This document shows, piece after piece, positions 1 to 64,000 of a stretch of 64,000 nucleotides of DNA. A model generated the notes under the pieces. The model ran no database searches. It was not told where the DNA came from and saw only the letters and a program-made list of their open reading frames with translations. Numbering within the stretch: the first letter of the stretch is position 1; each line of letters begins with the position of its first letter. A program made the position numbers and the translations under genes. This DNA is from Enteroscipio rubneri (lineage in GTDB: Bacteria > Actinomycetota > Coriobacteriia > Coriobacteriales > Eggerthellaceae), in the NCBI RefSeq assembly GCF_002899715.1, contig NZ_PPEK01000001.1:248001-312000 (forward strand), given 5' to 3'.

Positions 1-83
1 GTAATTCTCGACCCGGTATAGGCCTATAATCATGCTGTGGCTGCTAGAATTAAGCTTCCTCTAATAGATAAAAAACTGGTGGC

Positions 84-1100
84 GTGACAATGATTGTACT
101 GAATATACAAGGAGATATTTCTCCAGTCTGCATCTCGGAAAAACTAAAACTATATATTTCGAATCTTCCTAACGATGAACATAATAATTGGAATGAAGGT
201 CTTTGTTCGGAATTGCAAGCAAGTCTGCGGCATTCAGAAATAGTCGCGCGAAAACTCGGCGTAGAGCAGCAAAACAGACTGCGCCGTATATATGAACAGT
301 ATTTTCCTCAACAAGACTTGGCAGGGGAAATTGACGAGAATACATGTATTCAAAGTATCGTAGATCGCATGATTTGCATATACTTCGATTATAGTGACAC
401 GGATATGCCGATGTTTGACTGGACAACGAACTGTTTTGATGGCAGGTTTTGCGAAGGGGATTATGCCGAGAAAGTTGTTGACTTTATCAACTTCGTGGCT
501 AGAGAGAGAAACGAGTTTATTCCAGCGCCAACACCACAATGGATTTACTCATCAAACCATGATGAAGTGTACCCCCACCGCATGTTTTGGAGTAGCTACG
601 AAACAACTCTGTGTATTGCAAGCTTAAAAAAATGGGGTGAGTTATTCGATGATTTCTTGCACAATACAAATGACTATCTATTGCTTGACTATCTTATGAA
701 ATCAATCCATCAAGATAATGAATACAATGAGTATCATTTACTGAAAGCATTTTCTCTATGCCAATTATTTCTAGAGAAAAATAAGGAAAGTGAACTTGAC
801 TCAAAGTTACCTAGATTTATTAGCGATAGCTATTCCAAAAAGGAAAGGGAAGAGTGCGCAATCCTGCTTCGCAAGATAAGAAACAAGATAGCTCATGGAG
901 ATTTTCTCGCTTTTGAAAAAATAATTGAAAAATTTGCTTCGACGCTTATGGATGGAAGATTTTGGTTTGACTATACGGAATATAGTCGAAAAAACTGGAT
1001 CATCCAATTTGCTTGCTGTTTACTGGATGATGCTGTTAGGAGACTGATTCAGATGATGCTACTTGACAGAAAGCGACTGGATGCAATTAGAAATGGTTAG
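84..1100 (+). CDS. Hypothetical protein with C-terminal HEPN-like motif
   Basis: This is a 338-residue protein of unknown function, clearly richer in A+T than the core genes further right. Near residues 263-275 it carries the pattern L-R-K-I-R-N-K-I-A-H-G. This contains the R-x4-H arrangement typical of HEPN-domain ribonucleases, followed by an aromatic/charged segment. The rest is acidic and aromatic, with no transmembrane helix or signal peptide. Translation could begin at the GTG at 84 or at the in-frame ATG at 90; a weak GGTGG lies just upstream. It sits at the inner end of a probable integrated element that stops at the tRNA fragment at 1532. HEPN proteins are common in toxin-antitoxin and phage-defence modules, so a defence role is possible. 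That role is inferred from the motif alone. The partner gene, if any, would be left of the window. Confidence 0.6.
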   Translation: MTMIVLNIQGDISPVCISEKLKLYISNLPNDEHNNWNEGLCSELQASLRHSEIVARKLGVEQQNRLRRIYEQYFPQQDLAGEIDENTCIQSIVDRMICIYFDYSDTDMPMFDWTTNCFDGRFCEGDYAEKVVDFINFVARERNEFIPAPTPQWIYSSNHDEVYPHRMFWSSYETTLCIASLKKWGELFDDFLHNTNDYLLLDYLMKSIHQDNEYNEYHLLKAFSLCQLFLEKNKESELDSKLPRFISDSYSKKEREECAILLRKIRNKIAHGDFLAFEKIIEKFASTLMDGRFWFDYTEYSRKNWIIQFACCLLDDAVRRLIQMMLLDRKRLDAIRNG

Positions 1101-1531
1101 TCGGACAAAGAAAGCCATCGAACTCAAACGCTCGTGCTCTTCAGAGGAAAGCTAAAAACTGAACCTATCGGGGAAACAGCTTTCATTGCGCTTTACCGTC
1201 TGGTTGAAAACTTGGTTTCTACGTCGTAGAGAAAAGTCAGCCATCGAGCATGACCTGCTGGTTTCTCGCGACGTGGATAAGGCTCTAACATCAATAGAAC
1301 CAGAAGAAGCAAAAACAGTGCCGCTCGCCATCTTCGCTCCACCGCTGATTTCGGCGCTATCGCTTTCCAAGATCGCCTCATTCGAATGCCGATAAAAGAA
1401 GTATGCCCAATAGTCATGCCACTATCAAGTGCGGCGGAGTTTCTTCTTGTCCGCGAAAGCGCGCGGATTCGAAAGCAAAGGACACACCACCATTTAGTTA
1501 CTAAAGTAATTGTGATGGTATACGAACCTTT
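1101..1531. other. Low-GC intergenic end of putative integrated element
   Basis: No convincing gene is visible between the HEPN-motif protein and the tRNA fragment. Short open frames of about 70 codons exist on both strands, but they lack SD sites and recognisable motifs. The last 30 bases before 1532 replace what should be the 5' half of a tRNA gene, so this stretch probably includes one end of an integrated element. Confidence 0.4.
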
Positions 1532-1591
1532 TGGGAGAGCATCACGTTCGCAACGTGGGGGTCGTGGGTTCGAATCCCATCATCTCCACCA
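1532..1591 (+). pseudogene. 3' part of a tRNA-Ala(CGC) gene, likely integration scar
   Basis: The sequence gives the 3' strand of a D-arm (GAGC), an anticodon arm with stem TCACG/CGTGG and loop TTCGCAA (anticodon CGC, alanine), a T-arm with GTTCGAATC, an acceptor strand CATCTCC and an encoded ACCA end. The matching 5' acceptor strand (GGAGATG) and the D-stem GCTC are absent upstream, where the sequence becomes AT-rich. A transcription terminator follows directly. Integrases often insert into tRNA genes and leave a displaced 3' fragment at one element end. That is the simplest reading here, with the element lying to the left. A complete copy of this tRNA would then be expected at the other end, outside the window. 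Confidence 0.7.
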
Positions 1592-1599
1592 CGGAAACT

Positions 1600-1635
1600 A
1601 AATCGGACCGAAAGCTATCGCTTTCGGTCCGATTT
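1600..1635 (+). terminator. Rho-independent terminator after tRNA fragment
   Basis: There is a perfect 16-bp inverted repeat with a four-base TATC loop: the left arm runs 1600-1615 and the right arm 1620-1635, ending in TTT. It starts nine bases after the CCA end and is probably the native terminator of the disrupted tRNA gene. Confidence 0.75.
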
Positions 1636-1781
1636 GCATATGAAGGGCCTGCTAGTGCAAGCTGTTTTACATACTGGTGCAAACGAGTTGATGAACCTAG
1701 GGTCATCCTGCAGCGGGTGAAGCCCGCCGCCTTTTCTAGAGCCTCTCTGTGTTTCTACACGGGGTATCCTTTGGGCTAGCC

Positions 1782-1977
1782 TCACCAATCTCCTGCTCGA
1801 TATTTCATATCCGACAGAATGACAACTTCCTGATCGCCTGAGAGGTTGGCTTTATAGAACTTTATGCATGCTGCCTTGCTTCCCAGGAATAGCAGTACAG
1901 GCCAGTCCTTAAGAGATCGTTTATGTCTCCATATGGGAAGAAGAGGAGCGAATGCTGCGATCTTTGAAATATACTAA
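1782..1977 (-). pseudogene. Possible gene remnant, minus strand
   Basis: Reading the minus strand from about 1977 to the TGA at 1784-1782 gives roughly 60 codons without a stop and with protein-like composition. It includes the stretches S-L-K-D-W-P-V-L-L-F-L-G and Q-E-V-V-I-L-S-D. There is no start codon or SD at its left end and a stop lies immediately upstream in frame, so at most it is the tail of a broken gene. The family is not recognised. Confidence 0.25.
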
Positions 1978-2099
1978 GTCGCAAGGTAATGTAATTTTTA
2001 ATTCCTACAGTGAAGAGGCTGAGTATGATGGAAAAATTCTGTTCCTCTTGGTGGCATATTCTGCCAATAAGAGCAATGCCCGAACCGAACGGAGAAGAG

Positions 2100-2596
2100 A
2101 ATAAGCAGCTTGTTCCAGAGGCCTACGAATCATCAAATAAGACTGGGAACGGATCACTTGAAGACTACAGACGCGTCGTATCAAGCATTGAAGCCTGAAG
2201 GACAAAACCCAAGTTTTCCCTCTTGACCAAGAGCACCACGTTTGCACCCGATTATCTCATTCATTCGAGGTTGCAACGACTGCAAGCAGCATTCTTAAAG
2301 AAATCCTGTCTCGCAATGTCTCGAACCCAAATAACGCAGGAAAAGCTCGTCGTGACCGCGAAGCGGGTGTTGGAAAGAGCATTGGTTCCTGCATTTATGC
2401 CGAGCAGGCCGTCACCTCGTTACGCTACTCGTTGATGGCCGCTTGTTTACTGCACGATGTGGGAAATCCCCCGTTTGGACACTTTGGAGAGAAGGTAATC
2501 GGGTCTTGGTTTAGCGAAAATGAAGCAAAATATCGCCCGAAGATTCCAATGCCCCATAATCCTAAGAAGAAACCGAGGCCAACCTTCGGGATGTAA
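2100..2596 (+). pseudogene. dgt: Frameshifted remnant of dGTPase (deoxyguanosinetriphosphate triphosphohydrolase)
   Basis: Two frames together read like the N-terminal third of a Dgt-family dNTP triphosphohydrolase, an HD-domain enzyme that hydrolyses dGTP to deoxyguanosine and triphosphate. Frame one (from about 2160) gives E-D-Y-R-R-V-V-S-S and stops near 2198. After a +1 shift, the next frame gives D-K-T-Q-V-F-P-L-D-Q-E-H-H-V and then T-R-L-S-H-S-F-E-V. Around 2443-2490 follows L-L-H-D-V-G-N-P-P-F-G-H-F-G-E, which holds the HD metal-binding signature of this family. It ends at TAA 2594-2596, long before the usual 400-500 residues, and the remaining catalytic and C-terminal parts are not found downstream. 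A nonfunctional relic is the only reasonable reading; it was probably part of an old mobile element. Confidence 0.75.
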
Positions 2597-3149
2597 TCTG
2601 GAAAGATAGCTACGAGGGTATGACTCTAATTATTGTGTCGAGGGACTTTGTTGGAGCGGAAAAGCGTCTGTCACGTTTTCGGTAATCAAAACGAAGGACA
2701 TACTATCTTTTTGTTGTTGAATCAATTGTGATCGTTTGCAGATGAGCCGGGAGGGCATCGCGTTCGCAACATAGGAGATTCTGGAGCGTTTGCGGCGAAT
2801 GCAGTTGCGTATCCTGCGAGCAGAAGGACAAGCGCTCCCGAACACTGAGCGGTTACGGCGAACGTGTAAACGACGTGCTTGACGGTGCTCAGGTTCGTGC
2901 ACGAATGCCAAAAACTGAGCAGCGCAACGGCCGCACGCCTCCTGCGAGCCGTTTTGGGCTCTGTTCACACGAAAAAGGGGGCGAAACCGGGCTAATTCCC
3001 CCCAAATGGGTGATAGGTTTTTTGTTCCCCCAGCGCTAGTATGCATGTGGTACAGTGCTTGTGTTTCCGCATGGGGCCGAATTCGGTACCGGCGCGAAAT
3101 AAAAGCCGAAGATTTTCAAGACGAGATGTTTGAAAGGAGGTTAGAGAGC
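2597..3149. other. Degenerate spacer between mobile remnants and core genes
   Basis: No intact gene is visible here. The stretch holds the tRNA-like core at 2749-2770 and, on the minus strand at about 2790-2960, a stop-bounded run of codons reading like a membrane segment (Q-C-S-G-A-L-V-L-L-L-A-G-Y-A-T-A-F-A-A-N). That run may be the tail of a lost multi-TM protein. Base composition rises to the genome norm from about 2760 onward. The last 100 bases must carry the promoter of the cytochrome gene, but I cannot place it securely. Confidence 0.35.
2749..2770 (+). repeat. Second tRNA-Ala-like core (possible att remnant)
   Basis: These 22 bases match the D-arm to anticodon-loop portion of the tRNA fragment at 1533-1554 with two differences (A to G twice). 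They include the CGTTCGCAAC anticodon-loop segment. The match ends abruptly after the loop and no T-arm follows. It may be a degraded attachment core from an earlier integration in the same tRNA gene. Confidence 0.4.
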
Positions 3150-3869
3150 ATGAGCGAAGAGGAAACCAAAGTGGAAGCCGACGCCGAGGCAACTGCTTCC
3201 GATGAACCTACGACCAGTGAGGCTGCTCCCAAAAAGAAGGGGAAGAAAAAGTGGCCGATCGTCGTGGGCGTCGTTGTGGTTGTTTTGATTGCAGCCGGTG
3301 CCGGCTTCTATGTTTGGCATGAGCAGCCGAGTTTCTGCAACGCCATTTGCCACACGCCGATGGATCCGTATCTGCCCACCTACGAGGCGGAGCCGGGTCA
3401 GCCGGCCACGGACAAGTGGGGCAACGAGGTTGAGAACGCCAGCGGCATGATGGCCGCCGTGCACCGCGTTTCCAAGGAAGAGGGCGGCGCCGGCACCACG
3501 TGCATGGGCTGTCACGTTCCCACGATCGGCGAGCAGTTGACCGAAGGCATGAACTGGGTCACCGGCAACTACATCAACCCGCTTGAGGAGCGCGATCTCG
3601 ACGAGCTCGTCGAGGCGCGTGGGCTGGAAGACTCGGACGAATTCTGTTTGAACGAGGCCTGCCACAACCTGACGCGCGACGACCTGATCGAAGCCACGAG
3701 CGACATGGGTGAGTACAACCCGCACGTCGCCCAGCACGGCGAGATCACGTGCAGCAACTGCCACAAGGCGCACCGCGCTTCCGTGATGTACTGCACGCAG
3801 TGCCACAGCGAATCCGAAGTGCCCGAAGGCTGGCTGACGGTTCAGGAAGCCAACAAACTGGCAGCGTAG
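3150..3869 (+). CDS. Membrane-anchored five-heme c-type cytochrome (NapC/NrfH-like quinol-to-periplasm relay)
   Basis: This is a 239-residue protein with an acidic cytoplasmic tail of about 30 residues, a Lys-rich stop, one TM helix at about 36-56, and an exported domain with five heme-attachment motifs: CNAICH (CX3CH), CMGCH, CLNEACH (CX4CH), CSNCH and CTQCH. The first motif is followed by T-P-M, recalling the Met-bearing first heme of the NapC/NrfH family. In that family a membrane cytochrome oxidises menaquinol and feeds a terminal reductase. The start was chosen at ATG 3150 because AAAGGAGG lies ten bases upstream; a longer frame from 3006 has no SD. It stands alone, ends in a strong terminator, and lies directly before the ccm cluster needed for its maturation. 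Its reductase partner is not adjacent, so the exact electron acceptor is unknown. Confidence 0.85.
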   Translation: MSEEETKVEADAEATASDEPTTSEAAPKKKGKKKWPIVVGVVVVVLIAAGAGFYVWHEQPSFCNAICHTPMDPYLPTYEAEPGQPATDKWGNEVENASGMMAAVHRVSKEEGGAGTTCMGCHVPTIGEQLTEGMNWVTGNYINPLEERDLDELVEARGLEDSDEFCLNEACHNLTRDDLIEATSDMGEYNPHVAQHGEITCSNCHKAHRASVMYCTQCHSESEVPEGWLTVQEANKLAA

Positions 3870-3918
3870 CAGCCTAGCCAGTGTGCTTGCTTGCAAGCGC
3901 GGAACTGAATAGCACGAG

Positions 3919-3961
3919 GGAGCCCGCCTCAAGCGTAGAGCGCTTGGACGGGCTCCTTTAT
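3919..3961 (+). terminator. Terminator after multiheme cytochrome gene
   Basis: GGAGCCCG (3919-3926) pairs with CGGGCTCC (3949-3956), extended by an inner CAAGCG/CGCTTG pairing, and is followed by TTTAT. It separates the cytochrome transcript from the ccm operon. Confidence 0.8.
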
Positions 3962-4116
3962 CAAAGGTCCGAAGAGCGGAATGGATGATTCGCTTGGACA
4001 AGATGGCACCGAGACGAATATGCGTGGTGAATATCTGATTTTGAGGCCATTGCGCTCTTCGGAACTTTGAGGTACGTGAGAATGATCGCGAGAGAGAAAC
4101 AATTGAGGAGGCGAAC

Positions 4117-4785
4117 GTGAACACGAAGACGAAGCGTCGCATGGTCGTGGTGACGGGCGTCATCATCATGGTGCTCGTCGTTGTCTTGGCCGTTGTTGGC
4201 GGTTCCGGTTCGGCAAAGCCGGTGGCCATCTCCGACCTGACGACCGGAAACTACGCCGACCAGAAGATCCAGGTATCCGGCAACGTGGTTGAGAACTCGT
4301 ACAAGACCGAGGACAACACGCTAACCTTCGATATCTACGACGCGAACGGCGATGCCGCCCAGCACCTTCAGGTTCGTTACGAAGGCGGGGTCTCGGCGAC
4401 GTTCGGCAACGATGTGACCGCCATCTGCACGGGCAAACTGGGTCAAGACGGCGTGCTCAACTGCACCGAGCTCGTCACGAAGTGCCCGTCCAAATACGAG
4501 AACGCGACGAGCGCACTCACGATCGATCAGCTGCTGGGGTACGGCGGCGACATCGTCGGTACAACCGTGAAGGTGGCGGGCGTCGTGAAGGACGGCACGC
4601 TGACGGCGGCCGGCGGAGGAGACCGGTTCGCGCTTGTCGATGCCGAGAATCCCGGTAGCGAGTTGGCCGTGCTGTTCGACGGCGCACTCTCCGAGGAGAT
4701 AGCCGACGGCTCTGCGCTCGTCCTGACCGGCTCGCTGGACGAACAGGGAAGGTTCTCTGCGACGGACGTGGCGCTGGAGGGGTAG
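4117..4785 (+). CDS. ccmE: CcmE heme chaperone, CXXXY variant with a second OB-like domain
   Basis: CcmE takes heme from the CcmABCD complex and hands it to CcmF for attachment to apocytochromes on the outer face of the membrane. This 222-residue protein has one N-terminal TM helix (about 9-30). An OB-fold-like domain at about 36-130 ends in C-P-S-K-Y-E, so the usual heme-binding His of HXXXY is a Cys. CXXXY is the known variant in some Desulfovibrio, other anaerobes and archaea (System I*). Residues about 135-222 (from L-T-I-D-Q-L-L-G-Y) form what looks like a second, degenerate OB domain, making the protein longer than the typical 140-160 residues. GTG 4117 is preceded by GAGGAG at 4105-4110. 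It is the first gene of the ccm cluster. Confidence 0.85.
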   Translation: MNTKTKRRMVVVTGVIIMVLVVVLAVVGGSGSAKPVAISDLTTGNYADQKIQVSGNVVENSYKTEDNTLTFDIYDANGDAAQHLQVRYEGGVSATFGNDVTAICTGKLGQDGVLNCTELVTKCPSKYENATSALTIDQLLGYGGDIVGTTVKVAGVVKDGTLTAAGGGDRFALVDAENPGSELAVLFDGALSEEIADGSALVLTGSLDEQGRFSATDVALEG

Positions 4786-4845
4786 GGCCGCTTGGGGCTC
4801 GATAGATATGTCGATGGGCGGCGCGCCGCCTCGGAAGGATAGCGC

Positions 4846-7209
4846 ATGTCAACATTCGGTTTGATCGGACTGCTCGTCGCGTTTGCGGGCGTGGTCGTGT
4901 CCGTGGTGTGCCTCGTGGCCGGCGCGCTCGTGTCACGTGCGGGGCGCAGCGACACCGGGGACACGCTCACCTGGGGTGGACACGTGGCGTCGTTGCTGTC
5001 GTTCGCGGGTCTCACGGTATGCTGCGGCGTCTTGGTGTACTGCTTCATGACGGGCGATATGACCATCGAGTACGTGCTCAACCAGCATAGCGATGCTTCA
5101 GGCGATATGGCTTGGCTGTACAAGCTGTCGGGATTGTGGGCTGGGCGCCAAGGGTCACTCCTGTTCTGGGCGTGGCTCATTGCCGCGTTCAACTCGCTGG
5201 TTGCGGTGCGCAACCTCAAGCGCACGGCCAAGCTGGACTCCATGGCGCTGCTTGTCGCTCAGCTTGTTCTGGCCGCCTTCGTGGGAGTCATGTTGTTCTC
5301 GGAGAACAACATGCCGTTCACGGTGACGCCTGCCAGCTACTTCACCTCAGACGGAACGCTGACGGCCGCGGCGTCGATGTACGGCATGAACACGCTGTTG
5401 GAACACTGGGCCATGGCCATCCATCCCCCTACGCTGTTCGTGGGCTATGCCGGCCTCACCATCCCGTTCGCCTATGCCATCGCGGCGCTTATCGTGAACG
5501 ATCCGTCGAAGGAATGGGTCGTGCGCTCGCAGCGCTACGCACTGTTCGCATGGTTCTTCTTGGGCGTCGGCATCGGTCTGGGCGCGGTCTGGGCCTATGT
5601 TGTGCTCGGCTGGGGGGGGTACTGGGGCTGGGATCCCGTCGAGAACGCGAGTTTGCTCTCATGGCTCGTGGGCGTGGCGCTCATTCATAGCTTCACCGTG
5701 TACCGCCAGCGCGGCGCATTCAAGCGTTGGAGCGTGATGTGCGCGTGCCTGACCTTCGCGTTCGTCATCGTGGGCACGTTCATCTCGCGTTCGGGGCTTG
5801 TGCAGTCGGTGCATGCGTTCGAGGGCGATCCGGTGTCGGTGGCGCTGTTCGGGGTTCTCATCGTCGTGCCGATCGCGGCGGGCATCGTCGGTTTGATCGC
5901 GCGCTGGAAGAGCTTCGGTCCGGGAACCGCCGGGGGCGACGACGTCGACAGCATGGCGTCGAAGGACGCTGCGTACTACTTCAACAACGTCATCATGGTG
6001 GTGTTCGCCTTCTTGTTGGCGTACCTCACCATCTCGTCGGCGCTGCCCGAGATTCCTTTCGTGCTGTTCAGCGGCCAGACCGTGTCGGCCGGTACGTACA
6101 ACGCCATCGCGCGGCCCCTCGGTGTGCTCTACCTTGCCATCTTGGCGGTTTGCCCGCTGCTTTCATGGGGCAAGACCGATGGCGCACAGTTCTGGAAGCG
6201 CGCTCGCGTTCCGGGCGCCTGCGCCCTCGTGCTGTTTGTCGTGCTCATGGTATATTTCTTCACGTATCTGCTGCCCGGCTACGAGGCCATCGTGGCTGCC
6301 GGTGGAACGGAGGCCGAGGGCCTCTTGGAACAGGGTCCGGCATGGTATTACAACGGCTTGGCAGTCGTGGGCTTTCTCGTGGCCAGCGCGCTGTTCTTCA
6401 ATTCGCTGTTCATGCTGGGCCGGGGCATCCGCGCGTACCGTGCGAGCAAGGGGGGCGGCATCGTGTCCGCCGCCTTCGGCATGCTGATAAATCGCGCGTC
6501 GACGTTCGGGGGTTTTCTGGCGCACTTCAGCATGGCCATCATCCTTGTCGGCCTTATCGGTTCGTCGATGTACGTGACCGAGGTCACGGGGTACGTGGGC
6601 TACGATAGCGAGACGGACACCGCGTCCGAGGACTTTGTCATCAAGGATTACACGCTCTCCTATACCGGCAACTCGATCGAGCAGCAGGATAATGGCGACG
6701 ACATCGACTACACCGTGTTCTTCGACGTCTACAAAGACGGCGAATACGTGGGTTCGGTGAATCCCACCGTCCAGCTGGTGCAGTCGACGCAGCAGCAGAA
6801 GCTCGTGGCGAGCGTGATCTCGTTCCCCTTGGAAGACCTGTTCGTGGTGTATCGGGGTGTCAACGACGCGGGTGACTTCTCGATGGACGTGCGGGTGAAT
6901 CCGCTCATCTCGCTCGTATGGATCGGCTTTGCTCTGCTCATGGCGGGCATCGTGGTGGCCACGTTCGGCCGTCGCGGCGCTCGTCGTAAGCGTGTAGGCG
7001 ACGAGAGCCAGGACGGCGGCAAGAACGTCGCCGGGCATGGGGATGCGCCTGCGCCGAACGCGGGCCGGCAGGATGGCGTCGTGGTGGCCGCCGCCTACGA
7101 GGCTGTTGCGGTGAGCGACGGCGAGAAGGTTATGGTGGAGGAGAAGGTCGTGGTCGCGGAGGCTGCGCGCATCGTCGATGCCCCGGCCGACGAGGAGAAG
7201 AAGGGCTAA
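4846..7209 (+). CDS. ccmF: CcmF cytochrome c heme lyase subunit
   Basis: CcmF is a polytopic member of the heme-handling protein family and completes the thioether attachment of heme to CXXCH motifs. The 787-residue protein has a dozen or more TM helices. The family signatures are W-A-G-R-Q-G-S-L-L-F-W at about 102-112 and the tryptophan-rich WWD motif W-G-G-Y-W-G-W-D-P-V-E-N at about 256-267. After the last TM helix (about 685-705) there is a roughly 80-residue charged tail rich in Glu, Lys and Val that is unusual for the family. ATG 4846 is preceded by GGAAGG. The ccmA gene starts one base after its stop codon. No ccmH or ccmG gene occurs in the cluster, so CcmF may act without the usual thiol-reducing partners, as in System I*. 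Confidence 0.93.
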   Translation: MSTFGLIGLLVAFAGVVVSVVCLVAGALVSRAGRSDTGDTLTWGGHVASLLSFAGLTVCCGVLVYCFMTGDMTIEYVLNQHSDASGDMAWLYKLSGLWAGRQGSLLFWAWLIAAFNSLVAVRNLKRTAKLDSMALLVAQLVLAAFVGVMLFSENNMPFTVTPASYFTSDGTLTAAASMYGMNTLLEHWAMAIHPPTLFVGYAGLTIPFAYAIAALIVNDPSKEWVVRSQRYALFAWFFLGVGIGLGAVWAYVVLGWGGYWGWDPVENASLLSWLVGVALIHSFTVYRQRGAFKRWSVMCACLTFAFVIVGTFISRSGLVQSVHAFEGDPVSVALFGVLIVVPIAAGIVGLIARWKSFGPGTAGGDDVDSMASKDAAYYFNNVIMVVFAFLLAYLTISSALPEIPFVLFSGQTVSAGTYNAIARPLGVLYLAILAVCPLLSWGKTDGAQFWKRARVPGACALVLFVVLMVYFFTYLLPGYEAIVAAGGTEAEGLLEQGPAWYYNGLAVVGFLVASALFFNSLFMLGRGIRAYRASKGGGIVSAAFGMLINRASTFGGFLAHFSMAIILVGLIGSSMYVTEVTGYVGYDSETDTASEDFVIKDYTLSYTGNSIEQQDNGDDIDYTVFFDVYKDGEYVGSVNPTVQLVQSTQQQKLVASVISFPLEDLFVVYRGVNDAGDFSMDVRVNPLISLVWIGFALLMAGIVVATFGRRGARRKRVGDESQDGGKNVAGHGDAPAPNAGRQDGVVVAAAYEAVAVSDGEKVMVEEKVVVAEAARIVDAPADEEKKG

Positions 7210-7210
7210 C

Positions 7211-7933
7211 GTGGGCAGCGTGGAGGCCGCGATCAGGACGAAGAACCTTTCGAAGGTGTTCGGGAACCGCAAGGCGGTGGACAAGGTGTCCATCGAGGTT
7301 CCGCAGGGCGCATTCTTGTCTATCTTTGGGCCAAACGGCGCAGGAAAGACAACCCTGCTGCGCGTGCTATCCACGCTGTCGCGCGCCACGTCGGGCGAGG
7401 CCGCGCTCATGGGCGTCGACCTGAAGGAGGAGCCTGACAGGGCGCGCGAACACATCGGGCTCATTTCGCACAATTCGATGCTCTACCCGGACCTCACGGC
7501 GGAGCAGAACCTCATGATCTACGCGCGCCTGTACGGGGTGGTCGATCCAGAGGAGCGCGTCATGGAGCTCTTGGAGGCGGTGGAGCTCAAGCACCGCCGC
7601 CTCGACGCGGTTCGCACGTTCTCGCGCGGCATGACGCAGCGTCTCTCCATCGCCCGCGCGCTCATCCACGACCCGGACGTGGTGTTCCTGGACGAGCCGT
7701 ATTCGGGGCTCGACCCGCATGCGGTCGAGATCTTCGACGAGCTCATCGAGCAGCAGCGCGATGGCCGCACGTTCGTCATGGTGAGCCACGACCTGCAGAA
7801 GGGCTTTGCCATGTGCACGCACGCGCTCGTGCTGGCGAAGGGCAAGGTGGTCGCGTTCGACAAGAAGGAAGCATTCGACTTCGATGATTTCGCGGGGCTC
7901 TACCGCGCGACAGTCGGTATGGGGGTGGCCTAG
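7211..7933 (+). CDS. ccmA: CcmA, ATPase of the heme-release ABC transporter
   Basis: This is the 240-residue ABC ATPase that powers release of holo-CcmE from the CcmBC complex at the inner face of the membrane. Visible motifs are Walker A (G-P-N-G-A-G-K-T-T, about 38-46), a signature helix F-S-R-G-M-T-Q-R-L-S (about 138-147), Walker B (V-V-F-L-D-E-P, about 157-163) and the H-loop (V-S-H-D-L). The start is taken at GTG 7211, one base after the ccmF stop and in frame with a longer open frame that runs back into ccmF. Coupled translation with ccmF is likely. Length and motif order are normal for the family. Confidence 0.92.
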   Translation: MGSVEAAIRTKNLSKVFGNRKAVDKVSIEVPQGAFLSIFGPNGAGKTTLLRVLSTLSRATSGEAALMGVDLKEEPDRAREHIGLISHNSMLYPDLTAEQNLMIYARLYGVVDPEERVMELLEAVELKHRRLDAVRTFSRGMTQRLSIARALIHDPDVVFLDEPYSGLDPHAVEIFDELIEQQRDGRTFVMVSHDLQKGFAMCTHALVLAKGKVVAFDKKEAFDFDDFAGLYRATVGMGVA

Positions 7934-7934
7934 T

Positions 7935-8687
7935 ATGGCGGCGCGGAAGGAGGCTGCCATCCGAACGGCAGGAGGGGTGGCCATCAAGAGGCCCTCAACG
8001 TTTCAGCAGTACAAGACGCTGTTGCGCAAGGACCTGGAGCAGGAGTTCCGCACGAAAGAGATGCTTACCTCCATGGGTATCTATGCGCTGCTCGTGCTCG
8101 TCGTGTACGGGGCTGCACTCGCGCAGACCTCGAGCACGCTCGATATCCTGCAGATGAGCGGCGGCCTTTTGTGGGCGCTTATCGTGTTCACATCGCTTCT
8201 AGGCCTCAATCGCTCGTTCGCTCACGAGAAGGAGCAGGGATGCCTCGAGGGCATTCTGCTCGTGCCGATGGATCGCTCGGTGGTGTTCCTGGCAAAATCG
8301 ACGTCGAACCTCCTGTTTTTGCTGGCGGTGGAAGTGATCGCCGTGCCGCTGTTCTACTTCTTCTTTTTAACCACGACCACGCCCTCGGAAAGTTTCTGGC
8401 TGCTCGCAGTGCCGCTTGTCGTGGGCACCGTCGGGGTGGCAGGAATCGGCACGCTTTTATCCACCATCACCGTGAACACGCGTGGCAAGGACGTGATGCT
8501 GGCGGTGCTGTTCATCCCTCTCGTGTTCCCGCTACTGTACGCGTGCGTGTCGGCCACCAGCGCGGCAATCGTCGGAGCGGAGGGATACGCGGACGTGCTG
8601 TTGACGTCGCTGGCGCTCGCGGGAGGCTACGATGTGATCATGATCCTCGCCTCGTGGGTACTGTACGATTTTGTGATAAGCGCTTAG
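7935..8687 (+). CDS. ccmB: CcmB, heme-release ABC transporter permease
   Basis: CcmB is the membrane partner of CcmA and, with CcmC and CcmD, forms the complex that loads and releases heme-CcmE. The 250-residue protein has about six TM helices and the conserved early segment L-L-R-K-D-L-E-Q-E-F-R-T-K-E-M-L. This is followed by the cytoplasmic loop E-K-E-Q-G-C-L-E-G-I-L-L-V-P, both characteristic of CcmB. ATG 7935 lies one base after the ccmA stop codon. Length is slightly above the usual 220 residues because of a 20-residue N-terminal extension. Confidence 0.9.
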   Translation: MAARKEAAIRTAGGVAIKRPSTFQQYKTLLRKDLEQEFRTKEMLTSMGIYALLVLVVYGAALAQTSSTLDILQMSGGLLWALIVFTSLLGLNRSFAHEKEQGCLEGILLVPMDRSVVFLAKSTSNLLFLLAVEVIAVPLFYFFFLTTTTPSESFWLLAVPLVVGTVGVAGIGTLLSTITVNTRGKDVMLAVLFIPLVFPLLYACVSATSAAIVGAEGYADVLLTSLALAGGYDVIMILASWVLYDFVISA

Positions 8688-8699
8688 GAGAGGAGCCGT

Positions 8700-9470
8700 A
8701 TGACCGAGGTAACGAAAAAGACGCCCAAGCTGCCGGAGGCGGGCCAGTGGCCCGACCGGATCGCGCCGGCGGTGCTCGTCGTGGGTATCGTGCTGTCGAC
8801 GATCGGCTTTCTGCTGGCGTTCTTGTGGGCCTCGCCCGTCAATGGCGCTGGGGTGAACGGCGCCGAGATGATCGGGGGCCAGATGGTCACCAACGTGGTG
8901 CTACTGTCGCAGAAGATATTCTACTTCCATATGCCGGTGGCCATCACGTCGTTCGTGGCGCTCGGATTCGCAGGTTATTACGCGGTGCGGTTCCTTATGA
9001 CTCGGAACCGCCGTTTCGACACGTGCTCGAAGATCGCGATGGAGATCGCACTTCTTTTCGTGGCATGCACGATGATCACGGGCGATCTGTGGACGCGTTT
9101 CGAGTGGGGCGTGTGGTGGACGTGGGATCCGCGTTTGACCACGTACCTCATCCTCATGCTCATCATCATCGCGTACTTCATTCTGCGCAACGCCATCGAC
9201 GAGCCGGAGCGTCGTGCGACATTCGGCGCGGTGCTCAGCATCATCGCACTCATCGACGTGCCGATCTGCTTCATGGTGACGCGCCTCATCCCGTCGAGTA
9301 TCCACCCGGTGGTCGTGCGCGAGGGCGGCATGTCGGGAGATATGGGCATCACGCTCATGTTCTGCCTTGCGGGCATCGCGATGATTGGGTTTGCGCTGTA
9401 CCGCCTGCGTTTCCGGCAGGTCCGGCTGACCGAGCGCGTTGAGGTGCTGAAGGAGCAGCTGGAAGACTGA
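8700..9470 (+). CDS. ccmC: CcmC, heme-handling membrane protein
   Basis: CcmC is the heme-handling subunit that binds heme and transfers it to CcmE. The 256-residue protein has six predicted TM helices. The WWD motif (W-G-V-W-W-T-W-D-P-R-L-T, about 136-147) lies between two His-bearing loops, H-M-P near residue 80 and S-I-H-P near residue 202, which are the expected axial heme ligands. The C-terminal helix ends in a charged stretch. AGGAGAGGAG precedes ATG 8700, and the gene begins 12 bases after ccmB. All key features of the family are present. Confidence 0.93.
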   Translation: MTEVTKKTPKLPEAGQWPDRIAPAVLVVGIVLSTIGFLLAFLWASPVNGAGVNGAEMIGGQMVTNVVLLSQKIFYFHMPVAITSFVALGFAGYYAVRFLMTRNRRFDTCSKIAMEIALLFVACTMITGDLWTRFEWGVWWTWDPRLTTYLILMLIIIAYFILRNAIDEPERRATFGAVLSIIALIDVPICFMVTRLIPSSIHPVVVREGGMSGDMGITLMFCLAGIAMIGFALYRLRFRQVRLTERVEVLKEQLED

Positions 9471-9679
9471 GCGTCCCGCCGCTCTCTGCAGTACGGCGTT
9501 TCGTGTGCTGAACGGAGGGGCGGTTCGACGCTGCGGTTTCCCACAGCGCGTCGCCTTGCCGCCTGTGCGCTTGGCATCGCCTACAAAGCATGCTCGGCCG
9601 CACATCATGGCATCTCGGAGCGCTGCGGGAAACCTGCTGACGCATACGTTCGACCTACGAGATAGAAGGAGATCAAACC

Positions 9680-9865
9680 ATGAATCCGATTCTCACCGAG
9701 ATATACAGCACCATCGTCCCGTCAATGCCCTTCATCATCGGAGCATACGTGCTCATGTGGGTTGCTTTGCTCGTGTACGTGCTCATCATCATGGTGGGGT
9801 ACAAAAAAGCCGAGGCGCAGATGGCGGTATTGGAAGAGGCTGTTGCTGAGAGGCGTGCGGATTAG
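9680..9865 (+). CDS. Small single-TM protein, CcmD-like
   Basis: This is a 61-residue protein with one TM helix (about 17-40) preceded by a short polar N-terminus and followed by a charged tail ending in a likely amphipathic helix (A-Q-M-A-V-L-E-E-A-V-A-E). Size, topology and position after ccmC match CcmD, which tethers CcmC to CcmE and to the ABC transporter. CcmD proteins are too short and variable for sequence alone to prove this. AGAAGGAG sits nine bases before ATG 9680. The 209-base gap after ccmC is longer than the other spacings in the cluster, and I see no other gene in it. Confidence 0.6.
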   Translation: MNPILTEIYSTIVPSMPFIIGAYVLMWVALLVYVLIIMVGYKKAEAQMAVLEEAVAERRAD

Positions 9866-9890
9866 CGGGACGGCGACCGTCAGTCTGCGC

Positions 9891-9900
9891 GTGCTACAAT
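9891..9900 (+). promoter_or_regulatory. Probable promoter -10 for galU
   Basis: GTGCTACAAT combines a TG extension with the -10 hexamer TACAAT (9895-9900), about 145 bases before the galU start. No good -35 hexamer is visible at the normal distance, as is common for extended -10 promoters. Confidence 0.5.
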
Positions 9901-10045
9901 AGCGCATCGAACGAAGTCGGAGCACTGTTTGCGCGGTGTTTCGCGTGTATTGACTGCGAGCACGAGCGCTTGGTTCGTGTGGAACAATGTGCTGCGACGA
10001 CTCAGATGTCGTCTGTCCGCTCAGCTTAGAGAAAGGTTATCGCCC

Positions 10046-10870
10046 ATGAAGGCTCTCATTCCCGCTGCCGGTCTCGGCACGCGCTTCCTGCCCGCCACGA
10101 AAGCGCAGCCCAAAGAGATGCTGCTCGTCGTCGACCGCCCGGCCATCCAGTACGTGGTGGAGGAGGGCCTCGCGTCGGCTGCCGACGAGGTGGTCATTAT
10201 CAACAGCCGCGAGAAGAAGGCCATCGAGGAGCACTTCTCGCCGAATTCGGAGCTGGTGGAGCTGCTGCGCGCCCGCGGCAAGGACGCGTACGCCGACCTC
10301 GTGGAGCGGGTGGGCAACTACAACGTGAGCTACGTGTACCAGGACGAGGCGCTGGGGTTGGGCCACGCCGTGCGCTGCGCGGCCGAGAAGACGGGCGACG
10401 AGCCGTTCTACGTGCTGTTGGGCGACGTGCTGGTGCCCGACAACAAGATGCTGCCGCGCATGCAGGAGGTGTCCGACGCGCACGGCGGCGCCAGCGTGAT
10501 TGCGGTCATGCCGGTGCCCGACGACCAGGTGAGCCGCTTCGGCGTCATCGCGGGCGCAGCTGTGGAGGGCGAGCCGGACGTATGGAAAGTCGACGCGCTC
10601 GTGGAGAAGCCGGCGCTCGAGGACGCGCCGTCGAACTTGGCCGTGTTCGGCCGCTACCTGCTCTCGCCGCGCGTGATGGAGCTCCTGGCCGACGTGGAGC
10701 CCGGCGTGGGCGGCGAGATCCAGCTGACCGACGCGCTTGACGCCGTACTGCGCGAGGAGGAGATGTACGCGCTGGTCATCGACCCGTCCGACGGCTTCGA
10801 CACGGGCACGGTGGAAAGCTGGCTCGAAACGAACAACGTTCTGTTCCGTCGCGCTGCCGAGCGGCGATAA
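10046..10870 (+). CDS. galU: UTP--glucose-1-phosphate uridylyltransferase
   Basis: GalU makes UDP-glucose from UTP and glucose 1-phosphate for cell-surface polysaccharides and galactose metabolism. The 274-residue protein begins with the nucleotidyltransferase motif G-L-G-T-R-F-L-P-A-T-K (about 9-19) and continues with P-K-E-M-L. Family-typical segments follow: E-A-L-G-L-G-H-A-V near 105, L-L-G-D-V near 131, and E-K-P in the middle of the protein. The start at ATG 10046 has AGAAAGG upstream; the frame is open further back but without an SD. It stands alone between its own promoter and a terminator shared with the convergent TetR gene. Confidence 0.92.
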   Translation: MKALIPAAGLGTRFLPATKAQPKEMLLVVDRPAIQYVVEEGLASAADEVVIINSREKKAIEEHFSPNSELVELLRARGKDAYADLVERVGNYNVSYVYQDEALGLGHAVRCAAEKTGDEPFYVLLGDVLVPDNKMLPRMQEVSDAHGGASVIAVMPVPDDQVSRFGVIAGAAVEGEPDVWKVDALVEKPALEDAPSNLAVFGRYLLSPRVMELLADVEPGVGGEIQLTDALDAVLREEEMYALVIDPSDGFDTGTVESWLETNNVLFRRAAERR

Positions 10871-10882
10871 GCCCGATGCCGC

Positions 10883-10916
10883 GGGACGCCCTCGTACCGA
10901 ATTTAGAGGGCGTCCC
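10883..10916. terminator. Bidirectional terminator between galU and tetR-like gene
   Basis: GGGACGCCCTC (10883-10893) and GAGGGCGTCCC (10906-10916) form a perfect 11-bp stem with a 12-base loop between convergent genes. The last codons of the TetR-like gene, read in its restored frame, overlap the right arm. Confidence 0.75.
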
Positions 10917-11576
10917 GTTCTGATCCCAGGCCGTCGATCGTGTGCTTGATGCAGGTGTGCGCGTAATTCCAGTATGGATTGAGCGCCTCTTGCATGATGT
11001 CCTTTCGCGTGTGGCCGAAGTGCCACTGAAGCCTTCCGAAAATACCCATCACATGGTACTCCGCAAGGAAATTGAGGACGTCCGGGGGGGGGTGGGCCTG
11101 TTCCCCAGCATAAAAAGAATGTCGTCCTTTATGGTGGGAACATATAGGTTCACCAGGTACTCGAACAGATTGTTATACGAATTCGCGTCGGTTCGGAACA
11201 TGTTCGCGTAGTACACCCGATTGTCCACCCAGTGATACGTGATCGCCTTGAAGTACGGGCCCTGCGCAAGAAACCGGTCCTCCGTTTCTATCCGCACGTA
11301 AAACGGCCAGTCATCGTAGGGATCTTGCAGTTCAGGATGAGGTTTCACCTGCGGATATTCGGCGAATTGCGTTTCGATTATCTTCTTGAACGCAGAACGG
11401 AATATCCAGATGACAAGGTTGTCGACGTTCTCGAAATAATAGTAGAACGTCTTACGCTCGCATCCGATGGCGTTCGTGATGTCGACGACGCTCACACGAT
11501 GATTGCACGGCGTTTCCGTGACCAGGTGCATGAACGTGTCGGCGAATTCCTGCCTTCGGGTACCTTTGACACTCAT
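10903..11576 (-). pseudogene. TetR-family regulator interrupted by a frameshift at a nine-G tract
   Basis: The minus strand encodes a TetR/AcrR-like repressor. An N-terminal helix-turn-helix region contains V-S-V-V-D-I-T-N-A-I-G-C-E-R-K-T-F-Y-Y-Y-F (about 29-49), and a ligand-binding half follows. Translation from ATG 11576 (AAGGAG seven bases upstream) runs to residue about 160 and then enters a homopolymer of nine C on this strand (plus-strand G at 11084-11092). In the present frame it ends at 11049 after a meaningless tail. One frame over, the sequence continues with a natural-looking C-terminus (F-L-A-E-Y-H-V-M-G-I-F-G-R-L-Q-W-H-F) down to TAA at 10905-10903. A tract of seven or ten bases would restore one protein of about 224 residues. 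It is divergent from the oxidoreductase operon at 11860 and probably represses it. The shift may be real, a phase-variation state, or a sequencing error. Confidence 0.75.
11084..11092. repeat. Nine-base poly-G tract inside the tetR-like gene
   Basis: A run of nine G on the plus strand (C in the coding direction) lies exactly where the reading frame of the TetR-like gene breaks. Runs of this length are prone to slipped-strand mispairing. Confidence 0.85.
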
Positions 11577-11859
11577 GCTATCACTCCTTGCGAAGGGCAT
11601 CGAGTTCAGTTCGGATTTCGGGATTGGTTAGTACGCCCATTATAAAATGGTGCACAAAAAACAATTCGTTTTTTATCAACCCAGTTTCCTGATTGTGGGT
11701 CTTGATACCTGCGGTACCACCCATAATCTCGGTTCTGGTCATGGATTTCTTCAGCTTGAACCCAGTTCCCGCGATGTGGTTATTCTTATGCATCCGCACA
11801 AATTCATACACTTCAGCTACCTCGAGGAACAAGGTCCAATCTAGATCAGAGGAGGAGAC

Positions 11860-13437
11860 ATGGCTGGAGGAACGTACGATTTCGTCGTGCTCGGAGGCGG
11901 TCATAACGGCCTGCTGACCACTGCGTATCTGGCGAAGGCGGGTTTCAAAGTGTGCTGCTTGGAGGCGAACGCCGAGTTTGGCGGCGGCACGCGCTCTGAA
12001 GAAATCGCGCCGGGTTACATCGCCGATACGGGCGGCATGGTGCACAATATGATCTCGAAGACTCCCATCGTCCGCGGTGACGAGCTGGGGCTGTTCTCCA
12101 AATACGGTTTGGAATACTGTTATCTCGATTCGCTGTTCTGCTCCATCTTCCCCGATGACACGAACCTGATCATGACGAAGGATCTCGATCAATCGTGCCA
12201 GAACATTGCGAAGTTCTCGGAAAAGGACGCCGAGACGTATCGCAAGTTCAGCCAGTACATGGGCAACATGCTCGCCGTCGCAGGCGTCGGATCTCAAGCG
12301 CCGCCGCCGAAGTACGGCGCCATGATGAATGTTATGAGCATGAGCCCCGAAGGGCGGGAGTTCCAGCGTGTGCTCAATTCTTCCGCGCAGCAGATCGTGG
12401 AGGAATGGTTTGAAAGCGAGCAGGCGCGCGTCACGTTCACCCGGTGGTGCACCGAGATGATGATCGATCCTCGCGCCATCGGCACGGCTACGCTGCTGTA
12501 CTTCACGTCCGCTCTGCACGATCCCTCAAACCCCGGAGCACCGTTCCCCAAGGGAGGATGCATCAACTTCGTGAACGCGCTCAAGGCCTGCTGCGAAGAC
12601 AACGGGGCCGACTTGTTCGAGAATGCGTGGGTCGACGAGATCAAAGTGGCGGGCGGCGAAGTCAAGAGCGTTCGCACCAAGAACGGCGACGAGTACATTG
12701 CCGAGAACGCAATCGTCAGCACAATCAATATCAAGTCCGTCTTCGACATGCTGGGCGACGATGCCCCGGCCGAGGACGCCCACTACGTGAAGATCCTCAA
12801 GCACAACGACTTCATGGCCCTCAACCAGGCCTTCGCGCTGAGTAAGGTGCCGGAGTTCAAGACGGGCCCCGAGGTGTACGGGACGTTCTGCATCGAAGCC
12901 GCCCCCTGGGAGGCCGAGTACCTCGAGACGTTCAGCAAGTACACGCTCGGCTGCTTCAGCCCGAGGCTGCCCCTCATCACTATCCCGTCGCTCACCGATC
13001 CGACGCGTTGCCCCGAAGGCCACAGTGTGGTGAACGTGTACAGCTATGCGCCGTGGAACCTCGACGGCGATTGGCGCAACTGGGAGACGAAGGGCGACGA
13101 GCTGAAGAAGCAGGTGTGGGATTTCTTCAAGAGCATGACCACCAACATTACCGACGACGACATCATCGCAAAGTGGGGCAAGACGCCGCTTGAGTACACG
13201 GAATGGAACCCCGCGTTCCTCCATGGCGACATCGGCCAGATCGGCATGCAGCCCAGCCAGATGTACGATATGCGTCCCATCGTGGGCAAGGGACACCAGT
13301 ACCATGGCGATATCGAGAACCTGTACTTCCTGGGCAGCTCGAGCCATCCCGGCGGCGGCATCGCGGCCGGTGCGCGCGCGGGCGTTCAGAAGGTGCTCGA
13401 AGATTACGGCATCGATTTCCGCGACATTGTGAAATAG
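11860..13437 (+). CDS. FAD-dependent oxidoreductase of the phytoene-desaturase/carotenoid-isomerase family
   Basis: This is a 525-residue soluble flavoprotein. An N-terminal dinucleotide-binding motif reads V-V-L-G-G-G-H-N-G-L (about 8-17), with E-A-N at about 38-40 closing the adenosine-binding beta-strand. The C-terminal FAD segment is S-S-H-P-G-G-G-I-A-A-G-A-R-A-G. This pairing of motifs defines the COG1233-type group, which includes phytoene desaturases and many uncharacterised bacterial oxidoreductases. No carotenoid genes are nearby, so pigment synthesis is unlikely. The substrate cannot be deduced, but the MFS transporter two genes downstream suggests an imported compound. AGAGGAGGAG precedes ATG 11860. 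It is first in a probable three-gene operon, divergent from a TetR-like regulator 283 bases away. Confidence 0.8.
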   Translation: MAGGTYDFVVLGGGHNGLLTTAYLAKAGFKVCCLEANAEFGGGTRSEEIAPGYIADTGGMVHNMISKTPIVRGDELGLFSKYGLEYCYLDSLFCSIFPDDTNLIMTKDLDQSCQNIAKFSEKDAETYRKFSQYMGNMLAVAGVGSQAPPPKYGAMMNVMSMSPEGREFQRVLNSSAQQIVEEWFESEQARVTFTRWCTEMMIDPRAIGTATLLYFTSALHDPSNPGAPFPKGGCINFVNALKACCEDNGADLFENAWVDEIKVAGGEVKSVRTKNGDEYIAENAIVSTINIKSVFDMLGDDAPAEDAHYVKILKHNDFMALNQAFALSKVPEFKTGPEVYGTFCIEAAPWEAEYLETFSKYTLGCFSPRLPLITIPSLTDPTRCPEGHSVVNVYSYAPWNLDGDWRNWETKGDELKKQVWDFFKSMTTNITDDDIIAKWGKTPLEYTEWNPAFLHGDIGQIGMQPSQMYDMRPIVGKGHQYHGDIENLYFLGSSSHPGGGIAAGARAGVQKVLEDYGIDFRDIVK

Positions 13438-13445
13438 GCTCGCAC

Positions 13446-13476
13446 CGCCGGGGGCGCCTCTGTGGCGCCCCCGGCG
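13446..13476 (+). other. Strong intercistronic hairpin
   Basis: The 13-bp stem CGCCGGGGGCGCC / GGCGCCCCCGGCG with loop TCTGT lies nine bases after the oxidoreductase stop codon. It lacks a T-run, so it may attenuate or stabilise the transcript rather than end it. Confidence 0.6.
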
Positions 13477-13504
13477 CGAGCCTCGCCTGAGGAGGATCTG
13501 GATC

Positions 13505-13792
13505 ATGGCTGGAAAACCGAAGAAGAAGCCTTCGATCACGGCACGTACAGAGGATGGAAGCCCGGTCGTCGAAGTGTACAGCATGAGGTTCGAGGACGGA
13601 AAGCTGATTATGGATTGCAAGGCTTTGGGCAGTATGCGTATGGACGTGGTGGTGGCTCCTGAGGATGTGGCGGAGGGTTGGCCGGTCATCAAGGAGAGCA
13701 GATCGGCGATCATGGCCTTCGGCAAGCGCGTTCCGAAAGCACTCAGGATCTGGAAGAAAGCGCAGAAGGAAACGCCATCGGAGCAGTCATGA
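13505..13792 (+). CDS. Hypothetical 95-residue protein in oxidoreductase operon
   Basis: This is a small basic protein that starts with a Lys-rich segment (K-P-K-K-K). A compact, probably beta-rich middle follows (V-V-E-V-Y-S-M-R-F-E-D-G-K-L-I-M-D-C), and the C-terminus is helical and basic. It has no signal peptide or TM segment and no family that I recognise. ATG 13505 has GAGGAGG about ten bases upstream. It lies between the flavoprotein and the MFS gene and is probably co-transcribed with both. It could be an accessory subunit of the oxidoreductase, which is only a guess from position. Confidence 0.6.
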   Translation: MAGKPKKKPSITARTEDGSPVVEVYSMRFEDGKLIMDCKALGSMRMDVVVAPEDVAEGWPVIKESRSAIMAFGKRVPKALRIWKKAQKETPSEQS

Positions 13793-13864
13793 TGCCTGCG
13801 AGGCTTCTGCGCCTTCGTCCAAGCGCGCCGAGGGGATCGCATCAATCGTATAGAGGAGGTTGGA

Positions 13865-15121
13865 ATGGGTACTCAGGGGAAGAAGAGCTTTTTTCCTTAC
13901 CTGGTCGTGGCGACCGGCATCGTCGGCTGTTTCGCGCCGTGCGCTCTGGCGCTCAGCTGCGCGGGCATATACTTCACGCCGGTTAGCGAGGCGCTGGGTG
14001 TGGGGAGGGGCGTGTTCGCGCTGTACCTCACCATCATGCTGCTTTCGACGACGTTCTCTCTGCCGTTTTTAGGAAAGCTCATGGAAAGCAAGGATTTGCG
14101 CGTGGTGCTTTCGGCCGCGGTAATCCTTATCGGCGTGCCGCTTATCTGCATGTCGTTCTTCAACCAGGTGTGGCAGTTCTACATTGCCGGGGCGTTCATG
14201 GGAGTCGGGCTTGCCGTGCTGCTTATTCTCGCCGTGCCGACGCTCGTCAATCGATGGTTCAGGAAGAATGTGGGCTTTTTTATCGGGCTGTGCATGGCGT
14301 TCACCGGCATCGGCGGCGTGGTGTTCAACTTGGTGGGAGGCGCCCTCATAGCGAGCGGTCCCGATGGCTGGCGCATGGGCTACTTGGTATTCGGCGTCAT
14401 CGCCCTGGTTCTGGCATTGCCGTTCACGTTGTTTTGCGTGCGCAGCTATCCGAGCGATATGGGACTCGATCCGGTTGGAGCAGAAGAGGCCGCTGACGGC
14501 TCCGCAGCGCCTGCCGCGCTCTTCGGCGTGACGGCATCGGTGGCCATGAAGACGGCGGCGTTCTTTCTTGTGGCCATCTTTGCGGGTCTGATTAATCTTG
14601 CTATCAACTTCTATCAGTATCTTCCTTCGTATGCGGCGTCGCTTACGCAGTTCCCGGACGTCGTTGCCATTTCGGCTACGCTCGCGTCGGCTGCCATGCT
14701 CGGTCAGGCTATCGGCAAAGTGGCGCTGGGCATCATCAACGACAAAGCCGGCGTGTTTGCCGGGCTGTTCGTGTCCACGGGCTGCGGTGTGATCGGCCTC
14801 GCGATCATGTGGCTCGTCCCGGGGTCGGTGCCGGCGATGCTGGCCGGCGGATTCGTGTTCGGCGTATTCTACGCAAGCGCAACCGTGCTCGCTCCGCTTG
14901 TGGTTCGCACCATCTTCGGCACGCGCGAGTACTCTACCATCTATTCGCGCATTTCGATGGTAGGCTCGTTCGCAGGGGCGTTTGCGGCAAGCGTATGGGG
15001 CTTCGTCGTCGACGCTGCCGGTTTCTCGAATGTGTTTGTCATCGGCATCGCGGGCGCGATTCTCGTGGCTGTATTCGGATCGCTCGCGCTCGTTTCCAAG
15101 AAGAGCATTCCTGCCGACTGA
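13865..15121 (+). CDS. Major facilitator superfamily transporter
   Basis: This is a 418-residue, 12-TM permease of the MFS, closest in feel to the oxalate/formate and monocarboxylate antiporter branch. The first helix starts at about residue 12, and a central cytoplasmic loop around 200-215 (E-E-A-A-D-G) divides two six-helix halves. Small residues are abundant in helices 1, 4, 5 and 11, as is usual for this fold. AGAGGAGG precedes ATG 13865. It is the last gene of the operon headed by the FAD oxidoreductase and ends at a strong terminator. It probably moves the oxidoreductase substrate or product. The substrate is not identifiable from sequence. Confidence 0.8.
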   Translation: MGTQGKKSFFPYLVVATGIVGCFAPCALALSCAGIYFTPVSEALGVGRGVFALYLTIMLLSTTFSLPFLGKLMESKDLRVVLSAAVILIGVPLICMSFFNQVWQFYIAGAFMGVGLAVLLILAVPTLVNRWFRKNVGFFIGLCMAFTGIGGVVFNLVGGALIASGPDGWRMGYLVFGVIALVLALPFTLFCVRSYPSDMGLDPVGAEEAADGSAAPAALFGVTASVAMKTAAFFLVAIFAGLINLAINFYQYLPSYAASLTQFPDVVAISATLASAAMLGQAIGKVALGIINDKAGVFAGLFVSTGCGVIGLAIMWLVPGSVPAMLAGGFVFGVFYASATVLAPLVVRTIFGTREYSTIYSRISMVGSFAGAFAASVWGFVVDAAGFSNVFVIGIAGAILVAVFGSLALVSKKSIPAD

Positions 15122-15197
15122 GGCTTCGCCGGCCGGACGGCGAAGCTCCGCGCCGCGCGACGCAAGGCTACGATTTGAGACAATTCGCGGCGCGAGA

Positions 15198-15240
15198 AGA
15201 TGCGCCCTCGAAACGGGCTCGCCCGTTCGAGGGCGCATCT
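15198..15240. terminator. Terminator between convergent MFS and dehydrogenase genes
   Basis: AGATGCGCCCTCGA (15198-15211) pairs with TCGAGGGCGCATCT (15227-15240), with an inner ACGGGC/GCCCGT and a two-base loop; one A is bulged. It lies between convergent genes and can serve both directions. Confidence 0.8.
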
Positions 15241-15291
15241 GCGGAGCGCCGTATCCGATGCGGCGCACGGGGCGCGGCGCCGCTCGGCGGT

Positions 15292-16254
15292 TCAGTCGAC
15301 CACGTTCTGCGGCTTTCCTTCGACGAAGGCTCCCACGTTTGCGGCGACGGTGGCCAGCAGGCGCTCCCGTGCCTCGTGGGTGGCCCAGGCGATATGGGGC
15401 GTGATCACGATGTTCATGCCCTTCGCCTGCAGAAGCGGGTTGTCGGGGCGCATGGGTTCCGCCGACACCACGTCGGCGCCGAAGCCGGCCAGCTTGCCCG
15501 AGCGCAGCGCGTCCACGACCGCCTGCTCGTCCACGAGGGTGCCGCGTGCGGTATTGAGCAGGAAGGCGCCGTCCTTCATGCGCGCGAGCGTCGCGGCGTT
15601 CATCATGCCTTTTGTATCGGGCGTGGCGGGTACGTGCAGCGACACCACATCCGCCACGGCCAGCAATTCACCGAGGTCCACTTGGCGCACGTCGTCGCCT
15701 TCCAGCTGAGGCTTGGGCGAGCGGTTCTCGAACACCACTGGCATGCCGAACGCGCGCGCGATGCGACATACGGCTTGTCCAATACTGCCCATTCCGACGA
15801 TGCCGAACGTCCTGCCCGCCAGCTCCACAAGCGGCGTGTCCCAGAACGAGAAGTCTTTCGCACGCGTCCAGGCGCCGTCCATGACGAGGCTGGAATGCTT
15901 GCCTACGTGCAGGCACAGCTCCAGCAAGAGCGCAAATGTCATCTGCGCCACATCGGGAGTGGAGTAGGCGGGCACGTTGGACACCACGATGCCTCGCTCA
16001 CGCGCCGCGTCAAGGTCGACCACGTTGAAACCGGTGGACGTGAGCGCAATCATCTTGAGGTGGGGCGCCCATGCGAGCGCTTCGGCGTCCCAGGCGATCT
16101 TGCTCGACACGGCGACGTCGGCATCGACCACGCGAGCGGCAAGCTTTTCGCGCGGCGTGCGATCGTACACGGTGACGTTCCCGTAGCGCTTCAGCGCGTC
16201 CCAGCTCAGGTCGCCGGGATTGTTCACGTATCCTTCGAGGACGACGATGTTCAT
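15292..16254 (-). CDS. D-2-hydroxyacid dehydrogenase (glycerate dehydrogenase/hydroxypyruvate reductase type)
   Basis: This is a 320-residue NAD(P)-dependent enzyme that interconverts a 2-oxoacid and its D-2-hydroxyacid. The Rossmann motif G-M-G-S-I-G lies at about 150-155, and the catalytic set is Arg in T-A-R-G-T-L-V, Glu in S-A-E-P and His in T-P-H-I-A-W-A. The order N-terminal flavodoxin-like half, NAD domain, C-terminal return is normal for the family. The start at 16254 has AGGAGG five bases upstream. A longer frame upstream has no SD and runs through the small RNA gene. Hydroxypyruvate, glyoxylate or a related acid are plausible substrates; sequence alone does not choose. Its own promoter is marked separately. 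Confidence 0.88.
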   Translation of the reverse strand: MNIVVLEGYVNNPGDLSWDALKRYGNVTVYDRTPREKLAARVVDADVAVSSKIAWDAEALAWAPHLKMIALTSTGFNVVDLDAARERGIVVSNVPAYSTPDVAQMTFALLLELCLHVGKHSSLVMDGAWTRAKDFSFWDTPLVELAGRTFGIVGMGSIGQAVCRIARAFGMPVVFENRSPKPQLEGDDVRQVDLGELLAVADVVSLHVPATPDTKGMMNAATLARMKDGAFLLNTARGTLVDEQAVVDALRSGKLAGFGADVVSAEPMRPDNPLLQAKGMNIVITPHIAWATHEARERLLATVAANVGAFVEGKPQNVVD

Positions 16255-16291
16255 AGAGCCTCCTGTCATCGGAATCGGCGTTTGAAGCCAG

Positions 16292-16300
16292 ATTCTAGCA
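16292..16300 (-). promoter_or_regulatory. Extended -10 promoter of the dehydrogenase gene
   Basis: On the minus strand TGCTAGAAT (extended -10, hexamer TAGAAT at 16297-16292) lies 38 bases before the start codon. It is downstream of the small RNA terminator, so the dehydrogenase does not depend on read-through from that RNA. Confidence 0.55.
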
Positions 16301-16364
16301 TGCGTCCGGTGCGCGGTTCGAGCTGCGGAGGGCGAGTTGCCGGCTGGGAGCGAATTCGTCGCCG

Positions 16365-16496
16365 AAAATGAGATCGGCCCGGGGAGAGGGGAGCTCCACC
16401 GGGCCACAAGGAGGGGATGTGCGGTGTCGTAACACCGCTTCTGCTTTAAGGGGTAAGCAGAAACAAACTGAAAGGAGGGGATTCTTTCGTTTGCTG
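16365..16496 (-). ncRNA. Candidate structured small RNA, copy A (C-rich loops)
   Basis: A TATACT -10 box (16507-16502, minus strand) is followed by about 130 bases that fold into four or five hairpins. Hairpin 1 is GAAAG/CTTTC with loop AATCCCCTC. Hairpin 2 is TTCTGCTT/AAGCAGAA with loop ACCCCTTA. Hairpin 3 is GCGGTGT/ACACCGC with tetraloop TACG. A short CACA/TGTG hairpin has loop TCCCCTCCT. A terminator GGCCCGG/CCGGGCC follows, leading into GATCTCATTTT. A second copy at 19482-19601 keeps the same order. Hairpin 3 is GCGACGC/GCGTCGC with TTCG there, so base pairs covary while a UNCG loop is kept, which also fixes the strand. The C-rich loops resemble the anti-SD CCUCCUUU of 16S rRNA. The function is probably post-transcriptional; it is not a family I recognise. 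Confidence 0.7.
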
Positions 16497-16501
16497 TAGC
16501 C

Positions 16502-16507
16502 AGTATA
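16502..16507 (-). promoter_or_regulatory. -10 box of small RNA copy A
   Basis: TATACT on the minus strand is followed by GGCTACAGCA; copy B has TATACT followed by ACAGCA. The region just upstream (GTCAA versus GTGAA) is also similar between copies. No consensus -35 is seen. The 305-base stretch from 16497 to 16801 holds no gene besides this promoter. Confidence 0.5.
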
Positions 16508-16801
16508 AAGCTTGACATTGCAGATGATATGTGCAAGCCATGCATGTTTTGTGAATTGCGGGGCTTGAAAGTAACAAATAGGTAAATTCCGGTATCACTG
16601 CAAAGCCGCTGATCGATTGGGCAAATAGAAACAATCGGCACCGTCGATTGAACGCGACATCCACGGTGAACGGGAAGGAGCCAGGACGGGATCGGCAAAA
16701 GAAGCGAGCGGCATCAAACCTTCGAAGCGCCAGTGCTTTTCAAAAAAGAGGCGTCGTTTCAGGACGGGTTGAGCGCGTGGCGGCTTTGCGCATTCGGGCA
16801 T

Positions 16802-18091
16802 TCAGGCGCCCAGCGTACCGCGGGCGTTCCACAGCGCCTTGGCGATGCCGGACACGAAGGCGTCGTTTGTCTCGCTCTCGGGAACGTCGGTCATGATGGT
16901 CATCAGATAGGCCCGATCGCCCTCGACGATGATGCCGGCATCGATGGTGGCGTTCGTATCCTCTCCGCTGATCCAGCCGGCCTTGTCATACACCGTTATA
17001 GGCTCGCTCGGCTCTTCGATGGCGATGCTGTAAGCTTCGTAGGCGCTATCGGCTGCGGAGAGCACGCGCTCTGCTCCCTGCGAGCTTTCGTCGATCGAGA
17101 TTGCAATTTCAGCCCCGTCTTCCTTCGGCGCGACGGCATCCCTAATCATGGAGCGCTCCGTGCTGCCCAGGAGCTGCTGCGCCCACTCCACGATCTCAGG
17201 ATCGCCTGACTCGAGGTACTGGTACGCGTTCATCCAGAGTTTGAGCGAGTCGCGCGGCGTGTAATGGGGAAACGCGGTGTCGTTGGCAAGGCTCGGATCG
17301 ACGTTCAGGTTCGAAAGCCAATGCTCGAGGCTGACCGAGCCGTATCCGTCGCATGCCCGGCGGAGCCGATAATACGACGTATTGTCGGACCAGGTGATGG
17401 TGTCGGCGGCAAGCTGGTCGATGGAGGAGATGGATCGGTTTCCCGGTTCGAGAACCTCCTGGCATGCGTAGATGAAGAACGGTCCCTTGAACGACGAGGC
17501 GCCGTACAGTTCGGCATCGATATTGTACGCGTAGCCGCTGCCTGTTTGCAGATCGAAGAAGCAGAACCCGACGGTGCGCTCATTGTAGGAGAAGGGAAGG
17601 AGCGCCGCTTCGAGAGAGATATGCTGGCCGGGCTCAAGCGAAGGGGTATGACCCGTGCCTTCGGCTGCAAGGGAGAATCCTGTTATGTTCGTGCCGGGAT
17701 CTGCAATGGCGTCGAGGCTCTCGATAGAGGGCGCGTATTCGGCAGTCGAAGCGGGCTCGCTTTGCGCATCCTCCTCTTCGCTCGAGAAAAGCGGGCCGAC
17801 CAAGCCGCTTTGGTCTGCCGCGGCGCTTTCTGCCGAGAGCAAGACTCCTGGGACGACGAAGACACCCAATACGACGACGAGCGCGCCGACGGCAGCAAGC
17901 GCGAGGGGCCGAGGTATGCGCGACCAAAAGGAGGCCGTCTGGTGCGAACCGATGTATACCGGTGCGGCGCCCATCGGCCGCATCGAGACACGTGGGAGCT
18001 CGCCGCGCACCCGACGCGGGCGGCGCATATTCGCATGTGGGGTTCGCATGTCCCGCCTGGAAGAGAATCCTGATGTCGTTTTGTCACGCAT
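16802..18091 (-). CDS. Exported serine hydrolase of the beta-lactamase/D,D-peptidase fold
   Basis: This is a protein of about 429 residues with a basic cytoplasmic N-terminus, one TM/signal-anchor helix (about 64-86), a low-complexity acidic linker and an extracellular domain. That domain shows the three landmarks of class A beta-lactamase-like enzymes: S-S-F-K (SxxK, catalytic Ser and Lys), S-D-N (W-S-D-N-T) and a KTG-like D-K-A-G-W near the C-terminus. Such proteins cleave beta-lactams or act on peptidoglycan stem peptides. Replacement of KTG by KAG makes classical beta-lactamase activity uncertain. The start is not secure: ATG 18091 lies close behind a TGCTACC -10-like sequence and has no SD, so the mRNA may be leaderless; ATG 18052 is an alternative. 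It is monocistronic on the minus strand. Confidence 0.7.
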   Translation of the reverse strand: MRDKTTSGFSSRRDMRTPHANMRRPRRVRGELPRVSMRPMGAAPVYIGSHQTASFWSRIPRPLALAAVGALVVVLGVFVVPGVLLSAESAAADQSGLVGPLFSSEEEDAQSEPASTAEYAPSIESLDAIADPGTNITGFSLAAEGTGHTPSLEPGQHISLEAALLPFSYNERTVGFCFFDLQTGSGYAYNIDAELYGASSFKGPFFIYACQEVLEPGNRSISSIDQLAADTITWSDNTSYYRLRRACDGYGSVSLEHWLSNLNVDPSLANDTAFPHYTPRDSLKLWMNAYQYLESGDPEIVEWAQQLLGSTERSMIRDAVAPKEDGAEIAISIDESSQGAERVLSAADSAYEAYSIAIEEPSEPITVYDKAGWISGEDTNATIDAGIIVEGDRAYLMTIMTDVPESETNDAFVSGIAKALWNARGTLGA

Positions 18092-18207
18092 GCGTACACG
18101 GTAGCATGCATATTTGCGATAATGCAACGGTTCGGAAGCCGAACGGCTCAAACCGCCCGCTCGATCCGATGGTTGGTCGGCGATTCCAGCCCGAATGAGG
18201 GCGGCGG

Positions 18208-19344
18208 CTACGAAGCGCCTGCGTGCGCCTGTTCGTCGTCGCATGGCGCGTCGCACGCGATGCCTGCGGCTATGGGCACATGCGCCTCTGCCGCCGCTGC
18301 ATTCTCCAGATCGCGTGCGCCTCTGCGCAGATACGCGCGCAGCGCCCCAAGTGCCGCCGTCTGCTCGGGGGCAAGCCGGCCGCTTGCGCGGTTCCGCTTG
18401 ACGCTCGCCCAAAGCAAACCCAGGAAACGCGCTACGACGACGGAGATGATGGCGGTTGCCAGCAGCAGCTGCACGCCGGCGAGCTGCTGCGCCGCCCAGG
18501 CTGCGCCCGAGTATCCGGCGGCGGCGAAAGCGGACGCGAACCGGTCGGTCGCCAGCAGCCCCACGGCCATGGGGAACGTCATGCCCGCATACCCCGGATG
18601 AAACGCGACTGAGAAAAACTTCGGCAGCTTGGCCACGACGTACACGAGCGATGCGGCGACGCAGGCGAACAGCGCTGCCACGATCGGCAGACACGGTTCT
18701 GTGAACGCGTTCACGTACGAGACCAGGCACATACTGCACGGCCCGAGCATGATGGCCTGCGAATGCATTGCAGCTTCAGCGACTTCGCAGCGTCTCATGC
18801 GCCACAGCATGAACGGCGTCACCGCCAGATAGATGCCGATGCCCCAGACCACGATTCCGGCTGCAAGCGGTTCGGGCATGAACGCCATCCCTGCAACCGT
18901 GGATACCATGACGCCGTTCGTGGTGACGTACCAGCTGGGCATGAACGTCTTCCATTCGAAGCGCTTCACGAAGAAGCGCACGAAGAACACCGCCACATGG
19001 GCGAACAGGAGCGCCAGCATCGCGAAGAACACGATCTTGAACGCCGTCCAGGCGCCGGGTGCTATGCTCGCCCCGTAGGCGCACAGCACCATAACGAGCA
19101 TAGGGAGGGTGGGGTAGAGCGCGGCGAGCATGGGGTTTGCGTACTCGGCCGCCACGACGCTTTTCAGATGGAACGCGATTTTCAGGCAGTATGCCAACGC
19201 GACGACGGCCGCAGCCAGTGCGGCGACTGCGTGCACGAGCGGGAAGCCGAGCGAGTCGTAATATCCGCTCAGCACGAGCAGGCCGAGCGTGGCCGGAACC
19301 GCCGGCAGCGGCAGCCGGGAGACGGCTTCCTGTATGTTCGTCAT
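18208..19344 (-). CDS. TDT-family (TehA/SLAC1-like) membrane transporter
   Basis: This is a 378-residue membrane protein with about ten TM helices. It resembles the tellurite-resistance/dicarboxylate transporter (TDT) family, whose members include the anion channel TehA and C4-dicarboxylate or sulfite exporters. Helix-rich blocks are separated by short loops, with an Arg-rich loop around 190 (R-M-R-R-C-E). An extra cytoplasmic tail of about 50 residues is rich in Ala, Arg and acidic residues. GAGGAGG lies eight bases before ATG 19344, and a TACTAT -10 box is found 35 bases upstream. The transported ion or acid cannot be told from sequence. The gene lies directly downstream of small RNA copy B, just as the dehydrogenase lies downstream of copy A. 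Confidence 0.75.
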   Translation of the reverse strand: MTNIQEAVSRLPLPAVPATLGLLVLSGYYDSLGFPLVHAVAALAAAVVALAYCLKIAFHLKSVVAAEYANPMLAALYPTLPMLVMVLCAYGASIAPGAWTAFKIVFFAMLALLFAHVAVFFVRFFVKRFEWKTFMPSWYVTTNGVMVSTVAGMAFMPEPLAAGIVVWGIGIYLAVTPFMLWRMRRCEVAEAAMHSQAIMLGPCSMCLVSYVNAFTEPCLPIVAALFACVAASLVYVVAKLPKFFSVAFHPGYAGMTFPMAVGLLATDRFASAFAAAGYSGAAWAAQQLAGVQLLLATAIISVVVARFLGLLWASVKRNRASGRLAPEQTAALGALRAYLRRGARDLENAAAAEAHVPIAAGIACDAPCDDEQAHAGAS

Positions 19345-19377
19345 AAACCCTCCTCAACGCTGCTCTGTCATTCGCTC

Positions 19378-19383
19378 ATAGTA
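19378..19383 (-). promoter_or_regulatory. -10 box of the TDT transporter gene
   Basis: On the minus strand GTGTACTATG contains the hexamer TACTAT (19383-19378). It lies between the terminator of small RNA copy B and the transporter start, indicating separate transcription. Confidence 0.45.
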
Positions 19384-19481
19384 CACCCGGCAGTTCCGCT
19401 GCGCGGCGGAACGGCCGAGAAGCTTAGGCGCGCGTTCGCCCGCAAGCTCGCAGCGGGGATGCGGAATCGCATATGCGGAGA

Positions 19482-19601
19482 TAAAAGAACGGCCCGGGGA
19501 GAGGGGAACTCCGCCGGGCCACAAGGAGGGGGTGCGACGCCGAAGCGTCGCTTCTGCTTGTACAGCAGGCAATCGAAGGGAGGGGGAGTCGTTCGACTGC
19601 A
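19482..19601 (-). ncRNA. Candidate structured small RNA, copy B (C-rich loops)
   Basis: This is a paralogue of the RNA at 16365-16496, same strand and same order of elements. After TATACT (19613-19608) come four elements. Hairpin 1 is TCGAA/TTCGA with a loop containing CTCCCCCTCCC. Hairpin 2 is CTGCT/AGCAG. Hairpin 3 is GCGACGC/GCGTCGC closed by the TTCG tetraloop. A CAC/GTG hairpin has loop CCCCTCCTT. A terminator GGCCCGG/CCGGGCC follows, leading into GTTCTTTTATC. The segment from CTCCTTGTGGCCCGG through CCCCGGGCCG is almost identical to copy A, while hairpins 1-3 differ in sequence but keep their pairing. Conservation of structure over sequence is strong evidence for a functional RNA. No open reading frame of note occurs in it. 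Confidence 0.7.
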
Positions 19602-19846
19602 TGCTGTAGTATAGAAGTTCACGTTGGAAAACCTATGATCGCCCCATGTGCGTCTTGTGTAACGGGGCCGAACCGTCGGTGAGCGAGAGCGGAATCGCCG
19701 CCGGCGCATGAGCCCCGCCTTGGAGATGGTGCGCAGCGCGATTGCGGTTCTCGAACCCATGCCGAGCTTGGTTCGCGGGCTCTTGTCGAAAGGGCGCGCG
19801 CTGCTTCGTTCTTTTGGTATGATGTCAGCCGAGGAAAGGATTGGAT

Positions 19847-20746
19847 ATGCCCGATATCGCGCTGCGCTTCCACAAGGATATGCTCGTGCTGTCCCCACCC
19901 ATCGAGCCGGTTCTGCGTCGGCAGGGCTTCGACCTCGAGCAGGGTTTGGAGTTCGCGAGCCTCGTCGAGCCCGAGACCATACGCGATGCGCTGCGCCTGA
20001 GCGTGCTCGCGGGCGTGCAGTGCGTGGTGACGAATACGTCAGGCATGACAAAAGCGCGCCTTGCGCATCAGGGCATGGAGGATCGCTCTGCCGAGCTTCT
20101 GGATGCTGCTCTGGCTGCGGCGCGCCAGGCGTCCCCGCAGCACGTTCTCGTCGAGGTCGGACCATGCGGCCTGCCGCTCGATGCTTCCAGCAAGCACTCC
20201 CTGAACGAGCATCGCGGCCAGTACGCGCACATTGCGCGGCTCTGCGCCGATCGGGAGCTCGACGCGATCTTCCTCAACGGGTTCGGAAATCCGATCGATC
20301 TGAAATGCGCCCTGATGGGCATACGCCAGGCGAGCGATGTTCCCGTGTTCGCCTCGGTCGACGTCGATGCGGACGGGCGGCTGGCCGACGGACGCCATTC
20401 GTTCGAGGATGCGCTCGACGTCATGCTCGATTGCGGCGCAAGTGTGGCCGGCTTCGCAACCCCTGCGCCTCTTGAGCAGGCGGCCCTTCTTGCCCGTAGA
20501 GCCTGCCAGGCGGGCGAACTGCCCGTGCTCGCCCAGCTGATCGTGGCGAAGGACGACCCGAGACAAGGTCGTCCTGTCCCTGCGAATCCCTATTATTGCC
20601 CCGACGTCCTCGTCGATGCGAGCGTTCGGCTGCGCGCGGAGGGCGTCCAGTTTCTGCGGGCGTCCGGTGCGGCGACGCCGGCCTACGCTGGTGCTCTGGC
20701 GATTGCGAGCGAAGGCCTGGACGTCATCCGCTGCGACGGGGAATAG
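19847..20746 (+). CDS. Homocysteine S-methyltransferase-like TIM-barrel protein
   Basis: This is a 299-residue protein resembling the homocysteine-binding domain found in MetH, MmuM and BHMT. The alpha/beta-barrel pattern shows V-V-T-N-T-S-G-M-T (about 62-70, the T-N-T motif) and V-E-V-G-P-C-G near 104. The family usually binds zinc through one Cys after the sixth strand and a C-terminal GGCC. Here the corresponding C-terminal segment reads A-S-G-A-A-T-P, so the Cys pair is absent. It may have lost methyltransferase chemistry or bind substrate without zinc. The start is ATG 19847, six bases after GAGGAAAGGA; TTG 19841 is in frame but unlikely. A 89-residue protein follows after three bases and is probably translated with it. 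Confidence 0.65.
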   Translation: MPDIALRFHKDMLVLSPPIEPVLRRQGFDLEQGLEFASLVEPETIRDALRLSVLAGVQCVVTNTSGMTKARLAHQGMEDRSAELLDAALAAARQASPQHVLVEVGPCGLPLDASSKHSLNEHRGQYAHIARLCADRELDAIFLNGFGNPIDLKCALMGIRQASDVPVFASVDVDADGRLADGRHSFEDALDVMLDCGASVAGFATPAPLEQAALLARRACQAGELPVLAQLIVAKDDPRQGRPVPANPYYCPDVLVDASVRLRAEGVQFLRASGAATPAYAGALAIASEGLDVIRCDGE

Positions 20747-20749
20747 CCT

Positions 20750-21019
20750 ATGGCCCCCTCGCATACGAACACGACGCGCAGTCCCCAGTACGGAGCCATG
20801 CAGGGCGTTGTCGACTCCCTGTTCGCCGATGCTGACGTCAAGGCTGTTCGCCGACTGGACGTCGTGCTGGCTGCCGAGGCCAGCGATATGCCCGACGATT
20901 TGATGGAGATCGTCAAGCTGCTGCCCCCCGGTTCCTACACGCGCCAGCGGTTGTGCGATCAACTGAATTCGTCCATCGGCGGTCACGCCTGGGGCCAGGT
21001 TTACGGCACGGTAGAATAG
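20750..21019 (+). CDS. Hypothetical 89-residue protein downstream of methyltransferase-like gene
   Basis: This is a small soluble protein with predicted helices. It contains V-V-D-S-L-F-A-D-A-D-V-K-A and ends with a segment rich in small residues (G-G-H-A-W-G-Q-V-Y-G). No TM helix, signal or known motif is seen. ATG 20750 lies three bases after the preceding stop codon, so translation is probably coupled even though the SD is weak. Function unknown. The tight linkage suggests that it works with the homocysteine methyltransferase-like protein. Confidence 0.6.
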   Translation: MAPSHTNTTRSPQYGAMQGVVDSLFADADVKAVRRLDVVLAAEASDMPDDLMEIVKLLPPGSYTRQRLCDQLNSSIGGHAWGQVYGTVE

Positions 21020-21349
21020 GCGGTTGCGTGGTCTGCGCGGTCGCGTAACGCGAGCGTGACGTCGCGCCAACATCGCGTTGTCGGGCATGTGGAGTATCGA
21101 TGAAGCGCGCGGCGTTTCTCGAATAAACCGAAGTGTGGCGCGATTTCAACCCTTGCGTTCTTTTTTTCTGCTGCGTACTATATCTTCACGCTATGAGCGG
21201 TGAACACCACAACATATTGTGGAAATGCAGCGTACTGCCGGTGGAAAATCTGGGTATAACGAGAGTGAATCCACTGTTCACGCCAATAAAAGACAAACCG
21301 AAGCCATACCGAAGAACAGCGTCCAGCACACACGAGGAAGGAACGGCGC
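21020..21349. other. Regulatory gap upstream of nrdD
   Basis: These 330 bases hold no convincing gene. Composition drops in G+C near 21150-21300, as expected of a promoter region, and two NrdR-like boxes occur at 21175-21190 and 21207-21222. Confidence 0.5.
21175..21222 (+). promoter_or_regulatory. Pair of probable NrdR boxes
   Basis: The 16-base site CCACAACATATTGTGG (21207-21222) matches the NrdR consensus ACACWATATWTWGTGT at nearly all positions. Exactly 32 bases upstream lies a weaker partner, GTACTATATCTTCACG (21175-21190). NrdR boxes normally come in pairs about three helical turns apart and bind the ATP/dATP-sensing repressor of ribonucleotide reductase genes. Their position 128 bases before nrdD supports this. 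Confidence 0.65.
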
Positions 21350-23695
21350 ATGGTCACGACCATCATCAAGCGCGACGGCCGCACAGCAGAATTCAACCAG
21401 GAGAAAATCGCCGAGGCGGTCGAAAAGGCGTTCCAGGCGTGTGGCGCCATGCAGGATCGGGCCGCGGCTGAAGGCATTGCGCAGCAGGTTGTGCAGAAAC
21501 TCGACGACGGCGCCATCGAGGGCATCCCGACGGTCGAGGGCGTGCAGGATCTGGTGGAGGAAACACTCATCGAGTCCGGCTTCGTGCAGACGGCCAAAGC
21601 CTACATCCTCTACCGCGCCGAGCGCAGCCGCGCCCGCGATGTGAACAGCCGTCTCATCCAAACGCTCAAGGACATCACGTTCTCTAAGGCGTCGGACTCC
21701 GATATGAAGCGCGAGAACGCCAACATCGACGCCGACACCGCCATGGGCACCATGCTCAAGTACGGCTCCGAGTCGGCCAAGCAGTTCTACGAGATGTGCG
21801 TCATCGACCCGAAGTTCGCCCGCGCCCACCGCGAGGGCGACATCCACATCCACGACATGGACTTCTATACGCTCACCACCACGTGCTGCCAGATCGAGCT
21901 GCGCAAGCTGTTCAAGGGCGGCTTCTCCACGGGCCACGGCGTCCTGCGCGAACCCAACGACATCGCCAGCTACGCGGCGCTTGCGTGCATCGCCATCCAG
22001 AGCAACCAGAATGACCAGCACGGCGGTCAATCTATCTGCGATTTCGACTACGGCCTGGCCGAGGGAGTGCGCAAGACGTACCGTCGCCTGTTCAAGAAAC
22101 ATCTGGCCGAGGCGCTCGACCTGCTCGCAGATCTCGATGATTCGCGCGCGTTCGCCCAGGATACGCTCGAGCGCGTCGAGAACGCCACGGGCGCGTGGGC
22201 GAGCCTCGAATTGGACGAAGGTTTCGAAGCGAATCTTCGCGCCGAGTTGGCGGATGCCGGCATTCCGGGGGATATTGCCGACAAGTCGCTGGCCTATGCC
22301 GTAAAATGCGCCTTCGTCGATACGGACCGCACGACGTTCCAGTCCATGGAGGCGCTCGTGCACAATCTGAACACCATGCATTCTCGGGCTGGCGCGCAGA
22401 CGCCGTTCAGCTCGGTGAACTACGGCATGGACACGAGCCCCGAGGGCCGCATGGTGGTGAAGAACATGCTGCTGGCCACCGAGGAGGGCCTCGGTTCCGG
22501 CGAAACGCCCATCTTCCCCGTGCAGATCTTCCGCGTGAAGGAGGGCGTGAACTACAATCCCGAGGATCCGAACTACGACCTGTTTAAGCTGGCCATGCAC
22601 TGCTCGGCGAAGCGCCTGTTCCCCAATTTCAGTTTTCTGGACGCGCCGTTTAACGTGCAGTACTACAAGGGCACGCCCGAGACCGAGATCGCCTACATGG
22701 GCTGCCGCACGCGCGTCATGGGCAACGTGTACGATCCTGACCGCGAGGTCACGCCCGGTCGCGGCAACTTGAGCTTCACATCCATCAATCTGCCGCGGCT
22801 GGCCATTCGCTCGAAGGGAGACCTCGACCTGTTCTTCGACCTGCTGGACGCAAAGCTCGCGCTCACGGTGGGGCAGCTCGACGAGCGCTTCGAGATACAG
22901 GCGCGTAAGAAGGTGTACAACGCCCCCTTCCTCATGGGCCAGGGCGTGTGGATCGACTCGGAACAGCTGGCTCCCAATGACGAGCAGCGCGAAGTGCTCA
23001 AGCACGGTACGCTCTCGCTTGGATTCATCGGTCTGGCGGAGACGCTCGTGGCGCTGACCGGCCAGCATCACGGGGAGTCCAAGGCATCACAGAACCTGGG
23101 GCTTGAGATCATCGGGCATATGCGCGGCTATCTTGATCGCCTGTCGGCCGAGCGCGGCATGAACTACGGTCTGATCGCGACGCCGGCCGAAGGCCTGTCG
23201 GGCCGCTTCGTGCGCATGGACCGTGCGCGCTACGGTTCTATCCCTGGCGTGACCGACCGCGACTACTACACGAACGGCTTCCATGTGCCGGTGTACTACG
23301 ATATCAACGCGTTCGACAAGATCGAGATCGAGGCGCCGTACCATGCGCTCACGAACGCAGGCCATATCTCCTATGTCGAGCTCGATGGCGACCCGACCGA
23401 GAACCTTGAAGCGTTCGAAGCCGTTATCCGCCACATGAAGGAGAGCGGCATCGGCTACGGCTCGGTGAATCACCCGGTGGATCGCGACCCGGTGTGCGGC
23501 TACAACGGCATCATCGGCGATGTGTGCCCCAAGTGCGGCCGCACGGAGGAAGAGCACGGCGTGGCCTTCGAGCGCATCCGCCGCATCACCGGGTATCTGG
23601 TGGGCACCCTCGACCGCTTCAACGACGCCAAGCGCGCCGAAGAGGCCGACCGCGTGAAGCATTTCATCGCGTCGGCTGATCAGCAGACGCACTAA
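21350..23695 (+). CDS. nrdD: Anaerobic ribonucleoside-triphosphate reductase
   Basis: This is the 781-residue class III reductase that makes dNTPs without oxygen using a glycyl radical. An N-terminal ATP-cone (about 1-95, beginning V-T-T-I-I-K-R-D-G-R) senses ATP/dATP. The catalytic barrel contains H-I-H-D-M-D-F-Y and N-Q-N-D-Q-H-G-G-Q. Near the C-terminus are the zinc ribbon (C-G-Y-N-G and, after six residues, C-P-K-C-G) and the glycyl-radical site R-R-I-T-G-Y (Gly at about 748). AGGAAGGA precedes ATG 21350. NrdR-like boxes upstream suggest nucleotide-dependent control, and the activase NrdG follows after 215 bases. Length and motifs are complete. Confidence 0.96.
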   Translation: MVTTIIKRDGRTAEFNQEKIAEAVEKAFQACGAMQDRAAAEGIAQQVVQKLDDGAIEGIPTVEGVQDLVEETLIESGFVQTAKAYILYRAERSRARDVNSRLIQTLKDITFSKASDSDMKRENANIDADTAMGTMLKYGSESAKQFYEMCVIDPKFARAHREGDIHIHDMDFYTLTTTCCQIELRKLFKGGFSTGHGVLREPNDIASYAALACIAIQSNQNDQHGGQSICDFDYGLAEGVRKTYRRLFKKHLAEALDLLADLDDSRAFAQDTLERVENATGAWASLELDEGFEANLRAELADAGIPGDIADKSLAYAVKCAFVDTDRTTFQSMEALVHNLNTMHSRAGAQTPFSSVNYGMDTSPEGRMVVKNMLLATEEGLGSGETPIFPVQIFRVKEGVNYNPEDPNYDLFKLAMHCSAKRLFPNFSFLDAPFNVQYYKGTPETEIAYMGCRTRVMGNVYDPDREVTPGRGNLSFTSINLPRLAIRSKGDLDLFFDLLDAKLALTVGQLDERFEIQARKKVYNAPFLMGQGVWIDSEQLAPNDEQREVLKHGTLSLGFIGLAETLVALTGQHHGESKASQNLGLEIIGHMRGYLDRLSAERGMNYGLIATPAEGLSGRFVRMDRARYGSIPGVTDRDYYTNGFHVPVYYDINAFDKIEIEAPYHALTNAGHISYVELDGDPTENLEAFEAVIRHMKESGIGYGSVNHPVDRDPVCGYNGIIGDVCPKCGRTEEEHGVAFERIRRITGYLVGTLDRFNDAKRAEEADRVKHFIASADQQTH

Positions 23696-23738
23696 GCTTT
23701 CGGTTTCGTCGGCCTCCCGGCCACCGGAACCTGACGAC

Positions 23739-23756
23739 GCTGCGGCCGGCCGCAGC
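23739..23756. repeat. Perfect 18-base palindrome between nrdD and nrdG
   Basis: GCTGCGGCC followed by its exact complement GGCCGCAGC forms a perfect palindrome without a T-run. It could form a short hairpin that tunes nrdG expression relative to nrdD, or be chance in GC-rich DNA. Confidence 0.4.
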
Positions 23757-23910
23757 ACCCGATCCCGCGGCGATGACGAGGGCTCGCGTACCCGTTGTGC
23801 GCTTCGCCCTCGCTCTCCCCGCGATCTCGGGCGCCACGGCCGCCCTCGCCGACTCACTACGCCGACCCGTTCGATTATTATGCGCCTTTTGGGCGCATGC
23901 GAGGCTGCCC

Positions 23911-24537
23911 ATGACCACACCGACCACCATACGCCTCTACGGCACGGCCCCGGACTCCATCGTCGACGGGCCGGGGCTGCGCTACGCCGTGTTCGTGCAA
24001 GGCTGCTCGCATGCGTGCCCCGGGTGCCACAACCCCAACAGCCAGCCATGCGCGGGCGGCACGGTGCGCACGATTGAGGACGTAGCGGCCGACATCGCGG
24101 CGAACAAGCTCGCTCAGGGCGTGACTATCTCGGGCGGAGAACCGTTCGAACAGGCGGCTGCGTGTGCCGAGCTCGCCCGCCGCTGCCAAGCGATCGGCTT
24201 GAGCGTATGGACGTACTCGGGTTACGTCTATGAGCAGTTGGCGGCGCGTTCGTCGCAGTCCGAGCCCGGGGCGCCAGATGCGAGCCATGCCCCGCAATCT
24301 GCGGCCGACATCGCGGCGATGCTGCCTCATGTCGATCCTGCCGGCGCCGCCGGCTTGCTGGATGCCACCGACGTGCTTGTGGACGGCCCCTTCGTGCAGG
24401 CGCGCCACGCGTTCGACCTTGCATGGCGCGGTTCGTCCAACCAGCGTTTGATCGATGTTCCCGCCACGCGCCGTGCTGACCGCATCGTGCTTTGGGAGTC
24501 TCGAACGGTCCTGCCGCAGAAACCGCCTTCCTGGTAA
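23911..24537 (+). CDS. nrdG: Anaerobic ribonucleotide reductase activating protein
   Basis: This is the 208-residue radical-SAM enzyme that installs the glycyl radical on NrdD. The [4Fe-4S] motif C-S-H-A-C-P-G-C (CX3CX2C, about 28-35) is followed by the SAM-binding S-G-G-E-P (about 74-78). A roughly 35-residue Ala/Ser-rich insertion at about 110-145 makes it longer than the E. coli protein (154 residues). The start at ATG 23911 is chosen because the protein then begins with the family-typical T-I-R-L-Y-G; a longer frame reaches back to 23773. The SD is weak (GCGAGG). Confidence 0.92.
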   Translation: MTTPTTIRLYGTAPDSIVDGPGLRYAVFVQGCSHACPGCHNPNSQPCAGGTVRTIEDVAADIAANKLAQGVTISGGEPFEQAAACAELARRCQAIGLSVWTYSGYVYEQLAARSSQSEPGAPDASHAPQSAADIAAMLPHVDPAGAAGLLDATDVLVDGPFVQARHAFDLAWRGSSNQRLIDVPATRRADRIVLWESRTVLPQKPPSW

Positions 24538-24626
24538 AGCGAGCAGGGCCTGGTGCTCCGATCGCGGCGAAGCGATGCCCGCAGCGGCGCGACCGCGTTC
24601 GACAGGCCTCGTCGGTAACAAGCCTG

Positions 24627-24655
24627 TTGAGTTCTCTCGCGCCTATTCGTGATAC
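24627..24655 (+). promoter_or_regulatory. Promoter giving a nearly leaderless mscS transcript
   Basis: TTGAGT (24627-24632), a 17-base spacer and TGATAC (24650-24655) form a good promoter. Transcription would start about two to three bases before ATG 24665. No SD precedes that ATG, consistent with leaderless translation. Confidence 0.5.
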
Positions 24656-24664
24656 GATAACCGT

Positions 24665-25645
24665 ATGAGCCAACTTGAGCAGAATATCGAGACATTCGTA
24701 CACAGCGACTGGATCACGACGGCCATCACCGCCGTGATCATCTTGGTCGTCACGGCGGTTTGCGCCCGGCTCGTTCGGCGCTTCATGCGCCGGCTACTGC
24801 ATTTCAACGAAGAGAAAAACCTTCCGTCAAGCTCCATCTTCGTGAATATAGCCCGCGCGTCCGTGTGGATCTTGGGCGTGTGCATCATGCTGTCCACCTG
24901 CTTCGATGTGAACGTGAGCGCCGCAATCACCGCACTCGGCATAGGCGGCATCGCCATCTCGCTTGGGTTCCAGGACACCATCTCCAACTTGATCGGCGGC
25001 TTGCAGGTTAGCCTCATGCGCATCATCAAACCCGGCGACAACATAGAGGTGGGGTCGTCGTCCGGCGTGGTGAAGGATATCACGTGGCGCCATACCACCA
25101 TCAGGAACAGCAAGGGGGAGGAAGTCGTCATTCCCAACTCCATCATCAACAAGACCGCCCTTGTCCATCTTCCCCCGGTGAACCAGGTGAGCGTTCCTAT
25201 TGTCGTGGTGACCGGGGGCGAGCAGCTCGACGAGGTCGCGAAGGCTATCGAACATGCGGCCGCCGAGGCTGCGGGAGCGGTGGGCAAGTTGACGAAGCAG
25301 CCGACGCTGGCGTTTTCCCAGATTCTCGATGGAGGTTTCCAGGGAACGATTGTCTTTCGCATGGCCGATAGCCGCACAGGATCGCGCGCGGCCGATGCCG
25401 TTTTGCGCGCCGTAGCACCACTGACCAGGTCGAATGCTCCGGACAGGGCGGAGAAGGTTTTGGACGAGGCTCGGCGAGACGAGCAGAAAGCCAAGGACGC
25501 CGCCGATAGCTCCAGCCAAGCGAAGCCCAAGCCGAAGCCCAAGCCGAAGCCAGATCCCAAGGCTCCCCAGAGCCAGAAGGCGACCTCGGTCTTTCGGAGG
25601 CGCATGGCCCGAGCGCTGCGCAAAGACGAAGGAGAGCAGTCGTGA
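24665..25645 (+). CDS. Small-conductance mechanosensitive channel, MscS family
   Basis: This is a 326-residue membrane channel that opens on membrane tension and protects against osmotic downshock. It has three TM helices (about 17-36, 57-80 and 85-110). The pore-lining helix region A-L-G-I-G-G-I-A-I-S-L-G-F-Q-D-T-I-S-N carries the Gly/Ala pattern of MscS TM3. The beta-domain includes P-G-D-N-I-E-V-G and the W-R-H-T-T-I-R motif. A C-terminal tail of about 60 residues is rich in Lys-Pro repeats and charged residues, beyond the usual vestibule. The stop codon overlaps the GTG of the next gene by four bases, so the two are an operon. Confidence 0.9.
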   Translation: MSQLEQNIETFVHSDWITTAITAVIILVVTAVCARLVRRFMRRLLHFNEEKNLPSSSIFVNIARASVWILGVCIMLSTCFDVNVSAAITALGIGGIAISLGFQDTISNLIGGLQVSLMRIIKPGDNIEVGSSSGVVKDITWRHTTIRNSKGEEVVIPNSIINKTALVHLPPVNQVSVPIVVVTGGEQLDEVAKAIEHAAAEAAGAVGKLTKQPTLAFSQILDGGFQGTIVFRMADSRTGSRAADAVLRAVAPLTRSNAPDRAEKVLDEARRDEQKAKDAADSSSQAKPKPKPKPKPDPKAPQSQKATSVFRRRMARALRKDEGEQS

Positions 25646-26928
25646 GCACGTCGGCACCCGAACATGAGAAGCGGCTGATCGAGCCCGGAACCGGGAAGGC
25701 CCCCTCAAAGGAGCCGAAGCCTGCACACGCCTCCAACGGTGGTTCCGAACTGCACGGTTTCGGCCCGGAACCGCAGGCAGCGGATACGCTCGCCGCACCG
25801 TCGACTGCCGAGCGTCCCGACTCGAACCCGGCTACAGCGTCGCCGAACGAGACGCGGATCGTCGAAGCGGGACCGCTGCATCGGTTGGACGGGGCGCTTG
25901 CGGTGCGGGGATGGGCGACGTCGCTGCTGCGCTCCTACGATCGCACGCGCATCAAAGCGCCCCGCCATCGCATCAAAGAGTGGGACTACTATCTGGTGAA
26001 CGACGACGAGTACGCGGTGGCGCTCACTTTGTCGGACCTGGGCTACGTCGGCCTCGTGTCGGCTTCGATCATGGATCTGGTGCAGGGCGTCTCGCATACG
26101 GTCAGCGTCGTCACGCCGCTGCCGCTCGGCCGGTTCGGTCTTCCCGCAAGTTCGGATTCGGGCGTGTCGTCGTTCCAAAACGGCCGCGCCTCGTTTCGCT
26201 TCGAGGCTTCCCAGGGGCGCCGCAGCCTCAAAGCTCATGTTGCGCGCTTCGACGGCAAGGACGACCTCTCGTTCGAGGCTGTGCTCGAAGACGAACCGCG
26301 GGATTCCCTCGTCATCGCGACGCCGTGGAGCGAGGATCAGAGCGCGTTCTACTACAACCAGAAGATCGTCGCCATGCGTGCTCGCGGGAGCTTCAAGAAA
26401 GGCGTGCTGGTGCACGGGTTCAATCCGCAGAACTCGTTCGGCCTGCTCGACTGGGGGCGCGGCGTGTGGACGCGCGACAACACGTGGTACTGGGCCGCCG
26501 CTCAAGGCTGGCAGGGTCCGCGAGACGAGTCCGGGCGCGGCTCGCGGCGCTTCGGGCTCAACCTGGGCTACGGCTTCGGTGACACGACGGCAGCCTCGGA
26601 GAACATGGCGTTCGTGGACGGTATTGCGCACAAGCTGCACCGCGTGAGCTTCGGCATTCCCGAAAAGCCGGGCGCGGCGCATGCGAAGAAGCTGGGCGAT
26701 CGTTACGACCTTATGCAGCCCTGGCGCATAACCGACGACGAGGGCCGTCTCGACCTCGCGTTCAGGCCGCTCCTCGATCGGTCCGATTGGATGGACTACA
26801 AACTGGTTCGCACCGATCAGCACCAGGTGTTCGGCACGTACGACGGCACCGTCGTGCTGGACGGCCATCAGCCGTTCGCCGTGACGAACCTGCTCGGCTT
26901 TGCCGAGGTTGTCCACAACGTGTATTAG
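25642..26928 (+). CDS. DUF2804-family protein
   Basis: This is a 428-residue protein whose body from about residue 70 matches the general pattern of DUF2804 proteins, a beta-rich family of unknown function. Landmarks are W-D-Y-Y-L-V-N-D-D-E-Y near 112-122, F-S/N-P-Q-N-S-F-G-L-L-D-W-G-R-G-V-W in the middle, and W-M-D-Y near the C-terminus. The first 70 residues are a Pro/Ala/Glu-rich extension. No signal peptide or TM helix is present. GTG 25642 overlaps the mscS stop (GTGA), giving translational coupling. The repeated Trp/Asp-rich beta blades suggest ligand or carbohydrate/lipid binding, but no catalytic motif is obvious. Confidence 0.75.
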   Translation: MSTSAPEHEKRLIEPGTGKAPSKEPKPAHASNGGSELHGFGPEPQAADTLAAPSTAERPDSNPATASPNETRIVEAGPLHRLDGALAVRGWATSLLRSYDRTRIKAPRHRIKEWDYYLVNDDEYAVALTLSDLGYVGLVSASIMDLVQGVSHTVSVVTPLPLGRFGLPASSDSGVSSFQNGRASFRFEASQGRRSLKAHVARFDGKDDLSFEAVLEDEPRDSLVIATPWSEDQSAFYYNQKIVAMRARGSFKKGVLVHGFNPQNSFGLLDWGRGVWTRDNTWYWAAAQGWQGPRDESGRGSRRFGLNLGYGFGDTTAASENMAFVDGIAHKLHRVSFGIPEKPGAAHAKKLGDRYDLMQPWRITDDEGRLDLAFRPLLDRSDWMDYKLVRTDQHQVFGTYDGTVVLDGHQPFAVTNLLGFAEVVHNVY

Positions 26929-26931
26929 GCT

Positions 26932-26970
26932 CCGACGGCCCGCCGCCTTTCGGCGGCATGTGGCCGTCGG
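26932..26970. terminator. Bidirectional terminator between DUF2804 and pilT-like genes
   Basis: CCGACGGCC (26932-26940) pairs with GGCCGTCGG (26962-26970) around an inner CGCCGCC/GGCGGC hairpin with loop TTTC. It lies between convergent genes. Confidence 0.75.
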
Positions 26971-26975
26971 GATTC

Positions 26976-28049
26976 TTACAGGCCTGCGGCTGCAAAGCGC
27001 TTCTCAAGCGCTTCCTGGTGGATGGCGTACTGCATCGCCATGTTCTTGGCTACGCGGCCGCTCTTCACGAGCTCGAACAGACTCTGGTCCATCGTGCGCA
27101 TGCCCTCGGCGCTTCCGGAGGCGATGACGCTGTCGATCTGGTGCGTCTTCTCCTCCCGGATGAGGTTGCGGATGGCCGTGTTCGCGAACATGATTTCGAA
27201 GGCAGGCACCACGCCTCCGTCGCGGGAAGGAACCAGCTGCTGGCTCACAATGGCCTGCAGCACCATGGAGAGCTGGATGCGAATCTGGCGCTGTTGCGAA
27301 GCGGGGAATGCGTCGATGATGCGGTCGACGGTTCCGGCGGCGCCCGTCGTGTGCAGCGTCGAGAACAGCAGTTGCGCCATCTCGGCGGCGGTAACGGCCG
27401 TGCCGATGGTATCGTAGTCGCGCATCTCGCCCAGCAGGACCACATCGGGGCTCTCGCGCATGGCCGAGCGCAGCGCTTCGCCGTAGGTGGCGATGTCTGT
27501 GGGCACCTCGCGCTGCGTCACGATGCAGCTGCCATGCTTGTGGATGTACTCGATCGGATCCTCCATGGTGATAATATGGCCCGTGCGCTGGTGGTTCAAG
27601 CGATCGATGATGCAGGCGAGCGTCGTGGATTTGCCCGAGCCTGCCGGACCCGTGACCAACACGAGGCCCTTCTTGAACTGGGCGAGCCGGAGCACTTCGT
27701 CAGGGATGTTGAACTCGGCCGGATTCGGCAGCCCAAAGGGGATCACGCGGATGACCGCACCGTACGAGCCGCGCTGGCGGAACACGTTCGCGCGGAAGCG
27801 GCCGATGCCGGGCAGGGCGAACGAGAAATCGTCGTCATGGTTGCCGTTCGCAATGAAGCGCTCCATGCTGCGGTCGGATACCTCGTAGATGGCGCGCACG
27901 AACATTTCGGTATCGGCGGGCGTGAACGGCGCCGATTCCAGCCGGATCTGACGACCGCCCACCTCGTACGCCAGGGGGAGCCCGGCGATGATGAAGACGT
28001 CGGACGCCTTCGCATCGACCATCTCCTGCAGCAGTTCTTCAAGTTTCAT
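26976..28049 (-). CDS. pilT: PilT-like type IV filament ATPase
   Basis: This is a 357-residue hexameric secretion ATPase that drives pilus retraction or, in minimal systems, filament dynamics. Visible features are the N-terminal domain with A-S-D-V-F, Walker A G-P-A-G-S-G-K-S-T (about 134-142), the Asp box, Walker B V-V-L-L-G-E-M-R-D, the His box and the C-terminal A-I-R-N-L-I-R-E motif that marks PilT over PilB. The start at 28049 has AGGAG ten bases upstream. It is the last gene of a minus-strand operon with a GspF/PilC protein and four pilin-like proteins. No PilB/GspE assembly ATPase or prepilin peptidase is in the operon. Confidence 0.9.
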   Translation of the reverse strand: MKLEELLQEMVDAKASDVFIIAGLPLAYEVGGRQIRLESAPFTPADTEMFVRAIYEVSDRSMERFIANGNHDDDFSFALPGIGRFRANVFRQRGSYGAVIRVIPFGLPNPAEFNIPDEVLRLAQFKKGLVLVTGPAGSGKSTTLACIIDRLNHQRTGHIITMEDPIEYIHKHGSCIVTQREVPTDIATYGEALRSAMRESPDVVLLGEMRDYDTIGTAVTAAEMAQLLFSTLHTTGAAGTVDRIIDAFPASQQRQIRIQLSMVLQAIVSQQLVPSRDGGVVPAFEIMFANTAIRNLIREEKTHQIDSVIASGSAEGMRTMDQSLFELVKSGRVAKNMAMQYAIHQEALEKRFAAAGL

Positions 28050-28060
28050 CTTCGTTGCTC

Positions 28061-28528
28061 CTATCGTGTCTGCGCAGTGCCCGACCACAGCGTCTCGCCT
28101 GCGCCGTTCTCCGTCCAGTTCGTAGTCGTTTTCCACGAGGTCACGCGGTATGTCGCATCGTCGAGAATCTCCAATTCGATGGCGAGGGAGCGCCCGTTGT
28201 CCGAGGCGAACTCTGCCTTGATCTTCGTCCCGTCGATGACGCCGCCTTCTGGCAGCGCGCGCTCGACCGCCGAGATCGCCTCGTCCAGGCCGCCTCCCGC
28301 CGCGCGAACGGGGGCGAGTGCGGCGTCCACCTCGGCCGTGAACTCCTGGGCGGCGCGTTCGTTGGCGTACGTATCAGCCGTGAATGCCCCCTGTTTCTCG
28401 GCGGCTGCAAACGTGGCCTGCGCCGTCGTCACCGAGAGCACGGCCATGACGGCCAGGCATACGATGATGACGAGCGTGAACAGGCTGATGGGCCCGATGC
28501 GCACCGATCCTCGTCCGCGCGCGGTCAT
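28061..28528 (-). CDS. Pilin-like protein 4 of type IV filament operon
   Basis: This is a 155-residue protein with a short basic N-terminus, one TM helix (about 13-36, I-S-L-F-T-L-V-I-I-V) and a soluble C-terminal domain ending in a beta-rich segment with several Trp. Topology and place in the operon match a minor pseudopilin. A canonical prepilin cleavage site (G before a Phe with Glu at +5) is not evident; the nearest is I-G-P-I-S. The gene overlaps the preceding gene by four bases (ATGA) and lies 11 bases before pilT. Confidence 0.6.
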   Translation of the reverse strand: MTARGRGSVRIGPISLFTLVIIVCLAVMAVLSVTTAQATFAAAEKQGAFTADTYANERAAQEFTAEVDAALAPVRAAGGGLDEAISAVERALPEGGVIDGTKIKAEFASDNGRSLAIELEILDDATYRVTSWKTTTNWTENGAGETLWSGTAQTR

Positions 28529-28989
28529 GCGCCATCGCCTCCTCGGCCTCCGTCGCTCAGGTAGCGCGCCGTCTCCAGCTCGTAGATGGCCTCGCCGTCG
28601 CAGGACACGATGATGCTCGCGCGGTACAGCGTGCCCCCCGGCATCTGTTCGGAGGCCGTCTCCCGTTCCACGACGAACGTATCCGCTTGCTCGCTGCCGC
28701 CGGTTGCCACCGCGTTTCCCTCGGCATCGTACAGCGCAGCGCCGTATCCGGCTTGGGGGTCGGCGGCGAACCGTTCGGCTTCGTTCGACGCCAGGAGCAC
28801 GGCTTGCGTCAGCTGGCGCTCCTCCACGCTGCGCGCGTGCGCCGAGCCGAACAGCTGCATGAACACCGCGAGGGAGAACGCCAGGAAGGCGAGCAGCAGA
28901 AGCGCCTCTACGATGAACGCGGTGCCGTGCCAGGCGGCGTCCTCGCTGCGCCGCGCTGCGAGCAGGGTGTTCGCACGTCTCTCCGCCAT
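28525..28989 (-). CDS. Pilin-like protein 3 of type IV filament operon
   Basis: This is a 154-residue protein with a basic N-terminus, then H-G-T-A-F-I-V-E-A-L-L-L-L-A-F, a hydrophobic helix at about 22-46. A Gly precedes it and a Glu lies at about +6, resembling a class III signal with one residue shift. The C-terminal domain is acidic and contains one Cys. It begins one base after the upstream gene stops and overlaps the next by four bases, so all four small genes are tightly coupled. A structural minor pilin is the most likely role. Confidence 0.6.
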   Translation of the reverse strand: MAERRANTLLAARRSEDAAWHGTAFIVEALLLLAFLAFSLAVFMQLFGSAHARSVEERQLTQAVLLASNEAERFAADPQAGYGAALYDAEGNAVATGGSEQADTFVVERETASEQMPGGTLYRASIIVSCDGEAIYELETARYLSDGGRGGDGA

Positions 28990-28990
28990 G

Positions 28991-29533
28991 CTAAGCGCCT
29001 CCTCTCACGCTGCGCAACGCCACCTGCACCGTGCCGTCATCGGTGTACACGGTGAGCAGCCCGTTCTCGTAGGAGAACGAGAAGCGCACGGAATCAACGA
29101 TACGTGCGGCCTTCTCCGGCGTGTACGCTGCATCGGCGGGCGCGTACTCCTCCACGATGGCGCCCTCGTACGAGTAGATGCGCGTCTCGAACGTGCCGCC
29201 GTCCAGGCGTTCTGTCAGCACGAGCGAGCGCCCTTCGGGCCCCTGACCCGTGCCGATGGCGTCGACCGCGTCGGCGGCGCGCACGCTGTTCGCAATGAGC
29301 CCGGTAGCTATGCGGGACGTATCGGCCTGGTCGCGCACATCGCCGAGCGTGCGGTAGAGATTCGTGCCAGCCGAAAGGGCAATGAGTAGCGCGATCAAGA
29401 ACAGTGCGAACAGAAGCGCGGTGAATAGGCGTCCGAAACCGTGCTCGCTTTCGGCGCGCCGCGCGATCCGTCTGCTCGTCAGAGCATCCATAACCGCATC
29501 CTCGTCCAGTTCATCGGGTTGTCCGCCCCTCAT
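28991..29533 (-). CDS. Pilin-like protein 2 of type IV filament operon (DUF4860-like)
   Basis: This is a 180-residue protein with an acidic 30-residue N-terminus and a TM helix at about 33-55 (L-F-T-A-L-L-F-A-L-F-L). A beta-rich extracellular domain follows, containing repeated Tyr-rich strands (R-I-Y-S-Y-E-G-A-I-V-E-E-Y) and a C-terminal V-Y-T-D-D-G-T-V. The layout resembles DUF4860-type proteins found next to pilus genes in Coriobacteriia and Clostridia; I am not certain of that assignment. Its start overlaps the upstream gene by four bases. Confidence 0.55.
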   Translation of the reverse strand: MRGGQPDELDEDAVMDALTSRRIARRAESEHGFGRLFTALLFALFLIALLIALSAGTNLYRTLGDVRDQADTSRIATGLIANSVRAADAVDAIGTGQGPEGRSLVLTERLDGGTFETRIYSYEGAIVEEYAPADAAYTPEKAARIVDSVRFSFSYENGLLTVYTDDGTVQVALRSVRGGA

Positions 29534-29856
29534 CGTGGCACCACCACCACGCTTGGCAGGATATTCTCGGCGAACACCTCGTAGGTGATCACGTAATCGT
29601 CGCGGTTCACCCGCAGCCCGTAGTCGCTTTCCAGATGTTCGAGCGAAGCGGGGTACGAGCCTTCGATGGCGCAGCATTGCTTCGCGCTGTTGAGGATGGC
29701 GTTGCGTACCGAGACGGCGCCCTGCTCGCGCAGGTTCGCCTCGACAGCTCCCGCTGTGAGCCAGCCGCCCGCGATAAGCGCGAGCGCCAACACGAGCGCG
29801 ACCATCCTCCTGCCGCGCCGTCGTTTCAGCTGCGATGTCGTCTGCTCGCGATACAT
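29530..29856 (-). CDS. Pilin-like protein 1 of type IV filament operon
   Basis: This is a 108-residue protein with an Arg-rich N-terminus (R-R-R-G-R-R), a TM helix at about 18-37 and a small extracellular domain. That domain includes a C-C pair (A-K-Q-C-C-A-I-E-G-S-Y-P-A-S) and the segment Y-P-A-S-L-E-H-L common in pseudopilins of the GspG/ComGC type, where it follows the long helix. It starts nine bases after pilC. It could be the major subunit, but the signal region lacks the expected Gly and Glu. Confidence 0.6.
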   Translation of the reverse strand: MYREQTTSQLKRRRGRRMVALVLALALIAGGWLTAGAVEANLREQGAVSVRNAILNSAKQCCAIEGSYPASLEHLESDYGLRVNRDDYVITYEVFAENILPSVVVVPR

Positions 29857-29864
29857 GCGCCTCC

Positions 29865-30917
29865 CTAGCCGATCGATCCCATGATGCCGATGAGCGGCAG
29901 CATGACCGACACGAGCGTGGCGCCCACGGCAATGGTGAGGAACGCTGCAAGCGCGGGCTCTACGCCGTCCACGAGGCGATCCATCTTGACGACGGCGTCG
30001 TCGAAGAACGTGAGCGACAGGCGTCCCAGCACGCTTTCAACGCTGCCGGAGCGTGCACCGATGGTGAGCATGCGCGCGTATACGGGTTCGAACACGCCGC
30101 TGGCCGACACGGCCTGGGTCAAGCTCTTGGGCGCAGACACGTCGAGCATCGTCGCGCGAGCCTCTTCGAGCTGGCTTTTGAGAGAGCGGTGGTCGACCAA
30201 TGCCACGGCCTCCTTCATGGCCGTGTCGGTATCGACGCCGGAGGCCACGTAGATGGCGAGCGCCGAGGTGAAGCGACTCAGGGCAAGCTGGCGCATGGTG
30301 CTGCGCGTGAACGGCAGCTTCTCGGCCAGTCGCATGAAACCGCGCCGCCCGCCTTCGCTGCGCATGGCCGCCGCCATGACGAGCACCGCGGCCGTGCATA
30401 CGAGCGTGACGGCAAGCGCCGCCCAGCCGATGCCGATGGCCGCGCCTACCGTGGCGAACGATCCGGTGGCAAGCTCGCCCGACAGGCTTTCGTACACGTT
30501 TACGAACACGGGCAGGATAACGGCTACCGTGAACGCGAGGATCACCGACATCACGCACAAGAGCGCGGCAGGATAGACGACGCTCGAGCGCATCTTTGCG
30601 AATAGGCGTGCTTCTTCGTCGTAGTACATGGCCAGCGTGCGCAGCGTGGGCTCCAGGCGCCCCGATACCTCGCCCGCCCGCACCATGTCCACCGCATGGC
30701 GGGGGAAGGCGCCCGTTCGTTCCAGGGCGGCCGCGAGCGGTTCGCCTCCGGCAAGCCGCGCGTACACGGCATCGCATGTGCGCTTAAACGCGCCGTCCTC
30801 CATGTCGTCGCCCAACAGGCTTACAGCCTCGTCGGTTTGGATGCCAGCGGCCAGCATGATGGCGACGCTTTCGCAAAACGCGCTCACGGCGCTGCTCTCG
30901 AGCACGGATGTGGCCAT
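29865..30917 (-). CDS. pilC: GspF/PilC-type inner-membrane platform protein
   Basis: This is a 350-residue polytopic protein that anchors the filament ATPase at the membrane and forms the assembly platform. It consists of two GspF repeats, each a four-helix cytoplasmic domain (about 10-110 and 210-315) followed by TM helices (about 120-145, 165-190 and 320-345). The first repeat contains M-L-A-A-G-I-Q-T-D-E-A and the second Y-V-A-S-G-V-D-T-D-T-A-M, the characteristic paired signatures. It is the first filament gene of the operon and is preceded by a lipoprotein gene 60 bases upstream on the same strand. Confidence 0.85.
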   Translation of the reverse strand: MATSVLESSAVSAFCESVAIMLAAGIQTDEAVSLLGDDMEDGAFKRTCDAVYARLAGGEPLAAALERTGAFPRHAVDMVRAGEVSGRLEPTLRTLAMYYDEEARLFAKMRSSVVYPAALLCVMSVILAFTVAVILPVFVNVYESLSGELATGSFATVGAAIGIGWAALAVTLVCTAAVLVMAAAMRSEGGRRGFMRLAEKLPFTRSTMRQLALSRFTSALAIYVASGVDTDTAMKEAVALVDHRSLKSQLEEARATMLDVSAPKSLTQAVSASGVFEPVYARMLTIGARSGSVESVLGRLSLTFFDDAVVKMDRLVDGVEPALAAFLTIAVGATLVSVMLPLIGIMGSIG

Positions 30918-30977
30918 ATTCGCTCCTTGTCCTCAAAGCGCGTACGATCGTCGTCGTTCGTCCGTGCACGTCGGCTT

Positions 30978-31985
30978 CTAGTAGATGAACCGGTCGGTGT
31001 ACTCTGTTGCATCGCCCACGTAGCGCTCCGATCCCCCCGCAGCGGCGAATGTCAGGTCGATGCGCGTCCAGGAGCCGGCCTCCACGCTTACCTGTACGCT
31101 CCTCCAGCTTCCATCAAGATATACCAAATTCCAGGCATGGTAAATATTATCTGGGGAAACATATCCGGTTACGATCTTCGTGGGTATGCCCTGGCTGCGC
31201 AGCATGGCCGCGCCCAAGCTTACGTAGTCGAAGCAGATGCCCGTGCCCTCGGCCAGCGTAGCGTCCGGATCCGGCACATAGCCCGTCGCGTCGGCCAGGT
31301 GCTCGGCTTTCTCGGTGTCGTAGCGCACGTTATCGGCGATCCACGTGTAAACGGCGCGCAGCACGTCGCCTTCGTTCTGGGCGCCGGAGGCGAGCTCGTT
31401 CGCCTTTGCCACGCAGGCGCTGTTCGCATCGTAGTCGCAGAATACGTTGGGGCGCAGGAAGGGTTCGAACTCGGTGTCGAGCGCCACGTCGACGGCTATG
31501 GCGTTGATGGATGCATAGCGGTCTCCCTCTGTGTTCTGCATGACCTGCACCTCGTAGGCGCCGTCACCCAGATTGAGAGGGGCCACCACCGGCGTCCCGT
31601 CGCCGGGAAGGTCGTAGTGGTACTTCATGCCGTCCTTTTCCACAAGGAATTTGAGGCGGCTTGCATTCTGGGCGGACGCAGCCACGTAGCCCTGCGAAGC
31701 ATGCGAGACATCGATCAGACTGTCGTGGCTAGACGTTGCCGCATCGGCATCGAACTGCGCAACGGCGAGCTCGGGGCGTTCGAAGGCGGGCCCGCTCGTG
31801 GAGCCTTCCGCCGTTTCGCCGGCGGTCGTGCCGGGGCCGGAGCTGCCCGAGACCGTGCCGCCATCGAAGCCGTCGCATCCCGCCAGCGGGGACAGCGTGG
31901 CAGCGAGCAGAAACGCGAGCGCGGCTGCAGAGGCGCGGCGCAACGCCGTCGCCGGGCGGATCCTGCATGCGCCGGGACGTTTCAC
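30978..31985 (-). CDS. Transglutaminase-like lipoprotein
   Basis: This is a 335-residue exported lipoprotein. The signal peptide (about 1-36) ends in the lipobox L-A-G-C, followed by a Gly/Ser/Thr-rich linker. The C-terminal domain has the transglutaminase-like Cys-His-Asp triad order: G-I-C-F-D-Y-V (Cys), N-I-Y-H-A-W-N (His) and Y-L-D-G-S-W (Asp). In bacteria this fold is usually a cysteine protease or amidase acting on cell-surface peptides rather than a true transglutaminase. The start is GTG 31985. Its position just before the pilC-pilin-pilT operon on the same strand suggests a role in surface assembly, but it may be independent. Confidence 0.8.
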   Translation of the reverse strand: MKRPGACRIRPATALRRASAAALAFLLAATLSPLAGCDGFDGGTVSGSSGPGTTAGETAEGSTSGPAFERPELAVAQFDADAATSSHDSLIDVSHASQGYVAASAQNASRLKFLVEKDGMKYHYDLPGDGTPVVAPLNLGDGAYEVQVMQNTEGDRYASINAIAVDVALDTEFEPFLRPNVFCDYDANSACVAKANELASGAQNEGDVLRAVYTWIADNVRYDTEKAEHLADATGYVPDPDATLAEGTGICFDYVSLGAAMLRSQGIPTKIVTGYVSPDNIYHAWNLVYLDGSWRSVQVSVEAGSWTRIDLTFAAAGGSERYVGDATEYTDRFIY

Positions 31986-32494
31986 GGACGATCCTTCGTG
32001 TTCGGGTTCGGCAGGGCCCAGCGCGACAGGCAGGACCCTGGAATGTGTTCATTATAGCGTGTCCGAAACCGGGTCCTTCACGCGTTCCATACGTCCACAA
32101 ACGTCCCGGCGCTGTCTCTTGCGAAGGTGAGTGCGGCGATGCGAACGGTCGCTCGTCGCCCGTGAGCGGTATTCGACAGGGGGGTGAGCGGTAAATCACC
32201 CTTCGACATACGGGTGGAGGAGGCGAGTTTCGTCGACCTGATCTCCATAATTGCGTGCTTTTGGGCAGCAATTATGGAAATAACGTTGCCAATGGATGCT
32301 CGAGGAGCTTCGGGCATTCGATATGTTAGCGTATTTGTGGTAAAATTCCCTATGAGCTTTACCGTGCTTTTTCGCATGGTCGAGCCTACCACATCAAGGA
32401 TGCAGAACGGCATGTCAGAAAACGTATGAGCCAGTCTAATGGTAGCGACTGCAAGGGTGACAGGATGCCCCGGAAGTAGCGTTTTGAGGATTCG
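31986..32494. other. Intergenic region between divergent lipoprotein and adhesin genes
   Basis: These 509 bases hold no convincing gene. Composition becomes AT-rich near 32240-32420. The clearest structure is an inverted repeat TCCATAATTGC (32244-32254) / GCAATTATGGA (32268-32278) with a 13-base spacer. The promoters for both divergent genes should be here; TAAAAT near 32340 is a possible -10 for the adhesin, without a clear -35. Confidence 0.4.
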
Positions 32495-35400
32495 GTGATA
32501 CGTATGAGCATGCTGGAGAAACTGTGCGATGCGAGGAACACGTTCGAGGGCAAGGCGCTGGCCGTCTTCATGTCCTTGGTGATGGCATTCTCCTTCATCA
32601 ACCTTTCTTCCTCCGCCGATGCGGCTGAGACCGGCGCGGCGTCCGAGGCTTCTGAGGCTCAGGTCGATAATTCGTCGAGCGAGTCCGCCGAAGCTCCGGC
32701 ACCCGAATCCGCCCCCGCGGCCGAGTCCGAGGCGGCCGCCCCGGCTGAGGCGCCGACGGCTTCCGAGCCTCCCGCGCAGAACGAGACGGCCGTCCCGCCG
32801 ACGTCCGAGCCTGCAGCCGACCTTCCCACCGCCGAACCCGGCGTGGCCGTGGTGAGCCTGGACTTCGCGCATGCGTACATCACGTACGCTGGTCAGGACA
32901 TCATGCTGCCCACGAAGTCGTTCAATTTCCCCCTGAGCAAGGAGCTGGCGTTCAAAGCCGGCGCCGATACGGGCTATGAGGTGGGCGCTGTGATGGCCGT
33001 CGTGAGCGGCGTGGAAACCGAGCTGGCCGCCGACGAGCAGACCGGCGAGTACAAGGTTCCCGCCGACCAGGTGACCAGCAACCTCACCCTCAAGGTGGAG
33101 GGCAGGGCGGTCGAAGCCGAACTCGACGCCCCCGAGGACACCGCTGCGGAGCCGATAACCTCCGACACGAAGATCGAGAGCGAAGAAGCTGCCGAAAGCG
33201 AAGGCGAAGCGCCTTCCGAACACGATGACGCCGCCGGCATCGAAGCCGACGCGAGCCGCCCTGCGTTCGAGGGCTACGCTCAAGCGGGCGACGTGCTTGT
33301 GAAAGTGACCGCTCCCGAAGGAGCGCTGCCCGAGGGAACCACGGTGCAGGCGATCCAGATCACCAGTCCGGCCGTGATTGATGCCGTCGAGGCTACGGTC
33401 GAGGATCGGGGCAAGGCGCTTGAGGACGCGCGTGCCATCGACGTGACGCTCCTCGGTCCGACGGGCAACGTCATTCAGCCGGATGCCGCCGTGAACGTCT
33501 GCTTCTTCAATGCCGGCATCGAGGGCGAGACCATGGGCGTGTACCATGTGGCCAACGACGGCTCGAGCGTCGACTTCGTTTCGGCCCGCCAAGCCGATGC
33601 CGCCGCGCAAAGCTTCGACGTGAGTCACTTCTCCATCTATGTCGTGACGGCCGAGGGGTCGCCGCGACTCGCCACCTACAACTTCTACGGCACAGATGGC
33701 ACGACGCTGGTTGATCGACAGATCGTGAGGACCGGTGACACCCTGTACGAGCCCGAGCCTCCCTCCGTTGCCGATGGCGAGAGCTTCCACGGCTGGTATG
33801 CAAAGAACGGTACCGAATGGGCAGATAGATTCGAAGATTTCGGCGAGCAGACGGTTGGCGAAACGGCTACGTACAACCTGTACGCAAAGGCTTCCGAAAC
33901 GTTCTACGTGCACTTTATGGACGAATCGGGAGAACGCGTTTTTGCTACCAAGTCGGGGGCTTCCGGAGACGTGGTGCCGGTTGACGTCACGCTTCCCCTT
34001 GGTCCTGATGAAAGCGTGACGGGGTGGTACGCCGATGCGGATCTCTCGCACAAGGTCGATTCCGTCGAGTTGAAAGATGCGAACGTCACGCTTTATCCCA
34101 AGGTTGAAAAAGGCACATGGTTGACCTTCGATGCCAGGGGCGGGTCGTATACGGAGCCGGAATTCGTAGGTGTGGCGGGCACTTCAACCGAACCTGCCGA
34201 GCCGACTCGCGCGGGTTACGTTTTTGCGGGTTGGTACGACAACGATTCGTGCGAAGGGGAAGCCTATTCATTCGGCGGCGTGCTTCAACGGGATACAGCG
34301 CTCTATGCGAAGTGGGAGCCGGCTGAAGCGGGTTATCGCGTCGTCGTGTGGCTGGAGGGAGCCGATTCGACGGTTGATGCGGTGCAGTACGACTATGTGA
34401 CCACCCTCGACTACAAGGGCAAGACGGACGAGTCCGTCGCGCTTCCCACTGCCACGGAGATCAAGGAGGCTGTTGGGACCTTCGCAATTGCGCAGAAGCA
34501 TATTCTCGACGAAGTTGACGCTTCGAGCGATACGGCGGTGACGGTCAAGGGCGATGGCTCTGCGATTGCCAACGTATACCTCAATCGCGCCGAATACACC
34601 ATCGATCTGCGTTGCACGGAAAAGGAAGTCGTCGGCACCAAGGCAGACTATACGGACTCTTACCCTATCAAGGCGAATTACGGAGCTGATATCTCCAAGT
34701 TGTGGGGTAGCGCATCGAACGAGATTAAGGCTAAGTACGGAGATCGCGTTTGGGTTGAGAAGCTGGCGAATATTGGAACGAACGGCAATCCCGTTATCGC
34801 TCCTTTCCAGACGATGACCCAAAACAAGGTTTTCTACTACGTCCGGAATGGCTTCAAGCTGCATTATCTGGAGATCAAAGTTGAGAAGGTCGGCAATACC
34901 AAGCCCATATTAAAAACCAATCCTAATGACTCTCGCTACCACGATGGCTATCGATACGCTTGGGAAGAGGATGTTCCTTCCATATTCGAGGTTCAAAACA
35001 CCATTTTGTTCAAAGCGGATGGCGTTCATGCGCAGCCGTCCAACTACGCGAACGCCCTCAACGGATTCGAATGGGTTGGGGCCGATCTTGCGTTTGAATA
35101 CGGATTTTTCCAGCCGGGGGGCAAGTATGGGCAGAAGTACGTCGCCCGCCAGTACTTCCAAAGGAAATCGTACACCATCACGTTCAACAACGGTAGCTCG
35201 GTAAGCCAGAGCAAACCCATCAAATACGGTTGGTCTATCGAAGGCGAGGGCGCGGAGCCGAGCGCTGCCGATGCCGGCATGCCGGAAGGCTCGAAGTTCG
35301 AGGGCTGGTACACGTCGCCGATGTACTCGGAGGAGACGAAGTACGACTTCGACGATGCTACCATGCCGGCGCAGAACCTGGTTCTGTACGCGAAGTGGAA

Positions 35401-38400
35401 GCTTCCGACCTACCAAGTTACCTTCTACAAAAACATGGAAGGCTCTGCAAAAGCCGTTACCAGCGATGTTGATTATGGGGAATCGGTGGTTGAGGAACCG
35501 TCTTCGATCGCCGACGTTCCCGAGGGCTACAAATGGATCGGGTGGATGACGCGCTCTGGCTCTGACGGGGATTACACGTATCTGCCCTTCAGCTTCTCAT
35601 CCCGGGCCTTTGGCGCTATCGAGCTCTATCCTTACTACATTAACAACGAGAGCCGCTCGGTGCGCTACGATGCGAACGGCGGTGTCGGCGCGGTGCCGAC
35701 GGACGAGCTCAAGTATGCGCAGGGCAGCTTTGCCGAAGTTGCGAAGAGCGAGCTGACGCCGCCTGCCGGTCAAGCGTTCCTCGGATGGAGCATTCATGCC
35801 GATGGCAGCGGCGTGAGGCACTACCCTGGCGACTTGGTGCAGCTTGGCGGATCGGACATCACGCTGTATGCGCAATGGGGACAGCCGGCTCCTCGCACGT
35901 CGCTGACTTACGATGTCAACGGCGGAAAGGGCGATACCGCCACCATCGCTTCTATTGCCAACAACGACGAGGTAACGCTCAAAACGGCGGAAGAGCTCGG
36001 CTTCGAGGCTCCTCGGCCCGGCGTTCATTTCGCAGGCTGGAACACCGAGCCGAACGGCACGGGGGACTCGTTTGCCGGCGGCTCTGCTGTGAGAGTCGAC
36101 CTCGAAGGGAGTGCGAACGTCCTGTACGCCCAGTGGGCTCTTGACGACGATACCCCGTATGCAGTCGAGGTGTACTACGAGGTTGACGGCAGCTATGGTC
36201 AGCCTGATGTCCAGCAGGGCGTCGGCACGACCGATGCCAAAGTTTCCGTGAGCGCAGCCGACTACGCCAAGACCGGATATACCTTCGACGAGTCCGCTCC
36301 TAATAAGCTCGAGGGCGCCATCGAAGGCGACGGTTCGCTCGTGCTCAAGGTGTACTTCAAGGAGAACACGGCTTTGATTGCCTATCGAGCCACCGAGGGC
36401 GGCAGCGTGTCGCGAGAAAGCGAGACGCTGCGAGCGGTCAGCGGTGAGGCCAAAGGCTCGAATGCCCAGCCTGATCCGAAGACGGATGCTGATCTTGGCT
36501 ATTACTTCGCAGGTTGGAGCGTGGGCGATTCTTCCGAGATCGTTTCATGGGAGCCTGAGCTCGACCGTGCCGCTGTCGAGCGTTTCGCGAAGCATGACGG
36601 GGCGTTCGAGTCCACCACGTTCACTGCCCATTTCGCTGCCAAGAAGGAGCTCGTGATCATCTCGAAATCAGACGAGTTCGTTTACGATGGAACCGAAAAA
36701 ACCGCGAGCAATACGGTGTTCGAAGGCGACGAAGGAGTGAACGTCGCCAATGTCGATGCGCGCACGACAGAAGTGGATGTAGGCGACTATCCGGTGGAGT
36801 TCTACAACCAAGACAAAATAAGAATTTTCGAGGACAGGACCGGAAAAGACGTGACTGACCGCTATGTGGTCAAGTACGTCAAGGGCACGTTGACAATCAA
36901 GCCTGCTACTCTCAAGGTGACGACGTTCTCTGCCTCCAAGACCTATGACGGTGCCCCTCTCACGGCTTCCGGCACGATGACCGGCTTGGTGAACGGTGAA
37001 ACCGCCGCTTTCACCACCACCGGCACGGCCACCGAGGTCAATGCGCCCACAGGCACGCAGAACACGTACGATATCGACTGGAGCGGCAGCGCCAAGGAAT
37101 CCAACTATAAGGTTGAAGCGGATATCGGCACGCTGATGGTGACCGAGTACGACAAGCCGATCGTCGTCACCACCGTCGGCGGCATCTTCACCTACAACGG
37201 CGAACCTCATGGCGCCGACGTCACGGTTTCCGATTTGCCCGCAGGCTACTGGAAAGAGACTGCCGCTTCGAGCGCTTCGGCCACCGACGTCACGGCCAGT
37301 CCTGTCGCGGCGACCGCCGACAAATTGGTCATCCGCAATGCTTCCGGCGTCGATGTGACCGACAGGCTGAACATAAGGAGGATCGACGGACAGATCGAGG
37401 TTACGCCGGCTCCGCTCAGCGTGAGGATCGTGGGCAATTCCGCCGTTAAAACCTACACCGGCGAAACGTTCACGGTTGACGACTTCACTGCCGAGCCCCT
37501 CATTGAAGGCAAAGCCGAAATCACGCTCAAGGACGGCGCGGCCGCTCATGCCGAGGGCGTTGATGCCGGAACCTATCCCATGGGCCTCGCGCCCGACAGT
37601 TTCGAGGTGCGGTCGAAGAACTACAACGTGACGTTGACGGTGGTGGACGGCTTTTTGCGCATCGAGCCAGCGGGGAAGATGTCCGTTTCGGCCAGCGACG
37701 TGGAAAAAGTCTATGACGGAAACCGCTACGGCGTGAAGGCCGAGGCCTCGGTGGAGGGTGCGACGATCCGCTACCGCGATCCGGTTACGGGCGAGTACAA
37801 CCTGGAGGATTCGCCGACGTTCCTCGATTGGACGGACGGTCCGCGAACGGTAGAGTTCCAGGCGACCCACCCGAACTACGAGACGGCGTACGGCACCGCC
37901 AGTGTCACCATCAACAAGCGCGCGGTGACGCTGACCAGCGCCGACGCGGTCAAGTCGTACGATGGGACCGCGCTGCTCGCCGAGCGCGTCGTCGGGGACG
38001 TCGATTTCGCTGCCGGCGAGGGCGCCACGTATTCCGACTTCGCGTCGCTGATCGATGCGGGCACGACGCCCAACACCTTCACCTATCGTTTTAACGAGGG
38101 TACGAAGGCTGCAAACTATATTGTGAAGAGCACCTTCGGCACGCTCGAAGTGGAGAAAGTCCCGTTGGCTGTCACGGTGACGGGCAACCAGGCTGCAGCC
38201 GCCTATGACGGCGCGAGCCACCTCGCCGAAGGCTACGTTGTCGACGGCGCCGACGGCAAGGCCGAAGTCGCGCTGCGGGACGGCGTGCTCGCCCGCGCCG
38301 AGGGCGTTGATGCCGGAACCTACCCCATGGGCCTCGTACCCGACAGTTTCGAGGTGCGGTCGAAGAACTACAACGTGACGTTGACGGTGGTGGACGGCTC

Positions 38401-39541
38401 GCTGTCGGTGGCGCCTGCGACGCTGCTCATCTCGGCCAACGATGCGAGCAAGAAGTACGGGCAGGTTGATCCTACGTTGACGGCATCGGTGACGGGCCTG
38501 GTTGGGGGCGACTCCTTCTCCGGTTCGTATAATGTGACGCGCGTCGCGGGCGAGTCGGTCGGCACGTACGCGATAGCCGTCGAGAACGCAATCTCGGGCG
38601 ATCCGAACTACGTGGTCAAAGTCGCCCCGGGTTCCTTCGCCATCGTTTCCGCCGATGCCGTTTCTCTCGTGGTAGGCGGAGGCACGAAGGTCTACGATGG
38701 CACGCCGTTGGTGCCGACGGGCTTCACGCCATTCGGTTTGGCCGATGGCGATTACGCAGAGGTGGTGTACAGCGGTTCGCAAACCGATGCCGGCTCGAGC
38801 GTCTCAAGCCTCGCGAGCTACGTTATCCGCAACGCCGCGGGCGAGGATGTGACAGCCAACTACAGGACCGTCAACGTGGTTCCCGGCGATCTGACCGTGA
38901 TGGCGGCGGCTGCCACGATCGTCGTGGCCGATGCGGCTAAGGTGGCTGGCGCGGCTGATCCGACGTTCACCGGTACGGTGACGGGCCTCGTTGACGAGGG
39001 AGACCTCGGGCAGGTTGCCTATGCCCGCTCGAACGGCGACGAGGCTCCCGGAACCTATGTCGACGTGCTCACGGCCTCCTTCACCGACAATCCGAACTAC
39101 GCGGTAACGGTCGTTCCCGGCACGTTCACCATCACGGCTGCCCCGGCAGTTCCTCCTACGCCGGTCACGCCGACGCCCGGCACGCCGACAGCTCCTCCGA
39201 CGCCGATAGGCACCGTTCCCGACGGTCCGCTCGCTCCAATTATCACACCCGTTGTCGAGGCTCTCGAGGACGCCGTCACACCGCTCGCAGGCCCGCAGGA
39301 AGAGACGATCGACGACAACGAGAATCCGCTTGCAGGTTTCGATACGGTGCAGTGTTGGGTGCATTACTACCTGATCCTGGGCATCATTGTCACGGTGATC
39401 TACGGAGTTGGCGTGCTCGTACGGCGCATCAACTTCACGCGTAAGCTCGAAGATTTCGAGGACGACGTGCTTGGCGTCGCAGACGATCCGGCCAACGAGC
39501 CGACGCAGGCCCCGATCGCGGCTGAAGGCAAGGAGGCCTAG
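32495..39541 (+). CDS. Giant surface adhesin with InlB-type and MBG/YDG repeats
   Basis: This is a 2348-residue exported protein. A signal peptide (about 10-46, ending A-D-A-A) is followed by an Ala/Pro/Glu-rich region to about 120. Mixed domains and at least five InlB B-repeat-like units come next, between about 394 and 1383 (W-Y/W-N segments each closing with Y-A-K-W or Y-A-Q-W). A long array of MBG/YDG-type beta repeats then runs from about 1385 to 2210 (K-T-Y-D-G, V-Y-D-G-N and K-S-Y-D-G starts; A-N-Y/P-N-Y ends), followed by a Pro/Thr linker. The C-terminus has D-D-N-E-N-P-L-A-G, a Cys, a TM helix (about 2290-2311) and a 37-residue tail; no LPXTG is present. It is probably a cell-surface adhesin. 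GTG 32495 has GAGGA close upstream; ATG 32504 is an alternative start. Confidence 0.85.
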   Translation: MIRMSMLEKLCDARNTFEGKALAVFMSLVMAFSFINLSSSADAAETGAASEASEAQVDNSSSESAEAPAPESAPAAESEAAAPAEAPTASEPPAQNETAVPPTSEPAADLPTAEPGVAVVSLDFAHAYITYAGQDIMLPTKSFNFPLSKELAFKAGADTGYEVGAVMAVVSGVETELAADEQTGEYKVPADQVTSNLTLKVEGRAVEAELDAPEDTAAEPITSDTKIESEEAAESEGEAPSEHDDAAGIEADASRPAFEGYAQAGDVLVKVTAPEGALPEGTTVQAIQITSPAVIDAVEATVEDRGKALEDARAIDVTLLGPTGNVIQPDAAVNVCFFNAGIEGETMGVYHVANDGSSVDFVSARQADAAAQSFDVSHFSIYVVTAEGSPRLATYNFYGTDGTTLVDRQIVRTGDTLYEPEPPSVADGESFHGWYAKNGTEWADRFEDFGEQTVGETATYNLYAKASETFYVHFMDESGERVFATKSGASGDVVPVDVTLPLGPDESVTGWYADADLSHKVDSVELKDANVTLYPKVEKGTWLTFDARGGSYTEPEFVGVAGTSTEPAEPTRAGYVFAGWYDNDSCEGEAYSFGGVLQRDTALYAKWEPAEAGYRVVVWLEGADSTVDAVQYDYVTTLDYKGKTDESVALPTATEIKEAVGTFAIAQKHILDEVDASSDTAVTVKGDGSAIANVYLNRAEYTIDLRCTEKEVVGTKADYTDSYPIKANYGADISKLWGSASNEIKAKYGDRVWVEKLANIGTNGNPVIAPFQTMTQNKVFYYVRNGFKLHYLEIKVEKVGNTKPILKTNPNDSRYHDGYRYAWEEDVPSIFEVQNTILFKADGVHAQPSNYANALNGFEWVGADLAFEYGFFQPGGKYGQKYVARQYFQRKSYTITFNNGSSVSQSKPIKYGWSIEGEGAEPSAADAGMPEGSKFEGWYTSPMYSEETKYDFDDATMPAQNLVLYAKWKLPTYQVTFYKNMEGSAKAVTSDVDYGESVVEEPSSIADVPEGYKWIGWMTRSGSDGDYTYLPFSFSSRAFGAIELYPYYINNESRSVRYDANGGVGAVPTDELKYAQGSFAEVAKSELTPPAGQAFLGWSIHADGSGVRHYPGDLVQLGGSDITLYAQWGQPAPRTSLTYDVNGGKGDTATIASIANNDEVTLKTAEELGFEAPRPGVHFAGWNTEPNGTGDSFAGGSAVRVDLEGSANVLYAQWALDDDTPYAVEVYYEVDGSYGQPDVQQGVGTTDAKVSVSAADYAKTGYTFDESAPNKLEGAIEGDGSLVLKVYFKENTALIAYRATEGGSVSRESETLRAVSGEAKGSNAQPDPKTDADLGYYFAGWSVGDSSEIVSWEPELDRAAVERFAKHDGAFESTTFTAHFAAKKELVIISKSDEFVYDGTEKTASNTVFEGDEGVNVANVDARTTEVDVGDYPVEFYNQDKIRIFEDRTGKDVTDRYVVKYVKGTLTIKPATLKVTTFSASKTYDGAPLTASGTMTGLVNGETAAFTTTGTATEVNAPTGTQNTYDIDWSGSAKESNYKVEADIGTLMVTEYDKPIVVTTVGGIFTYNGEPHGADVTVSDLPAGYWKETAASSASATDVTASPVAATADKLVIRNASGVDVTDRLNIRRIDGQIEVTPAPLSVRIVGNSAVKTYTGETFTVDDFTAEPLIEGKAEITLKDGAAAHAEGVDAGTYPMGLAPDSFEVRSKNYNVTLTVVDGFLRIEPAGKMSVSASDVEKVYDGNRYGVKAEASVEGATIRYRDPVTGEYNLEDSPTFLDWTDGPRTVEFQATHPNYETAYGTASVTINKRAVTLTSADAVKSYDGTALLAERVVGDVDFAAGEGATYSDFASLIDAGTTPNTFTYRFNEGTKAANYIVKSTFGTLEVEKVPLAVTVTGNQAAAAYDGASHLAEGYVVDGADGKAEVALRDGVLARAEGVDAGTYPMGLVPDSFEVRSKNYNVTLTVVDGSLSVAPATLLISANDASKKYGQVDPTLTASVTGLVGGDSFSGSYNVTRVAGESVGTYAIAVENAISGDPNYVVKVAPGSFAIVSADAVSLVVGGGTKVYDGTPLVPTGFTPFGLADGDYAEVVYSGSQTDAGSSVSSLASYVIRNAAGEDVTANYRTVNVVPGDLTVMAAAATIVVADAAKVAGAADPTFTGTVTGLVDEGDLGQVAYARSNGDEAPGTYVDVLTASFTDNPNYAVTVVPGTFTITAAPAVPPTPVTPTPGTPTAPPTPIGTVPDGPLAPIITPVVEALEDAVTPLAGPQEETIDDNENPLAGFDTVQCWVHYYLILGIIVTVIYGVGVLVRRINFTRKLEDFEDDVLGVADDPANEPTQAPIAAEGKEA
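37551..37651 (+). repeat. Adhesin internal repeat, copy 1
   Basis: This 101-base segment recurs at 38298-38398 with three differences. It encodes the end of one MBG repeat. Identity at DNA level between otherwise diverged repeats points to recent duplication or gene conversion. Confidence 0.8.
38298..38398 (+). repeat. Adhesin internal repeat, copy 2
   Basis: Second copy of the 101-base segment at 37551-37651, 747 bases apart (a multiple of three), so recombination between the copies would delete 249 residues in frame. Confidence 0.8.
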
Positions 39542-39542
39542 C

Positions 39543-40151
39543 ATGAGGAAGAGCAACTGGACTATTCTGGCCGTTCTGGCTGTCGCTGCGGGCTTTTTCC
39601 TGTGGCTGTGGTACTACTTGGGCTTTAACTTCGTCGACGAGCCGCTCGACTTGGTGCTCGCCGTGGCGTGGTGGGCGATGGTCGTGGCGCTGGCTGTGGG
39701 CATCCATGCTGCTGAGAGCAAACGCCGACGCCGCGTGCGCACGACCTATCTCGCGCCAGATGTGCTGTTCAACAGCGAGGCTGGGTTCGTCAACCTTGGT
39801 GCGTTCGAGGAGGGAACCACCCTCGCGGACGCGCTCGAGTATACGCTTGCCGGCTTGAAGTATACGTTCGACCGCAAGGATCCGTCATCCGATGCGCTCG
39901 GTGCAACGGGAGAACCCGTGGGGGCCGCCGGCCCTGAAGCCGTCGACGGAGATGTTGCATCCAGCGAGGGGCCCGCTGAAGTCAGACCGCAAGGTCCGGT
40001 AAGGTTCGAGCGCATCGTGCGCACGGACAAGCTCGACAAAGACGACGCCGAGAAGTGGGAGGGTGAGGTCGTGGACGTGAAGACGAGGCGCGCCGTGCCT
40101 TTCAAGGGCAAAGAGGAGCTCTCCGAGCTTTTGGCGGCTCAACCGATCTGA
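39543..40151 (+). CDS. Two-TM membrane protein paired with the adhesin
   Basis: This is a 202-residue protein with two TM helices (about 5-24 and 35-56) joined by a short loop (F-V-D-E-P-L-D), a K-R-R-R-R-V stop and a cytoplasmic domain. That domain has a beta-rich part (L-A-P-D-V-L-F-N-S-E-A-G-F), an Ala/Gly/Glu-rich linker and a charged C-terminal helix-rich part. ATG 39543 starts one base after the adhesin stop, so translation is coupled. No family is recognised. The pairing suggests it helps anchor, export or sense the adhesin, perhaps by binding its short cytoplasmic tail; this is inference from position. Confidence 0.65.
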   Translation: MRKSNWTILAVLAVAAGFFLWLWYYLGFNFVDEPLDLVLAVAWWAMVVALAVGIHAAESKRRRRVRTTYLAPDVLFNSEAGFVNLGAFEEGTTLADALEYTLAGLKYTFDRKDPSSDALGATGEPVGAAGPEAVDGDVASSEGPAEVRPQGPVRFERIVRTDKLDKDDAEKWEGEVVDVKTRRAVPFKGKEELSELLAAQPI

Positions 40152-40473
40152 ACGCGACAGTGGCCTCGTTAGGCACTCCGGCGAACCAATCGACGCCCCC
40201 TCGACCGAGGGGGCGTCGCCCGTTATGGCGGGGTCGCAGGTTCTTGGGCGAAGCGCTTTGCGTCGACGGCAATGCGAGCGGAGCGCATCCGCTTCAAGTC
40301 GCGTCGCTTGAAATCAGGCCGACTCGGCGATCTCGCAGACTTTACCCGAATTTGACCGGCTTGCGACGGCGCTTTGATGCTTGGTGCCCATCATGTTCTC
40401 CAGTGCTCCTTCCGCTCGAAGGGGCGCGTCGAATGTATGGGAGCGCCCTGAGGGGCTGCGAGGAAGGAAGAGC
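40152..40473. other. Intergenic region upstream of pstS
   Basis: It contains the adhesin-operon terminator and about 250 bases of leader with no convincing gene. I looked for a PhoB box (tandem CTGTCAT-like direct repeats) and do not see a clear one. Confidence 0.4.
40192..40217 (+). terminator. Terminator of adhesin operon
   Basis: GACGCCCCCTC (40192-40202) and GAGGGGGCGTC (40207-40217) form a perfect 11-bp stem with loop GACC. No long T-run follows. Confidence 0.65.
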
Positions 40474-41400
40474 ATGAAGAAGCGTTTGACGATGATCGCG
40501 ATGGGAGCCGTGCTTGCGCTCGGTGTGTTCGGTCTCATGGGCTGCGCAGGCGGCGGGAACGAGGGATCCGCCGACGAGCGCGGCGGAGAGTCGGGCGGAA
40601 CAGCTGCTGCTCCCTCGGGCCAAATCTCGGTGTACTCGCGCGAAGACGGCTCCGGCACCCGCGGCGCGTTCATCGAGCTGTTCGGCATCGAGGAGAAGGA
40701 CGCGAGCGGCGAGAAGGTGGATATGACCACCCCGTCTGCGGCCATCACGAATTCCACGTCGGTCATGATGACGTCGGTGTCCGGCGACGAGAACGGCATC
40801 GGCTACATCTCGCTCGGCTCGCTGAACGACACGGTGAAGGCGCTCAGCATCGACGGCGCCGAGGCGACGGCCGAGAACGTGAAGAGCGGCGAGTACAAGG
40901 TGGCACGTCCGTTCAACATCGTGACGAAGGACGGCGTGTCCGACGTGGCCCAGGACTTCATCGACTTCATCATGAGCGCCGAGGGTCAGAAGGTGGTTGA
41001 GGACAACGGCTGCATCTCCGTGGCTGACAACGCGGGCTCCTACACGGCTTCCGGCAAGTCCGGCAAGATCGTCATCGCCGGTTCTTCGTCGGTGACCCCG
41101 GTCATGGAGAAGCTGTCCGAGGCGTACCAGGCCCTCAACCCCGACGTCACCATCGAGGTCAACCAGTCCGACTCGACCACCGGCGTGAACATGGCCGCCG
41201 AGGGAACCTGCGACATCGGCATGGTTTCTCGCGAGCTCAAGGACTCCGAGAGCAGCGTAAAGGCTACGGTCATTGCGCAGGACGGCATCGCCGTCATCGT
41301 GAACCCGGGCGCGTCGCTGGACAACCTGACGTCCGACCAAGTGAAGGGCATCTACACCGGCGAACTGACCACCTGGGAAGATATCGTTCCGTCTGCGTAG
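40474..41400 (+). CDS. pstS: PstS phosphate-binding lipoprotein, permuted domain order
   Basis: This is a 308-residue lipoprotein that captures phosphate for the Pst ABC importer. The signal peptide ends in the lipobox L-M-G-C (Cys at about 24). The mature part has two lobes in swapped order. First comes the S-R-E-D-G-S-G-T-R-G-A-F block (about 54-65), which in classical PstS lies in the middle. The V-I-A-G-S-S-S-V-T-P block (about 203-212) and Q-S-D-S-T-T-G-V, normally N-terminal, come afterwards. Both contain the Ser/Thr/Asp residues that bind phosphate. The start at ATG 40474 has AGGAAGG upstream. It heads pstSCAB, with a hairpin after it that may set a higher level of this protein. Confidence 0.88.
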   Translation: MKKRLTMIAMGAVLALGVFGLMGCAGGGNEGSADERGGESGGTAAAPSGQISVYSREDGSGTRGAFIELFGIEEKDASGEKVDMTTPSAAITNSTSVMMTSVSGDENGIGYISLGSLNDTVKALSIDGAEATAENVKSGEYKVARPFNIVTKDGVSDVAQDFIDFIMSAEGQKVVEDNGCISVADNAGSYTASGKSGKIVIAGSSSVTPVMEKLSEAYQALNPDVTIEVNQSDSTTGVNMAAEGTCDIGMVSRELKDSESSVKATVIAQDGIAVIVNPGASLDNLTSDQVKGIYTGELTTWEDIVPSA

Positions 41401-41448
41401 CAGCCGCCGGAAGCGCTCGACGCTGCGAGGTGCCGATACACTCCGCCT

Positions 41449-41477
41449 CGCCCCTTTTCGCTGCGCGAAACGGGGCG
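41449..41477 (+). other. Hairpin between pstS and pstC
   Basis: CGCCCC-T-TTTCGC pairs with GCGAAA-C-GGGGCG around a TGC loop. Such structures after the first gene of an ABC operon often protect the upstream mRNA or limit read-through. Confidence 0.6.
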
Positions 41478-41530
41478 ATTCGGGGCCTCTTCGGCGCCTC
41501 TCGCTGACTTTGCCAAACCAAGGAGTTTTC

Positions 41531-42391
41531 ATGTCCCACCCGCATATCAAGGAAGGCATCGCGAAGGCGCTGTTCGTGGGAGCCGCGGGGATTTCGATCA
41601 TTGCGGTCGCCCTCATCTGCGTCTTCCTGTTCGCCAACGGCGTGCCGGCCATCGCGCAGATCGGCCTGCCGGAGTTCCTCTTCGGCACCACGTGGCGGCC
41701 GGCCAACGACATCTACGGCATCTTCCCCATGATCATCGGCAGCATCTACGTGACGGGCGGCGCCATCGTCGTGGGCGTGCCCACGGGCCTTCTGTGCGCT
41801 ATCTTCCTCTCGCGATTCGCCAGCGGAAAGATCGCAGCCGTGCTCAAGCCCGGCGTCGAGCTGTTGGCCGGCATCCCGTCGGTCGTGTACGGCTTCTTCG
41901 GCCTCGTGCTCATCGTGCCGTTCATCCGCGCGAACATGCCGGGCAACGGCCTGTCGCTGCTGGCGGCAGCCGTGCTGCTGGGCATCATGATCCTGCCCAC
42001 CATCATCACCGTGGCGCAGAGCGCGCTCGATGCTGTGCCGAAGAAGTACTACGAAGGTGCGCTGGCGCTGGGAGCCGACCACGAGCGCTCGGTGTTCCGC
42101 GTCATCGTGCCCGCCGCCACCTCCGGCATCATGGCCGGCGTGGTGCTGGGCGTGGGCCGCGCCATCGGCGAGACGATGGCCGTCATCATGGTGGCCGGCA
42201 ACCAGCCCCTCATCCCCGAGAGCATCTTCAACGGCGTGCGCACCATGACGGCGAACATCGTGCTGGAAATGGGCTACGCGGCCGACCTGCATCGCGGCGC
42301 CCTCGTGGCCACCGGCGTGGTGCTGTTCGTGTTCATCCTGCTTATCACCATGCTGTTCAACGTCATCAAGAAGCGAGGTGAGATGAAGTAA
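41531..42391 (+). CDS. pstC: Phosphate ABC transporter permease PstC
   Basis: This is a 286-residue membrane subunit of the phosphate importer with six TM helices. The cytoplasmic EAA-type loop that contacts PstB reads E-G-A-L-A-L-G-A-D (about 176-184), and the preceding A-G-I-P-S-V-V-Y-G-F-F-G motif is typical of Pst permeases. The early segment F-L-F-G-T-T-W-R-P (about 53-61) is the PstC-type W-x-P signature. AGGAG precedes ATG 41531. Its stop overlaps the pstA start by one base. Confidence 0.94.
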   Translation: MSHPHIKEGIAKALFVGAAGISIIAVALICVFLFANGVPAIAQIGLPEFLFGTTWRPANDIYGIFPMIIGSIYVTGGAIVVGVPTGLLCAIFLSRFASGKIAAVLKPGVELLAGIPSVVYGFFGLVLIVPFIRANMPGNGLSLLAAAVLLGIMILPTIITVAQSALDAVPKKYYEGALALGADHERSVFRVIVPAATSGIMAGVVLGVGRAIGETMAVIMVAGNQPLIPESIFNGVRTMTANIVLEMGYAADLHRGALVATGVVLFVFILLITMLFNVIKKRGEMK

Positions 42392-43356
42392 TGAGTCCGA
42401 AGCTCACCATAGCCTACGAGGCCGGTTCCGCCCCCGCGGCTCCTACCGATTCCGACGACCGCATCGATGCCCTGTTCGCCGTTGCGGAAACGCGCCAGCG
42501 CAAAACGCGCCGCGTCGTGTCGGCGCTGCTGCGATCGCTCGTGTACCTGGGCGCGCTGATCACCACGGCGGTGCTCCTGTTTATTGTGGGATACATCCTG
42601 GTCAACGGCGTGCCGTACCTCACGCCGAGCCTGTTCGCCTGGGAGTACACCTCCGACAACGTCTCGCTCATGCCGGCGCTCGTCAACACGCTGCTCATGG
42701 CGGCGCTCTCGCTGGCCCTCGCGGTGCCCGTCGGCGTGGGATCTGCCATCTACCTGGTTGAATACGCACCGCGCGGCAGCCGTTTCGTCCAGATCGTGCG
42801 CACCACCACCGAGACGCTGCAGGGCATCCCCTCCATCATCTACGGCCTGTTCGGCATGCTGTTCTTCGTGACGGCGCTGCACTGGAACCTGTCGCTCATG
42901 GCGGGCGCGTGCACGCTGGCCATCATGGTGCTGCCCGTGGTCATGCGCACCACCGAGGAAGCGCTCATCGCCGTGCCCGACGCCTACCGCGAAGGCGGTT
43001 TCGGCTTGGGCGCGGGCCGTTTGCGCACGGTGTTCCGCTGCGTGCTGCCCTCGGCGGTTCCCGGCATCCTGGGCGGCGTCATCCTGGCGCTCGGCCGCTG
43101 CGTGGGCGAGGTGGCAGCCCTCATTTTCACGGCGGGCTCCATCGCCCAGATCCCGAACTTCCTCGAGCAGGGCGGCATGGCGCTGTTCGACTCGACGCGC
43201 ACCCTGGCCGTGCACATGTACGTGCTGGCCAGCGAAGGCCTGCATGTGAACGAAACGTACGCAACGGCGGTGGTGCTGCTGGTCATGGTGGTGCTGCTGA
43301 ACCTCCTGGCCACGTTTGCCGCGAAGAAGATGAGCAAAGGAAACCAAGATGACTAA
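42391..43356 (+). CDS. pstA: Phosphate ABC transporter permease PstA
   Basis: This is a 321-residue second permease subunit. About 45 residues of polar N-terminus precede six TM helices. The motif [12 protein letters not shown] (about 146-157) and the EAA-type loop [10 protein letters not shown] (about 197-206) pair with those of PstC. ATG 42391 shares a base with the pstC stop (TAATG) and the gene overlaps pstB by eight bases, so the three are translationally coupled. Confidence 0.94.
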
Positions 43357-44224
43357 CGCTACCGTAGAGAAGACCACGACGCGCGCCGCAGTCCCCGCGA
43401 CCGCGCACACCTACCTGCCGCAGGCTCGCGTGCGCACGGTCGAGCGCAGCGGCCGGCAGGCTCCCGCCGATGCGCCTGTGAAGATGGGCGTGCGCAACCT
43501 CGACCTGTTCTACCAGGACTTCCACGCGTTGAAGGGTATCAACCTGGAGTTTCCTCAAAACCAGGTGACGGCGCTCATCGGCCCGTCGGGCTGCGGCAAG
43601 TCCACGCTGCTGAAAAGCCTCAACCGCATGAACGACCTCGTGGCGGGCTGCCGCGTCGAAGGGGAGATCACGCTCGACGGCGAGGACGCCTACCGCTCAC
43701 TCGACGCGAACAGCCTGCGCCGTCGGGTGGGCATGGTGTTCCAGCAGCCCAATCCCTTCCCGATGAGCGTGTACGACAACGTGGCATTCGGCCCGCGCAC
43801 GCACGGCATCAAGAACCGCGCCGACCTCGACGTCATCGTGGAGCAGAGCCTGCGCGACGCCGCCATCTGGGACGAGCTGAAGGACCGTCTCAAGAAGAAC
43901 GCGCTGGGCCTGTCCGGTGGCCAGCAGCAGCGCCTGTGCATCGCTCGCGCATTGGCCGTGCGCCCCGAGGTGCTGCTCATGGACGAGTCCACGAGTGCGC
44001 TCGACCCCATCTCCACCGCGAAGATCGAGGATCTCGTGGGCGAGCTCAAGAGCAAGTACACGGTGATCATGGTGACGCACAACATGCTGCAGGCGCTGCG
44101 CGTGTCCGACAAGACCGCGTTCTTCCTGCTGGGCGAGATGGTGGAGGCCGGCGACACCGACGATATCTTCACGAGCCCCGCCGATCCGCGCACCGCGGAC
44201 TACGTCGCCGGAAGATTCGGATAG
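43349..44224 (+). CDS. pstB: Phosphate ABC transporter ATPase PstB
   Basis: This is a 291-residue ATPase of the phosphate importer. Walker A is G-P-S-G-C-G-K-S-T (about 79-87), the signature is L-S-G-G-Q-Q-Q-R (about 189-196), Walker B is V-L-L-M-D-E-S-T and the H-loop is V-T-H-N-M. The Q-loop Q-Q-P-N-P-F-P-M-S is exactly the PstB type. A non-conserved N-terminal extension of about 50 residues precedes the ABC domain; a shorter form could start later but no SD supports it. No phoU follows, which is unusual. Confidence 0.94.
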
Positions 44225-44674
44225 GATACTGCGAGCTGGCCGCGCGAACCCGTGCAGCGGAAGTGCGCTTGTCGTGCAGCGGAAGTGCGCTTGTGCGCGC
44301 TGTTGCACGAGCCAGGTCGTCGAAAGGACCTTTTCCGCGAGGCCTGCGGTTCTTCCCTCGTCCGATGGGTCTTTCCGGCAACAGTCATCGCGCACTTTAC
44401 GCAAATTTGATCGGCGCGTTGCCCTACGTCTGCGGCGGCTGCTTTACAATGATCCGAAACGATGTGCAGTATGAAACCGAGTGGCATTGGTTGATGATCG
44501 ACCGGCGAGAGGAGCCAGGCCGTCCGGGGTTGGCGTCGGAAGTTGGCGCCCGAGGATGCCCCGCCGTGCTGCCGACGCATTTCCGTACGCGAGGGCAGTG
44601 CGAGGAGTAAGATCGGGCGCCCTGGCCGGTCGCAGCGCCAACCGTGTGCCGCTCGGAGAACAGCGGAGCCAAGC
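44225..44674. other. Intergenic region between pstB and response regulator
   Basis: These 450 bases contain the 22-base tandem duplication at 44251-44294 and, near 44450, a TTTACAATG -10-like site. No gene with an SD and sensible composition is visible, so phoU is genuinely missing here. Confidence 0.45.
44251..44294 (+). repeat. Exact 22-base tandem duplication
   Basis: Two adjacent identical copies (44251-44272 and 44273-44294) contain GCAGCGGAAGTGCGC. The duplication begins about 27 bases after the pstB stop. Probably replication slippage. Confidence 0.8.
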
Positions 44675-45367
44675 ATGATCTACTATGTGGAAGACGACAC
44701 GAACATTCGCGATCTGACAGTGTACGCATTGCGTCAGGCCGGGTTCGAGGCGCAGGGCTTTCCTGCGGCCAGCGGGTTCTTGGACGCTTGCAAGAAGCGC
44801 CTGCCCGAGCTTGTGCTGCTCGACATTATGCTTCCCGAAATCGACGGTCTCGAGATCCTGCACCTGCTGCGCGAGGACCCGGCCACGAAACATCTGCCCG
44901 TCATGATGCTTACCGCGAAGGGAACCGAGTTCGATACCGTAAGCGGTCTCGACGCCGGTGCCGACGACTATCTGGCCAAGCCTTTTGGCATGATGGAGTT
45001 GGTCAGTCGCGTGAATGCGCTCCTGCGCCGCGCGTCCGCGCCTGCCCTTGCGCCCGACGACGAACTCTCATGCGGGCCCATCGCGCTTGTGACATCGGCG
45101 CACACCGTCGAGGCGGGAGGCTGTCCGGTGGCATTGACGCTCAAAGAGTTCGATCTGCTGCGTACGCTCATGCAGAACCAAGGGCATGTGCTTTCGCGGC
45201 GCCAGCTACTTGAAGAGGTATGGGGCATGACCTATGTGGGCGAGACGCGCACGGTGGATGTCCACATCCAAACGCTGCGCCAGAAGCTTGCGAATGCATG
45301 CGAAGGCGCCGATTCTTGCATCCGCACCGTGCGCGGCGTGGGTTATTGCATGAAGCAGCCAGCATGA
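44675..45367 (+). CDS. OmpR/PhoB-family response regulator
   Basis: This is a 230-residue DNA-binding response regulator. The receiver domain has an acidic cluster E-D-D (about 6-8), phospho-acceptor Asp50 in L-L-D-I-M-L-P-E, Thr near 80 (M-L-T-A-K) and Lys near 100 (A-K-P-F). The C-terminal winged helix (about 130-228) carries L-T-L-K-E-F-D-L-L and the closing R-T-V-R-G-V-G-Y, typical of PhoB/OmpR. It follows pstSCAB and precedes its kinase, so control of phosphate uptake is likely, though no PhoB box is identifiable. GGAG lies eight bases before ATG 44675. Confidence 0.88.
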   Translation: MIYYVEDDTNIRDLTVYALRQAGFEAQGFPAASGFLDACKKRLPELVLLDIMLPEIDGLEILHLLREDPATKHLPVMMLTAKGTEFDTVSGLDAGADDYLAKPFGMMELVSRVNALLRRASAPALAPDDELSCGPIALVTSAHTVEAGGCPVALTLKEFDLLRTLMQNQGHVLSRRQLLEEVWGMTYVGETRTVDVHIQTLRQKLANACEGADSCIRTVRGVGYCMKQPA

Positions 45368-45425
45368 GAGCGCAGACGACAAGAGGCGGCGCACGGCATT
45401 CGCACTGCGGTCGGAGGATGCGGCC

Positions 45426-46808
45426 ATGAGCCCGACGCACTTCCGGGTGAAAAGTCTCGCCGGCAAGATATTCTCGAGCGTGCTCGTGTTCACGCTCGGC
45501 ATCATCGTGCTACTGGCCGTGGCGATGACCACCATATACTATGTGTCCTACGAGCGCGATGCCGAGGCGGAGCTGGCTGCGAGCGCCCAGGACGCCGCAC
45601 GCTACCTGAACGCCACACCTTCGGCCGAGAACGCACCCGCGCTCAAATCCCAGTTCAGCGGTTTGACACGCTATACGCTCATCGCTCCTGACGGCACGGT
45701 GCTGTTCGACAGCGCGGCCGATACCGGCACCATGGACAATCACGCCGACCGTCCCGAGGTGCAGGAGGCCGCCGAGGAGGGCGAGGCTGTGACTCTGCGT
45801 TATTCCGATACGCTTGGCACCGATACGGTATACGCAGCCGTGAAGCTTGACGACGGCGGCATCGTGCGCCTGTCCGAAACGCGCCACTCGCTGTTGTCGT
45901 TCCTCGGCGATATGCTCGTGCCCGTGCTCGTGGCGCTCCTCGTGGCCGTTGTGCTCGTGTTCGTCCTCTCGAAGGTGCTCACCAATCGCATCATGAAGCC
46001 TATCGATGCGCTCGATTTCGCCAATCCGCTGGACAACGAGATCTACGAGGAAATGGATCCGCTGCTCATTCGCATCGACGAGCAGCAGCGGCAGCTGAAA
46101 GCGCAGAATCGCGAGCTGGCCGAGGCTGAGAACATGCGCCGAGACTTTTCGAGCAACGTAAGCCACGAAATGAAGACGCCCCTGCAGGTGATATCCGGCT
46201 ATGCCGAACTCATGAAGAACGATATGGTGCAGCCCGCCGATCGGCAGAAGTTCGCCGCGCTCATCTATGACGAGGCGCAGACCATGCGTTCGCTCATCAA
46301 CGACGTGCTCACGTTGTCGAAGCTTGACGAGTCGGCGTTCGACGACGAGGGCGCGCCGGCCATCGAGCTTCTCTCCGTCGCCGAGCGTGTGGCGGGCCGA
46401 CTTTCCAGCTTCGCGTCCGACCAGGGTGTGGAGGTGCGGGTGGAAGGCGCGCCCGCCTGCATAGCGGGGAGCCGCACCCTGGCCGAGGAGATGCTGTACA
46501 ACCTCATCGAGAACGGCGTACGCTACAACCACGAGGGCGGGAGCGTGGTCATGCGCGTGGAGCCCGAAGGAGACGAGGCGGTCGTCCGCGTGAGCGATAC
46601 GGGCCCCGGCATCTCGCCCGATCTGCGCGACAAGGTATTCGAGCGGTTCTTCCGCGTGGATAAGAGCCGCTCGAAGGAGACGGGCGGTACGGGCCTGGGC
46701 CTGGCCATTGTCAAGCATGCTGTCATATATCATGGCGGCACCATTGCAGTGGAGGGCGAAGAGGGCCAGGGCACCACGTTCATCCTGCGTTTTCCTGCTG
46801 CGAGCTAA
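45426..46808 (+). CDS. Sensor histidine kinase (PhoR-like)
   Basis: This is a 460-residue membrane kinase. TM helices at about 16-40 and 160-183 flank an extracellular sensor of about 120 residues, followed by a linker. The HisKA domain has phospho-acceptor His247 (S-N-V-S-H-E-M-K-T-P-L). The ATPase domain shows an N-box (N-L-I-E-N-G-V-R-Y), G1 (D-T-G-P-G-I), an F-box and G2 (G-T-G-L-G-L-A-I-V-K). The arrangement and the sequence around the His are of the PhoR/WalK class. It starts 58 bases after the regulator gene. With the pst genes upstream, a phosphate-sensing role is the best guess. Confidence 0.88.
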   Translation: MSPTHFRVKSLAGKIFSSVLVFTLGIIVLLAVAMTTIYYVSYERDAEAELAASAQDAARYLNATPSAENAPALKSQFSGLTRYTLIAPDGTVLFDSAADTGTMDNHADRPEVQEAAEEGEAVTLRYSDTLGTDTVYAAVKLDDGGIVRLSETRHSLLSFLGDMLVPVLVALLVAVVLVFVLSKVLTNRIMKPIDALDFANPLDNEIYEEMDPLLIRIDEQQRQLKAQNRELAEAENMRRDFSSNVSHEMKTPLQVISGYAELMKNDMVQPADRQKFAALIYDEAQTMRSLINDVLTLSKLDESAFDDEGAPAIELLSVAERVAGRLSSFASDQGVEVRVEGAPACIAGSRTLAEEMLYNLIENGVRYNHEGGSVVMRVEPEGDEAVVRVSDTGPGISPDLRDKVFERFFRVDKSRSKETGGTGLGLAIVKHAVIYHGGTIAVEGEEGQGTTFILRFPAAS

Positions 46809-46867
46809 GGAGCGCTACTGCCATACGGACTGCGCGTTCATCGGCTTTCGGTTGGAAAGCCGATGGT

Positions 46868-47083
46868 TCAAAGATTTTCGAACAAGTTGCCCAGCGTCGT
46901 ATCCAAGCTTATTGCTATCTTTTCGAGAAAATCCACCGTGGGATTGCGCGTTCCGACTTCGACTTTGGCAAGGTAGGATCGTCCCACGCCCGTCATGAGC
47001 GCGAGTTGCTCCTGTGTGAGGTTGCGCTGCTCGCGCAATGACCGAATGCGCTGGCCGATGCTTTTTCGGGTTTCTTGAGTCAT
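46868..47083 (-). CDS. XRE/Cro-CI-type transcriptional regulator
   Basis: This is a 71-residue single-domain helix-turn-helix protein. The HTH reads L-T-Q-E-Q-L-A-L-M-T-G-V-G-R-S-Y-L-A-K-V-E (about 23-43), followed by R-N-P-T-V-D-F-L, the standard XRE layout. It has no effector domain. It is divergent from the MarR-like gene, and an 18-base palindrome lies in the shared promoter region, 33 bases upstream of the start. It probably represses itself and its neighbour. Confidence 0.8.
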   Translation of the reverse strand: MTQETRKSIGQRIRSLREQRNLTQEQLALMTGVGRSYLAKVEVGTRNPTVDFLEKIAISLDTTLGNLFENL

Positions 47084-47109
47084 AGGGAAAGAGTACGATT
47101 GTATCCGCT

Positions 47110-47134
47110 ATAATCTGTGCCCTATAGGACACAA
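47110..47134 (+). promoter_or_regulatory. Divergent promoter with 18-base palindromic operator
   Basis: TATAAT (47110-47115) is a perfect -10 for the rightward gene. TGTGCCCTATAGGACACA (47117-47134) is a palindrome with one mismatched pair. It covers the rightward start point and would also cover the -35 of the leftward promoter, whose -10 is TACAAT (47103-47098). The XRE protein or the MarR-like protein is the likely ligand. Confidence 0.65.
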
Positions 47135-47202
47135 ACAGCAATGCGGGCCTAACGAGTGCATGCGAACGAGGAACGAAGAGGCGCTGAAGGGAGGAGTTGA
47201 GG

Positions 47203-48075
47203 TTGAACGACGAAGTGCTGTTCACGCAGCAATGGGCGACCGTGGCCGACCTTCTGCACCGCGAGATCGGCCGTGCGCTGAGAAGCGCCTTCGGCGTGAC
47301 GTACCTTGCATTCTGCCTCCTTGCTTCGGTGCGATCGCACGGAGGCCGTATGGCGCTTTCGGCGTTCCCGCGCGATGCGCTTGCCAACGCCAATACGGTT
47401 ACGGTTGCGGCAGCGAAGGCGACGAAGCAGGGCTACCTTGAAAAGCGCCGCTGCGCGAACGACCGCCGTGCTCTCGAAGTCGCGGAGACGCCAAGGGGCG
47501 CGCGCATCGTCGAGAGCGGGTTCGAAGCGATCTATGCGCGCCTGTGCGTCACCGTGTGGAAGAACCATGCGCGCCGCGATATCGACGAGACCATGCACGA
47601 ATTCGCGAGCGTCGCTTCGAAGCTGGGCATCGATTCTGTCGAGATCAACCACCGTTGCCATCCCGTGCTCACGCCGTCCTATCTCATGTGCGTCGCCGGT
47701 CTGTTGCGCCAGTGGGAGTCGCGCACCGCGCGTTTCGCCGGGCTGACTTTCTCCGAATACCGCTGTCTGGCTCTGCTTGAACATCGGCTCGGATCCCTAT
47801 CGTGCGCCGCCATCGCTGACGAGCTCGTGCTTGACCGGAGCACCGTGTCGCCCATCGTCACACGACTTGCGGATGCGGGATACACGGTGGTCGAAGTCGG
47901 CCTCGATCGTCGATGCCGCTGCGTATCGCTCACCGGCAAGGGCAGGGTCGTGGCCGCCCTTGTCACGTCCGAGCTCGAGAATATCACGGCAGAGCTGTTT
48001 TCCGATGCGTCCCCGTCCGTGAAGGCTCGGGCGAATGAGCTGCATATGCGTATGTACGCCTCCTGCATCTTGTGA
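47203..48075 (+). CDS. Regulator with two winged-helix (MarR-like) domains
   Basis: This is a 290-residue protein that looks like two MarR-type halves in tandem. The C-terminal half (about 165-285) is the clearer: L-S-C-A-A-I-A-D-E-L-V-L-D-R-S-T-V-S-P-I-V-T-R-L (recognition region) and the wing D-R-R-C-R-C-V-S-L-T-G-K-G. The N-terminal half (about 10-115) has A-L-A-N-A-N-T-V-T-V-A-A-A-K-A-T-K-Q-G-Y-L and a degenerate wing R-C-A-N-D-R-R-A-L-E-V. MarR proteins normally dimerise, so a fused tandem could bind DNA as a monomer. The start is TTG 47203, seven bases after GGGAGGAG. It precedes the reductase pair and may control it. Confidence 0.7.
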   Translation: MNDEVLFTQQWATVADLLHREIGRALRSAFGVTYLAFCLLASVRSHGGRMALSAFPRDALANANTVTVAAAKATKQGYLEKRRCANDRRALEVAETPRGARIVESGFEAIYARLCVTVWKNHARRDIDETMHEFASVASKLGIDSVEINHRCHPVLTPSYLMCVAGLLRQWESRTARFAGLTFSEYRCLALLEHRLGSLSCAAIADELVLDRSTVSPIVTRLADAGYTVVEVGLDRRCRCVSLTGKGRVVAALVTSELENITAELFSDASPSVKARANELHMRMYASCIL

Positions 48076-48096
48076 GCGGATGCTTCACTGATAAGC

Positions 48097-48130
48097 AAAA
48101 ACCCTGGTAGAAACGTCGTTCAGGGTTTTT
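48097..48130 (+). terminator. Terminator after MarR-like gene
   Basis: AAAAACCCTG (48097-48106) pairs with CAGGGTTTTT (48121-48130), with a 14-base loop and a natural T-run. It separates the regulator from the reductase operon. Confidence 0.85.
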
Positions 48131-48147
48131 CCTTGAAAGATAAGCGT

Positions 48148-48202
48148 GATGGGTCCCATCATGCTTCATAATTTGCCCCCGTTCGAGCTTGCTTCTTACA
48201 AT
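48148..48202 (+). promoter_or_regulatory. Promoter and operator-like palindrome of the reductase operon
   Basis: TTGCCC (48173-48178), an 18-base spacer and TACAAT (48197-48202) make a plausible promoter about 100 bases before the flavoprotein gene. GATGGG-T-CCCATC (48148-48160) lies just upstream and could be an activator site. Confidence 0.5.
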
Positions 48203-48300
48203 CGAAGGGAGGGACGCTGGGTCCCTTGCAGGGGAAGGTGGCCCGAGGGCGCTCTGTCGCACAGAATGCGCGGCCACCGTCGACGAACGGAGGAATTGGG

Positions 48301-50001
48301 ATGCCGAATTCAAGCGAGGGACTATCCCGGAGGGACTTCTTGAAGGGAACAGGCGTCGCGGCCACGGCCGTGGCCGCCGTGGGGCTTGCCGGATGCGCGA
48401 GCTCGGGATCGGGGGCCGGTGCGCAAAGCGCGTCTTCGATTGCATGGGATCGCGAGACCGAGGTGCTCGTGCTCGGCTTCGGGGGAGCGGGGGCGGTTTC
48501 TGCCGCTGCCGCCCACGAAGAAGGGGCCGAGGTGCTCATTCTGGAAAAGGCCCCGAAGGAGGGCGGCGGCACGACGCGCATCTCGACCGGCTATTCCTCC
48601 ATCGTGCTCGATCCCGACGGCGCGCTCGAATACCTGCATCATCAGGTGAAGGGCCTCACACCCGACGAAGTGTTTGAAGCGTACGTGCAGGAGGGGGCGA
48701 CGCTCGTCGACTGGCTCGACGACCATGGGCTCACCTATACCGACGTCAGCAGCGTGCTGGGTTCCGACTACAAAAACTGGCCCGGCTCCGACGCGTTCGG
48801 TGCGGTCGGATTCACCGACGAGGACGGGGTCAACAGCGGCACGGCGGTGTTCGACTGGGCTACGGCCTACATGCAGGACAACGGCATCGAAATCCTGTTC
48901 GACTCGCAGGCGTACCAGCTGGTGCAGGACCCTGAGACGAAGGAAGTCGTCGGCGTCCGCGCGCGGCATTCCGACGGTTCCGAAATCGCGGTTCGTGCGA
49001 AGAAGGCCGTCATCATGTGCACGGGCGGCTTCGAGTGCAACGATCAGATGATCGGCAACTACCTGGTGCCCTCTCCGCTCGCGCGCGAAGGGTGGATGTT
49101 CAACACCGGCGACGGCATCAGGATGGGGCAGGAGATCGGCGCCGATATGTGGCATATGAACATGCTCGATGCGTACGGCGTTACGTTCACGGAGCCGGGC
49201 GCCATCACGGGCCGCTTCGGGTTGAACGGGGCTACGTGCGCGACGGGAAGCTTCATGTGGATCAACCGCACCGGCAAGCGCTTCATGTGCGAGAATCCTT
49301 CGAACATCGGCACGCCGCTCGCGCACCGAAGTGTGAACCGCTTCTCGCTGTTCGACGACATCCCCGGATCGTTGCCGCTCGGCTACGACTCCTCCTATCG
49401 AGACATCCCGTTCTATCTGCTCATCGACCAAAAGCAATTCGATGCCGCGCCGCTGTACGATAACAATCAGAACGCCGGATGTGGCCTTATCGACAAGGAG
49501 TTGGGCGGGGTCGAACCCTGGAGCGAGGACAATCAGGCGGAGCTCGAGAAGGGCTGGATCCTCAAGGGCGACACCATCGAGGAGATCGTCCAGAAGATGA
49601 ACGAGAACAGCAAGGACGAGGGGTACCACATGGACCCGGCCGACTTGCAGGCCACCGTCGACGTATACAACGCCGATTGCGCAGCTGGCATCGACTCCCA
49701 GTTCGGCCGTCCGGCCGTGGCGAACGACGTGCCGAACCTCGTGCCGCTCGACACGCCGCCGTACTATGCGCTGCGGCTTATGCCCTGCATGAACACGACG
49801 AAGGGCGGTCCGGTGAAGAACGCGAAGGTCCAGATCCTCGACACGCACGGAGAGGTTATCCCGCGCCTGTACGAAGCGGGTACGCTCGGGCATACCGCCG
49901 CGCAGGTGTACTGCATCTTCGGTGCCAACTTGGCCGAATGCTTCAACTTCGGGCGTATCGCCGGGCGAAATGCAGCCGCCGAGACGCCCCTCGAGGCGTA
50001 A
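48301..50001 (+). CDS. Tat-exported FAD-dependent reductase (fumarate reductase/flavocytochrome c family)
   Basis: This is a 566-residue flavoprotein of the FAD-binding-2 family that reduces an organic acceptor on the outside of the membrane. The N-terminus has a Tat signal (S-R-R-D-F-L-K-G, about 8-15) that runs into a lipobox-like L-A-G-C. Next comes the FAD motif V-L-G-F-G-G-A-G-A-V (about 57-66) with L-E-K-A at 82-85, then a capping domain. The C-terminal FAD segment includes F-N-F-G-R-I-A-G-R-N-A. Relatives reduce fumarate, urocanate, methacrylate, drugs or plant phenolics; the sequence does not show which. ATG 48301 has GGAGG upstream. The six-heme lipoprotein 74 bases downstream is the probable electron donor. 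Confidence 0.85.
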   Translation: MPNSSEGLSRRDFLKGTGVAATAVAAVGLAGCASSGSGAGAQSASSIAWDRETEVLVLGFGGAGAVSAAAAHEEGAEVLILEKAPKEGGGTTRISTGYSSIVLDPDGALEYLHHQVKGLTPDEVFEAYVQEGATLVDWLDDHGLTYTDVSSVLGSDYKNWPGSDAFGAVGFTDEDGVNSGTAVFDWATAYMQDNGIEILFDSQAYQLVQDPETKEVVGVRARHSDGSEIAVRAKKAVIMCTGGFECNDQMIGNYLVPSPLAREGWMFNTGDGIRMGQEIGADMWHMNMLDAYGVTFTEPGAITGRFGLNGATCATGSFMWINRTGKRFMCENPSNIGTPLAHRSVNRFSLFDDIPGSLPLGYDSSYRDIPFYLLIDQKQFDAAPLYDNNQNAGCGLIDKELGGVEPWSEDNQAELEKGWILKGDTIEEIVQKMNENSKDEGYHMDPADLQATVDVYNADCAAGIDSQFGRPAVANDVPNLVPLDTPPYYALRLMPCMNTTKGGPVKNAKVQILDTHGEVIPRLYEAGTLGHTAAQVYCIFGANLAECFNFGRIAGRNAAAETPLEA

Positions 50002-50075
50002 AACCTCCCCGCGCCGCCGCCCGCGAAGGCGGACGGCGGCGCCCCCTCCCCCTCGAAAGGGCGTGAAACGACACG

Positions 50076-50702
50076 ATGAGAAACCGAATTGTACGGACCC
50101 GCATCGTGGCGGGCATGATTGCGGCTGTCGCAGCGCTTGCCGTCATGTTCGCGACAGGATGCGCGCCTCGAGAATCTTCGCTGTCGCAGGGCGGCGGAAA
50201 CGAGGGCGGCGACGATACCCTTCAGATTTCCTGGAGCGTTACGTCCGACTGCGAAAGCTGCCATACGCGGGAGGCAGCCGCGCCCGCCGATGCGACGAGC
50301 CTGCATGCCGTCCATGCGAGCTCCTCCTGCCTATCGTGCCATGATGACGAGCAGGGCCTGGCCAAGGCTCATGAGGGCTACGAAGAGAAGGATCCCGCGT
50401 CCAAATTGAAGAAGACCGATGTCGCCGACGAGTCGTGCCTGGCTTCCGGCTGCCATGATCAGACGGTGCTTGCGGAGGCGACCGCGGGCGAGACCGTATT
50501 GACCGACACGAAAGGCACGGTGGTGAATCCGCATGATCTTCCCATCCACGAAGATCATGCGAAGGGCGTGCGATGCGCTTCCTGCCACAAGATGCATGGT
50601 GAAGGCTCGATCGAGGCCGATGCCGTCTACCAAGCGTCGAAGGCGACCTGCCTCTCTTGTCATCACAACGAGGTGTACGAATGCCATACGTGTCACACGT
50701 GA
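50076..50702 (+). CDS. Six-heme c-type cytochrome lipoprotein
   Basis: This is a 208-residue exported protein. The signal peptide ends in F-A-T-G-C (lipobox Cys at about 29). Six heme motifs follow: C-E-S-C-H, C-L-S-C-H, C-L-A-S-G-C-H (CX4CH), C-A-S-C-H, C-L-S-C-H and C-H-T-C-H, with extra His residues for bis-His ligation. Spacing resembles the small tetraheme and decaheme electron-transfer proteins paired with flavoprotein reductases in Eggerthellaceae and Shewanella. It probably receives electrons from a membrane NapC/NrfH-like cytochrome, possibly the one at 3150, and passes them to the flavoprotein upstream. AAAGGG lies ten bases before ATG 50076. Confidence 0.85.
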   Translation: MRNRIVRTRIVAGMIAAVAALAVMFATGCAPRESSLSQGGGNEGGDDTLQISWSVTSDCESCHTREAAAPADATSLHAVHASSSCLSCHDDEQGLAKAHEGYEEKDPASKLKKTDVADESCLASGCHDQTVLAEATAGETVLTDTKGTVVNPHDLPIHEDHAKGVRCASCHKMHGEGSIEADAVYQASKATCLSCHHNEVYECHTCHT

Positions 50703-50735
50703 TGAGTTCGGACATCGTTTAAGGGCGCTGAAAGC

Positions 50736-50762
50736 GTGAAAGCGGCCCATGGCCGCTTTCAC
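50736..50762 (+). terminator. Terminator of reductase operon
   Basis: GTGAAAGCGGCC (50736-50747) and GGCCGCTTTCAC (50751-50762) form a perfect 12-bp stem with a CAT loop, 33 bases after the cytochrome stop. Confidence 0.75.
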
Positions 50763-50792
50763 GAAAAGCCCCGCCCCCGGCCAGAAGGATGA

Positions 50793-50950
50793 ACCCACCT
50801 CAAAAGGTGGGTGCTCGCAGCCCGCTTCCTGGCTTTCGCATCAACGGATGCGAATCTCCATTTCACGCGCTATCTTGAGCTCCCTCATGTCATAGCATCG
50901 GTCCATCGCAAAGTATGGCTTCGAGGGCAGGACCTCCTTTGAGTATATGG
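50793..50950 (-). pseudogene. Possible minus-strand gene remnant with terminator hairpin
   Basis: On the minus strand a strong SD (AAAGGAGGT) near 50940 is followed by a short frame. ATG 50906 encodes 21 residues, M-D-R-C-Y-D-M-R-E-L-K-I-A-R-E-M and so on, ending at 50841. A hairpin ACCCACCT/AGGTGGGT (50793-50812) follows. The unit of SD, very short frame and hairpin resembles the leftover of a deleted gene or an insertion-sequence end. I cannot name a family. Confidence 0.3.
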
Positions 50951-50972
50951 GTCGTGCTGTCAAAATAAAGTC

Positions 50973-51001
50973 TTGACATCTAAGTTGTTGCGCGGTTTAC
51001 A
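50973..51001 (+). promoter_or_regulatory. Promoter of aroD
   Basis: TTGACA (50973-50978), a 17-base spacer and TTTACA (50996-51001) form the best sigma-70-like promoter in the window, 66 bases before the aroD start. Confidence 0.65.
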
Positions 51002-51066
51002 CAATCGCGTCTCCATCCTTCCATCTGCTATGATAGGAAACCGGAGCCACGCGAGGGAGGATGCAT

Positions 51067-51831
51067 ATGGAACCGCTCGTCATCAAAGGCATGCCGATCG
51101 GGCAGGGAAGGCCCAAAATCATCATCTCGCTCATGCACGCCGAAGCTGCAGACGCATGCGCCACGGCAAAGCGCGGCAGGCAGGCTGGCGTCGATTGCTT
51201 CGAATGGCGCGGGGATTTCTGCCGCAACGTCCACGACATACCAAACATGATCGAGGATGCGTGCCTGGTGGCGGATTGTCTGCCGCACAACCCCCTGCTG
51301 TTCACGTTTCGCTCGGTCGACCAGGGCGGGCAAATGGATCTGCCCGTAGACGCATACGTGGCGCTCAACGAAGCGCTCATCGAAACGGGCTGCATCGATA
51401 TGGTGGACATCGAAACATGGATTGGCGATGCCGCGGTATCCGACCTGATCGCACACGCGCATGCGCACGGTGTTGCAACGGTCGTCTCGTACCACAACTT
51501 CGCAGGCACTCCCCAGACCGACTGGATGGTATCGCTGCTCACCCACATAGCCGACCTGGGAGCCGACATTCCCAAGATCGCCGTCATGGCGCGCACGGCA
51601 GCCGATACCCTGCGGCTGTTGGCCGCAACCGAGGAAGTGGCGCGCGTCCACACGGACAAGCCTCTTCTCACAATGGCCATGGGAACGCAGGGCAGCATAT
51701 CGCGCCTTTCCGGCGAGTTGTTCGGCTCGGCCCTGACGTTCTGCGCGCTCGAGGCATCCTCGGCTCCGGGGCAAGTGGACGTGGCGCGCGCTCGCCTCAT
51801 CATGGACGCGTTCCACGACGTGCTGGCATGA
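51067..51831 (+). CDS. aroD: Type I 3-dehydroquinate dehydratase
   Basis: This is a 254-residue enzyme of the shikimate pathway that removes water from 3-dehydroquinate through a Schiff-base intermediate. Landmarks are C-F-E-W-R-G-D (substrate-binding E-x-R), the catalytic His in V-S-Y-H-N-F and the Schiff-base Lys in P-K-I-A-V-M-A. The C-terminal Gly/Ser phosphate loop is M-G-T-Q-G-S-I-S-R. ATG 51067 is favoured over ATG 51061 because GAGGGAGG lies seven bases before it. Other shikimate genes (aroC, aroK, aroB) are at the right end, so the pathway is split. Confidence 0.92.
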   Translation: MEPLVIKGMPIGQGRPKIIISLMHAEAADACATAKRGRQAGVDCFEWRGDFCRNVHDIPNMIEDACLVADCLPHNPLLFTFRSVDQGGQMDLPVDAYVALNEALIETGCIDMVDIETWIGDAAVSDLIAHAHAHGVATVVSYHNFAGTPQTDWMVSLLTHIADLGADIPKIAVMARTAADTLRLLAATEEVARVHTDKPLLTMAMGTQGSISRLSGELFGSALTFCALEASSAPGQVDVARARLIMDAFHDVLA

Positions 51832-51877
51832 GCGCGATGCCGAGGCGCTGATCGTCTTTGCCCGAATGCTCGACGTA

Positions 51878-51907
51878 AGCACCTGCACGCACAAAGGTGC
51901 AGGTGCT
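51878..51907 (+). terminator. Terminator after aroD
   Basis: AGCACCTGCAC (51878-51888) and GTGCAGGTGCT (51897-51907) form a perfect 11-bp stem with an eight-base loop. Confidence 0.7.
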
Positions 51908-51938
51908 GTGAATGATGCTATGCAAACAGGCGTTCGCA

Positions 51939-51944
51939 TGATAC
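51939..51944 (+). promoter_or_regulatory. -10 box for a nearly leaderless rarA transcript
   Basis: TGATAC (51939-51944) predicts a start point about 51950, a few bases before ATG 51955. No SD is visible. The same hexamer and spacing occur before mscS. Confidence 0.4.
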
Positions 51945-51954
51945 TATGGCTTTC

Positions 51955-53313
51955 ATGGACTCATTATTCACCGATATGGAAAACGAGCGCAAATCGGAGG
52001 TTGCGCCTCTTGCGGTGCGCATGCGGCCGCGCTCGCTCGAGGAGGTCGTCGGCCAGGCCGAGGCCGTAGGCCCTGGAAGCTGGTTGCGTACCGCTATCGA
52101 GCAGGATCGGCTGAGCTCGGTCATCCTGTTCGGCCCGGCAGGCACGGGCAAGACCTCGCTCGCCCACGTGATCGCCGAGACGACTCGGGCCACGTTCGTG
52201 GAGGTGTCCGCCATCGGCGGTACCGTGTCGGATCTGCGGCGCGAGATCGACGCGGCCGAGAAGCGCCTGACCGCGTTCGGCTTGCGCACCATCCTGTTCG
52301 TCGACGAGATACATCGCTTCAATCGCAGCCAGCAGGATACGCTCTTGCACGCGGTGGAGGATCGCGTGGTCGTACTCGTGGGCGCCACTACGGAAAACCC
52401 TTTCTTCGAGGTGAACTCGGCCCTCATCAGCCGCTCCCGCGTGGTCGAGCTGCACGGCCTGTCCGATGGCGAGATCGGGGAGCTCGTTGGCCGCGCGCTT
52501 TCCGACGAGCGGGGCCTTGGCGGGCGCTACGGGCTGGACGACGGGGCGCGTGACGCCATCGTGCTGCTCGCGGGCGGCGATGGCCGCACGGCCCTCACCA
52601 CGCTCGAGCTAGCCGCGGGCATGGTCGATCCCGGCACGCCGCAGAAGCCCACGCGCATCTCCGAAGAGGACGTGCGCGCCGCCACGCCGCATCGCGTGCT
52701 GCCGTACGACAAGAACAAGGACATGCACTACGACGTCATCTCGGCGTTTATCAAGTCCATGCGCGGTAGCGATCCCGATGCCGCGCTGTACTGGCTCGCC
52801 CGCATGATCGACGGGGGAGAGGATCCGAAGTTCATCGCGCGCCGCATGTTCATCGCTGCGTCGGAGGATATCGGCAACGCCGATCCGCAGGCGCTGCTCG
52901 TGGCCGAAGCCGCCTTCAAATCGGCCGAGGTCATCGGCTATCCCGAATGCCGCATCAACCTGGCACAGGCTGCCGTCTACCTGGCGCTTGCGCCCAAGAG
53001 CAACGCGGCGGAAGCCGGCATAGACGCCGCGCTGGCCGAGGTGCGCAACGGACCCGCCCGCGCCGTTCCCGACCACCTGCGCGATCGGCATCGCCCCGGA
53101 TCGGAGAACTACGGTGCGTACCGCTACCCCCACAGCTATCCCAGCGGCTGGGTGGAGCAGCGCTACCTGCCCGACGGCTTGGAGCGCGGCTGCTTCTACC
53201 GCTCGAGCGATCGCGGTTGGGAGGCCTATCGTGCCGACTCGTTTGCGCGCGATCGCGCATCTTCAGCAACGGCTTCGGAGGATGGTGAAAACCCCACGTC
53301 GCAGGAAAGGTAA
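51955..53313 (+). CDS. rarA: Replication-associated recombination protein A (RarA/MgsA AAA+ ATPase)
   Basis: This is a 452-residue AAA+ ATPase that acts at stalled replication forks and ssDNA gaps. Walker A is F-G-P-A-G-T-G-K-T-S (about 59-68), Walker B is I-L-F-V-D-E-I-H-R-F (about 114-123) and sensor 1 is V-G-A-T-T-E-N-P. The C-terminal oligomerisation domain contains D-K-N-K-D-M-H-Y-D-V-I-S-A-F-I-K-S-M-R-G-S-D, a family signature. The start is taken at ATG 51955 (M-D-S-L-F) because the predicted transcript starts just before it; ATG 51946 is in frame. The last 30 residues are a poorly conserved polar tail. Confidence 0.92.
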   Translation: MDSLFTDMENERKSEVAPLAVRMRPRSLEEVVGQAEAVGPGSWLRTAIEQDRLSSVILFGPAGTGKTSLAHVIAETTRATFVEVSAIGGTVSDLRREIDAAEKRLTAFGLRTILFVDEIHRFNRSQQDTLLHAVEDRVVVLVGATTENPFFEVNSALISRSRVVELHGLSDGEIGELVGRALSDERGLGGRYGLDDGARDAIVLLAGGDGRTALTTLELAAGMVDPGTPQKPTRISEEDVRAATPHRVLPYDKNKDMHYDVISAFIKSMRGSDPDAALYWLARMIDGGEDPKFIARRMFIAASEDIGNADPQALLVAEAAFKSAEVIGYPECRINLAQAAVYLALAPKSNAAEAGIDAALAEVRNGPARAVPDHLRDRHRPGSENYGAYRYPHSYPSGWVEQRYLPDGLERGCFYRSSDRGWEAYRADSFARDRASSATASEDGENPTSQER

Positions 53314-53417
53314 CCGCTTTCCTACTCCTATGGAAGCAGGGTGGAAACACGAGCCAGCGTGTATAGAATCCAAGGTGATCGTGCTATAGTAATGCCCTCG
53401 AAACAGGAGGAAACGCC

Positions 53418-54329
53418 GTGGATGTCAACGAAATCATCAGCCTCGCTCTGCCGATCGTGTACGTGATCGTCGGCGCAGCTCTCGTGTGGTTCGTCATCGA
53501 GCTCGTCATGACGGTGCGCAAGACGCGCAAGACGGTCGATGATCTTCAGAAGCAGGTGCAGCCGACGCTCGCCAGCGTGGAACGTATCACCGCATCGCTC
53601 GAGCCGGTGGTTGCGAAGGTGGATCCGCTCGTCGAGCGCGTGTCGCTCACCGTTGACGCGGCGAATCTCGAAATCATGCGCGTCGACCAGATACTCGAGG
53701 ACGTCAACGAGATCACCGATTCCGTCTCGTCGGCGGTGGAAGCGGTCGACACGGTGACCAACGCGCCGCTCGAACTGGTGAGCAGCGTATCGACGAGGGT
53801 GCGCAACGCGTTCAAGCCCCGCCGTGCGAGCGAGGAGTCGGTTGCGCTCGGCCAGGCGAAGGCCGAGGAGGAGGCTGCGCAAGCGGGTTCTTCCGCTGTC
53901 GCGCCTGCGCCGCGTCCTGCCGTGAGCGCCGATAACGGCCCCAAGCATGCATCCCCCTCTGCGCCCGCCTGCGATTCCCCCCGTTCCGCAACCGCGTCGA
54001 AGAACACCGAGGTGCCGGTGTCCACGGTGGTCAAGGAAGCTGTTTCGACTTCGGTGAAGGCGGCGCAGGAAGCCGTGGCCGATCAGCGAGAGCAGCGCGC
54101 CGAGCAGCGTGTCGAGCGCGAGGAGCGAGCCGAGGCAAAGCGCGCGGCGGCGGACAAAACATCGGAAGCCGCGGCGCATATGGCCCATGCCGTAACGACG
54201 GCGGCCAACGTTGATGCTGATGCCGCTCAGAAGTACTTCACCTACGACGGTTCCGAGCCTTCGGCGCCTGCGGGCAGTGCGTCCGCCCCCGATTCGCGCG
54301 ACAACGAAGCGCAGCGCGAAGGGGCATAG
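53418..54329 (+). CDS. DUF948-like membrane-anchored coiled-coil protein
   Basis: This is a 303-residue protein with an N-terminal TM helix (about 8-32) and a helical, coiled-coil-like region to about 125 rich in Val, Asp and Glu heptads (T-V-D-D-L-Q-K-Q-V-Q-P-T-L). A low-complexity Ala/Glu/Ser/Pro tail follows, with a highly charged segment (E-Q-R-V-E-R-E-E-R). The first 110 residues match the look of DUF948 (YtxG-like) proteins of Gram-positive bacteria. A TATAGT -10 box lies near 53386, and AGGAGGAAA precedes GTG 53418. A permease gene follows after four bases, so they share a transcript. Confidence 0.7.
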   Translation: MDVNEIISLALPIVYVIVGAALVWFVIELVMTVRKTRKTVDDLQKQVQPTLASVERITASLEPVVAKVDPLVERVSLTVDAANLEIMRVDQILEDVNEITDSVSSAVEAVDTVTNAPLELVSSVSTRVRNAFKPRRASEESVALGQAKAEEEAAQAGSSAVAPAPRPAVSADNGPKHASPSAPACDSPRSATASKNTEVPVSTVVKEAVSTSVKAAQEAVADQREQRAEQRVEREERAEAKRAAADKTSEAAAHMAHAVTTAANVDADAAQKYFTYDGSEPSAPAGSASAPDSRDNEAQREGA

Positions 54330-54333
54330 CTCG

Positions 54334-55623
54334 GTGGATGAGGCTAATCGCGAATCCGGTAAAACCGAAAAGGCACGGCGCGGGTTTCTGACCGTATGGA
54401 CGATCGTCGGAGCCATTCTGCTCACCGGCGTTTTTATCTACCTCGTTAACATTTTGAGCGTGCCCGTGGGCATCGTGCTGTGGGCCACCATTATCGTCTT
54501 CTGCTTGCGGGGTCCTGTCAACAAGCTCGAGAAGCTCGGCGTGTCTCGCGTTGTGGGAACGACGGTGGCCTATCTTGCCATGTTCGTGGTGCTGCTCCTT
54601 ATCGGCCTGCTCATGTTCTCGCCGGTTTTCGGCATCGGCGATCAGTTCACGAGCCTGATCGAGAGCGTGCCCGGCTACGTGCAGACAATTATGGGCTGGA
54701 CGGGCTCCCTGTACGACCGATACGCCGATGTGCTCCAGAACGATACGGTCCAACAATGGACCAACGACGCTCTGACGGCCATCGGAACGTGGGCATCGTC
54801 GTTCGCGAGCGAGAGTGCAGCCGGCGTCGTGGCGCTCGGCACCGGCGTTCTCAACAGCTTCGTTGCCATTGGCTTCGCGCTTGTCGTGGCATTTTGGATC
54901 CTCATGGACCTGCCTGCGCTCGGCCGCGAATGCATGCGCCTCGTCGGTCCGAAGCGCCGTGAAGATATGGAGATGCTCCACGTCACCTTCACGCGCGTGA
55001 TGGGAGGCTACATCAAGGGCACGCTTTTGCAGTGCGCCGTCATCGGCATCGGATGCGCCGTGCTGTTCGGCATCATCGGCATCCCCAACTCGGCGGCACT
55101 CGGAGGCATTGCCGGCCTGCTCAACATCATCCCCATCGTGGGCCCATGGCTCGGCGGCGCCCTCGCAGCGGTGGTTGGCGTGTTCGCGAGCCCCTGGATA
55201 GCCATCATCGCCCTCGTGGGCACGATCATCATCCAGCAGATTGTCTACACGTTCGTGTCGCCGAAGATCATGGCGAATTCTGTCGACGTGCATCCGGCGC
55301 TCACGCTCATTGCATTGATGGCCGGCTCCGCCATCGGCGGCGCAATGAGCGGATTCATTGGCTCGCTCGTGGGCATGCTCGCCTCTATTCCCGCCGTCGC
55401 CGTGGCGAAGGCGGTTTTCGTGTATTATTTCGAGAAGCGTACGGGTCGTCAGCTCGTGTCGGGCGATGGCGTGTTCTTCAAGGGGACGCCCGCTTCCGGC
55501 GGCGTGCCCGATCCCATAGCCGATGCGACATCGCCTCATCCCGACGTATCGGCTGCGTTCGAACGAGTCAAGGAGCGCAAGGCGGAGGCCGATCGCAGGG
55601 CGCGGCATCGCAAGAAGCGCTGA
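54334..55623 (+). CDS. AI-2E-family transporter (PerM/YdiK-like permease)
   Basis: This is a 429-residue membrane protein with about eight TM helices in the pattern of the AI-2 exporter superfamily. The family signatures are seen at I-P-N-S-A-A-L-G-G-I-A-G-L-L-N-I-I-P (about 250-267), followed by P-W-L-G-G and later S-P-K-I-M-A-N-S-V-D-V-H-P. Members move varied small molecules or Na+/H+, so autoinducer-2 should not be assumed. GTG 54334 lies four bases after the preceding stop and behind GAAGGGG. The C-terminal 60 residues are a hydrophilic tail. Confidence 0.85.
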   Translation: MDEANRESGKTEKARRGFLTVWTIVGAILLTGVFIYLVNILSVPVGIVLWATIIVFCLRGPVNKLEKLGVSRVVGTTVAYLAMFVVLLLIGLLMFSPVFGIGDQFTSLIESVPGYVQTIMGWTGSLYDRYADVLQNDTVQQWTNDALTAIGTWASSFASESAAGVVALGTGVLNSFVAIGFALVVAFWILMDLPALGRECMRLVGPKRREDMEMLHVTFTRVMGGYIKGTLLQCAVIGIGCAVLFGIIGIPNSAALGGIAGLLNIIPIVGPWLGGALAAVVGVFASPWIAIIALVGTIIIQQIVYTFVSPKIMANSVDVHPALTLIALMAGSAIGGAMSGFIGSLVGMLASIPAVAVAKAVFVYYFEKRTGRQLVSGDGVFFKGTPASGGVPDPIADATSPHPDVSAAFERVKERKAEADRRARHRKKR

Positions 55624-55764
55624 TCGCCCTGCCGGCCGATCAGCCGGCGGTTGCGGGCGGTCGCAACTGCGTGGGGGTGCGCGGATGCCGAGGGCGTCCG
55701 CGTTGTCGATAGTGGAGCAGCGGGCCGTGCAGCGCGGCCCCCGAGGAGATAGAAAGACACGATT

Positions 55765-58401
55765 ATGAAGTACATGACCAGCGCGGAGATCCGCGAGAAG
55801 TACCTGAGCTTTTTCGAGGAGAAGGGCTGCAAGCGCTGGCCTTCGTCCTCGCTCATCCCCGACGATCCGTCGCTTTTGCTCACGAGCGCCGGCATGGTGC
55901 AGTTCAAGCCGTACTTCCTGCAGCAGAAGCACCTCGATGCCCCCTACATCGGCACGACGACGGTACAGAAGTGTGTGCGCACGAACGACATCGACATCAT
56001 CGGCACCACGGGCCGGCACCAGAGCTTCTTCGAGATGCTGGGCAACTTCAGCTTCGGCGCGTACTTCAAGGAGGAGATGTGCGCGTGGGCGTACGAGTTC
56101 TCCACCGAAGTGCTGGGCCTGCCGGCCGAGCGCCTGTACTTCACCGTGTACCTCGACGACGACGAGACCATCGAGATATGGAAGAAGCTCGGCGTGCCCG
56201 ACGACCACATCTCGCGTCTCGGCGAGGAGGACAACTTCTGGCGCGCCGGACCCACCGGCCCGTGCGGCCCGTGCTCGGAGATATACTTCGACCAGGGCGA
56301 GAGCTTCGGCTGCGGCAACCCCGACTGCGCGCCGGGCTGCGACTGCGACCGCTTCCTGGAGTACTGGAACCTCGTGTTCACCCAGTACGACGGCCAGGAG
56401 GACGGCTCGTTCGTGCCGCTGCCGAAGAAGAACATCGACACCGGCATGGGCCTCGAGCGCATCGCCGCCATCCTGCAGGGCGTCCAGTCCAACTATGAGA
56501 CCGACGTGCTGCGCAGCCTCGTGGCGGTGGGCGAGCGCCTGAGCGGCGTCGTGTACGGCAGCGACCCGGCCACCGATCTCAGCTTGCGCATCATGGCCGA
56601 TCACAGCCGCGCCGTGGCGTTCATGATCGCCGACGGCATCCTGCCGTCCAACGAAGGCCGCGGCTACGTGCTGCGCCGTCTGCTGCGCCGCGCCGTGATG
56701 AAGGGCCACCTGCTGGGCCTCGACAAGCCGTTCCTCAACGAGTACGTTGACGAGATCGTGAACCTTATGGGCCACGTATACCCCGAGATCGTGGAGAACC
56801 GCGAGCTCATGCGCCGCGTCATCCTGTCCGAGGAGGAGCGCTTCGGCGCTAACCTGCGCCAGGGCCGCGCCTTCCTCGACGAGGCGCTGGCCGAGCTCGA
56901 GGGCGTCGTGCTGCCGGGCGACCGCGCCTTCACGCTGCACGACACGTACGGCTTTCCCGTGGAAGTCACGCGCGAGCTGTGCGACGAGCGCGGCATCGAG
57001 GTGGACATGGAGGGCTTCGGCCGCTGCATGGACGAGCAGCGCGAGCGCGCCCGCGCGGCCAACACGAAGGACGCTGAGGCGGCCTGGTCCACGTACGGCG
57101 GCGTGATGAACGAGATCCTCGAGGCCGTGGGCCCCACCGAGTTCCTCGGCTACGCGAAGAACGACGCCGATGCGCGCGTGCTGGCGCTTGTGAAGGACGG
57201 CCAGCAGGTCGACGCGCTGGAGGCCGGCGACGAGGGCCGCATCGTGCTGGACACCACGCCGTTCTACGCCGAGAAGGGCGGCCAGATCGGCGACACGGGC
57301 GCCATGACGAAGGACGACGCCGCCGTGCGCGTGCTGGACACGAAAGAACCCGAGAAGGGCCTGATCGCCCATACCGTGCAGGTGGAGAACGGGCGCGTGA
57401 GCGTGGGCGACACCGTGCACGCCGCCATCGACGTGCCGCGCCGCGAGCGCATCCGCCGCAACCACACGGCCACGCACATCCTGCATTGGGCGCTGCGCCA
57501 GGTGCTGGGTGACCACGTGAAGCAGGCCGGCAGCTACGTTGCCGACAACCGTCTGCGCTTCGACTTCACGCACTTCGAGGCCATGACGGCCGAGCAGATC
57601 GCCGAGGTGGAGCGCCTGGCGAACGAGAAGATCATGGAGAACCATCCCGTGCGCGCCTACGAGACGTCGCTCGCGTCGGCGCGTGAAGCCGGCGTCATGG
57701 CGCTGTTCGGCGAGAAGTACGGCGAGTTCGTGCGCGTGCTCGACATCGAAGGATTCTCGCAGGAGCTGTGCGGCGGCACGCATGTGTCGGCCACGAGCGA
57801 GATCGGCTTCGTGAAGATCACGTCCGAGACGAGCGTCGGCGCGAACCTGCGCCGCGTGGAGGCGGTGACCAGCTTCGACGCGCTGGCGTACATGAACCGC
57901 GTGGAAGCCGAGCTCAAGGAGGCGGCCGAGGAGCTGCGCGTACCGCTGTTCGACGTGAGCGAGCGCACCCAGGCGAACGTGAAGCAGCTCAAGGAGCTGC
58001 AGACGAAGATGAAGCGCAACCGCCAGACCATCGCCGATGACGGCATCACCGCGTTGCTGGAGAGCGCCATTGACGCGAAGGCCGGCTACCCGGTGGTCTT
58101 CGGACGCCTGCCCGAGGCCGACGCGGGTCAGATGCGCAACGCGTGGGACGTGCTGCGCGCGCGCCTCGGCAAGCCGGGCGCCGCGGTGCTGGCCACCGAG
58201 AAGGAGGGCAAGCCCACGCTGCTGGCTGCCGGCACGCCGGAGGCGGTGGAGGCGGGCTTCGACGCCGGAGCCATCATCAAGGCGATCTCTCCGAACATCA
58301 AGGGCGGCGGCGGCGGAAAGGCCGCCATGGCGCAGGCCGGCGGCAAGGACGCCTCGGGCATCGACGCCGCTCTTCAGGCTGCGCGCGAACTGCTGCTGTA
58401 G
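55765..58401 (+). CDS. alaS: Alanyl-tRNA synthetase
   Basis: This is the complete 878-residue class II synthetase. The catalytic core (1-460) contains motif 1-3 segments, including G-R-H-Q-S-F-F-E-M-L-G-N-F-S-F and M-G-L-E-R. The editing domain has H-T-A-T-H (about 571-575) and C-G-G-T-H, the zinc-binding HxxxH...CxxxH set. The C-terminal oligomerisation/C-Ala domain ends with G-G-G-G-G-K. A Cys-rich insertion (about 184-195, C-G-N-P-D-C-A-P-G-C-D-C-D) in the core is characteristic of many bacterial AlaRS. GAGGAGAT precedes ATG 55765. No T-box leader is evident in the 141 bases upstream. Confidence 0.97.
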   Translation: MKYMTSAEIREKYLSFFEEKGCKRWPSSSLIPDDPSLLLTSAGMVQFKPYFLQQKHLDAPYIGTTTVQKCVRTNDIDIIGTTGRHQSFFEMLGNFSFGAYFKEEMCAWAYEFSTEVLGLPAERLYFTVYLDDDETIEIWKKLGVPDDHISRLGEEDNFWRAGPTGPCGPCSEIYFDQGESFGCGNPDCAPGCDCDRFLEYWNLVFTQYDGQEDGSFVPLPKKNIDTGMGLERIAAILQGVQSNYETDVLRSLVAVGERLSGVVYGSDPATDLSLRIMADHSRAVAFMIADGILPSNEGRGYVLRRLLRRAVMKGHLLGLDKPFLNEYVDEIVNLMGHVYPEIVENRELMRRVILSEEERFGANLRQGRAFLDEALAELEGVVLPGDRAFTLHDTYGFPVEVTRELCDERGIEVDMEGFGRCMDEQRERARAANTKDAEAAWSTYGGVMNEILEAVGPTEFLGYAKNDADARVLALVKDGQQVDALEAGDEGRIVLDTTPFYAEKGGQIGDTGAMTKDDAAVRVLDTKEPEKGLIAHTVQVENGRVSVGDTVHAAIDVPRRERIRRNHTATHILHWALRQVLGDHVKQAGSYVADNRLRFDFTHFEAMTAEQIAEVERLANEKIMENHPVRAYETSLASAREAGVMALFGEKYGEFVRVLDIEGFSQELCGGTHVSATSEIGFVKITSETSVGANLRRVEAVTSFDALAYMNRVEAELKEAAEELRVPLFDVSERTQANVKQLKELQTKMKRNRQTIADDGITALLESAIDAKAGYPVVFGRLPEADAGQMRNAWDVLRARLGKPGAAVLATEKEGKPTLLAAGTPEAVEAGFDAGAIIKAISPNIKGGGGGKAAMAQAGGKDASGIDAALQAARELLL

Positions 58402-58412
58402 GGTTGCCGGCT

Positions 58413-58522
58413 GGACCCGGGCGAAGGGGGTCCGCTGCTCAAACAGTCCTGGCTCGCACAAACAGCCCGCTGGGCTGTTTGGCTCGTGCGGAACTCGCCT
58501 CGGACCCCCTTCGCCCGGGTCC
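58413..58522. repeat. Nested inverted repeat after alaS
   Basis: A perfect 22-bp inverted repeat has arms at 58413-58434 and 58501-58522. It encloses a second stem, AAACAGCCC (58460-58468) / GGGCTGTTT (58472-58480), flanked by further imperfect pairing (GGCTCGCAC/GGCTCGTGC). It lies 12 bases after the alaS stop codon. No T-run follows, so it is larger than, and unlike, a simple terminator. Confidence 0.8.
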
Positions 58523-58646
58523 GAGGCGCGTCTGCCGCTGGTTGCGCCGGCTCTGCGAGCGGCGCTTTCAACCAGGGGGAGGGATCCTTGCCGACGGCTT
58601 CTCCATGAATCGGAGAAGCCCTTTTTCTACGGGGGAGGCTTTCATC

Positions 58647-59069
58647 ATGCGAATCATGGCGTTGGATATCGGCGAGACGCGCGTGGGGATTGCGGTGAGC
58701 GACCCTGGGGAGCGGGTGTCGTCTCCGGTGTCGGTTCTGCCCGCGGCTGACGTGCTCGCGCATGCGAAGCCGTTTCAACGTCTGCTTGAGGATTGGGAGC
58801 CGGAGCTTTTGCTTTGCGGACTGCCCATCACCTTGGCGGGCGAGGAGGGGCCGCAGGCTGCACGCATACGAGCTGCGGCGAAGGCCATTTCCGACGCCTG
58901 CGGTATTCCATGCGAATTCGCTGATGAGCGCTTGAGCTCGCAGGAAGCTAAACGGAGTTTGCGTGAAAAGGGTCTGACTGAGAAGGCCATGCGCGGCAAA
59001 ATCGATATGATAGCGGCGAGTTTGTTTTTGCAGGCATGGCTCGACGCGCGCCGTGAGCGGGAAAGGTGA
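58647..59069 (+). CDS. ruvX: RuvX/YqgF-family Holliday-junction resolvase-like nuclease
   Basis: This is a 140-residue RNase-H-fold protein implicated in pre-16S rRNA 5' processing and possibly in Holliday junction resolution. Acidic catalytic residues sit in A-L-D-I-G-E-T-R-V-G-I-A (first Asp at about 6), D-E-R-L-S-S (Glu) and G-K-I-D-M-I-A-A (Asp). The L-C-G-L-P segment is also conserved. GGGGGAGG precedes ATG 58647. The stop overlaps the mltG start by four bases. The order alaS-ruvX-mltG-aro is widespread in Actinobacteria. Confidence 0.9.
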   Translation: MRIMALDIGETRVGIAVSDPGERVSSPVSVLPAADVLAHAKPFQRLLEDWEPELLLCGLPITLAGEEGPQAARIRAAAKAISDACGIPCEFADERLSSQEAKRSLREKGLTEKAMRGKIDMIAASLFLQAWLDARRERER

Positions 59070-60256
59070 AGGATTCGACGATGCCTCCACGCAGAAAGCA
59101 GGTAACCTACTCGCGGCGGCCGACCCATGCCGCACGTGCCGCGCATGCTCGCGGGGAGCGCCAGTTCAGGAAGTACGATACAAGCTACATCCGTCCCAAG
59201 CGCAGCGCAGCTCCCATCGTATTCACAGTCATCCTGGCCATCGTCGTGCTCGGTGGCTTGGGCTTCGGAGCCTTCTACCTATTCAATAGCTGCTCGTCTT
59301 CTTCGGTGGAGCTTCTCGCAGAAGGCGAGGAGGCGACGGTGGTGGTGGAAGAAGGCGCAGGCGCGCGCGATATCGGCCAGCGTCTTGTCGAGGCGAGACT
59401 CGTTCCCACTTCGGCTGAGTTCACGAAGCGCGTGAACGAGCTCGGAGTTGACGGCGGGCTTAAGCCGGGTACCTATACCTTCTCGGGCGGCACCAGCCTC
59501 GACGACATCATCCGCACCTTGCAGGCCGGCCCTGCGGCCGGCCATACGCTTACCGTCCCCGAAGGTTTCACGCTCGGCCAGATCGCTTCCAGCGTTGCCG
59601 AAGCAACCGGGGGCCGCATCACGGCGGAGGCGTTCCAGACCGCCGCTTCCGATGCGAGCGTCTATGCCGCGGACTTTGCGTTTCTGGCCGATGCGGGACA
59701 GAACAGCCTCGAAGGCTTCCTGTTCCCGAAAACTTACGAGGTCGATGACGATGCCACGGCAGACTCGATCATCCGCATGATGCTGAGCCAGTTCCAGGCC
59801 GAGACTGCGAATCTCGATTGGGCGTATGCGACCGATCGCGGGTTCTCCGTGTACGACGCCGTGAAGCTGGCTTCCATCGTGGAAAAGGAGTCGAGCGGCG
59901 AGGACGATATTCGCAAGAAGGTAGCGGCTGTGTTCTACAACCGCTTGACGACCGAAGGCGAGCCTGCCTATGGCATGATTGGCAGCGATGCGACGACGGC
60001 CTACGAGATAGGCGGAGATCCTTCCGATTACGATTGGGATACCGACAGCCCCTACAACACGCGCAAGAATCCCGGGCTTCCTCCCACGCCCATCTGCTCG
60101 CCCAGCCTCTCGTGCCTTCAGGCTGTGTGCGCTCCAGTCCCGGATTTCGGAGACTACTACTTCTTCTCGTTCTGGCCTAACGAAAGTGGCGGCACGGATT
60201 ACTTCTTCGACAAGACCTACGACGACCATCTGGCCACCGTTGCTGCGCATTCATGA
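59066..60256 (+). CDS. mltG: Endolytic murein transglycosylase MltG
   Basis: This is a 396-residue membrane-anchored enzyme that cuts nascent glycan strands and so terminates peptidoglycan elongation. The basic cytoplasmic N-terminus of about 45 residues and one TM helix (about 49-72) precede the extracellular part. A LysM-like region (about 82-150) is followed by the YceG catalytic domain with L-E-G-F-L-F-P-K-T-Y and the catalytic Glu in A-S-I-V-E-K-E. The N-P-G-L-P-P-T-P-I-C segment is near the end. GTG 59066 overlaps ruvX (GTGA); ATG 59081 is an alternative start. Confidence 0.93.
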   Translation: MKDSTMPPRRKQVTYSRRPTHAARAAHARGERQFRKYDTSYIRPKRSAAPIVFTVILAIVVLGGLGFGAFYLFNSCSSSSVELLAEGEEATVVVEEGAGARDIGQRLVEARLVPTSAEFTKRVNELGVDGGLKPGTYTFSGGTSLDDIIRTLQAGPAAGHTLTVPEGFTLGQIASSVAEATGGRITAEAFQTAASDASVYAADFAFLADAGQNSLEGFLFPKTYEVDDDATADSIIRMMLSQFQAETANLDWAYATDRGFSVYDAVKLASIVEKESSGEDDIRKKVAAVFYNRLTTEGEPAYGMIGSDATTAYEIGGDPSDYDWDTDSPYNTRKNPGLPPTPICSPSLSCLQAVCAPVPDFGDYYFFSFWPNESGGTDYFFDKTYDDHLATVAAHS

Positions 60257-60292
60257 TGACGCCGTCTGCAGTGAGAGCCGCCTGAGGAGCCT

Positions 60293-60922
60293 ATGCCATT
60301 CCTGGAACCCGACCGCTACTTTGCGCGCATCTCGCGCATAGACATCGAGCGCGACCTGTTGGCGCTGGGGTACCGATACGTGCTGCTCGACGTCGACAAC
60401 ACCATCCTCACCCGCGATACGCACGAAGTGCCGCGCGACGTAGGGGCATGGCTTGCCCGAGCGCGCGACGCCGGCATTGCGTTCTGCCTCGTTTCGAACA
60501 ACTGGCACGAAGGCGTATACCGCCTTGCGCGGCGCCTTTCTCTGCCCATCGTAGCCAAGGCCGTAAAGCCATTGCCGCCGGCGTTTCTCATAGCGCTCAA
60601 AAAACTCGAGGCGAAGCGCTCGGAGACCGTGGTGGTGGGTGATCAGTTGGTGACCGACGTGATGGGTGCTCATCTGCTCGGTATGAAGGCGTATCTTCTG
60701 GCCCCGCTCGTGGAACAGGATTTGCCCCACACGCTGCTTCTGCGCAACGTCGAGCACGCCATCATGGGCGAGCGCCAGCCGGAAGGCGCTACGACCATGC
60801 GCGAGGACGAAGGCTCCGAGCTTCCGTCGGGGCCCGTCGGCGCATCTTCGCCCCGCTGCACGTCCCATGCGGACGCGACGCAGCAGCCTGCATCGGAAGG
60901 CGACCTCGCGCACGAGCGCTAG
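60293..60922 (+). CDS. YqeG-family HAD phosphatase
   Basis: This is a 209-residue protein of the HAD-IIIA branch. Motif I is D-V-D-N-T (about 33-37, nucleophile Asp33), motif II is V-S-N-N near 68, Lys lies in A-K-A-V-K-P and motif III is G-D-Q-L-V-T-D. YqeG proteins are phosphatases of uncertain substrate; some relatives act on phosphatidylglycerophosphate. The first 160 residues cover the family, and the last 45 are a polar, Ser/Ala/Glu-rich tail of no known role. GAGGAG precedes ATG 60293. Confidence 0.82.
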   Translation: MPFLEPDRYFARISRIDIERDLLALGYRYVLLDVDNTILTRDTHEVPRDVGAWLARARDAGIAFCLVSNNWHEGVYRLARRLSLPIVAKAVKPLPPAFLIALKKLEAKRSETVVVGDQLVTDVMGAHLLGMKAYLLAPLVEQDLPHTLLLRNVEHAIMGERQPEGATTMREDEGSELPSGPVGASSPRCTSHADATQQPASEGDLAHER

Positions 60923-60971
60923 CCGATCGGGCAGCGGGCGCGATGAGCCCCGCCATCCGGCTGCAATCCCA

Positions 60972-61000
60972 TCGACCTCGCCAAAGCGGTGAGGTACAAT
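60972..61000 (+). promoter_or_regulatory. Promoter of the aroC-aroK-aroB operon
   Basis: TCGACC (60972-60977), a 17-base spacer and TACAAT (60995-61000) lie 36 bases before the aroC start. Confidence 0.55.
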
Positions 61001-61035
61001 AGCCAGCATCACCTAACCCGAGAAAGCAGCACGAT

Positions 61036-62208
61036 ATGCACTACATCACAGCGGGCGAGAGCCATGGACCGTGCCTCACGGCCATAGTCGACGGCGTCCC
61101 TGCGGGGCTGAAGCTGTCCGACACGCAGATCAACGCCGATCTGGCGCGGCGGCAAGCGGGATACGGCCGCGGCGGCCGCCAGCGCATCGAGCGCGATACT
61201 GTGGAGGTGACCTCCGGCGTTCGCTTCGGACGCACGCTCGGCACCCCGGTTTCGCTCGTTGTGCGCAACCGCGACTGGCAGAACTGGACCGATCGTATGG
61301 CGCCCTTCGGCGACGCCCCCGCCGACCTTTTGCGCGAGGTGACCCCGCGGCCGGGGCATGCCGACCTCGTGGGCGCGCTCAAGATCGACACCGACGACTG
61401 TCGCAACATCCTCGAGCGCGCAAGTGCCCGCGAAACCGCAGCCCGCGTAGCTGCAGCGGGCGTGGCACGCGAATTTTTGGCAGATCTGGGCGTCGAGGTG
61501 TTCTCGTACGTCGTCTCCATCGGAGAAGCGCGTTTCGAGGAAGAGGATCCCTTTATGACGGCCCCCGACTATAAGCCGCTGGCCATTGAGATGAGCGACG
61601 TGCGCTGCCCCGACGAGGAAGCCACCGAGGCCATGAAGGCCGCTATCGACCGCGCAAAAGAGGCCGGGGAGAGTCTCGGCGGCACGTTCCGCGTGGTGGC
61701 GACGGGTCTGCTGCCCGGGGTGGGTGGCTATGCGACGGCGGACGATCGACTGACGTCACGTTTGGGAGGAGCGCTGTTCTCAATCCCCGCCGTCAAGGGC
61801 GTCGAGTTCGGCCTTGGGTTCGAGGTCGCGCGGCGGCCCGGTTCTCAGGTGCATGATCCCATCGTGCTCGACGAGCAGGCAGGTTTTGTCCGTTCGTCCA
61901 ATAACGCCGGAGGCCTAGAAGGCGGCATGACCACGGGCATGCCGCTAATCGTGACGGCGGCCATGAAGCCCATCCCCACGCTCATGGCCCCCCTCGGCAC
62001 GGTGAACCTCGATACGCTTGAGGCGGAAAAGGCATCGAAGGAACGCAGCGATGTCTGCGCCGTGCCCGCCTGCGCGGTCGTTGCCGAGAGCGAAGTGGCG
62101 TTCGTCTTGGCCGAGGCCTATCTCCAGAAGTTCGGGCGCGATAACATGGCCGATATCAAAGCGGCGGTGAAGGCCTACCGCCAGCGCCTGAAAACGATGG
62201 CGCGCTGA
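61036..62208 (+). CDS. aroC: Chorismate synthase
   Basis: This is a 390-residue FMN-dependent enzyme that makes chorismate from EPSP. The signature motifs are G-E-S-H-G-P (about 7-12), R-R-Q-A-G-Y-G-R-G-G-R-Q-R-I-E (about 39-53) and the C-terminal R-S-S-N-N-A-G-G-L-E-G-G-M-T-T-G. All are present and in order. AGAAAG sits ten bases before ATG 61036. It is the first of three linked shikimate-pathway genes. Confidence 0.96.
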   Translation: MHYITAGESHGPCLTAIVDGVPAGLKLSDTQINADLARRQAGYGRGGRQRIERDTVEVTSGVRFGRTLGTPVSLVVRNRDWQNWTDRMAPFGDAPADLLREVTPRPGHADLVGALKIDTDDCRNILERASARETAARVAAAGVAREFLADLGVEVFSYVVSIGEARFEEEDPFMTAPDYKPLAIEMSDVRCPDEEATEAMKAAIDRAKEAGESLGGTFRVVATGLLPGVGGYATADDRLTSRLGGALFSIPAVKGVEFGLGFEVARRPGSQVHDPIVLDEQAGFVRSSNNAGGLEGGMTTGMPLIVTAAMKPIPTLMAPLGTVNLDTLEAEKASKERSDVCAVPACAVVAESEVAFVLAEAYLQKFGRDNMADIKAAVKAYRQRLKTMAR

Positions 62209-62229
62209 CACGACGACAGGAGACCAGCT

Positions 62230-62868
62230 ATGGAACAATCCGACAAGGCGTCGGGCCGCACGGTCGAGGAAGCTGCCGCGCCTTCGCCGTCCGCGGCCGA
62301 GAACGAAGTGCTCATACCGAAATCCGATCGGCCTACCTACGAGCTTGCCCGACCGGTATTCTTTGTGGGCTTTATGGTGGCCGGCAAGACGTCGGTATCG
62401 CGCAGGCTCGCGCGCAGCTGCGGCGTCGCATCGGTCGACCTCGACGGCTTCATAGAGCGCCGCGAAGGCAAGCCCATCAACCAGATGTTCGTCGAGATCG
62501 GCGAAGACGGCTTTCGCGCGATGGAGACTGCGGCACTCGATGAGTTCGCCGAAAAAGACCCGATGCTCATATCGTGCGGTGGCGGCATCGTACTGCGCCC
62601 CGAGAACCGCGAGATTCTCAAGAGCAAGGGCTTCGTGGTGTATCTGCAGGTGACGGCTGAGCAGGCTTACGAGCGCATCGGCGACGTCTCGACGCGCCCG
62701 AACTTCCGCGATCTGCCGACGGCGCGCAAGACCATCCAGGCGCGCCTGCCCATGTACGAGGACGTGGCCGACGTTATGGTCGATACGGTGGGCAAGAACA
62801 TTCCGACGGTCGCACGCGAAGTGCGCCGCGCGCTTGAGCGAGAGGGTGTTCTGTGCCAACGAAGGTGA
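62230..62868 (+). CDS. aroK: Shikimate kinase
   Basis: This is a 212-residue kinase that phosphorylates shikimate. A non-conserved 38-residue N-terminal extension precedes the core. Walker A is G-F-M-V-A-G-K-T-S (about 48-56), the shikimate-binding D-L-D (Asp about 73-75) is followed by F-I-E-R-R-E-G, and the substrate-binding loop is C-G-G-G-I-V (about 117-122). The lid Arg lies in R-P-N-F-R-D-L. CAGGAGA precedes ATG 62230. The end overlaps aroB by 16 bases. Confidence 0.92.
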   Translation: MEQSDKASGRTVEEAAAPSPSAAENEVLIPKSDRPTYELARPVFFVGFMVAGKTSVSRRLARSCGVASVDLDGFIERREGKPINQMFVEIGEDGFRAMETAALDEFAEKDPMLISCGGGIVLRPENREILKSKGFVVYLQVTAEQAYERIGDVSTRPNFRDLPTARKTIQARLPMYEDVADVMVDTVGKNIPTVAREVRRALEREGVLCQRR

Positions 62869-63962
62869 TCGTCGACATTCCGGGTGAGGCGCCCTATGAC
62901 GTGCGCATCGGGTCGGGTGTGCTCGCGCGTCTCGGTTCCCATCTGCGCGCAATGAGCGCGTTTGAAAACGTGGAGCGCGTGCTTGTGGTGACGGACGAGG
63001 AGGTGGCCCGGCTCTACCGCGCCGACGCGAAGGATTCGCTCGCGCAGGCGGGATTCCGTGTGAGCGACATAGCGGTCCCGCCGGGGGAACGTTCGAAGTC
63101 CCTCGACGTGATTGGCGAGATCTGGGAAGCCATGGCCGGCATCGGCCTCGGGCGGGACTGCGCCGTGGCGGCTCTCGGCGGCGGCGTTGTGGGTGATCTG
63201 GCTGGATTCGCCGCTGCCGCCTACATGCGCGGCGTGCCCGTGGTGCAGGTTCCCACCACGTTGCTCTCTATGGTGGACTCCTCTGTCGGCGGGAAGACCG
63301 GCGTGAATCTGGCGGCGGGCAAGAATCTCGTCGGCGCGTTCAAGCAGCCAGCCTATGTCTGCGCCGACACGGCGACGCTGGCTACGCTGCCCGATCGCGA
63401 ATGGACCTGCGGCTGCGCCGAGATAGCCAAGTCTGCCGTCATCGACTCCGACGAGTTCTTCTTCTGGCTTGCCGAAGCCGCAGAGAGGCTTGCTGCACGA
63501 GATGAAGACGTGACGGCCGAGGCCATCGCGCGTTCGGTGGTATTCAAGGCCGATGTCGTCGCCGCCGACAAGGCCGAAAGCAACGGGGTGCGCGAGTGCT
63601 TGAACTACGGCCACACGCTCGGCCATGCCGTGGAGGCCCTGGCAGGTTATGGCACGTTCTCGCATGGGGCAGCCGTGGCGGAGGGCATGAGGTTTGCGGC
63701 ACGCTTGGCTGCGGCGCTCGTCGGAGCGTCCCTTGACTTTGTGCGGGCGCAGGACGATCTGCTCGACGCGCTCGGGCTGCCAGTGCTCGATTGGTTGGCC
63801 GAACCGGCGGACATGCTGGATGCAATGAAGCGGGACAAGAAGGCGCGCGGCGGACGCATTCGCTTCGTGCTGCCGCGCGACGTGGGTTCATGGGAGGTTT
63901 CGGACGTCGATGACGAAATCCTTCTCGAGCACCTTGATGCATGGAGACGATCGAAGGAGTAG
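62853..63962 (+). CDS. aroB: 3-dehydroquinate synthase
   Basis: This is a 369-residue NAD-dependent enzyme that cyclises DAHP to 3-dehydroquinate. The nucleotide-binding G-G-G-V-V-G-D-L-A-G-F (about 109-119) and V-P-T-T-L-L-S-M-V-D-S-S-V-G-G-K-T-G-V are typical. Metal ligands lie in G-C-A-E-I-A-K (Glu) and Y-G-H-T-L-G-H-A-V-E (His). The start is GTG 62853, inside the end of aroK, so translation is coupled. Length is normal for the family. Confidence 0.95.
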   Translation: MPTKVIVDIPGEAPYDVRIGSGVLARLGSHLRAMSAFENVERVLVVTDEEVARLYRADAKDSLAQAGFRVSDIAVPPGERSKSLDVIGEIWEAMAGIGLGRDCAVAALGGGVVGDLAGFAAAAYMRGVPVVQVPTTLLSMVDSSVGGKTGVNLAAGKNLVGAFKQPAYVCADTATLATLPDREWTCGCAEIAKSAVIDSDEFFFWLAEAAERLAARDEDVTAEAIARSVVFKADVVAADKAESNGVRECLNYGHTLGHAVEALAGYGTFSHGAAVAEGMRFAARLAAALVGASLDFVRAQDDLLDALGLPVLDWLAEPADMLDAMKRDKKARGGRIRFVLPRDVGSWEVSDVDDEILLEHLDAWRRSKE

Positions 63963-63970
63963 ACGAGCCC

Positions 63971-64000
63971 ATGGACGAACAGGATCTGGACGGGCTGGAA
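63971..64000 (+). CDS. Start of a further gene, cut by window end
   Basis: An ATG eight bases after the aroB stop opens ten codons (M-D-E-Q-D-L-D-G-L-E) up to the window edge. Its close spacing suggests membership of the aro operon. The product cannot be identified. Confidence 0.4.
   Translation, partial: MDEQDLDGLE

Follow-up and report, generated by a model that had tools for sequence, protein, structure and literature searches.

A previously uncatalogued small RNA family with conserved anti-Shine-Dalgarno sites in Eggerthellaceae

Two similar segments on the minus strand of a 64-kb stretch of the Enteroscipio rubneri genome, hereafter the window, raise the question of whether they specify structured RNAs and, if so, which kind of RNA this is. 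The initial annotation had described them as paralogous small RNAs sharing a -10 box, the same order of hairpins and a nearly identical terminator, and all of these features are indeed present in the sequence, as are the covarying base pairs of hairpin 3. Covariance model R1 places copy A at positions 16367-16501 (140.9 bits, E 1.1e-32) and copy B at 19482-19607 (100.9 bits, E 1e-22), both on the minus strand and both part of the training set of the model; exactly these two copies were found in the E. rubneri genome. Their folds are much more stable than those of dinucleotide shuffles (z -5.8 for copy A, z -7.6 for copy B; 0 of 200 shuffles) and further homologues exhibit covariation, which bears out the proposal that the minus strand specifies a structured RNA. 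The product of a gene located between the copies (16802-18016, minus strand) contains a beta-lactamase-type domain (PF13354).

Copy A is made up of four hairpins and a single-stranded linker. Sequence and fold define hairpin 1 (16461-16494, minus strand as for all elements named here), which presents the C-rich anti-Shine-Dalgarno (anti-SD) loop AAUCCCCUCCUUUC and is kept across the sRNA family, and hairpin 2 (16438-16460), which consists of UUUCUGCUUACCCCUUAAAGCAG with a CCCC loop and covaries in the alignment. Hairpin 3 (16420-16437) carries a loop, UACG in copy A, that is variable according to the fold, the family alignment and the loop count. It is followed by the linker (16406-16418) with the anti-SD site AUCCCCUCCUUGU, predicted to be single-stranded and conserved by the family-wide count of CCTCC, and by the terminator hairpin (16376-16405) with a CUCCCCUCU loop and a weak U tract. 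In copy B, the linker (19521-19533) contains the anti-SD site CCCCCUCCUUGU, the C run of which is unpaired in the fold, and the terminator hairpin (19491-19520) has a UUCCCCUCU loop and the U tract UUCUUUU. Hairpin 2 of copy B is short and lacks a C-rich loop, and in the minimum-energy fold hairpin 1 is extended into hairpin 2.

A simple nucleotide search among 60 relatives added ten genomes with copies, which frequently lie in close groups of two or three. With a covariance model built from 35 sequences, the search for homologues suggested in the initial annotation detected the sRNA in 101 of 140 Eggerthellaceae genomes and in 35 of 48 genera, with one to four copies in each genome carrying the family. 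The covariance model gave no match except in Eggerthellaceae in a draw of 297 genomes from the phylum, and an exact 20-base pattern matched Gordonibacter, Paraeggerthella, Eggerthella sinensis, Rubneribacter, Adlercreutzia and other Eggerthellaceae in the GTDB collection and nothing outside this family. As far as searched, the sRNA family is restricted to Eggerthellaceae; the many-genome searches used strict filters and included few genomes from the other families of the order, such that very diverged relatives could escape. A phage or mobile origin was also considered and rejected, as neither phage records nor viral contigs yielded a match. Synteny is conserved: the copies are flanked on one side by nrdG, nrdD and a gene resembling S-methyltransferases, and on the other by galU, which was identified by its sequence; lineage-specific genes (for a SLAC1-type channel, a 2-hydroxyacid dehydrogenase and others) separate the duplicated sRNAs. 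This conserved neighbourhood indicates vertical inheritance with local duplication, and tandem duplication would have given rise to the varying copy number. One relative (G097, locus L124, positions 1-15933) features four copies over about 11 kb with gene blocks in between, the whole array being bracketed by S-methyltransferase/nrdD and galU.

In a model-based alignment of 95 distinct sequences, two-sided compensatory changes are found for all of the 34 model pairs, 95.9% of the alignment cells are paired, and covariation scores 0.368 versus 0.138 for shuffled alignments and at most 0.069 with partners slid, figures that have to be read with the bias towards structure of an alignment fitted to it. 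In an unfitted alignment evaluated with RNAalifold, 14 of 25 pairs already exhibit two-sided changes. The MAFFT alignment by itself set hairpin 2 one base off in roughly every second row, and counts were therefore taken from the model-based alignment (A2). A clear compensatory change is seen at the outermost pair of hairpin 2, which is U-A in 33 and A-U in 25 cases. The covariation that the initial annotation had expected of true homologues is thus present and favours an RNA. Its proposal of a UNCG loop as a conserved hallmark had to be abandoned, as UNCG occurs in only 4 of 94 hairpin-3 loops and this loop is free to vary across the family.

What stays constant while the stems change are C-rich anti-SD sites, mostly unpaired according to structure prediction, and these sites, overlooked previously, are the main conserved feature of the RNAs. 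By position, they read UCCCCUCCUU in hairpin 1, AUCCCCUCCUUGU in the single-stranded linker and CUCCCCUCU in the terminator loop; their number per RNA is three, often four. The linker contains CCTCC in 93 of 94 copies, with a mean of 92% predicted to be unpaired. In hairpin 1, it is found in 76 of the 94 copies, with CCCC in 13 more, and the terminator loop contains CCCC in 83 of 94; both sites are mostly unpaired in the predicted folds. The 16S rRNA of E. rubneri ends with the usual sequence CACCTCCTTTCT, and the C-rich sites therefore qualify as anti-SD sequences. The RNAs thus combine conservation, lack of pairing and complementarity to the host Shine-Dalgarno sequence, as is characteristic of trans-acting anti-SD sRNAs. 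Two genomes of one genus (L102, 3001-3127, and L109, 3001-3129, both minus strand) have a long terminator hairpin from which the C-rich loop has been lost, while the sites in hairpin 1 and linker are kept; the strongest constraint accordingly falls on the linker.

In the promoter of copy A (16502-16557, minus strand), the -10 hexamer TATACT (16502-16507) is preceded by an element of 11-bp-phased repeats (16518-16557), and the same arrangement is found upstream of copy B (19608-19663, minus strand; TATACT at 19608-19613, repeats at 19624-19663). Alignment of 94 upstream regions on the -10 box revealed no TTGACA but a 38-bp element, TTCACAAAAC...CAC...CATA...TTCAA, in which CA recurs as a conserved step at -46, -35, -24 and -13 from the first T of the -10 box, i.e. 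exactly 11 bp apart. A promoter matrix from which the window had been left out scored 60.0 for copy A and 57.2 for copy B and did not exceed 0 in the rest of the 64 kb, with 3.7 as the highest score among ten shuffled windows. When the consensus was searched with up to three mismatches in eight genomes, six of them gave 2, 2, 3, 3, 3 and 2 matches, all beside an sRNA, so that in these six the element occurs once per sRNA and nowhere else; two more distant genomes gave no match, and the element may have drifted there. The phasing suggests a regulator of the OmpR/PhoB type, which would bind four half-sites at 11-bp steps and thereby control transcription.

Both copies in the window lie upstream of a gene on the same strand, for a 2-hydroxyacid dehydrogenase and a SLAC1-type channel, respectively, an arrangement that would suit a cis-acting leader or attenuator. 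Among the genomes, however, the gene that follows varies, and in many cases it is an oppositely oriented galU or a further sRNA copy; a strong terminator closes each copy, and the family alignment contains no conserved competing antiterminator. As many copies point at the convergent galU, they are not leaders, which rules out this function for the family as a whole, and we regard the leader reading as highly improbable; independence of the sRNAs had been claimed from the outset and gains from these relatives. As judged from the -10 box with its upstream element, the terminator and the convergent neighbours, the RNAs appear to form stand-alone transcription units. The architecture of the promoter brings up another idea, namely that the sRNA is a phosphate-starvation RNA and its repeats a PhoB/PhoP box, which would be compatible with a trans-acting anti-SD sRNA. 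Activation of the PhoB type relies on 11-bp direct repeats ending 10 bp before the -10 box in promoters without a TTGACA -35 box, the layout seen here. The window itself contains a PHO-box-like direct repeat, CTTTACCCGAATTTGACCGG, at about 40340-40375 upstream of pstS (starting at 40475, plus strand), and nearly the same sequence, CTTTACCAAGATTTGACCGG, precedes pstS in another genome (G109). Since pstS carries a different repeat, the sRNA element is not a pst-type box; moreover, the sRNA element occurs at no other site in the window or in the genomes searched. A PHO box as source of the repeats is not supported, and we regard the phosphate-starvation reading as very unlikely.

Proteins rather than mRNAs could be the partners of the C-rich loops, in which case the RNA would serve as a sponge or scaffold for an RNA-binding protein. 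Several identical exposed motifs in each RNA, multiple copies per genome and strict conservation of the motif would all fit such a role. We know of no candidate protein recognizing C-rich loops, which we count against it, and the match of the motif to the complement of the Shine-Dalgarno sequence is exact. In addition, similar RNAs of proven function act through base pairing (PMC10746234, PMC10470900), and protein binding appears unlikely to us, if less so than the two alternatives discussed above. We favour trans-acting sRNAs of about 120-150 nt, each equipped with a separate promoter and an intrinsic terminator, in which the stems would be scaffolds presenting three, often four, anti-SD sites. 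These sites would base-pair with mRNAs at AAGGAGG(GG) ribosome-binding sites, block binding of the 30S subunit and so repress translation of many genes. Each sRNA would act through several redundant seeds and without Hfq, which was not detected in four genomes of sRNA carriers.

Which mRNAs may be bound was approached by prediction. In one genome (G098; 400 kb taken as 20 evenly spaced stretches), pairing of the linker reaches a median of -12.4 kcal/mol at predicted start regions versus -7.7 kcal/mol for coding controls; every anti-SD sequence would be expected to give such a difference, which is no sign of regulation. The full complement AAGGAGGGG precedes ATG at 9, 5 and 17 start sites in three genomes, two of the 17 being the antisense strand of the sRNAs themselves, and a reversed-pattern control yielded 0-1 per strand. 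The strict 10-nt complement AAGGAGGGGA was discarded as a conserved target because, after removal of the sRNAs' own antisense matches, it is found before ATG in 0-4 genes per genome and in none common to all. Full complements of 9-10 nt before ATG are few and mostly genome-specific rather than common, which weighs against the favoured reading. Translation of the genes with AAGGAGGGG sites revealed three molybdopterin oxidoreductases, two orthologous DcuC carriers, RnfD, NrfD, a 2-oxoacid-oxidoreductase-like TPP subunit, an FAD/FMN flavoprotein and two multihaem cytochromes, along with transcription regulators, a permease, a glycosidase and phytoene synthase; a third multihaem cytochrome, from G004, came from the search with AAGGAGGGGA. 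Among 100 random predicted genes of G098, FAD_binding_2 occurs six times, and the molybdopterin, NrfD and cytochrome families are absent from the families with at least two members. The best-matching ribosome-binding sites hence seem to tilt to genes for anaerobic respiration, a suggestive lead from a grouping made post hoc. Beside copy B, the SLAC1-type channel gene has the ribosome-binding site TTGAGGAGGGTTTATG (19345-19357, minus strand), which is largely complementary to CCCUCCU, and this neighbour could itself be a target.

Eggerthellaceae are anaerobic, mostly gut bacteria, and Eggerthella, Gordonibacter and Adlercreutzia are gut members known for their metabolism of drugs and polyphenols. 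Tentatively, one may imagine a family-wide regulon in which multi-copy anti-SD RNAs, governed by one dedicated regulator that serves sRNAs only, tune translation of enzymes of anaerobic respiration and electron transfer, including molybdopterin oxidoreductases, NrfD, Rnf, multihaem cytochromes and flavoprotein reductases. We consider this possible though doubtful; if true, the sRNAs would set the translation of enzymes that Eggerthellaceae live on. A search of the open-access literature, which leaves aside most subscription papers, found no described sRNA in Eggerthellaceae. The gain is a defined family-wide sRNA for which the seeds are clear and both a dedicated promoter element and candidate targets are at hand.

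How does this sRNA relate to characterized ones? The initial annotation had recognized no described family, and Rfam agrees in returning no match at gathering score; ar14, ar7, sX13, sR42, Pab160 and others all stay far below it. sX13 of Xanthomonas (RF02232) is a C-rich hairpin sRNA that differs in phylum and sequence, and the weak full-length match of copy A to its model (14.9 bits versus a gathering score of 50) is at chance level. Much closer in design is ar14 (RF02344; NfeR1 of Sinorhizobium, with the related 'cuckoo' RNAs), for which repression by anti-SD pairing has been experimentally proven (PMC10746234) and which combines ultraconserved unpaired anti-SD motifs and redundant seeds with highly differing stems and independence from Hfq (PMC10746234; PMC3927594). 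Like the RNAs described here, it has several hairpins with variable stems and unpaired anti-SD sequence, measures about 120 nt, is Hfq-independent, as the Eggerthellaceae RNAs would be, and is preceded by a conserved promoter stretch (PMC10746234, PMC3927594). In the Eggerthellaceae, too, the stems are free to change while the unpaired anti-SD sequence is conserved. The ar14 model nevertheless matches copy B only weakly over its full length (25.6 bits versus a gathering score of 58.8), with no match listed for copy A. The Eggerthellaceae motif is UCCCCUCC(UU) whereas that of ar14 is CCUCCUCCC; instead of identical CCUCCUCCC motifs in three hairpin loops, there is one main site in a linker, the terminator loop reads UCCCCUCU, hairpins 2 and 3 are extra, and phylum and promoter element differ. 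From the same phylum, 6C RNA/B11 (RF01066) offers redundant C-rich loops directed at ribosome-binding sites and chaperone-free action, with repression via these loops experimentally proven (PMC10470900). It has two hairpin loops with runs of six C, whereas we find three or four sites that read as anti-SD, with C runs typically of four or five and interrupted as CCCCUCC; Rfam gave no match to RF01066 for both copies up to E = 10 and for four relatives up to E = 1. Because Rfam score, motif and layout all fail, the RNAs are placed outside ar14 and 6C. They constitute a new, previously uncatalogued sRNA family and, judging from anatomy and analogy, work like a known kind: they are probably Hfq-independent trans-acting sRNAs that block ribosome-binding sites in the manner of alphaproteobacterial ar14/NfeR1 or actinobacterial 6C while being a member of neither. 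The ar14-type design of many anti-SD seeds on freely changing stems therewith exists also in a distant actinobacterial lineage, one in which no Hfq was detected.

Follow-up and report, generated by a model that had tools for sequence, protein, structure and literature searches.

C-loop small RNAs of Eggerthellaceae, probable repressors of respiratory and transport genes under two-component control

The window analysed here, a 64,000-nucleotide stretch of the Enteroscipio rubneri genome, holds a phosphate transport cluster, pstS-pstC-pstA-pstB, at about 40474-44224 (pstA and pstB are named by our own reading of the ORF translations) and a response regulator/kinase pair at 44675-45367 and 45426-46808. 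Its first 2000 nucleotides have a G+C content of 43%, against about 60% elsewhere in the window, and are a possible acquired segment. On the plus strand, 32495-39541 is an ORF of 2348 codons that apparently encodes a large surface protein; its many repeats look InlB-like and MBG-like. On the minus strand lie two copies of one small RNA family, A and B, with the parts listed below.

16365-16500, minus: copy A, with its 5' end at about 16497-16500 and its 3' end in a T-rich tail at about 16365; 150 bits with covariance model R1
16463-16494, minus: hairpin 1 of copy A, loop AAUCCCCUC at 16475-16483; two-sided changes in 11 of 11 pairs
16439-16462, minus: hairpin 2 of copy A, loop ACCCCUUA at 16447-16454; from predicted fold and covariation
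16421-16438, minus: hairpin 3 of copy A, with a short loop that has no C run; from predicted fold and covariation
16406-16420, minus: single-stranded linker of copy A, ACAUCCCCUCCUUGU, the most conserved element and the preferred predicted pairing site
16376-16405, minus: hairpin 4 of copy A, the putative terminator, loop CUCCCCU at 16387-16393, then a T-rich tail; from predicted fold and covariation
16502-16507, minus: -10 box of copy A, TATACT (44 of 80 copies; TATAAT in 30)
16516-16556, minus: promoter array of copy A, four CA spaced 11 bp apart where a -35 box would stand
16571-16586, minus: PHO-box-like 11-bp repeat upstream of copy A, TTTACCTATTTGTTAC; the pattern occurs in 14 of 80 copies
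19480-19607, minus: copy B; 87 bits with model R1 at 19482-19603
19578-19588, minus: C-rich loop region of hairpin 1 of copy B, CTCCCCCTCCC
19521-19533, minus: linker of copy B, ACCCCCUCCUUGU
19491-19520, minus: putative terminator hairpin of copy B, with a C-rich loop
19608-19613, minus: -10 box of copy B, TATACT
19622-19662, minus: promoter array of copy B, CA at 11-bp spacing
40341-40356 and 44396-44411, plus: the 11-bp direct repeat TTTACnCnAATTTGAY, present twice, first upstream of pstS and then upstream of the response-regulator gene

The minus strand of copy A is predicted to form four hairpins in succession, with a single-stranded linker before the last, and has a fold z against shuffles of -6.1 (plus strand, -3.9); copy B reaches -6.7. 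The C-rich words that the initial annotation had listed are all present on this strand, TCCCCTCC twice, ACCCCTT and CTCCCCTCTCCC in copy A and CTCCCCCTCCC, CCCCCTCCTT and TTCCCCTCTCCC in copy B, as is its example of a strong Shine-Dalgarno (SD) sequence, AAAGGAGG, at 3133-3140. That these words lie in loops holds generally, but of the two TCCCCTCC in copy A the second (about 16410-16417) falls in the linker that separates hairpin 3 from the terminator hairpin, and in the predicted fold of hairpin 1 only AAUCCCCUC is exposed, the adjoining CUUUC being stem-paired. The word CCCCTCC by itself is not enriched in the window (12 seen, 8.0 expected; 12 of 100 shuffles reach 12). It is its placement, not its count, that departs from chance, because both copies fold far better than shuffles and C-rich sites are unpaired beyond them: in 40 homologues the mean unpaired probability of these sites is 0.86, against 0.68 in shuffles.

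Copies A and B belong to a family of small RNAs of about 120-148 nt, present in one to four copies per genome. Of 60 relatives searched at the DNA level, 16 gave matches, and covariance models were built from 12 sequences (R1) and from 98 matches (R2). Within the window's taxonomic family, R1 matches 101 of 138 genomes, spread over 37 of 48 genera, and the other 37 genomes give no match; across the order 81 of 297 genomes match, nine of these lying outside the family. With R2, 105 of 396 genomes match across the class, all within the same order, and 12 of 396 across the phylum, all within the same family. Several weak matches outside the family still have a CGCAUCCCCUCCUUGUAGG-like linker and a hairpin that resembles a terminator. 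The exact 21-base core returned 18 stretches, from Eggerthella sinensis, Gordonibacter, Paraeggerthella, Rubneribacter, Adlercreutzia and other Eggerthellaceae. We rejected a phage-borne origin because a 20-base core, searched as an exact word, occurs in 0 viral contigs. The copies are arranged in tandem clusters; loci such as L005, L022 and L063 show up to four per genome, often within a few kb. Clustered copies differ in their 5' halves while linker and terminator loop are near-identical, which looks like repeated duplication that included the promoter array. An Rfam search of the copies and 20 homologous loci gave no family at its threshold, and a literature search found no small RNA family of Eggerthella and relatives. 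The main text of a survey of human-microbiome RNA candidates names neither Gordonibacter, Coriobacteria nor Eggerthella, and its supplementary candidates may include the RNA unnamed (PMC8040213).

Judged by covariation, the structure of the family is under selection. Over 86 distinct rows, all 37 of 37 pairs have changed on both sides, and, in an alignment itself fitted to the model, 95.7% of cells are paired, against 79.2% in shuffles and 35-44% in slid controls; fold z is -2 or lower in 40 of 40 RNAs tested. Taken as a whole, unpaired columns barely exceed paired ones in conservation (1.21 vs. 1.17 bits), and the best conserved bases of the 80 full-length copies (1.6-2.0 bits) are the cores of loop 1, the linker and the terminator loop, the linker stretch CCCCTCCTT reaching 1.7-2.0 bits per base. 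In the predicted folds of the same 80 copies, CCC[CT][TC]C sites have an unpaired probability of 0.87, against 0.44 over all bases. Several copies, copy B included, lack the C loop of hairpin 2, and the last 10 nt of the 80 copies average 5.3 T. By these models, the most conserved and most exposed bases of the family are those complementary to SD sequences. Three CCCTC are present in 54 of 80 copies, and several near-identical motifs on one scaffold, in multiple copies per genome, are also the anatomy of titrating RNAs, the repeated C-rich segments acting as a sponge for a C-rich-binding protein or for G-rich RNAs other than ribosome-binding sites. We regard such titration as rather improbable, given that the linker extends the motif to an SD-matching CCCCUCCUU at 1.7-2.0 bits, beyond the need of a simple C run; pairing with SD sites is the reading we prefer.

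The initial annotation had proposed that the RNAs mimic the anti-SD sequence of 16S rRNA. This stands insofar as the conserved, exposed bases are SD-complementary, but the RNA is not an exact copy of the tail. The 16S 3' end of this genome is GGATCACCTCCTTTCT; the RNA motif UCCCCUCCUU, perfectly complementary to AAGGAGGGGA, differs by one base from the tail's CACCUCCUU, and within UCCCCUCC the RNA has a near-invariant C at the position where 16S has A. Because of this C, the RNA is predicted to prefer GGAGGGG sites and to have no advantage at GGAGGUG. At GGAGGGG sites the predicted duplex energy of the linker averages -22.2 kcal/mol, against -15.6 for the 16S tail, an advantage partly due to how the sites were chosen; at 16S-perfect GGAGGUG control sites, likewise partly by construction, the values are -17.4 and -18.6 kcal/mol. 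A general brake on translation, in which the RNA would mimic the 16S tail and compete at most SD sites instead of a subset, accords with the linker pairing at -12 kcal/mol or better with 22 of 47 ORF starts of the window (chosen for SD strength), compared with 103 of 600 random 28-mers. We think it improbable all the same, as the near-invariant C weakens relative pairing to GGAGGUG and favours GGAGGGG, the class of sites to which we assign the RNA.

Sites of this class, sought as AAGGAGGGG-N2-9-ATG, occur 115 times in eight genomes, against 18 for the reversed pattern. With 10 antisense to the RNAs and one double count left out, 104 were translated, and 88 lead ORFs of at least 60 codons; the 16S-perfect control word AAGGAGGTG gave 108 sites and 91 such ORFs. 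Orthologues recur in eight clusters for the test word (23 of 88 members) and in 11 for the control (40 of 91). Since the control recurs no less, recurrence is no evidence of selection for pairing, and we rejected target-site conservation as proof of it. The kinds of gene do differ between the two sets, transporters and reductases at GGAGGGG sites versus ribosomal proteins at 16S-perfect ones. Among the matches listed (25 of 72 families in each case), the 84 test proteins include at least six of DcuC/YfcC type, five molybdopterin oxidoreductases, five FAD_binding_2 proteins and three amino-acid permeases, and the 81 control proteins at least eight ribosomal L10, seven S6 and three L24; respiratory families also appear in the control set, with at least two DmsC and three Fer4 among the matches listed. 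GGAGGGG SD sites precede a YfcC-like transporter in six of the eight genomes, an arginine-ornithine antiporter in three and a NapA-like reductase in three. In the window's own genome, seven of nine test sites lead ORFs of at least 60 codons. These encode a NapA-like reductase, two DMSO-reductase-like proteins, a YfcC-like antiporter, a NarL-like regulator, a glycosidase-like lipoprotein and a squalene/phytoene-synthase-like protein, all identities lying below NCBIfam cut-offs with queries limited to 330 residues.

In the promoters of the family, the -10 box fits TATAMT in 74 of 80 copies (six have other forms), and the 80 upstream regions aligned on it share TTCACAAaACg..CAc......CATA....TTCAA. 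CA stands at -46, -35, -24 and -13 in 84, 90, 91 and 82% of the 80 copies, with three or four CAs in 72, two in one and none in seven; as a direct-repeat period, 11 sums to 3.47 and every other period from 6 to 19 to at most 1.9. The array pattern occurs 22 times in seven genomes, 15 of these at RNA copies; two look-alike matches, in two genomes, sit at an infA-like region (the gene name is our own reading) and not at an RNA copy. A standard TTGACA-type promoter was rejected, a consensus scan of 16200-19800 having found no such sigma-70-type promoter at copies A and B. At loci L015, L083, L069 (1166-1291) and L071 (1190-1318) the -10 box is present and the CA array is not, and these copies may have a different regulator. 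Direct repeats with an 11-bp period are the form of OmpR/PhoP-type operators: Mycobacterium tuberculosis PhoP is reported to bind TCACAGC repeats with a 4-bp spacer, three or four repeats better than two (PMC4832192), and PHO boxes are described as 11-nt direct repeats (PMC4415409). Given the period of the CA array and these precedents, an OmpR/PhoP-type response regulator is the likely activator of the RNA promoters.

A second 11-bp repeat suggests a link to phosphate. Upstream of pstS, all eight genomes have TTTAC-N6-TTGAY or a close variant (the strict form in six), and the window has just two strict repeats, one upstream of pstS (40341), the other upstream of the response regulator (44396); TTTACnCnAATTTGAY is a likely PHO box of Eggerthellaceae. 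We rejected the CA array as the pst operator, its core not being found upstream of pst, where the cluster and the response-regulator gene share TTTAC-N6-TTGAY instead. A similar repeat lies upstream in 14 of 80 RNA promoters, that of copy A included (0.002 expected per 75 nt), in 11 of the 14 at -79 from the -10 box; the copies being related, these may represent one or a few events. In seven of the eight genomes the distance between pstC and an RNA copy or cluster is about 20-35 kb; in the eighth the two are on different contigs.

About 110 bp beyond the end of copy A a 2-hydroxyacid dehydrogenase gene begins, and copy B is followed after about 140 bp by a SLAC1-family gene. Both genes are on the same strand as the RNAs, an arrangement that a cis-acting leader or attenuator of the next gene would show. 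We reject this very improbable reading because the neighbours are not constant: the next ORF is on the opposite strand in 26 of the 63 copies that have one within the flanking DNA analysed, the largest groups of similar downstream ORFs have six to eight members by crude ORF calling, and the copies stand in tandem with one another. That the plus strand is the functional one, AAGGAGGGGATG being the ribosome-binding site and start of a small ORF, is highly improbable and was rejected: GGAGGG is closely followed by ATG antisense to 58 of 80 copies, giving a 10-codon ORF at copy A by our own reading, yet antisense ORF length is not conserved (4 to 451 codons, median 19), and it is the minus strand that has the promoter, the terminator tail and the stronger fold. 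Read on the plus strand, the linkers (16406-16420 and 19521-19533) give AAGGAGGGGATG or AAGGAGGGGGTG, which looks like a perfect ribosome-binding site and may mislead gene callers into false small ORFs.

We consider it reasonably probable that these are free-standing, trans-acting small RNAs with a regulator-driven promoter, which place a C-rich motif on GGAGGGG SD sites and repress the mRNAs that carry them. The sequences show the family and its distribution, its structure, the exposure of the motif in predicted folds and the promoter and terminator signals; transcription, pairing, repression, targets and regulator are what we infer from them. Each RNA would be transcribed from its own promoter, probably turned on by an OmpR/PhoP-type response regulator, and would end at its own terminator. 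The variable stems would present several copies of one exposed C-rich motif, the best of them the linker CAUCCCCUCCUUGU, and its pairing with G-rich GGAGGGG-type SD sites would block 30S loading. The mRNAs so repressed would form a set concerned mostly with anaerobic respiration and amino-acid transport. Redundancy would come from the presence of several motifs in each RNA and of several RNA genes in each genome. Repression through C-rich loops is reported for the analogous RNAs NfeR1 (PMC10746234) and B11 (PMC10470900). A further step, which we offer tentatively and think unlikely, is a split SD code, with ribosomal-protein mRNAs using GGAGGUG, and respiratory and amino-acid transport mRNAs using GGAGGGG, read less well by 16S and perfectly by RNAs under two-component, perhaps phosphate, control. 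If true, one signal would silence catabolism and spare ribosome synthesis.

Among known RNAs, the alphaproteobacterial ar14 (RF02344), NfeR1 in Sinorhizobium, shares with the family several hairpins that each expose the same SD-complementary C-rich motif on divergent stems. The NfeR1 motifs are reported to be redundant in target silencing (PMC10746234); NfeR1/ar14 is the kind of redundant anti-SD small RNA to which we liken the family (PMC10746234, PMC3927594). It is also the best sub-threshold Rfam match of copy B (25.6 bits against a gathering score of 58.8; E 0.054), and 20 homologous loci gave no match to it at E ≤ 1. However, ar14 has three hairpins, each with an identical CCUCCUCCC left unpaired, whereas the RNA here has UCCCCUC(C), none in hairpin 3 and the best one in the linker, and alphaproteobacteria are another phylum. 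A further analogue is 6C (RF01066), B11 in mycobacteria, an actinobacterial small RNA with C-rich loops, of six and seven C in B11, which pair with ribosome-binding regions, either loop reportedly sufficing (PMC10470900). At E ≤ 0.001 it matched 0 of 41 genomes, the window's own included, in a search of limited sensitivity, as the control matched only in Corynebacterium glutamicum, below the cut-off; the window region gave no match at E ≤ 10. Where 6C has two hairpins whose loops contain about six or more C in a row, the RNA here has UCCCCUC loops on four hairpins plus a linker, and its C runs are interrupted by U and so read as an SD complement. With model thresholds failing and motif and layout different, the family, as judged by sequence, belongs to neither ar14 nor 6C. 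C-rich loops are also a feature of the cuckoo/CcsR RNAs of Rhodobacter and relatives. These small RNAs, too, occur in multiple copies (PMC10253847). CcsR1-4 arise by processing of a single precursor, which they share with a protein gene, in contrast to the copies here, each with its own promoter and terminator signals. In the Firmicutes RNAs RsaE and RoxS, an unpaired UCCC pairs with SD regions, which is a likeness to the RNA here. Firmicutes small RNAs with such motifs had been cited at the outset as the precedent; it is less close than ar14/NfeR1 or 6C, and the RsaE/RoxS Rfam model gave no match in the copies or homologous loci searched.

The family looks like one more, apparently independent, case in which a scaffold for the display of SD-complementary C-rich motifs was invented. 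How such RNAs choose their targets becomes testable here by comparing the constant C with the A of 16S, and genetic tools for E. lenta exist (PMC9734109). Eggerthella and its gut relatives attract study for their metabolism of drugs, polyphenols and arginine. The strongest predicted pairing sites lie at the kinds of gene that run such metabolism: molybdenum reductases, flavoproteins, and arginine-ornithine and YfcC-type antiporters.
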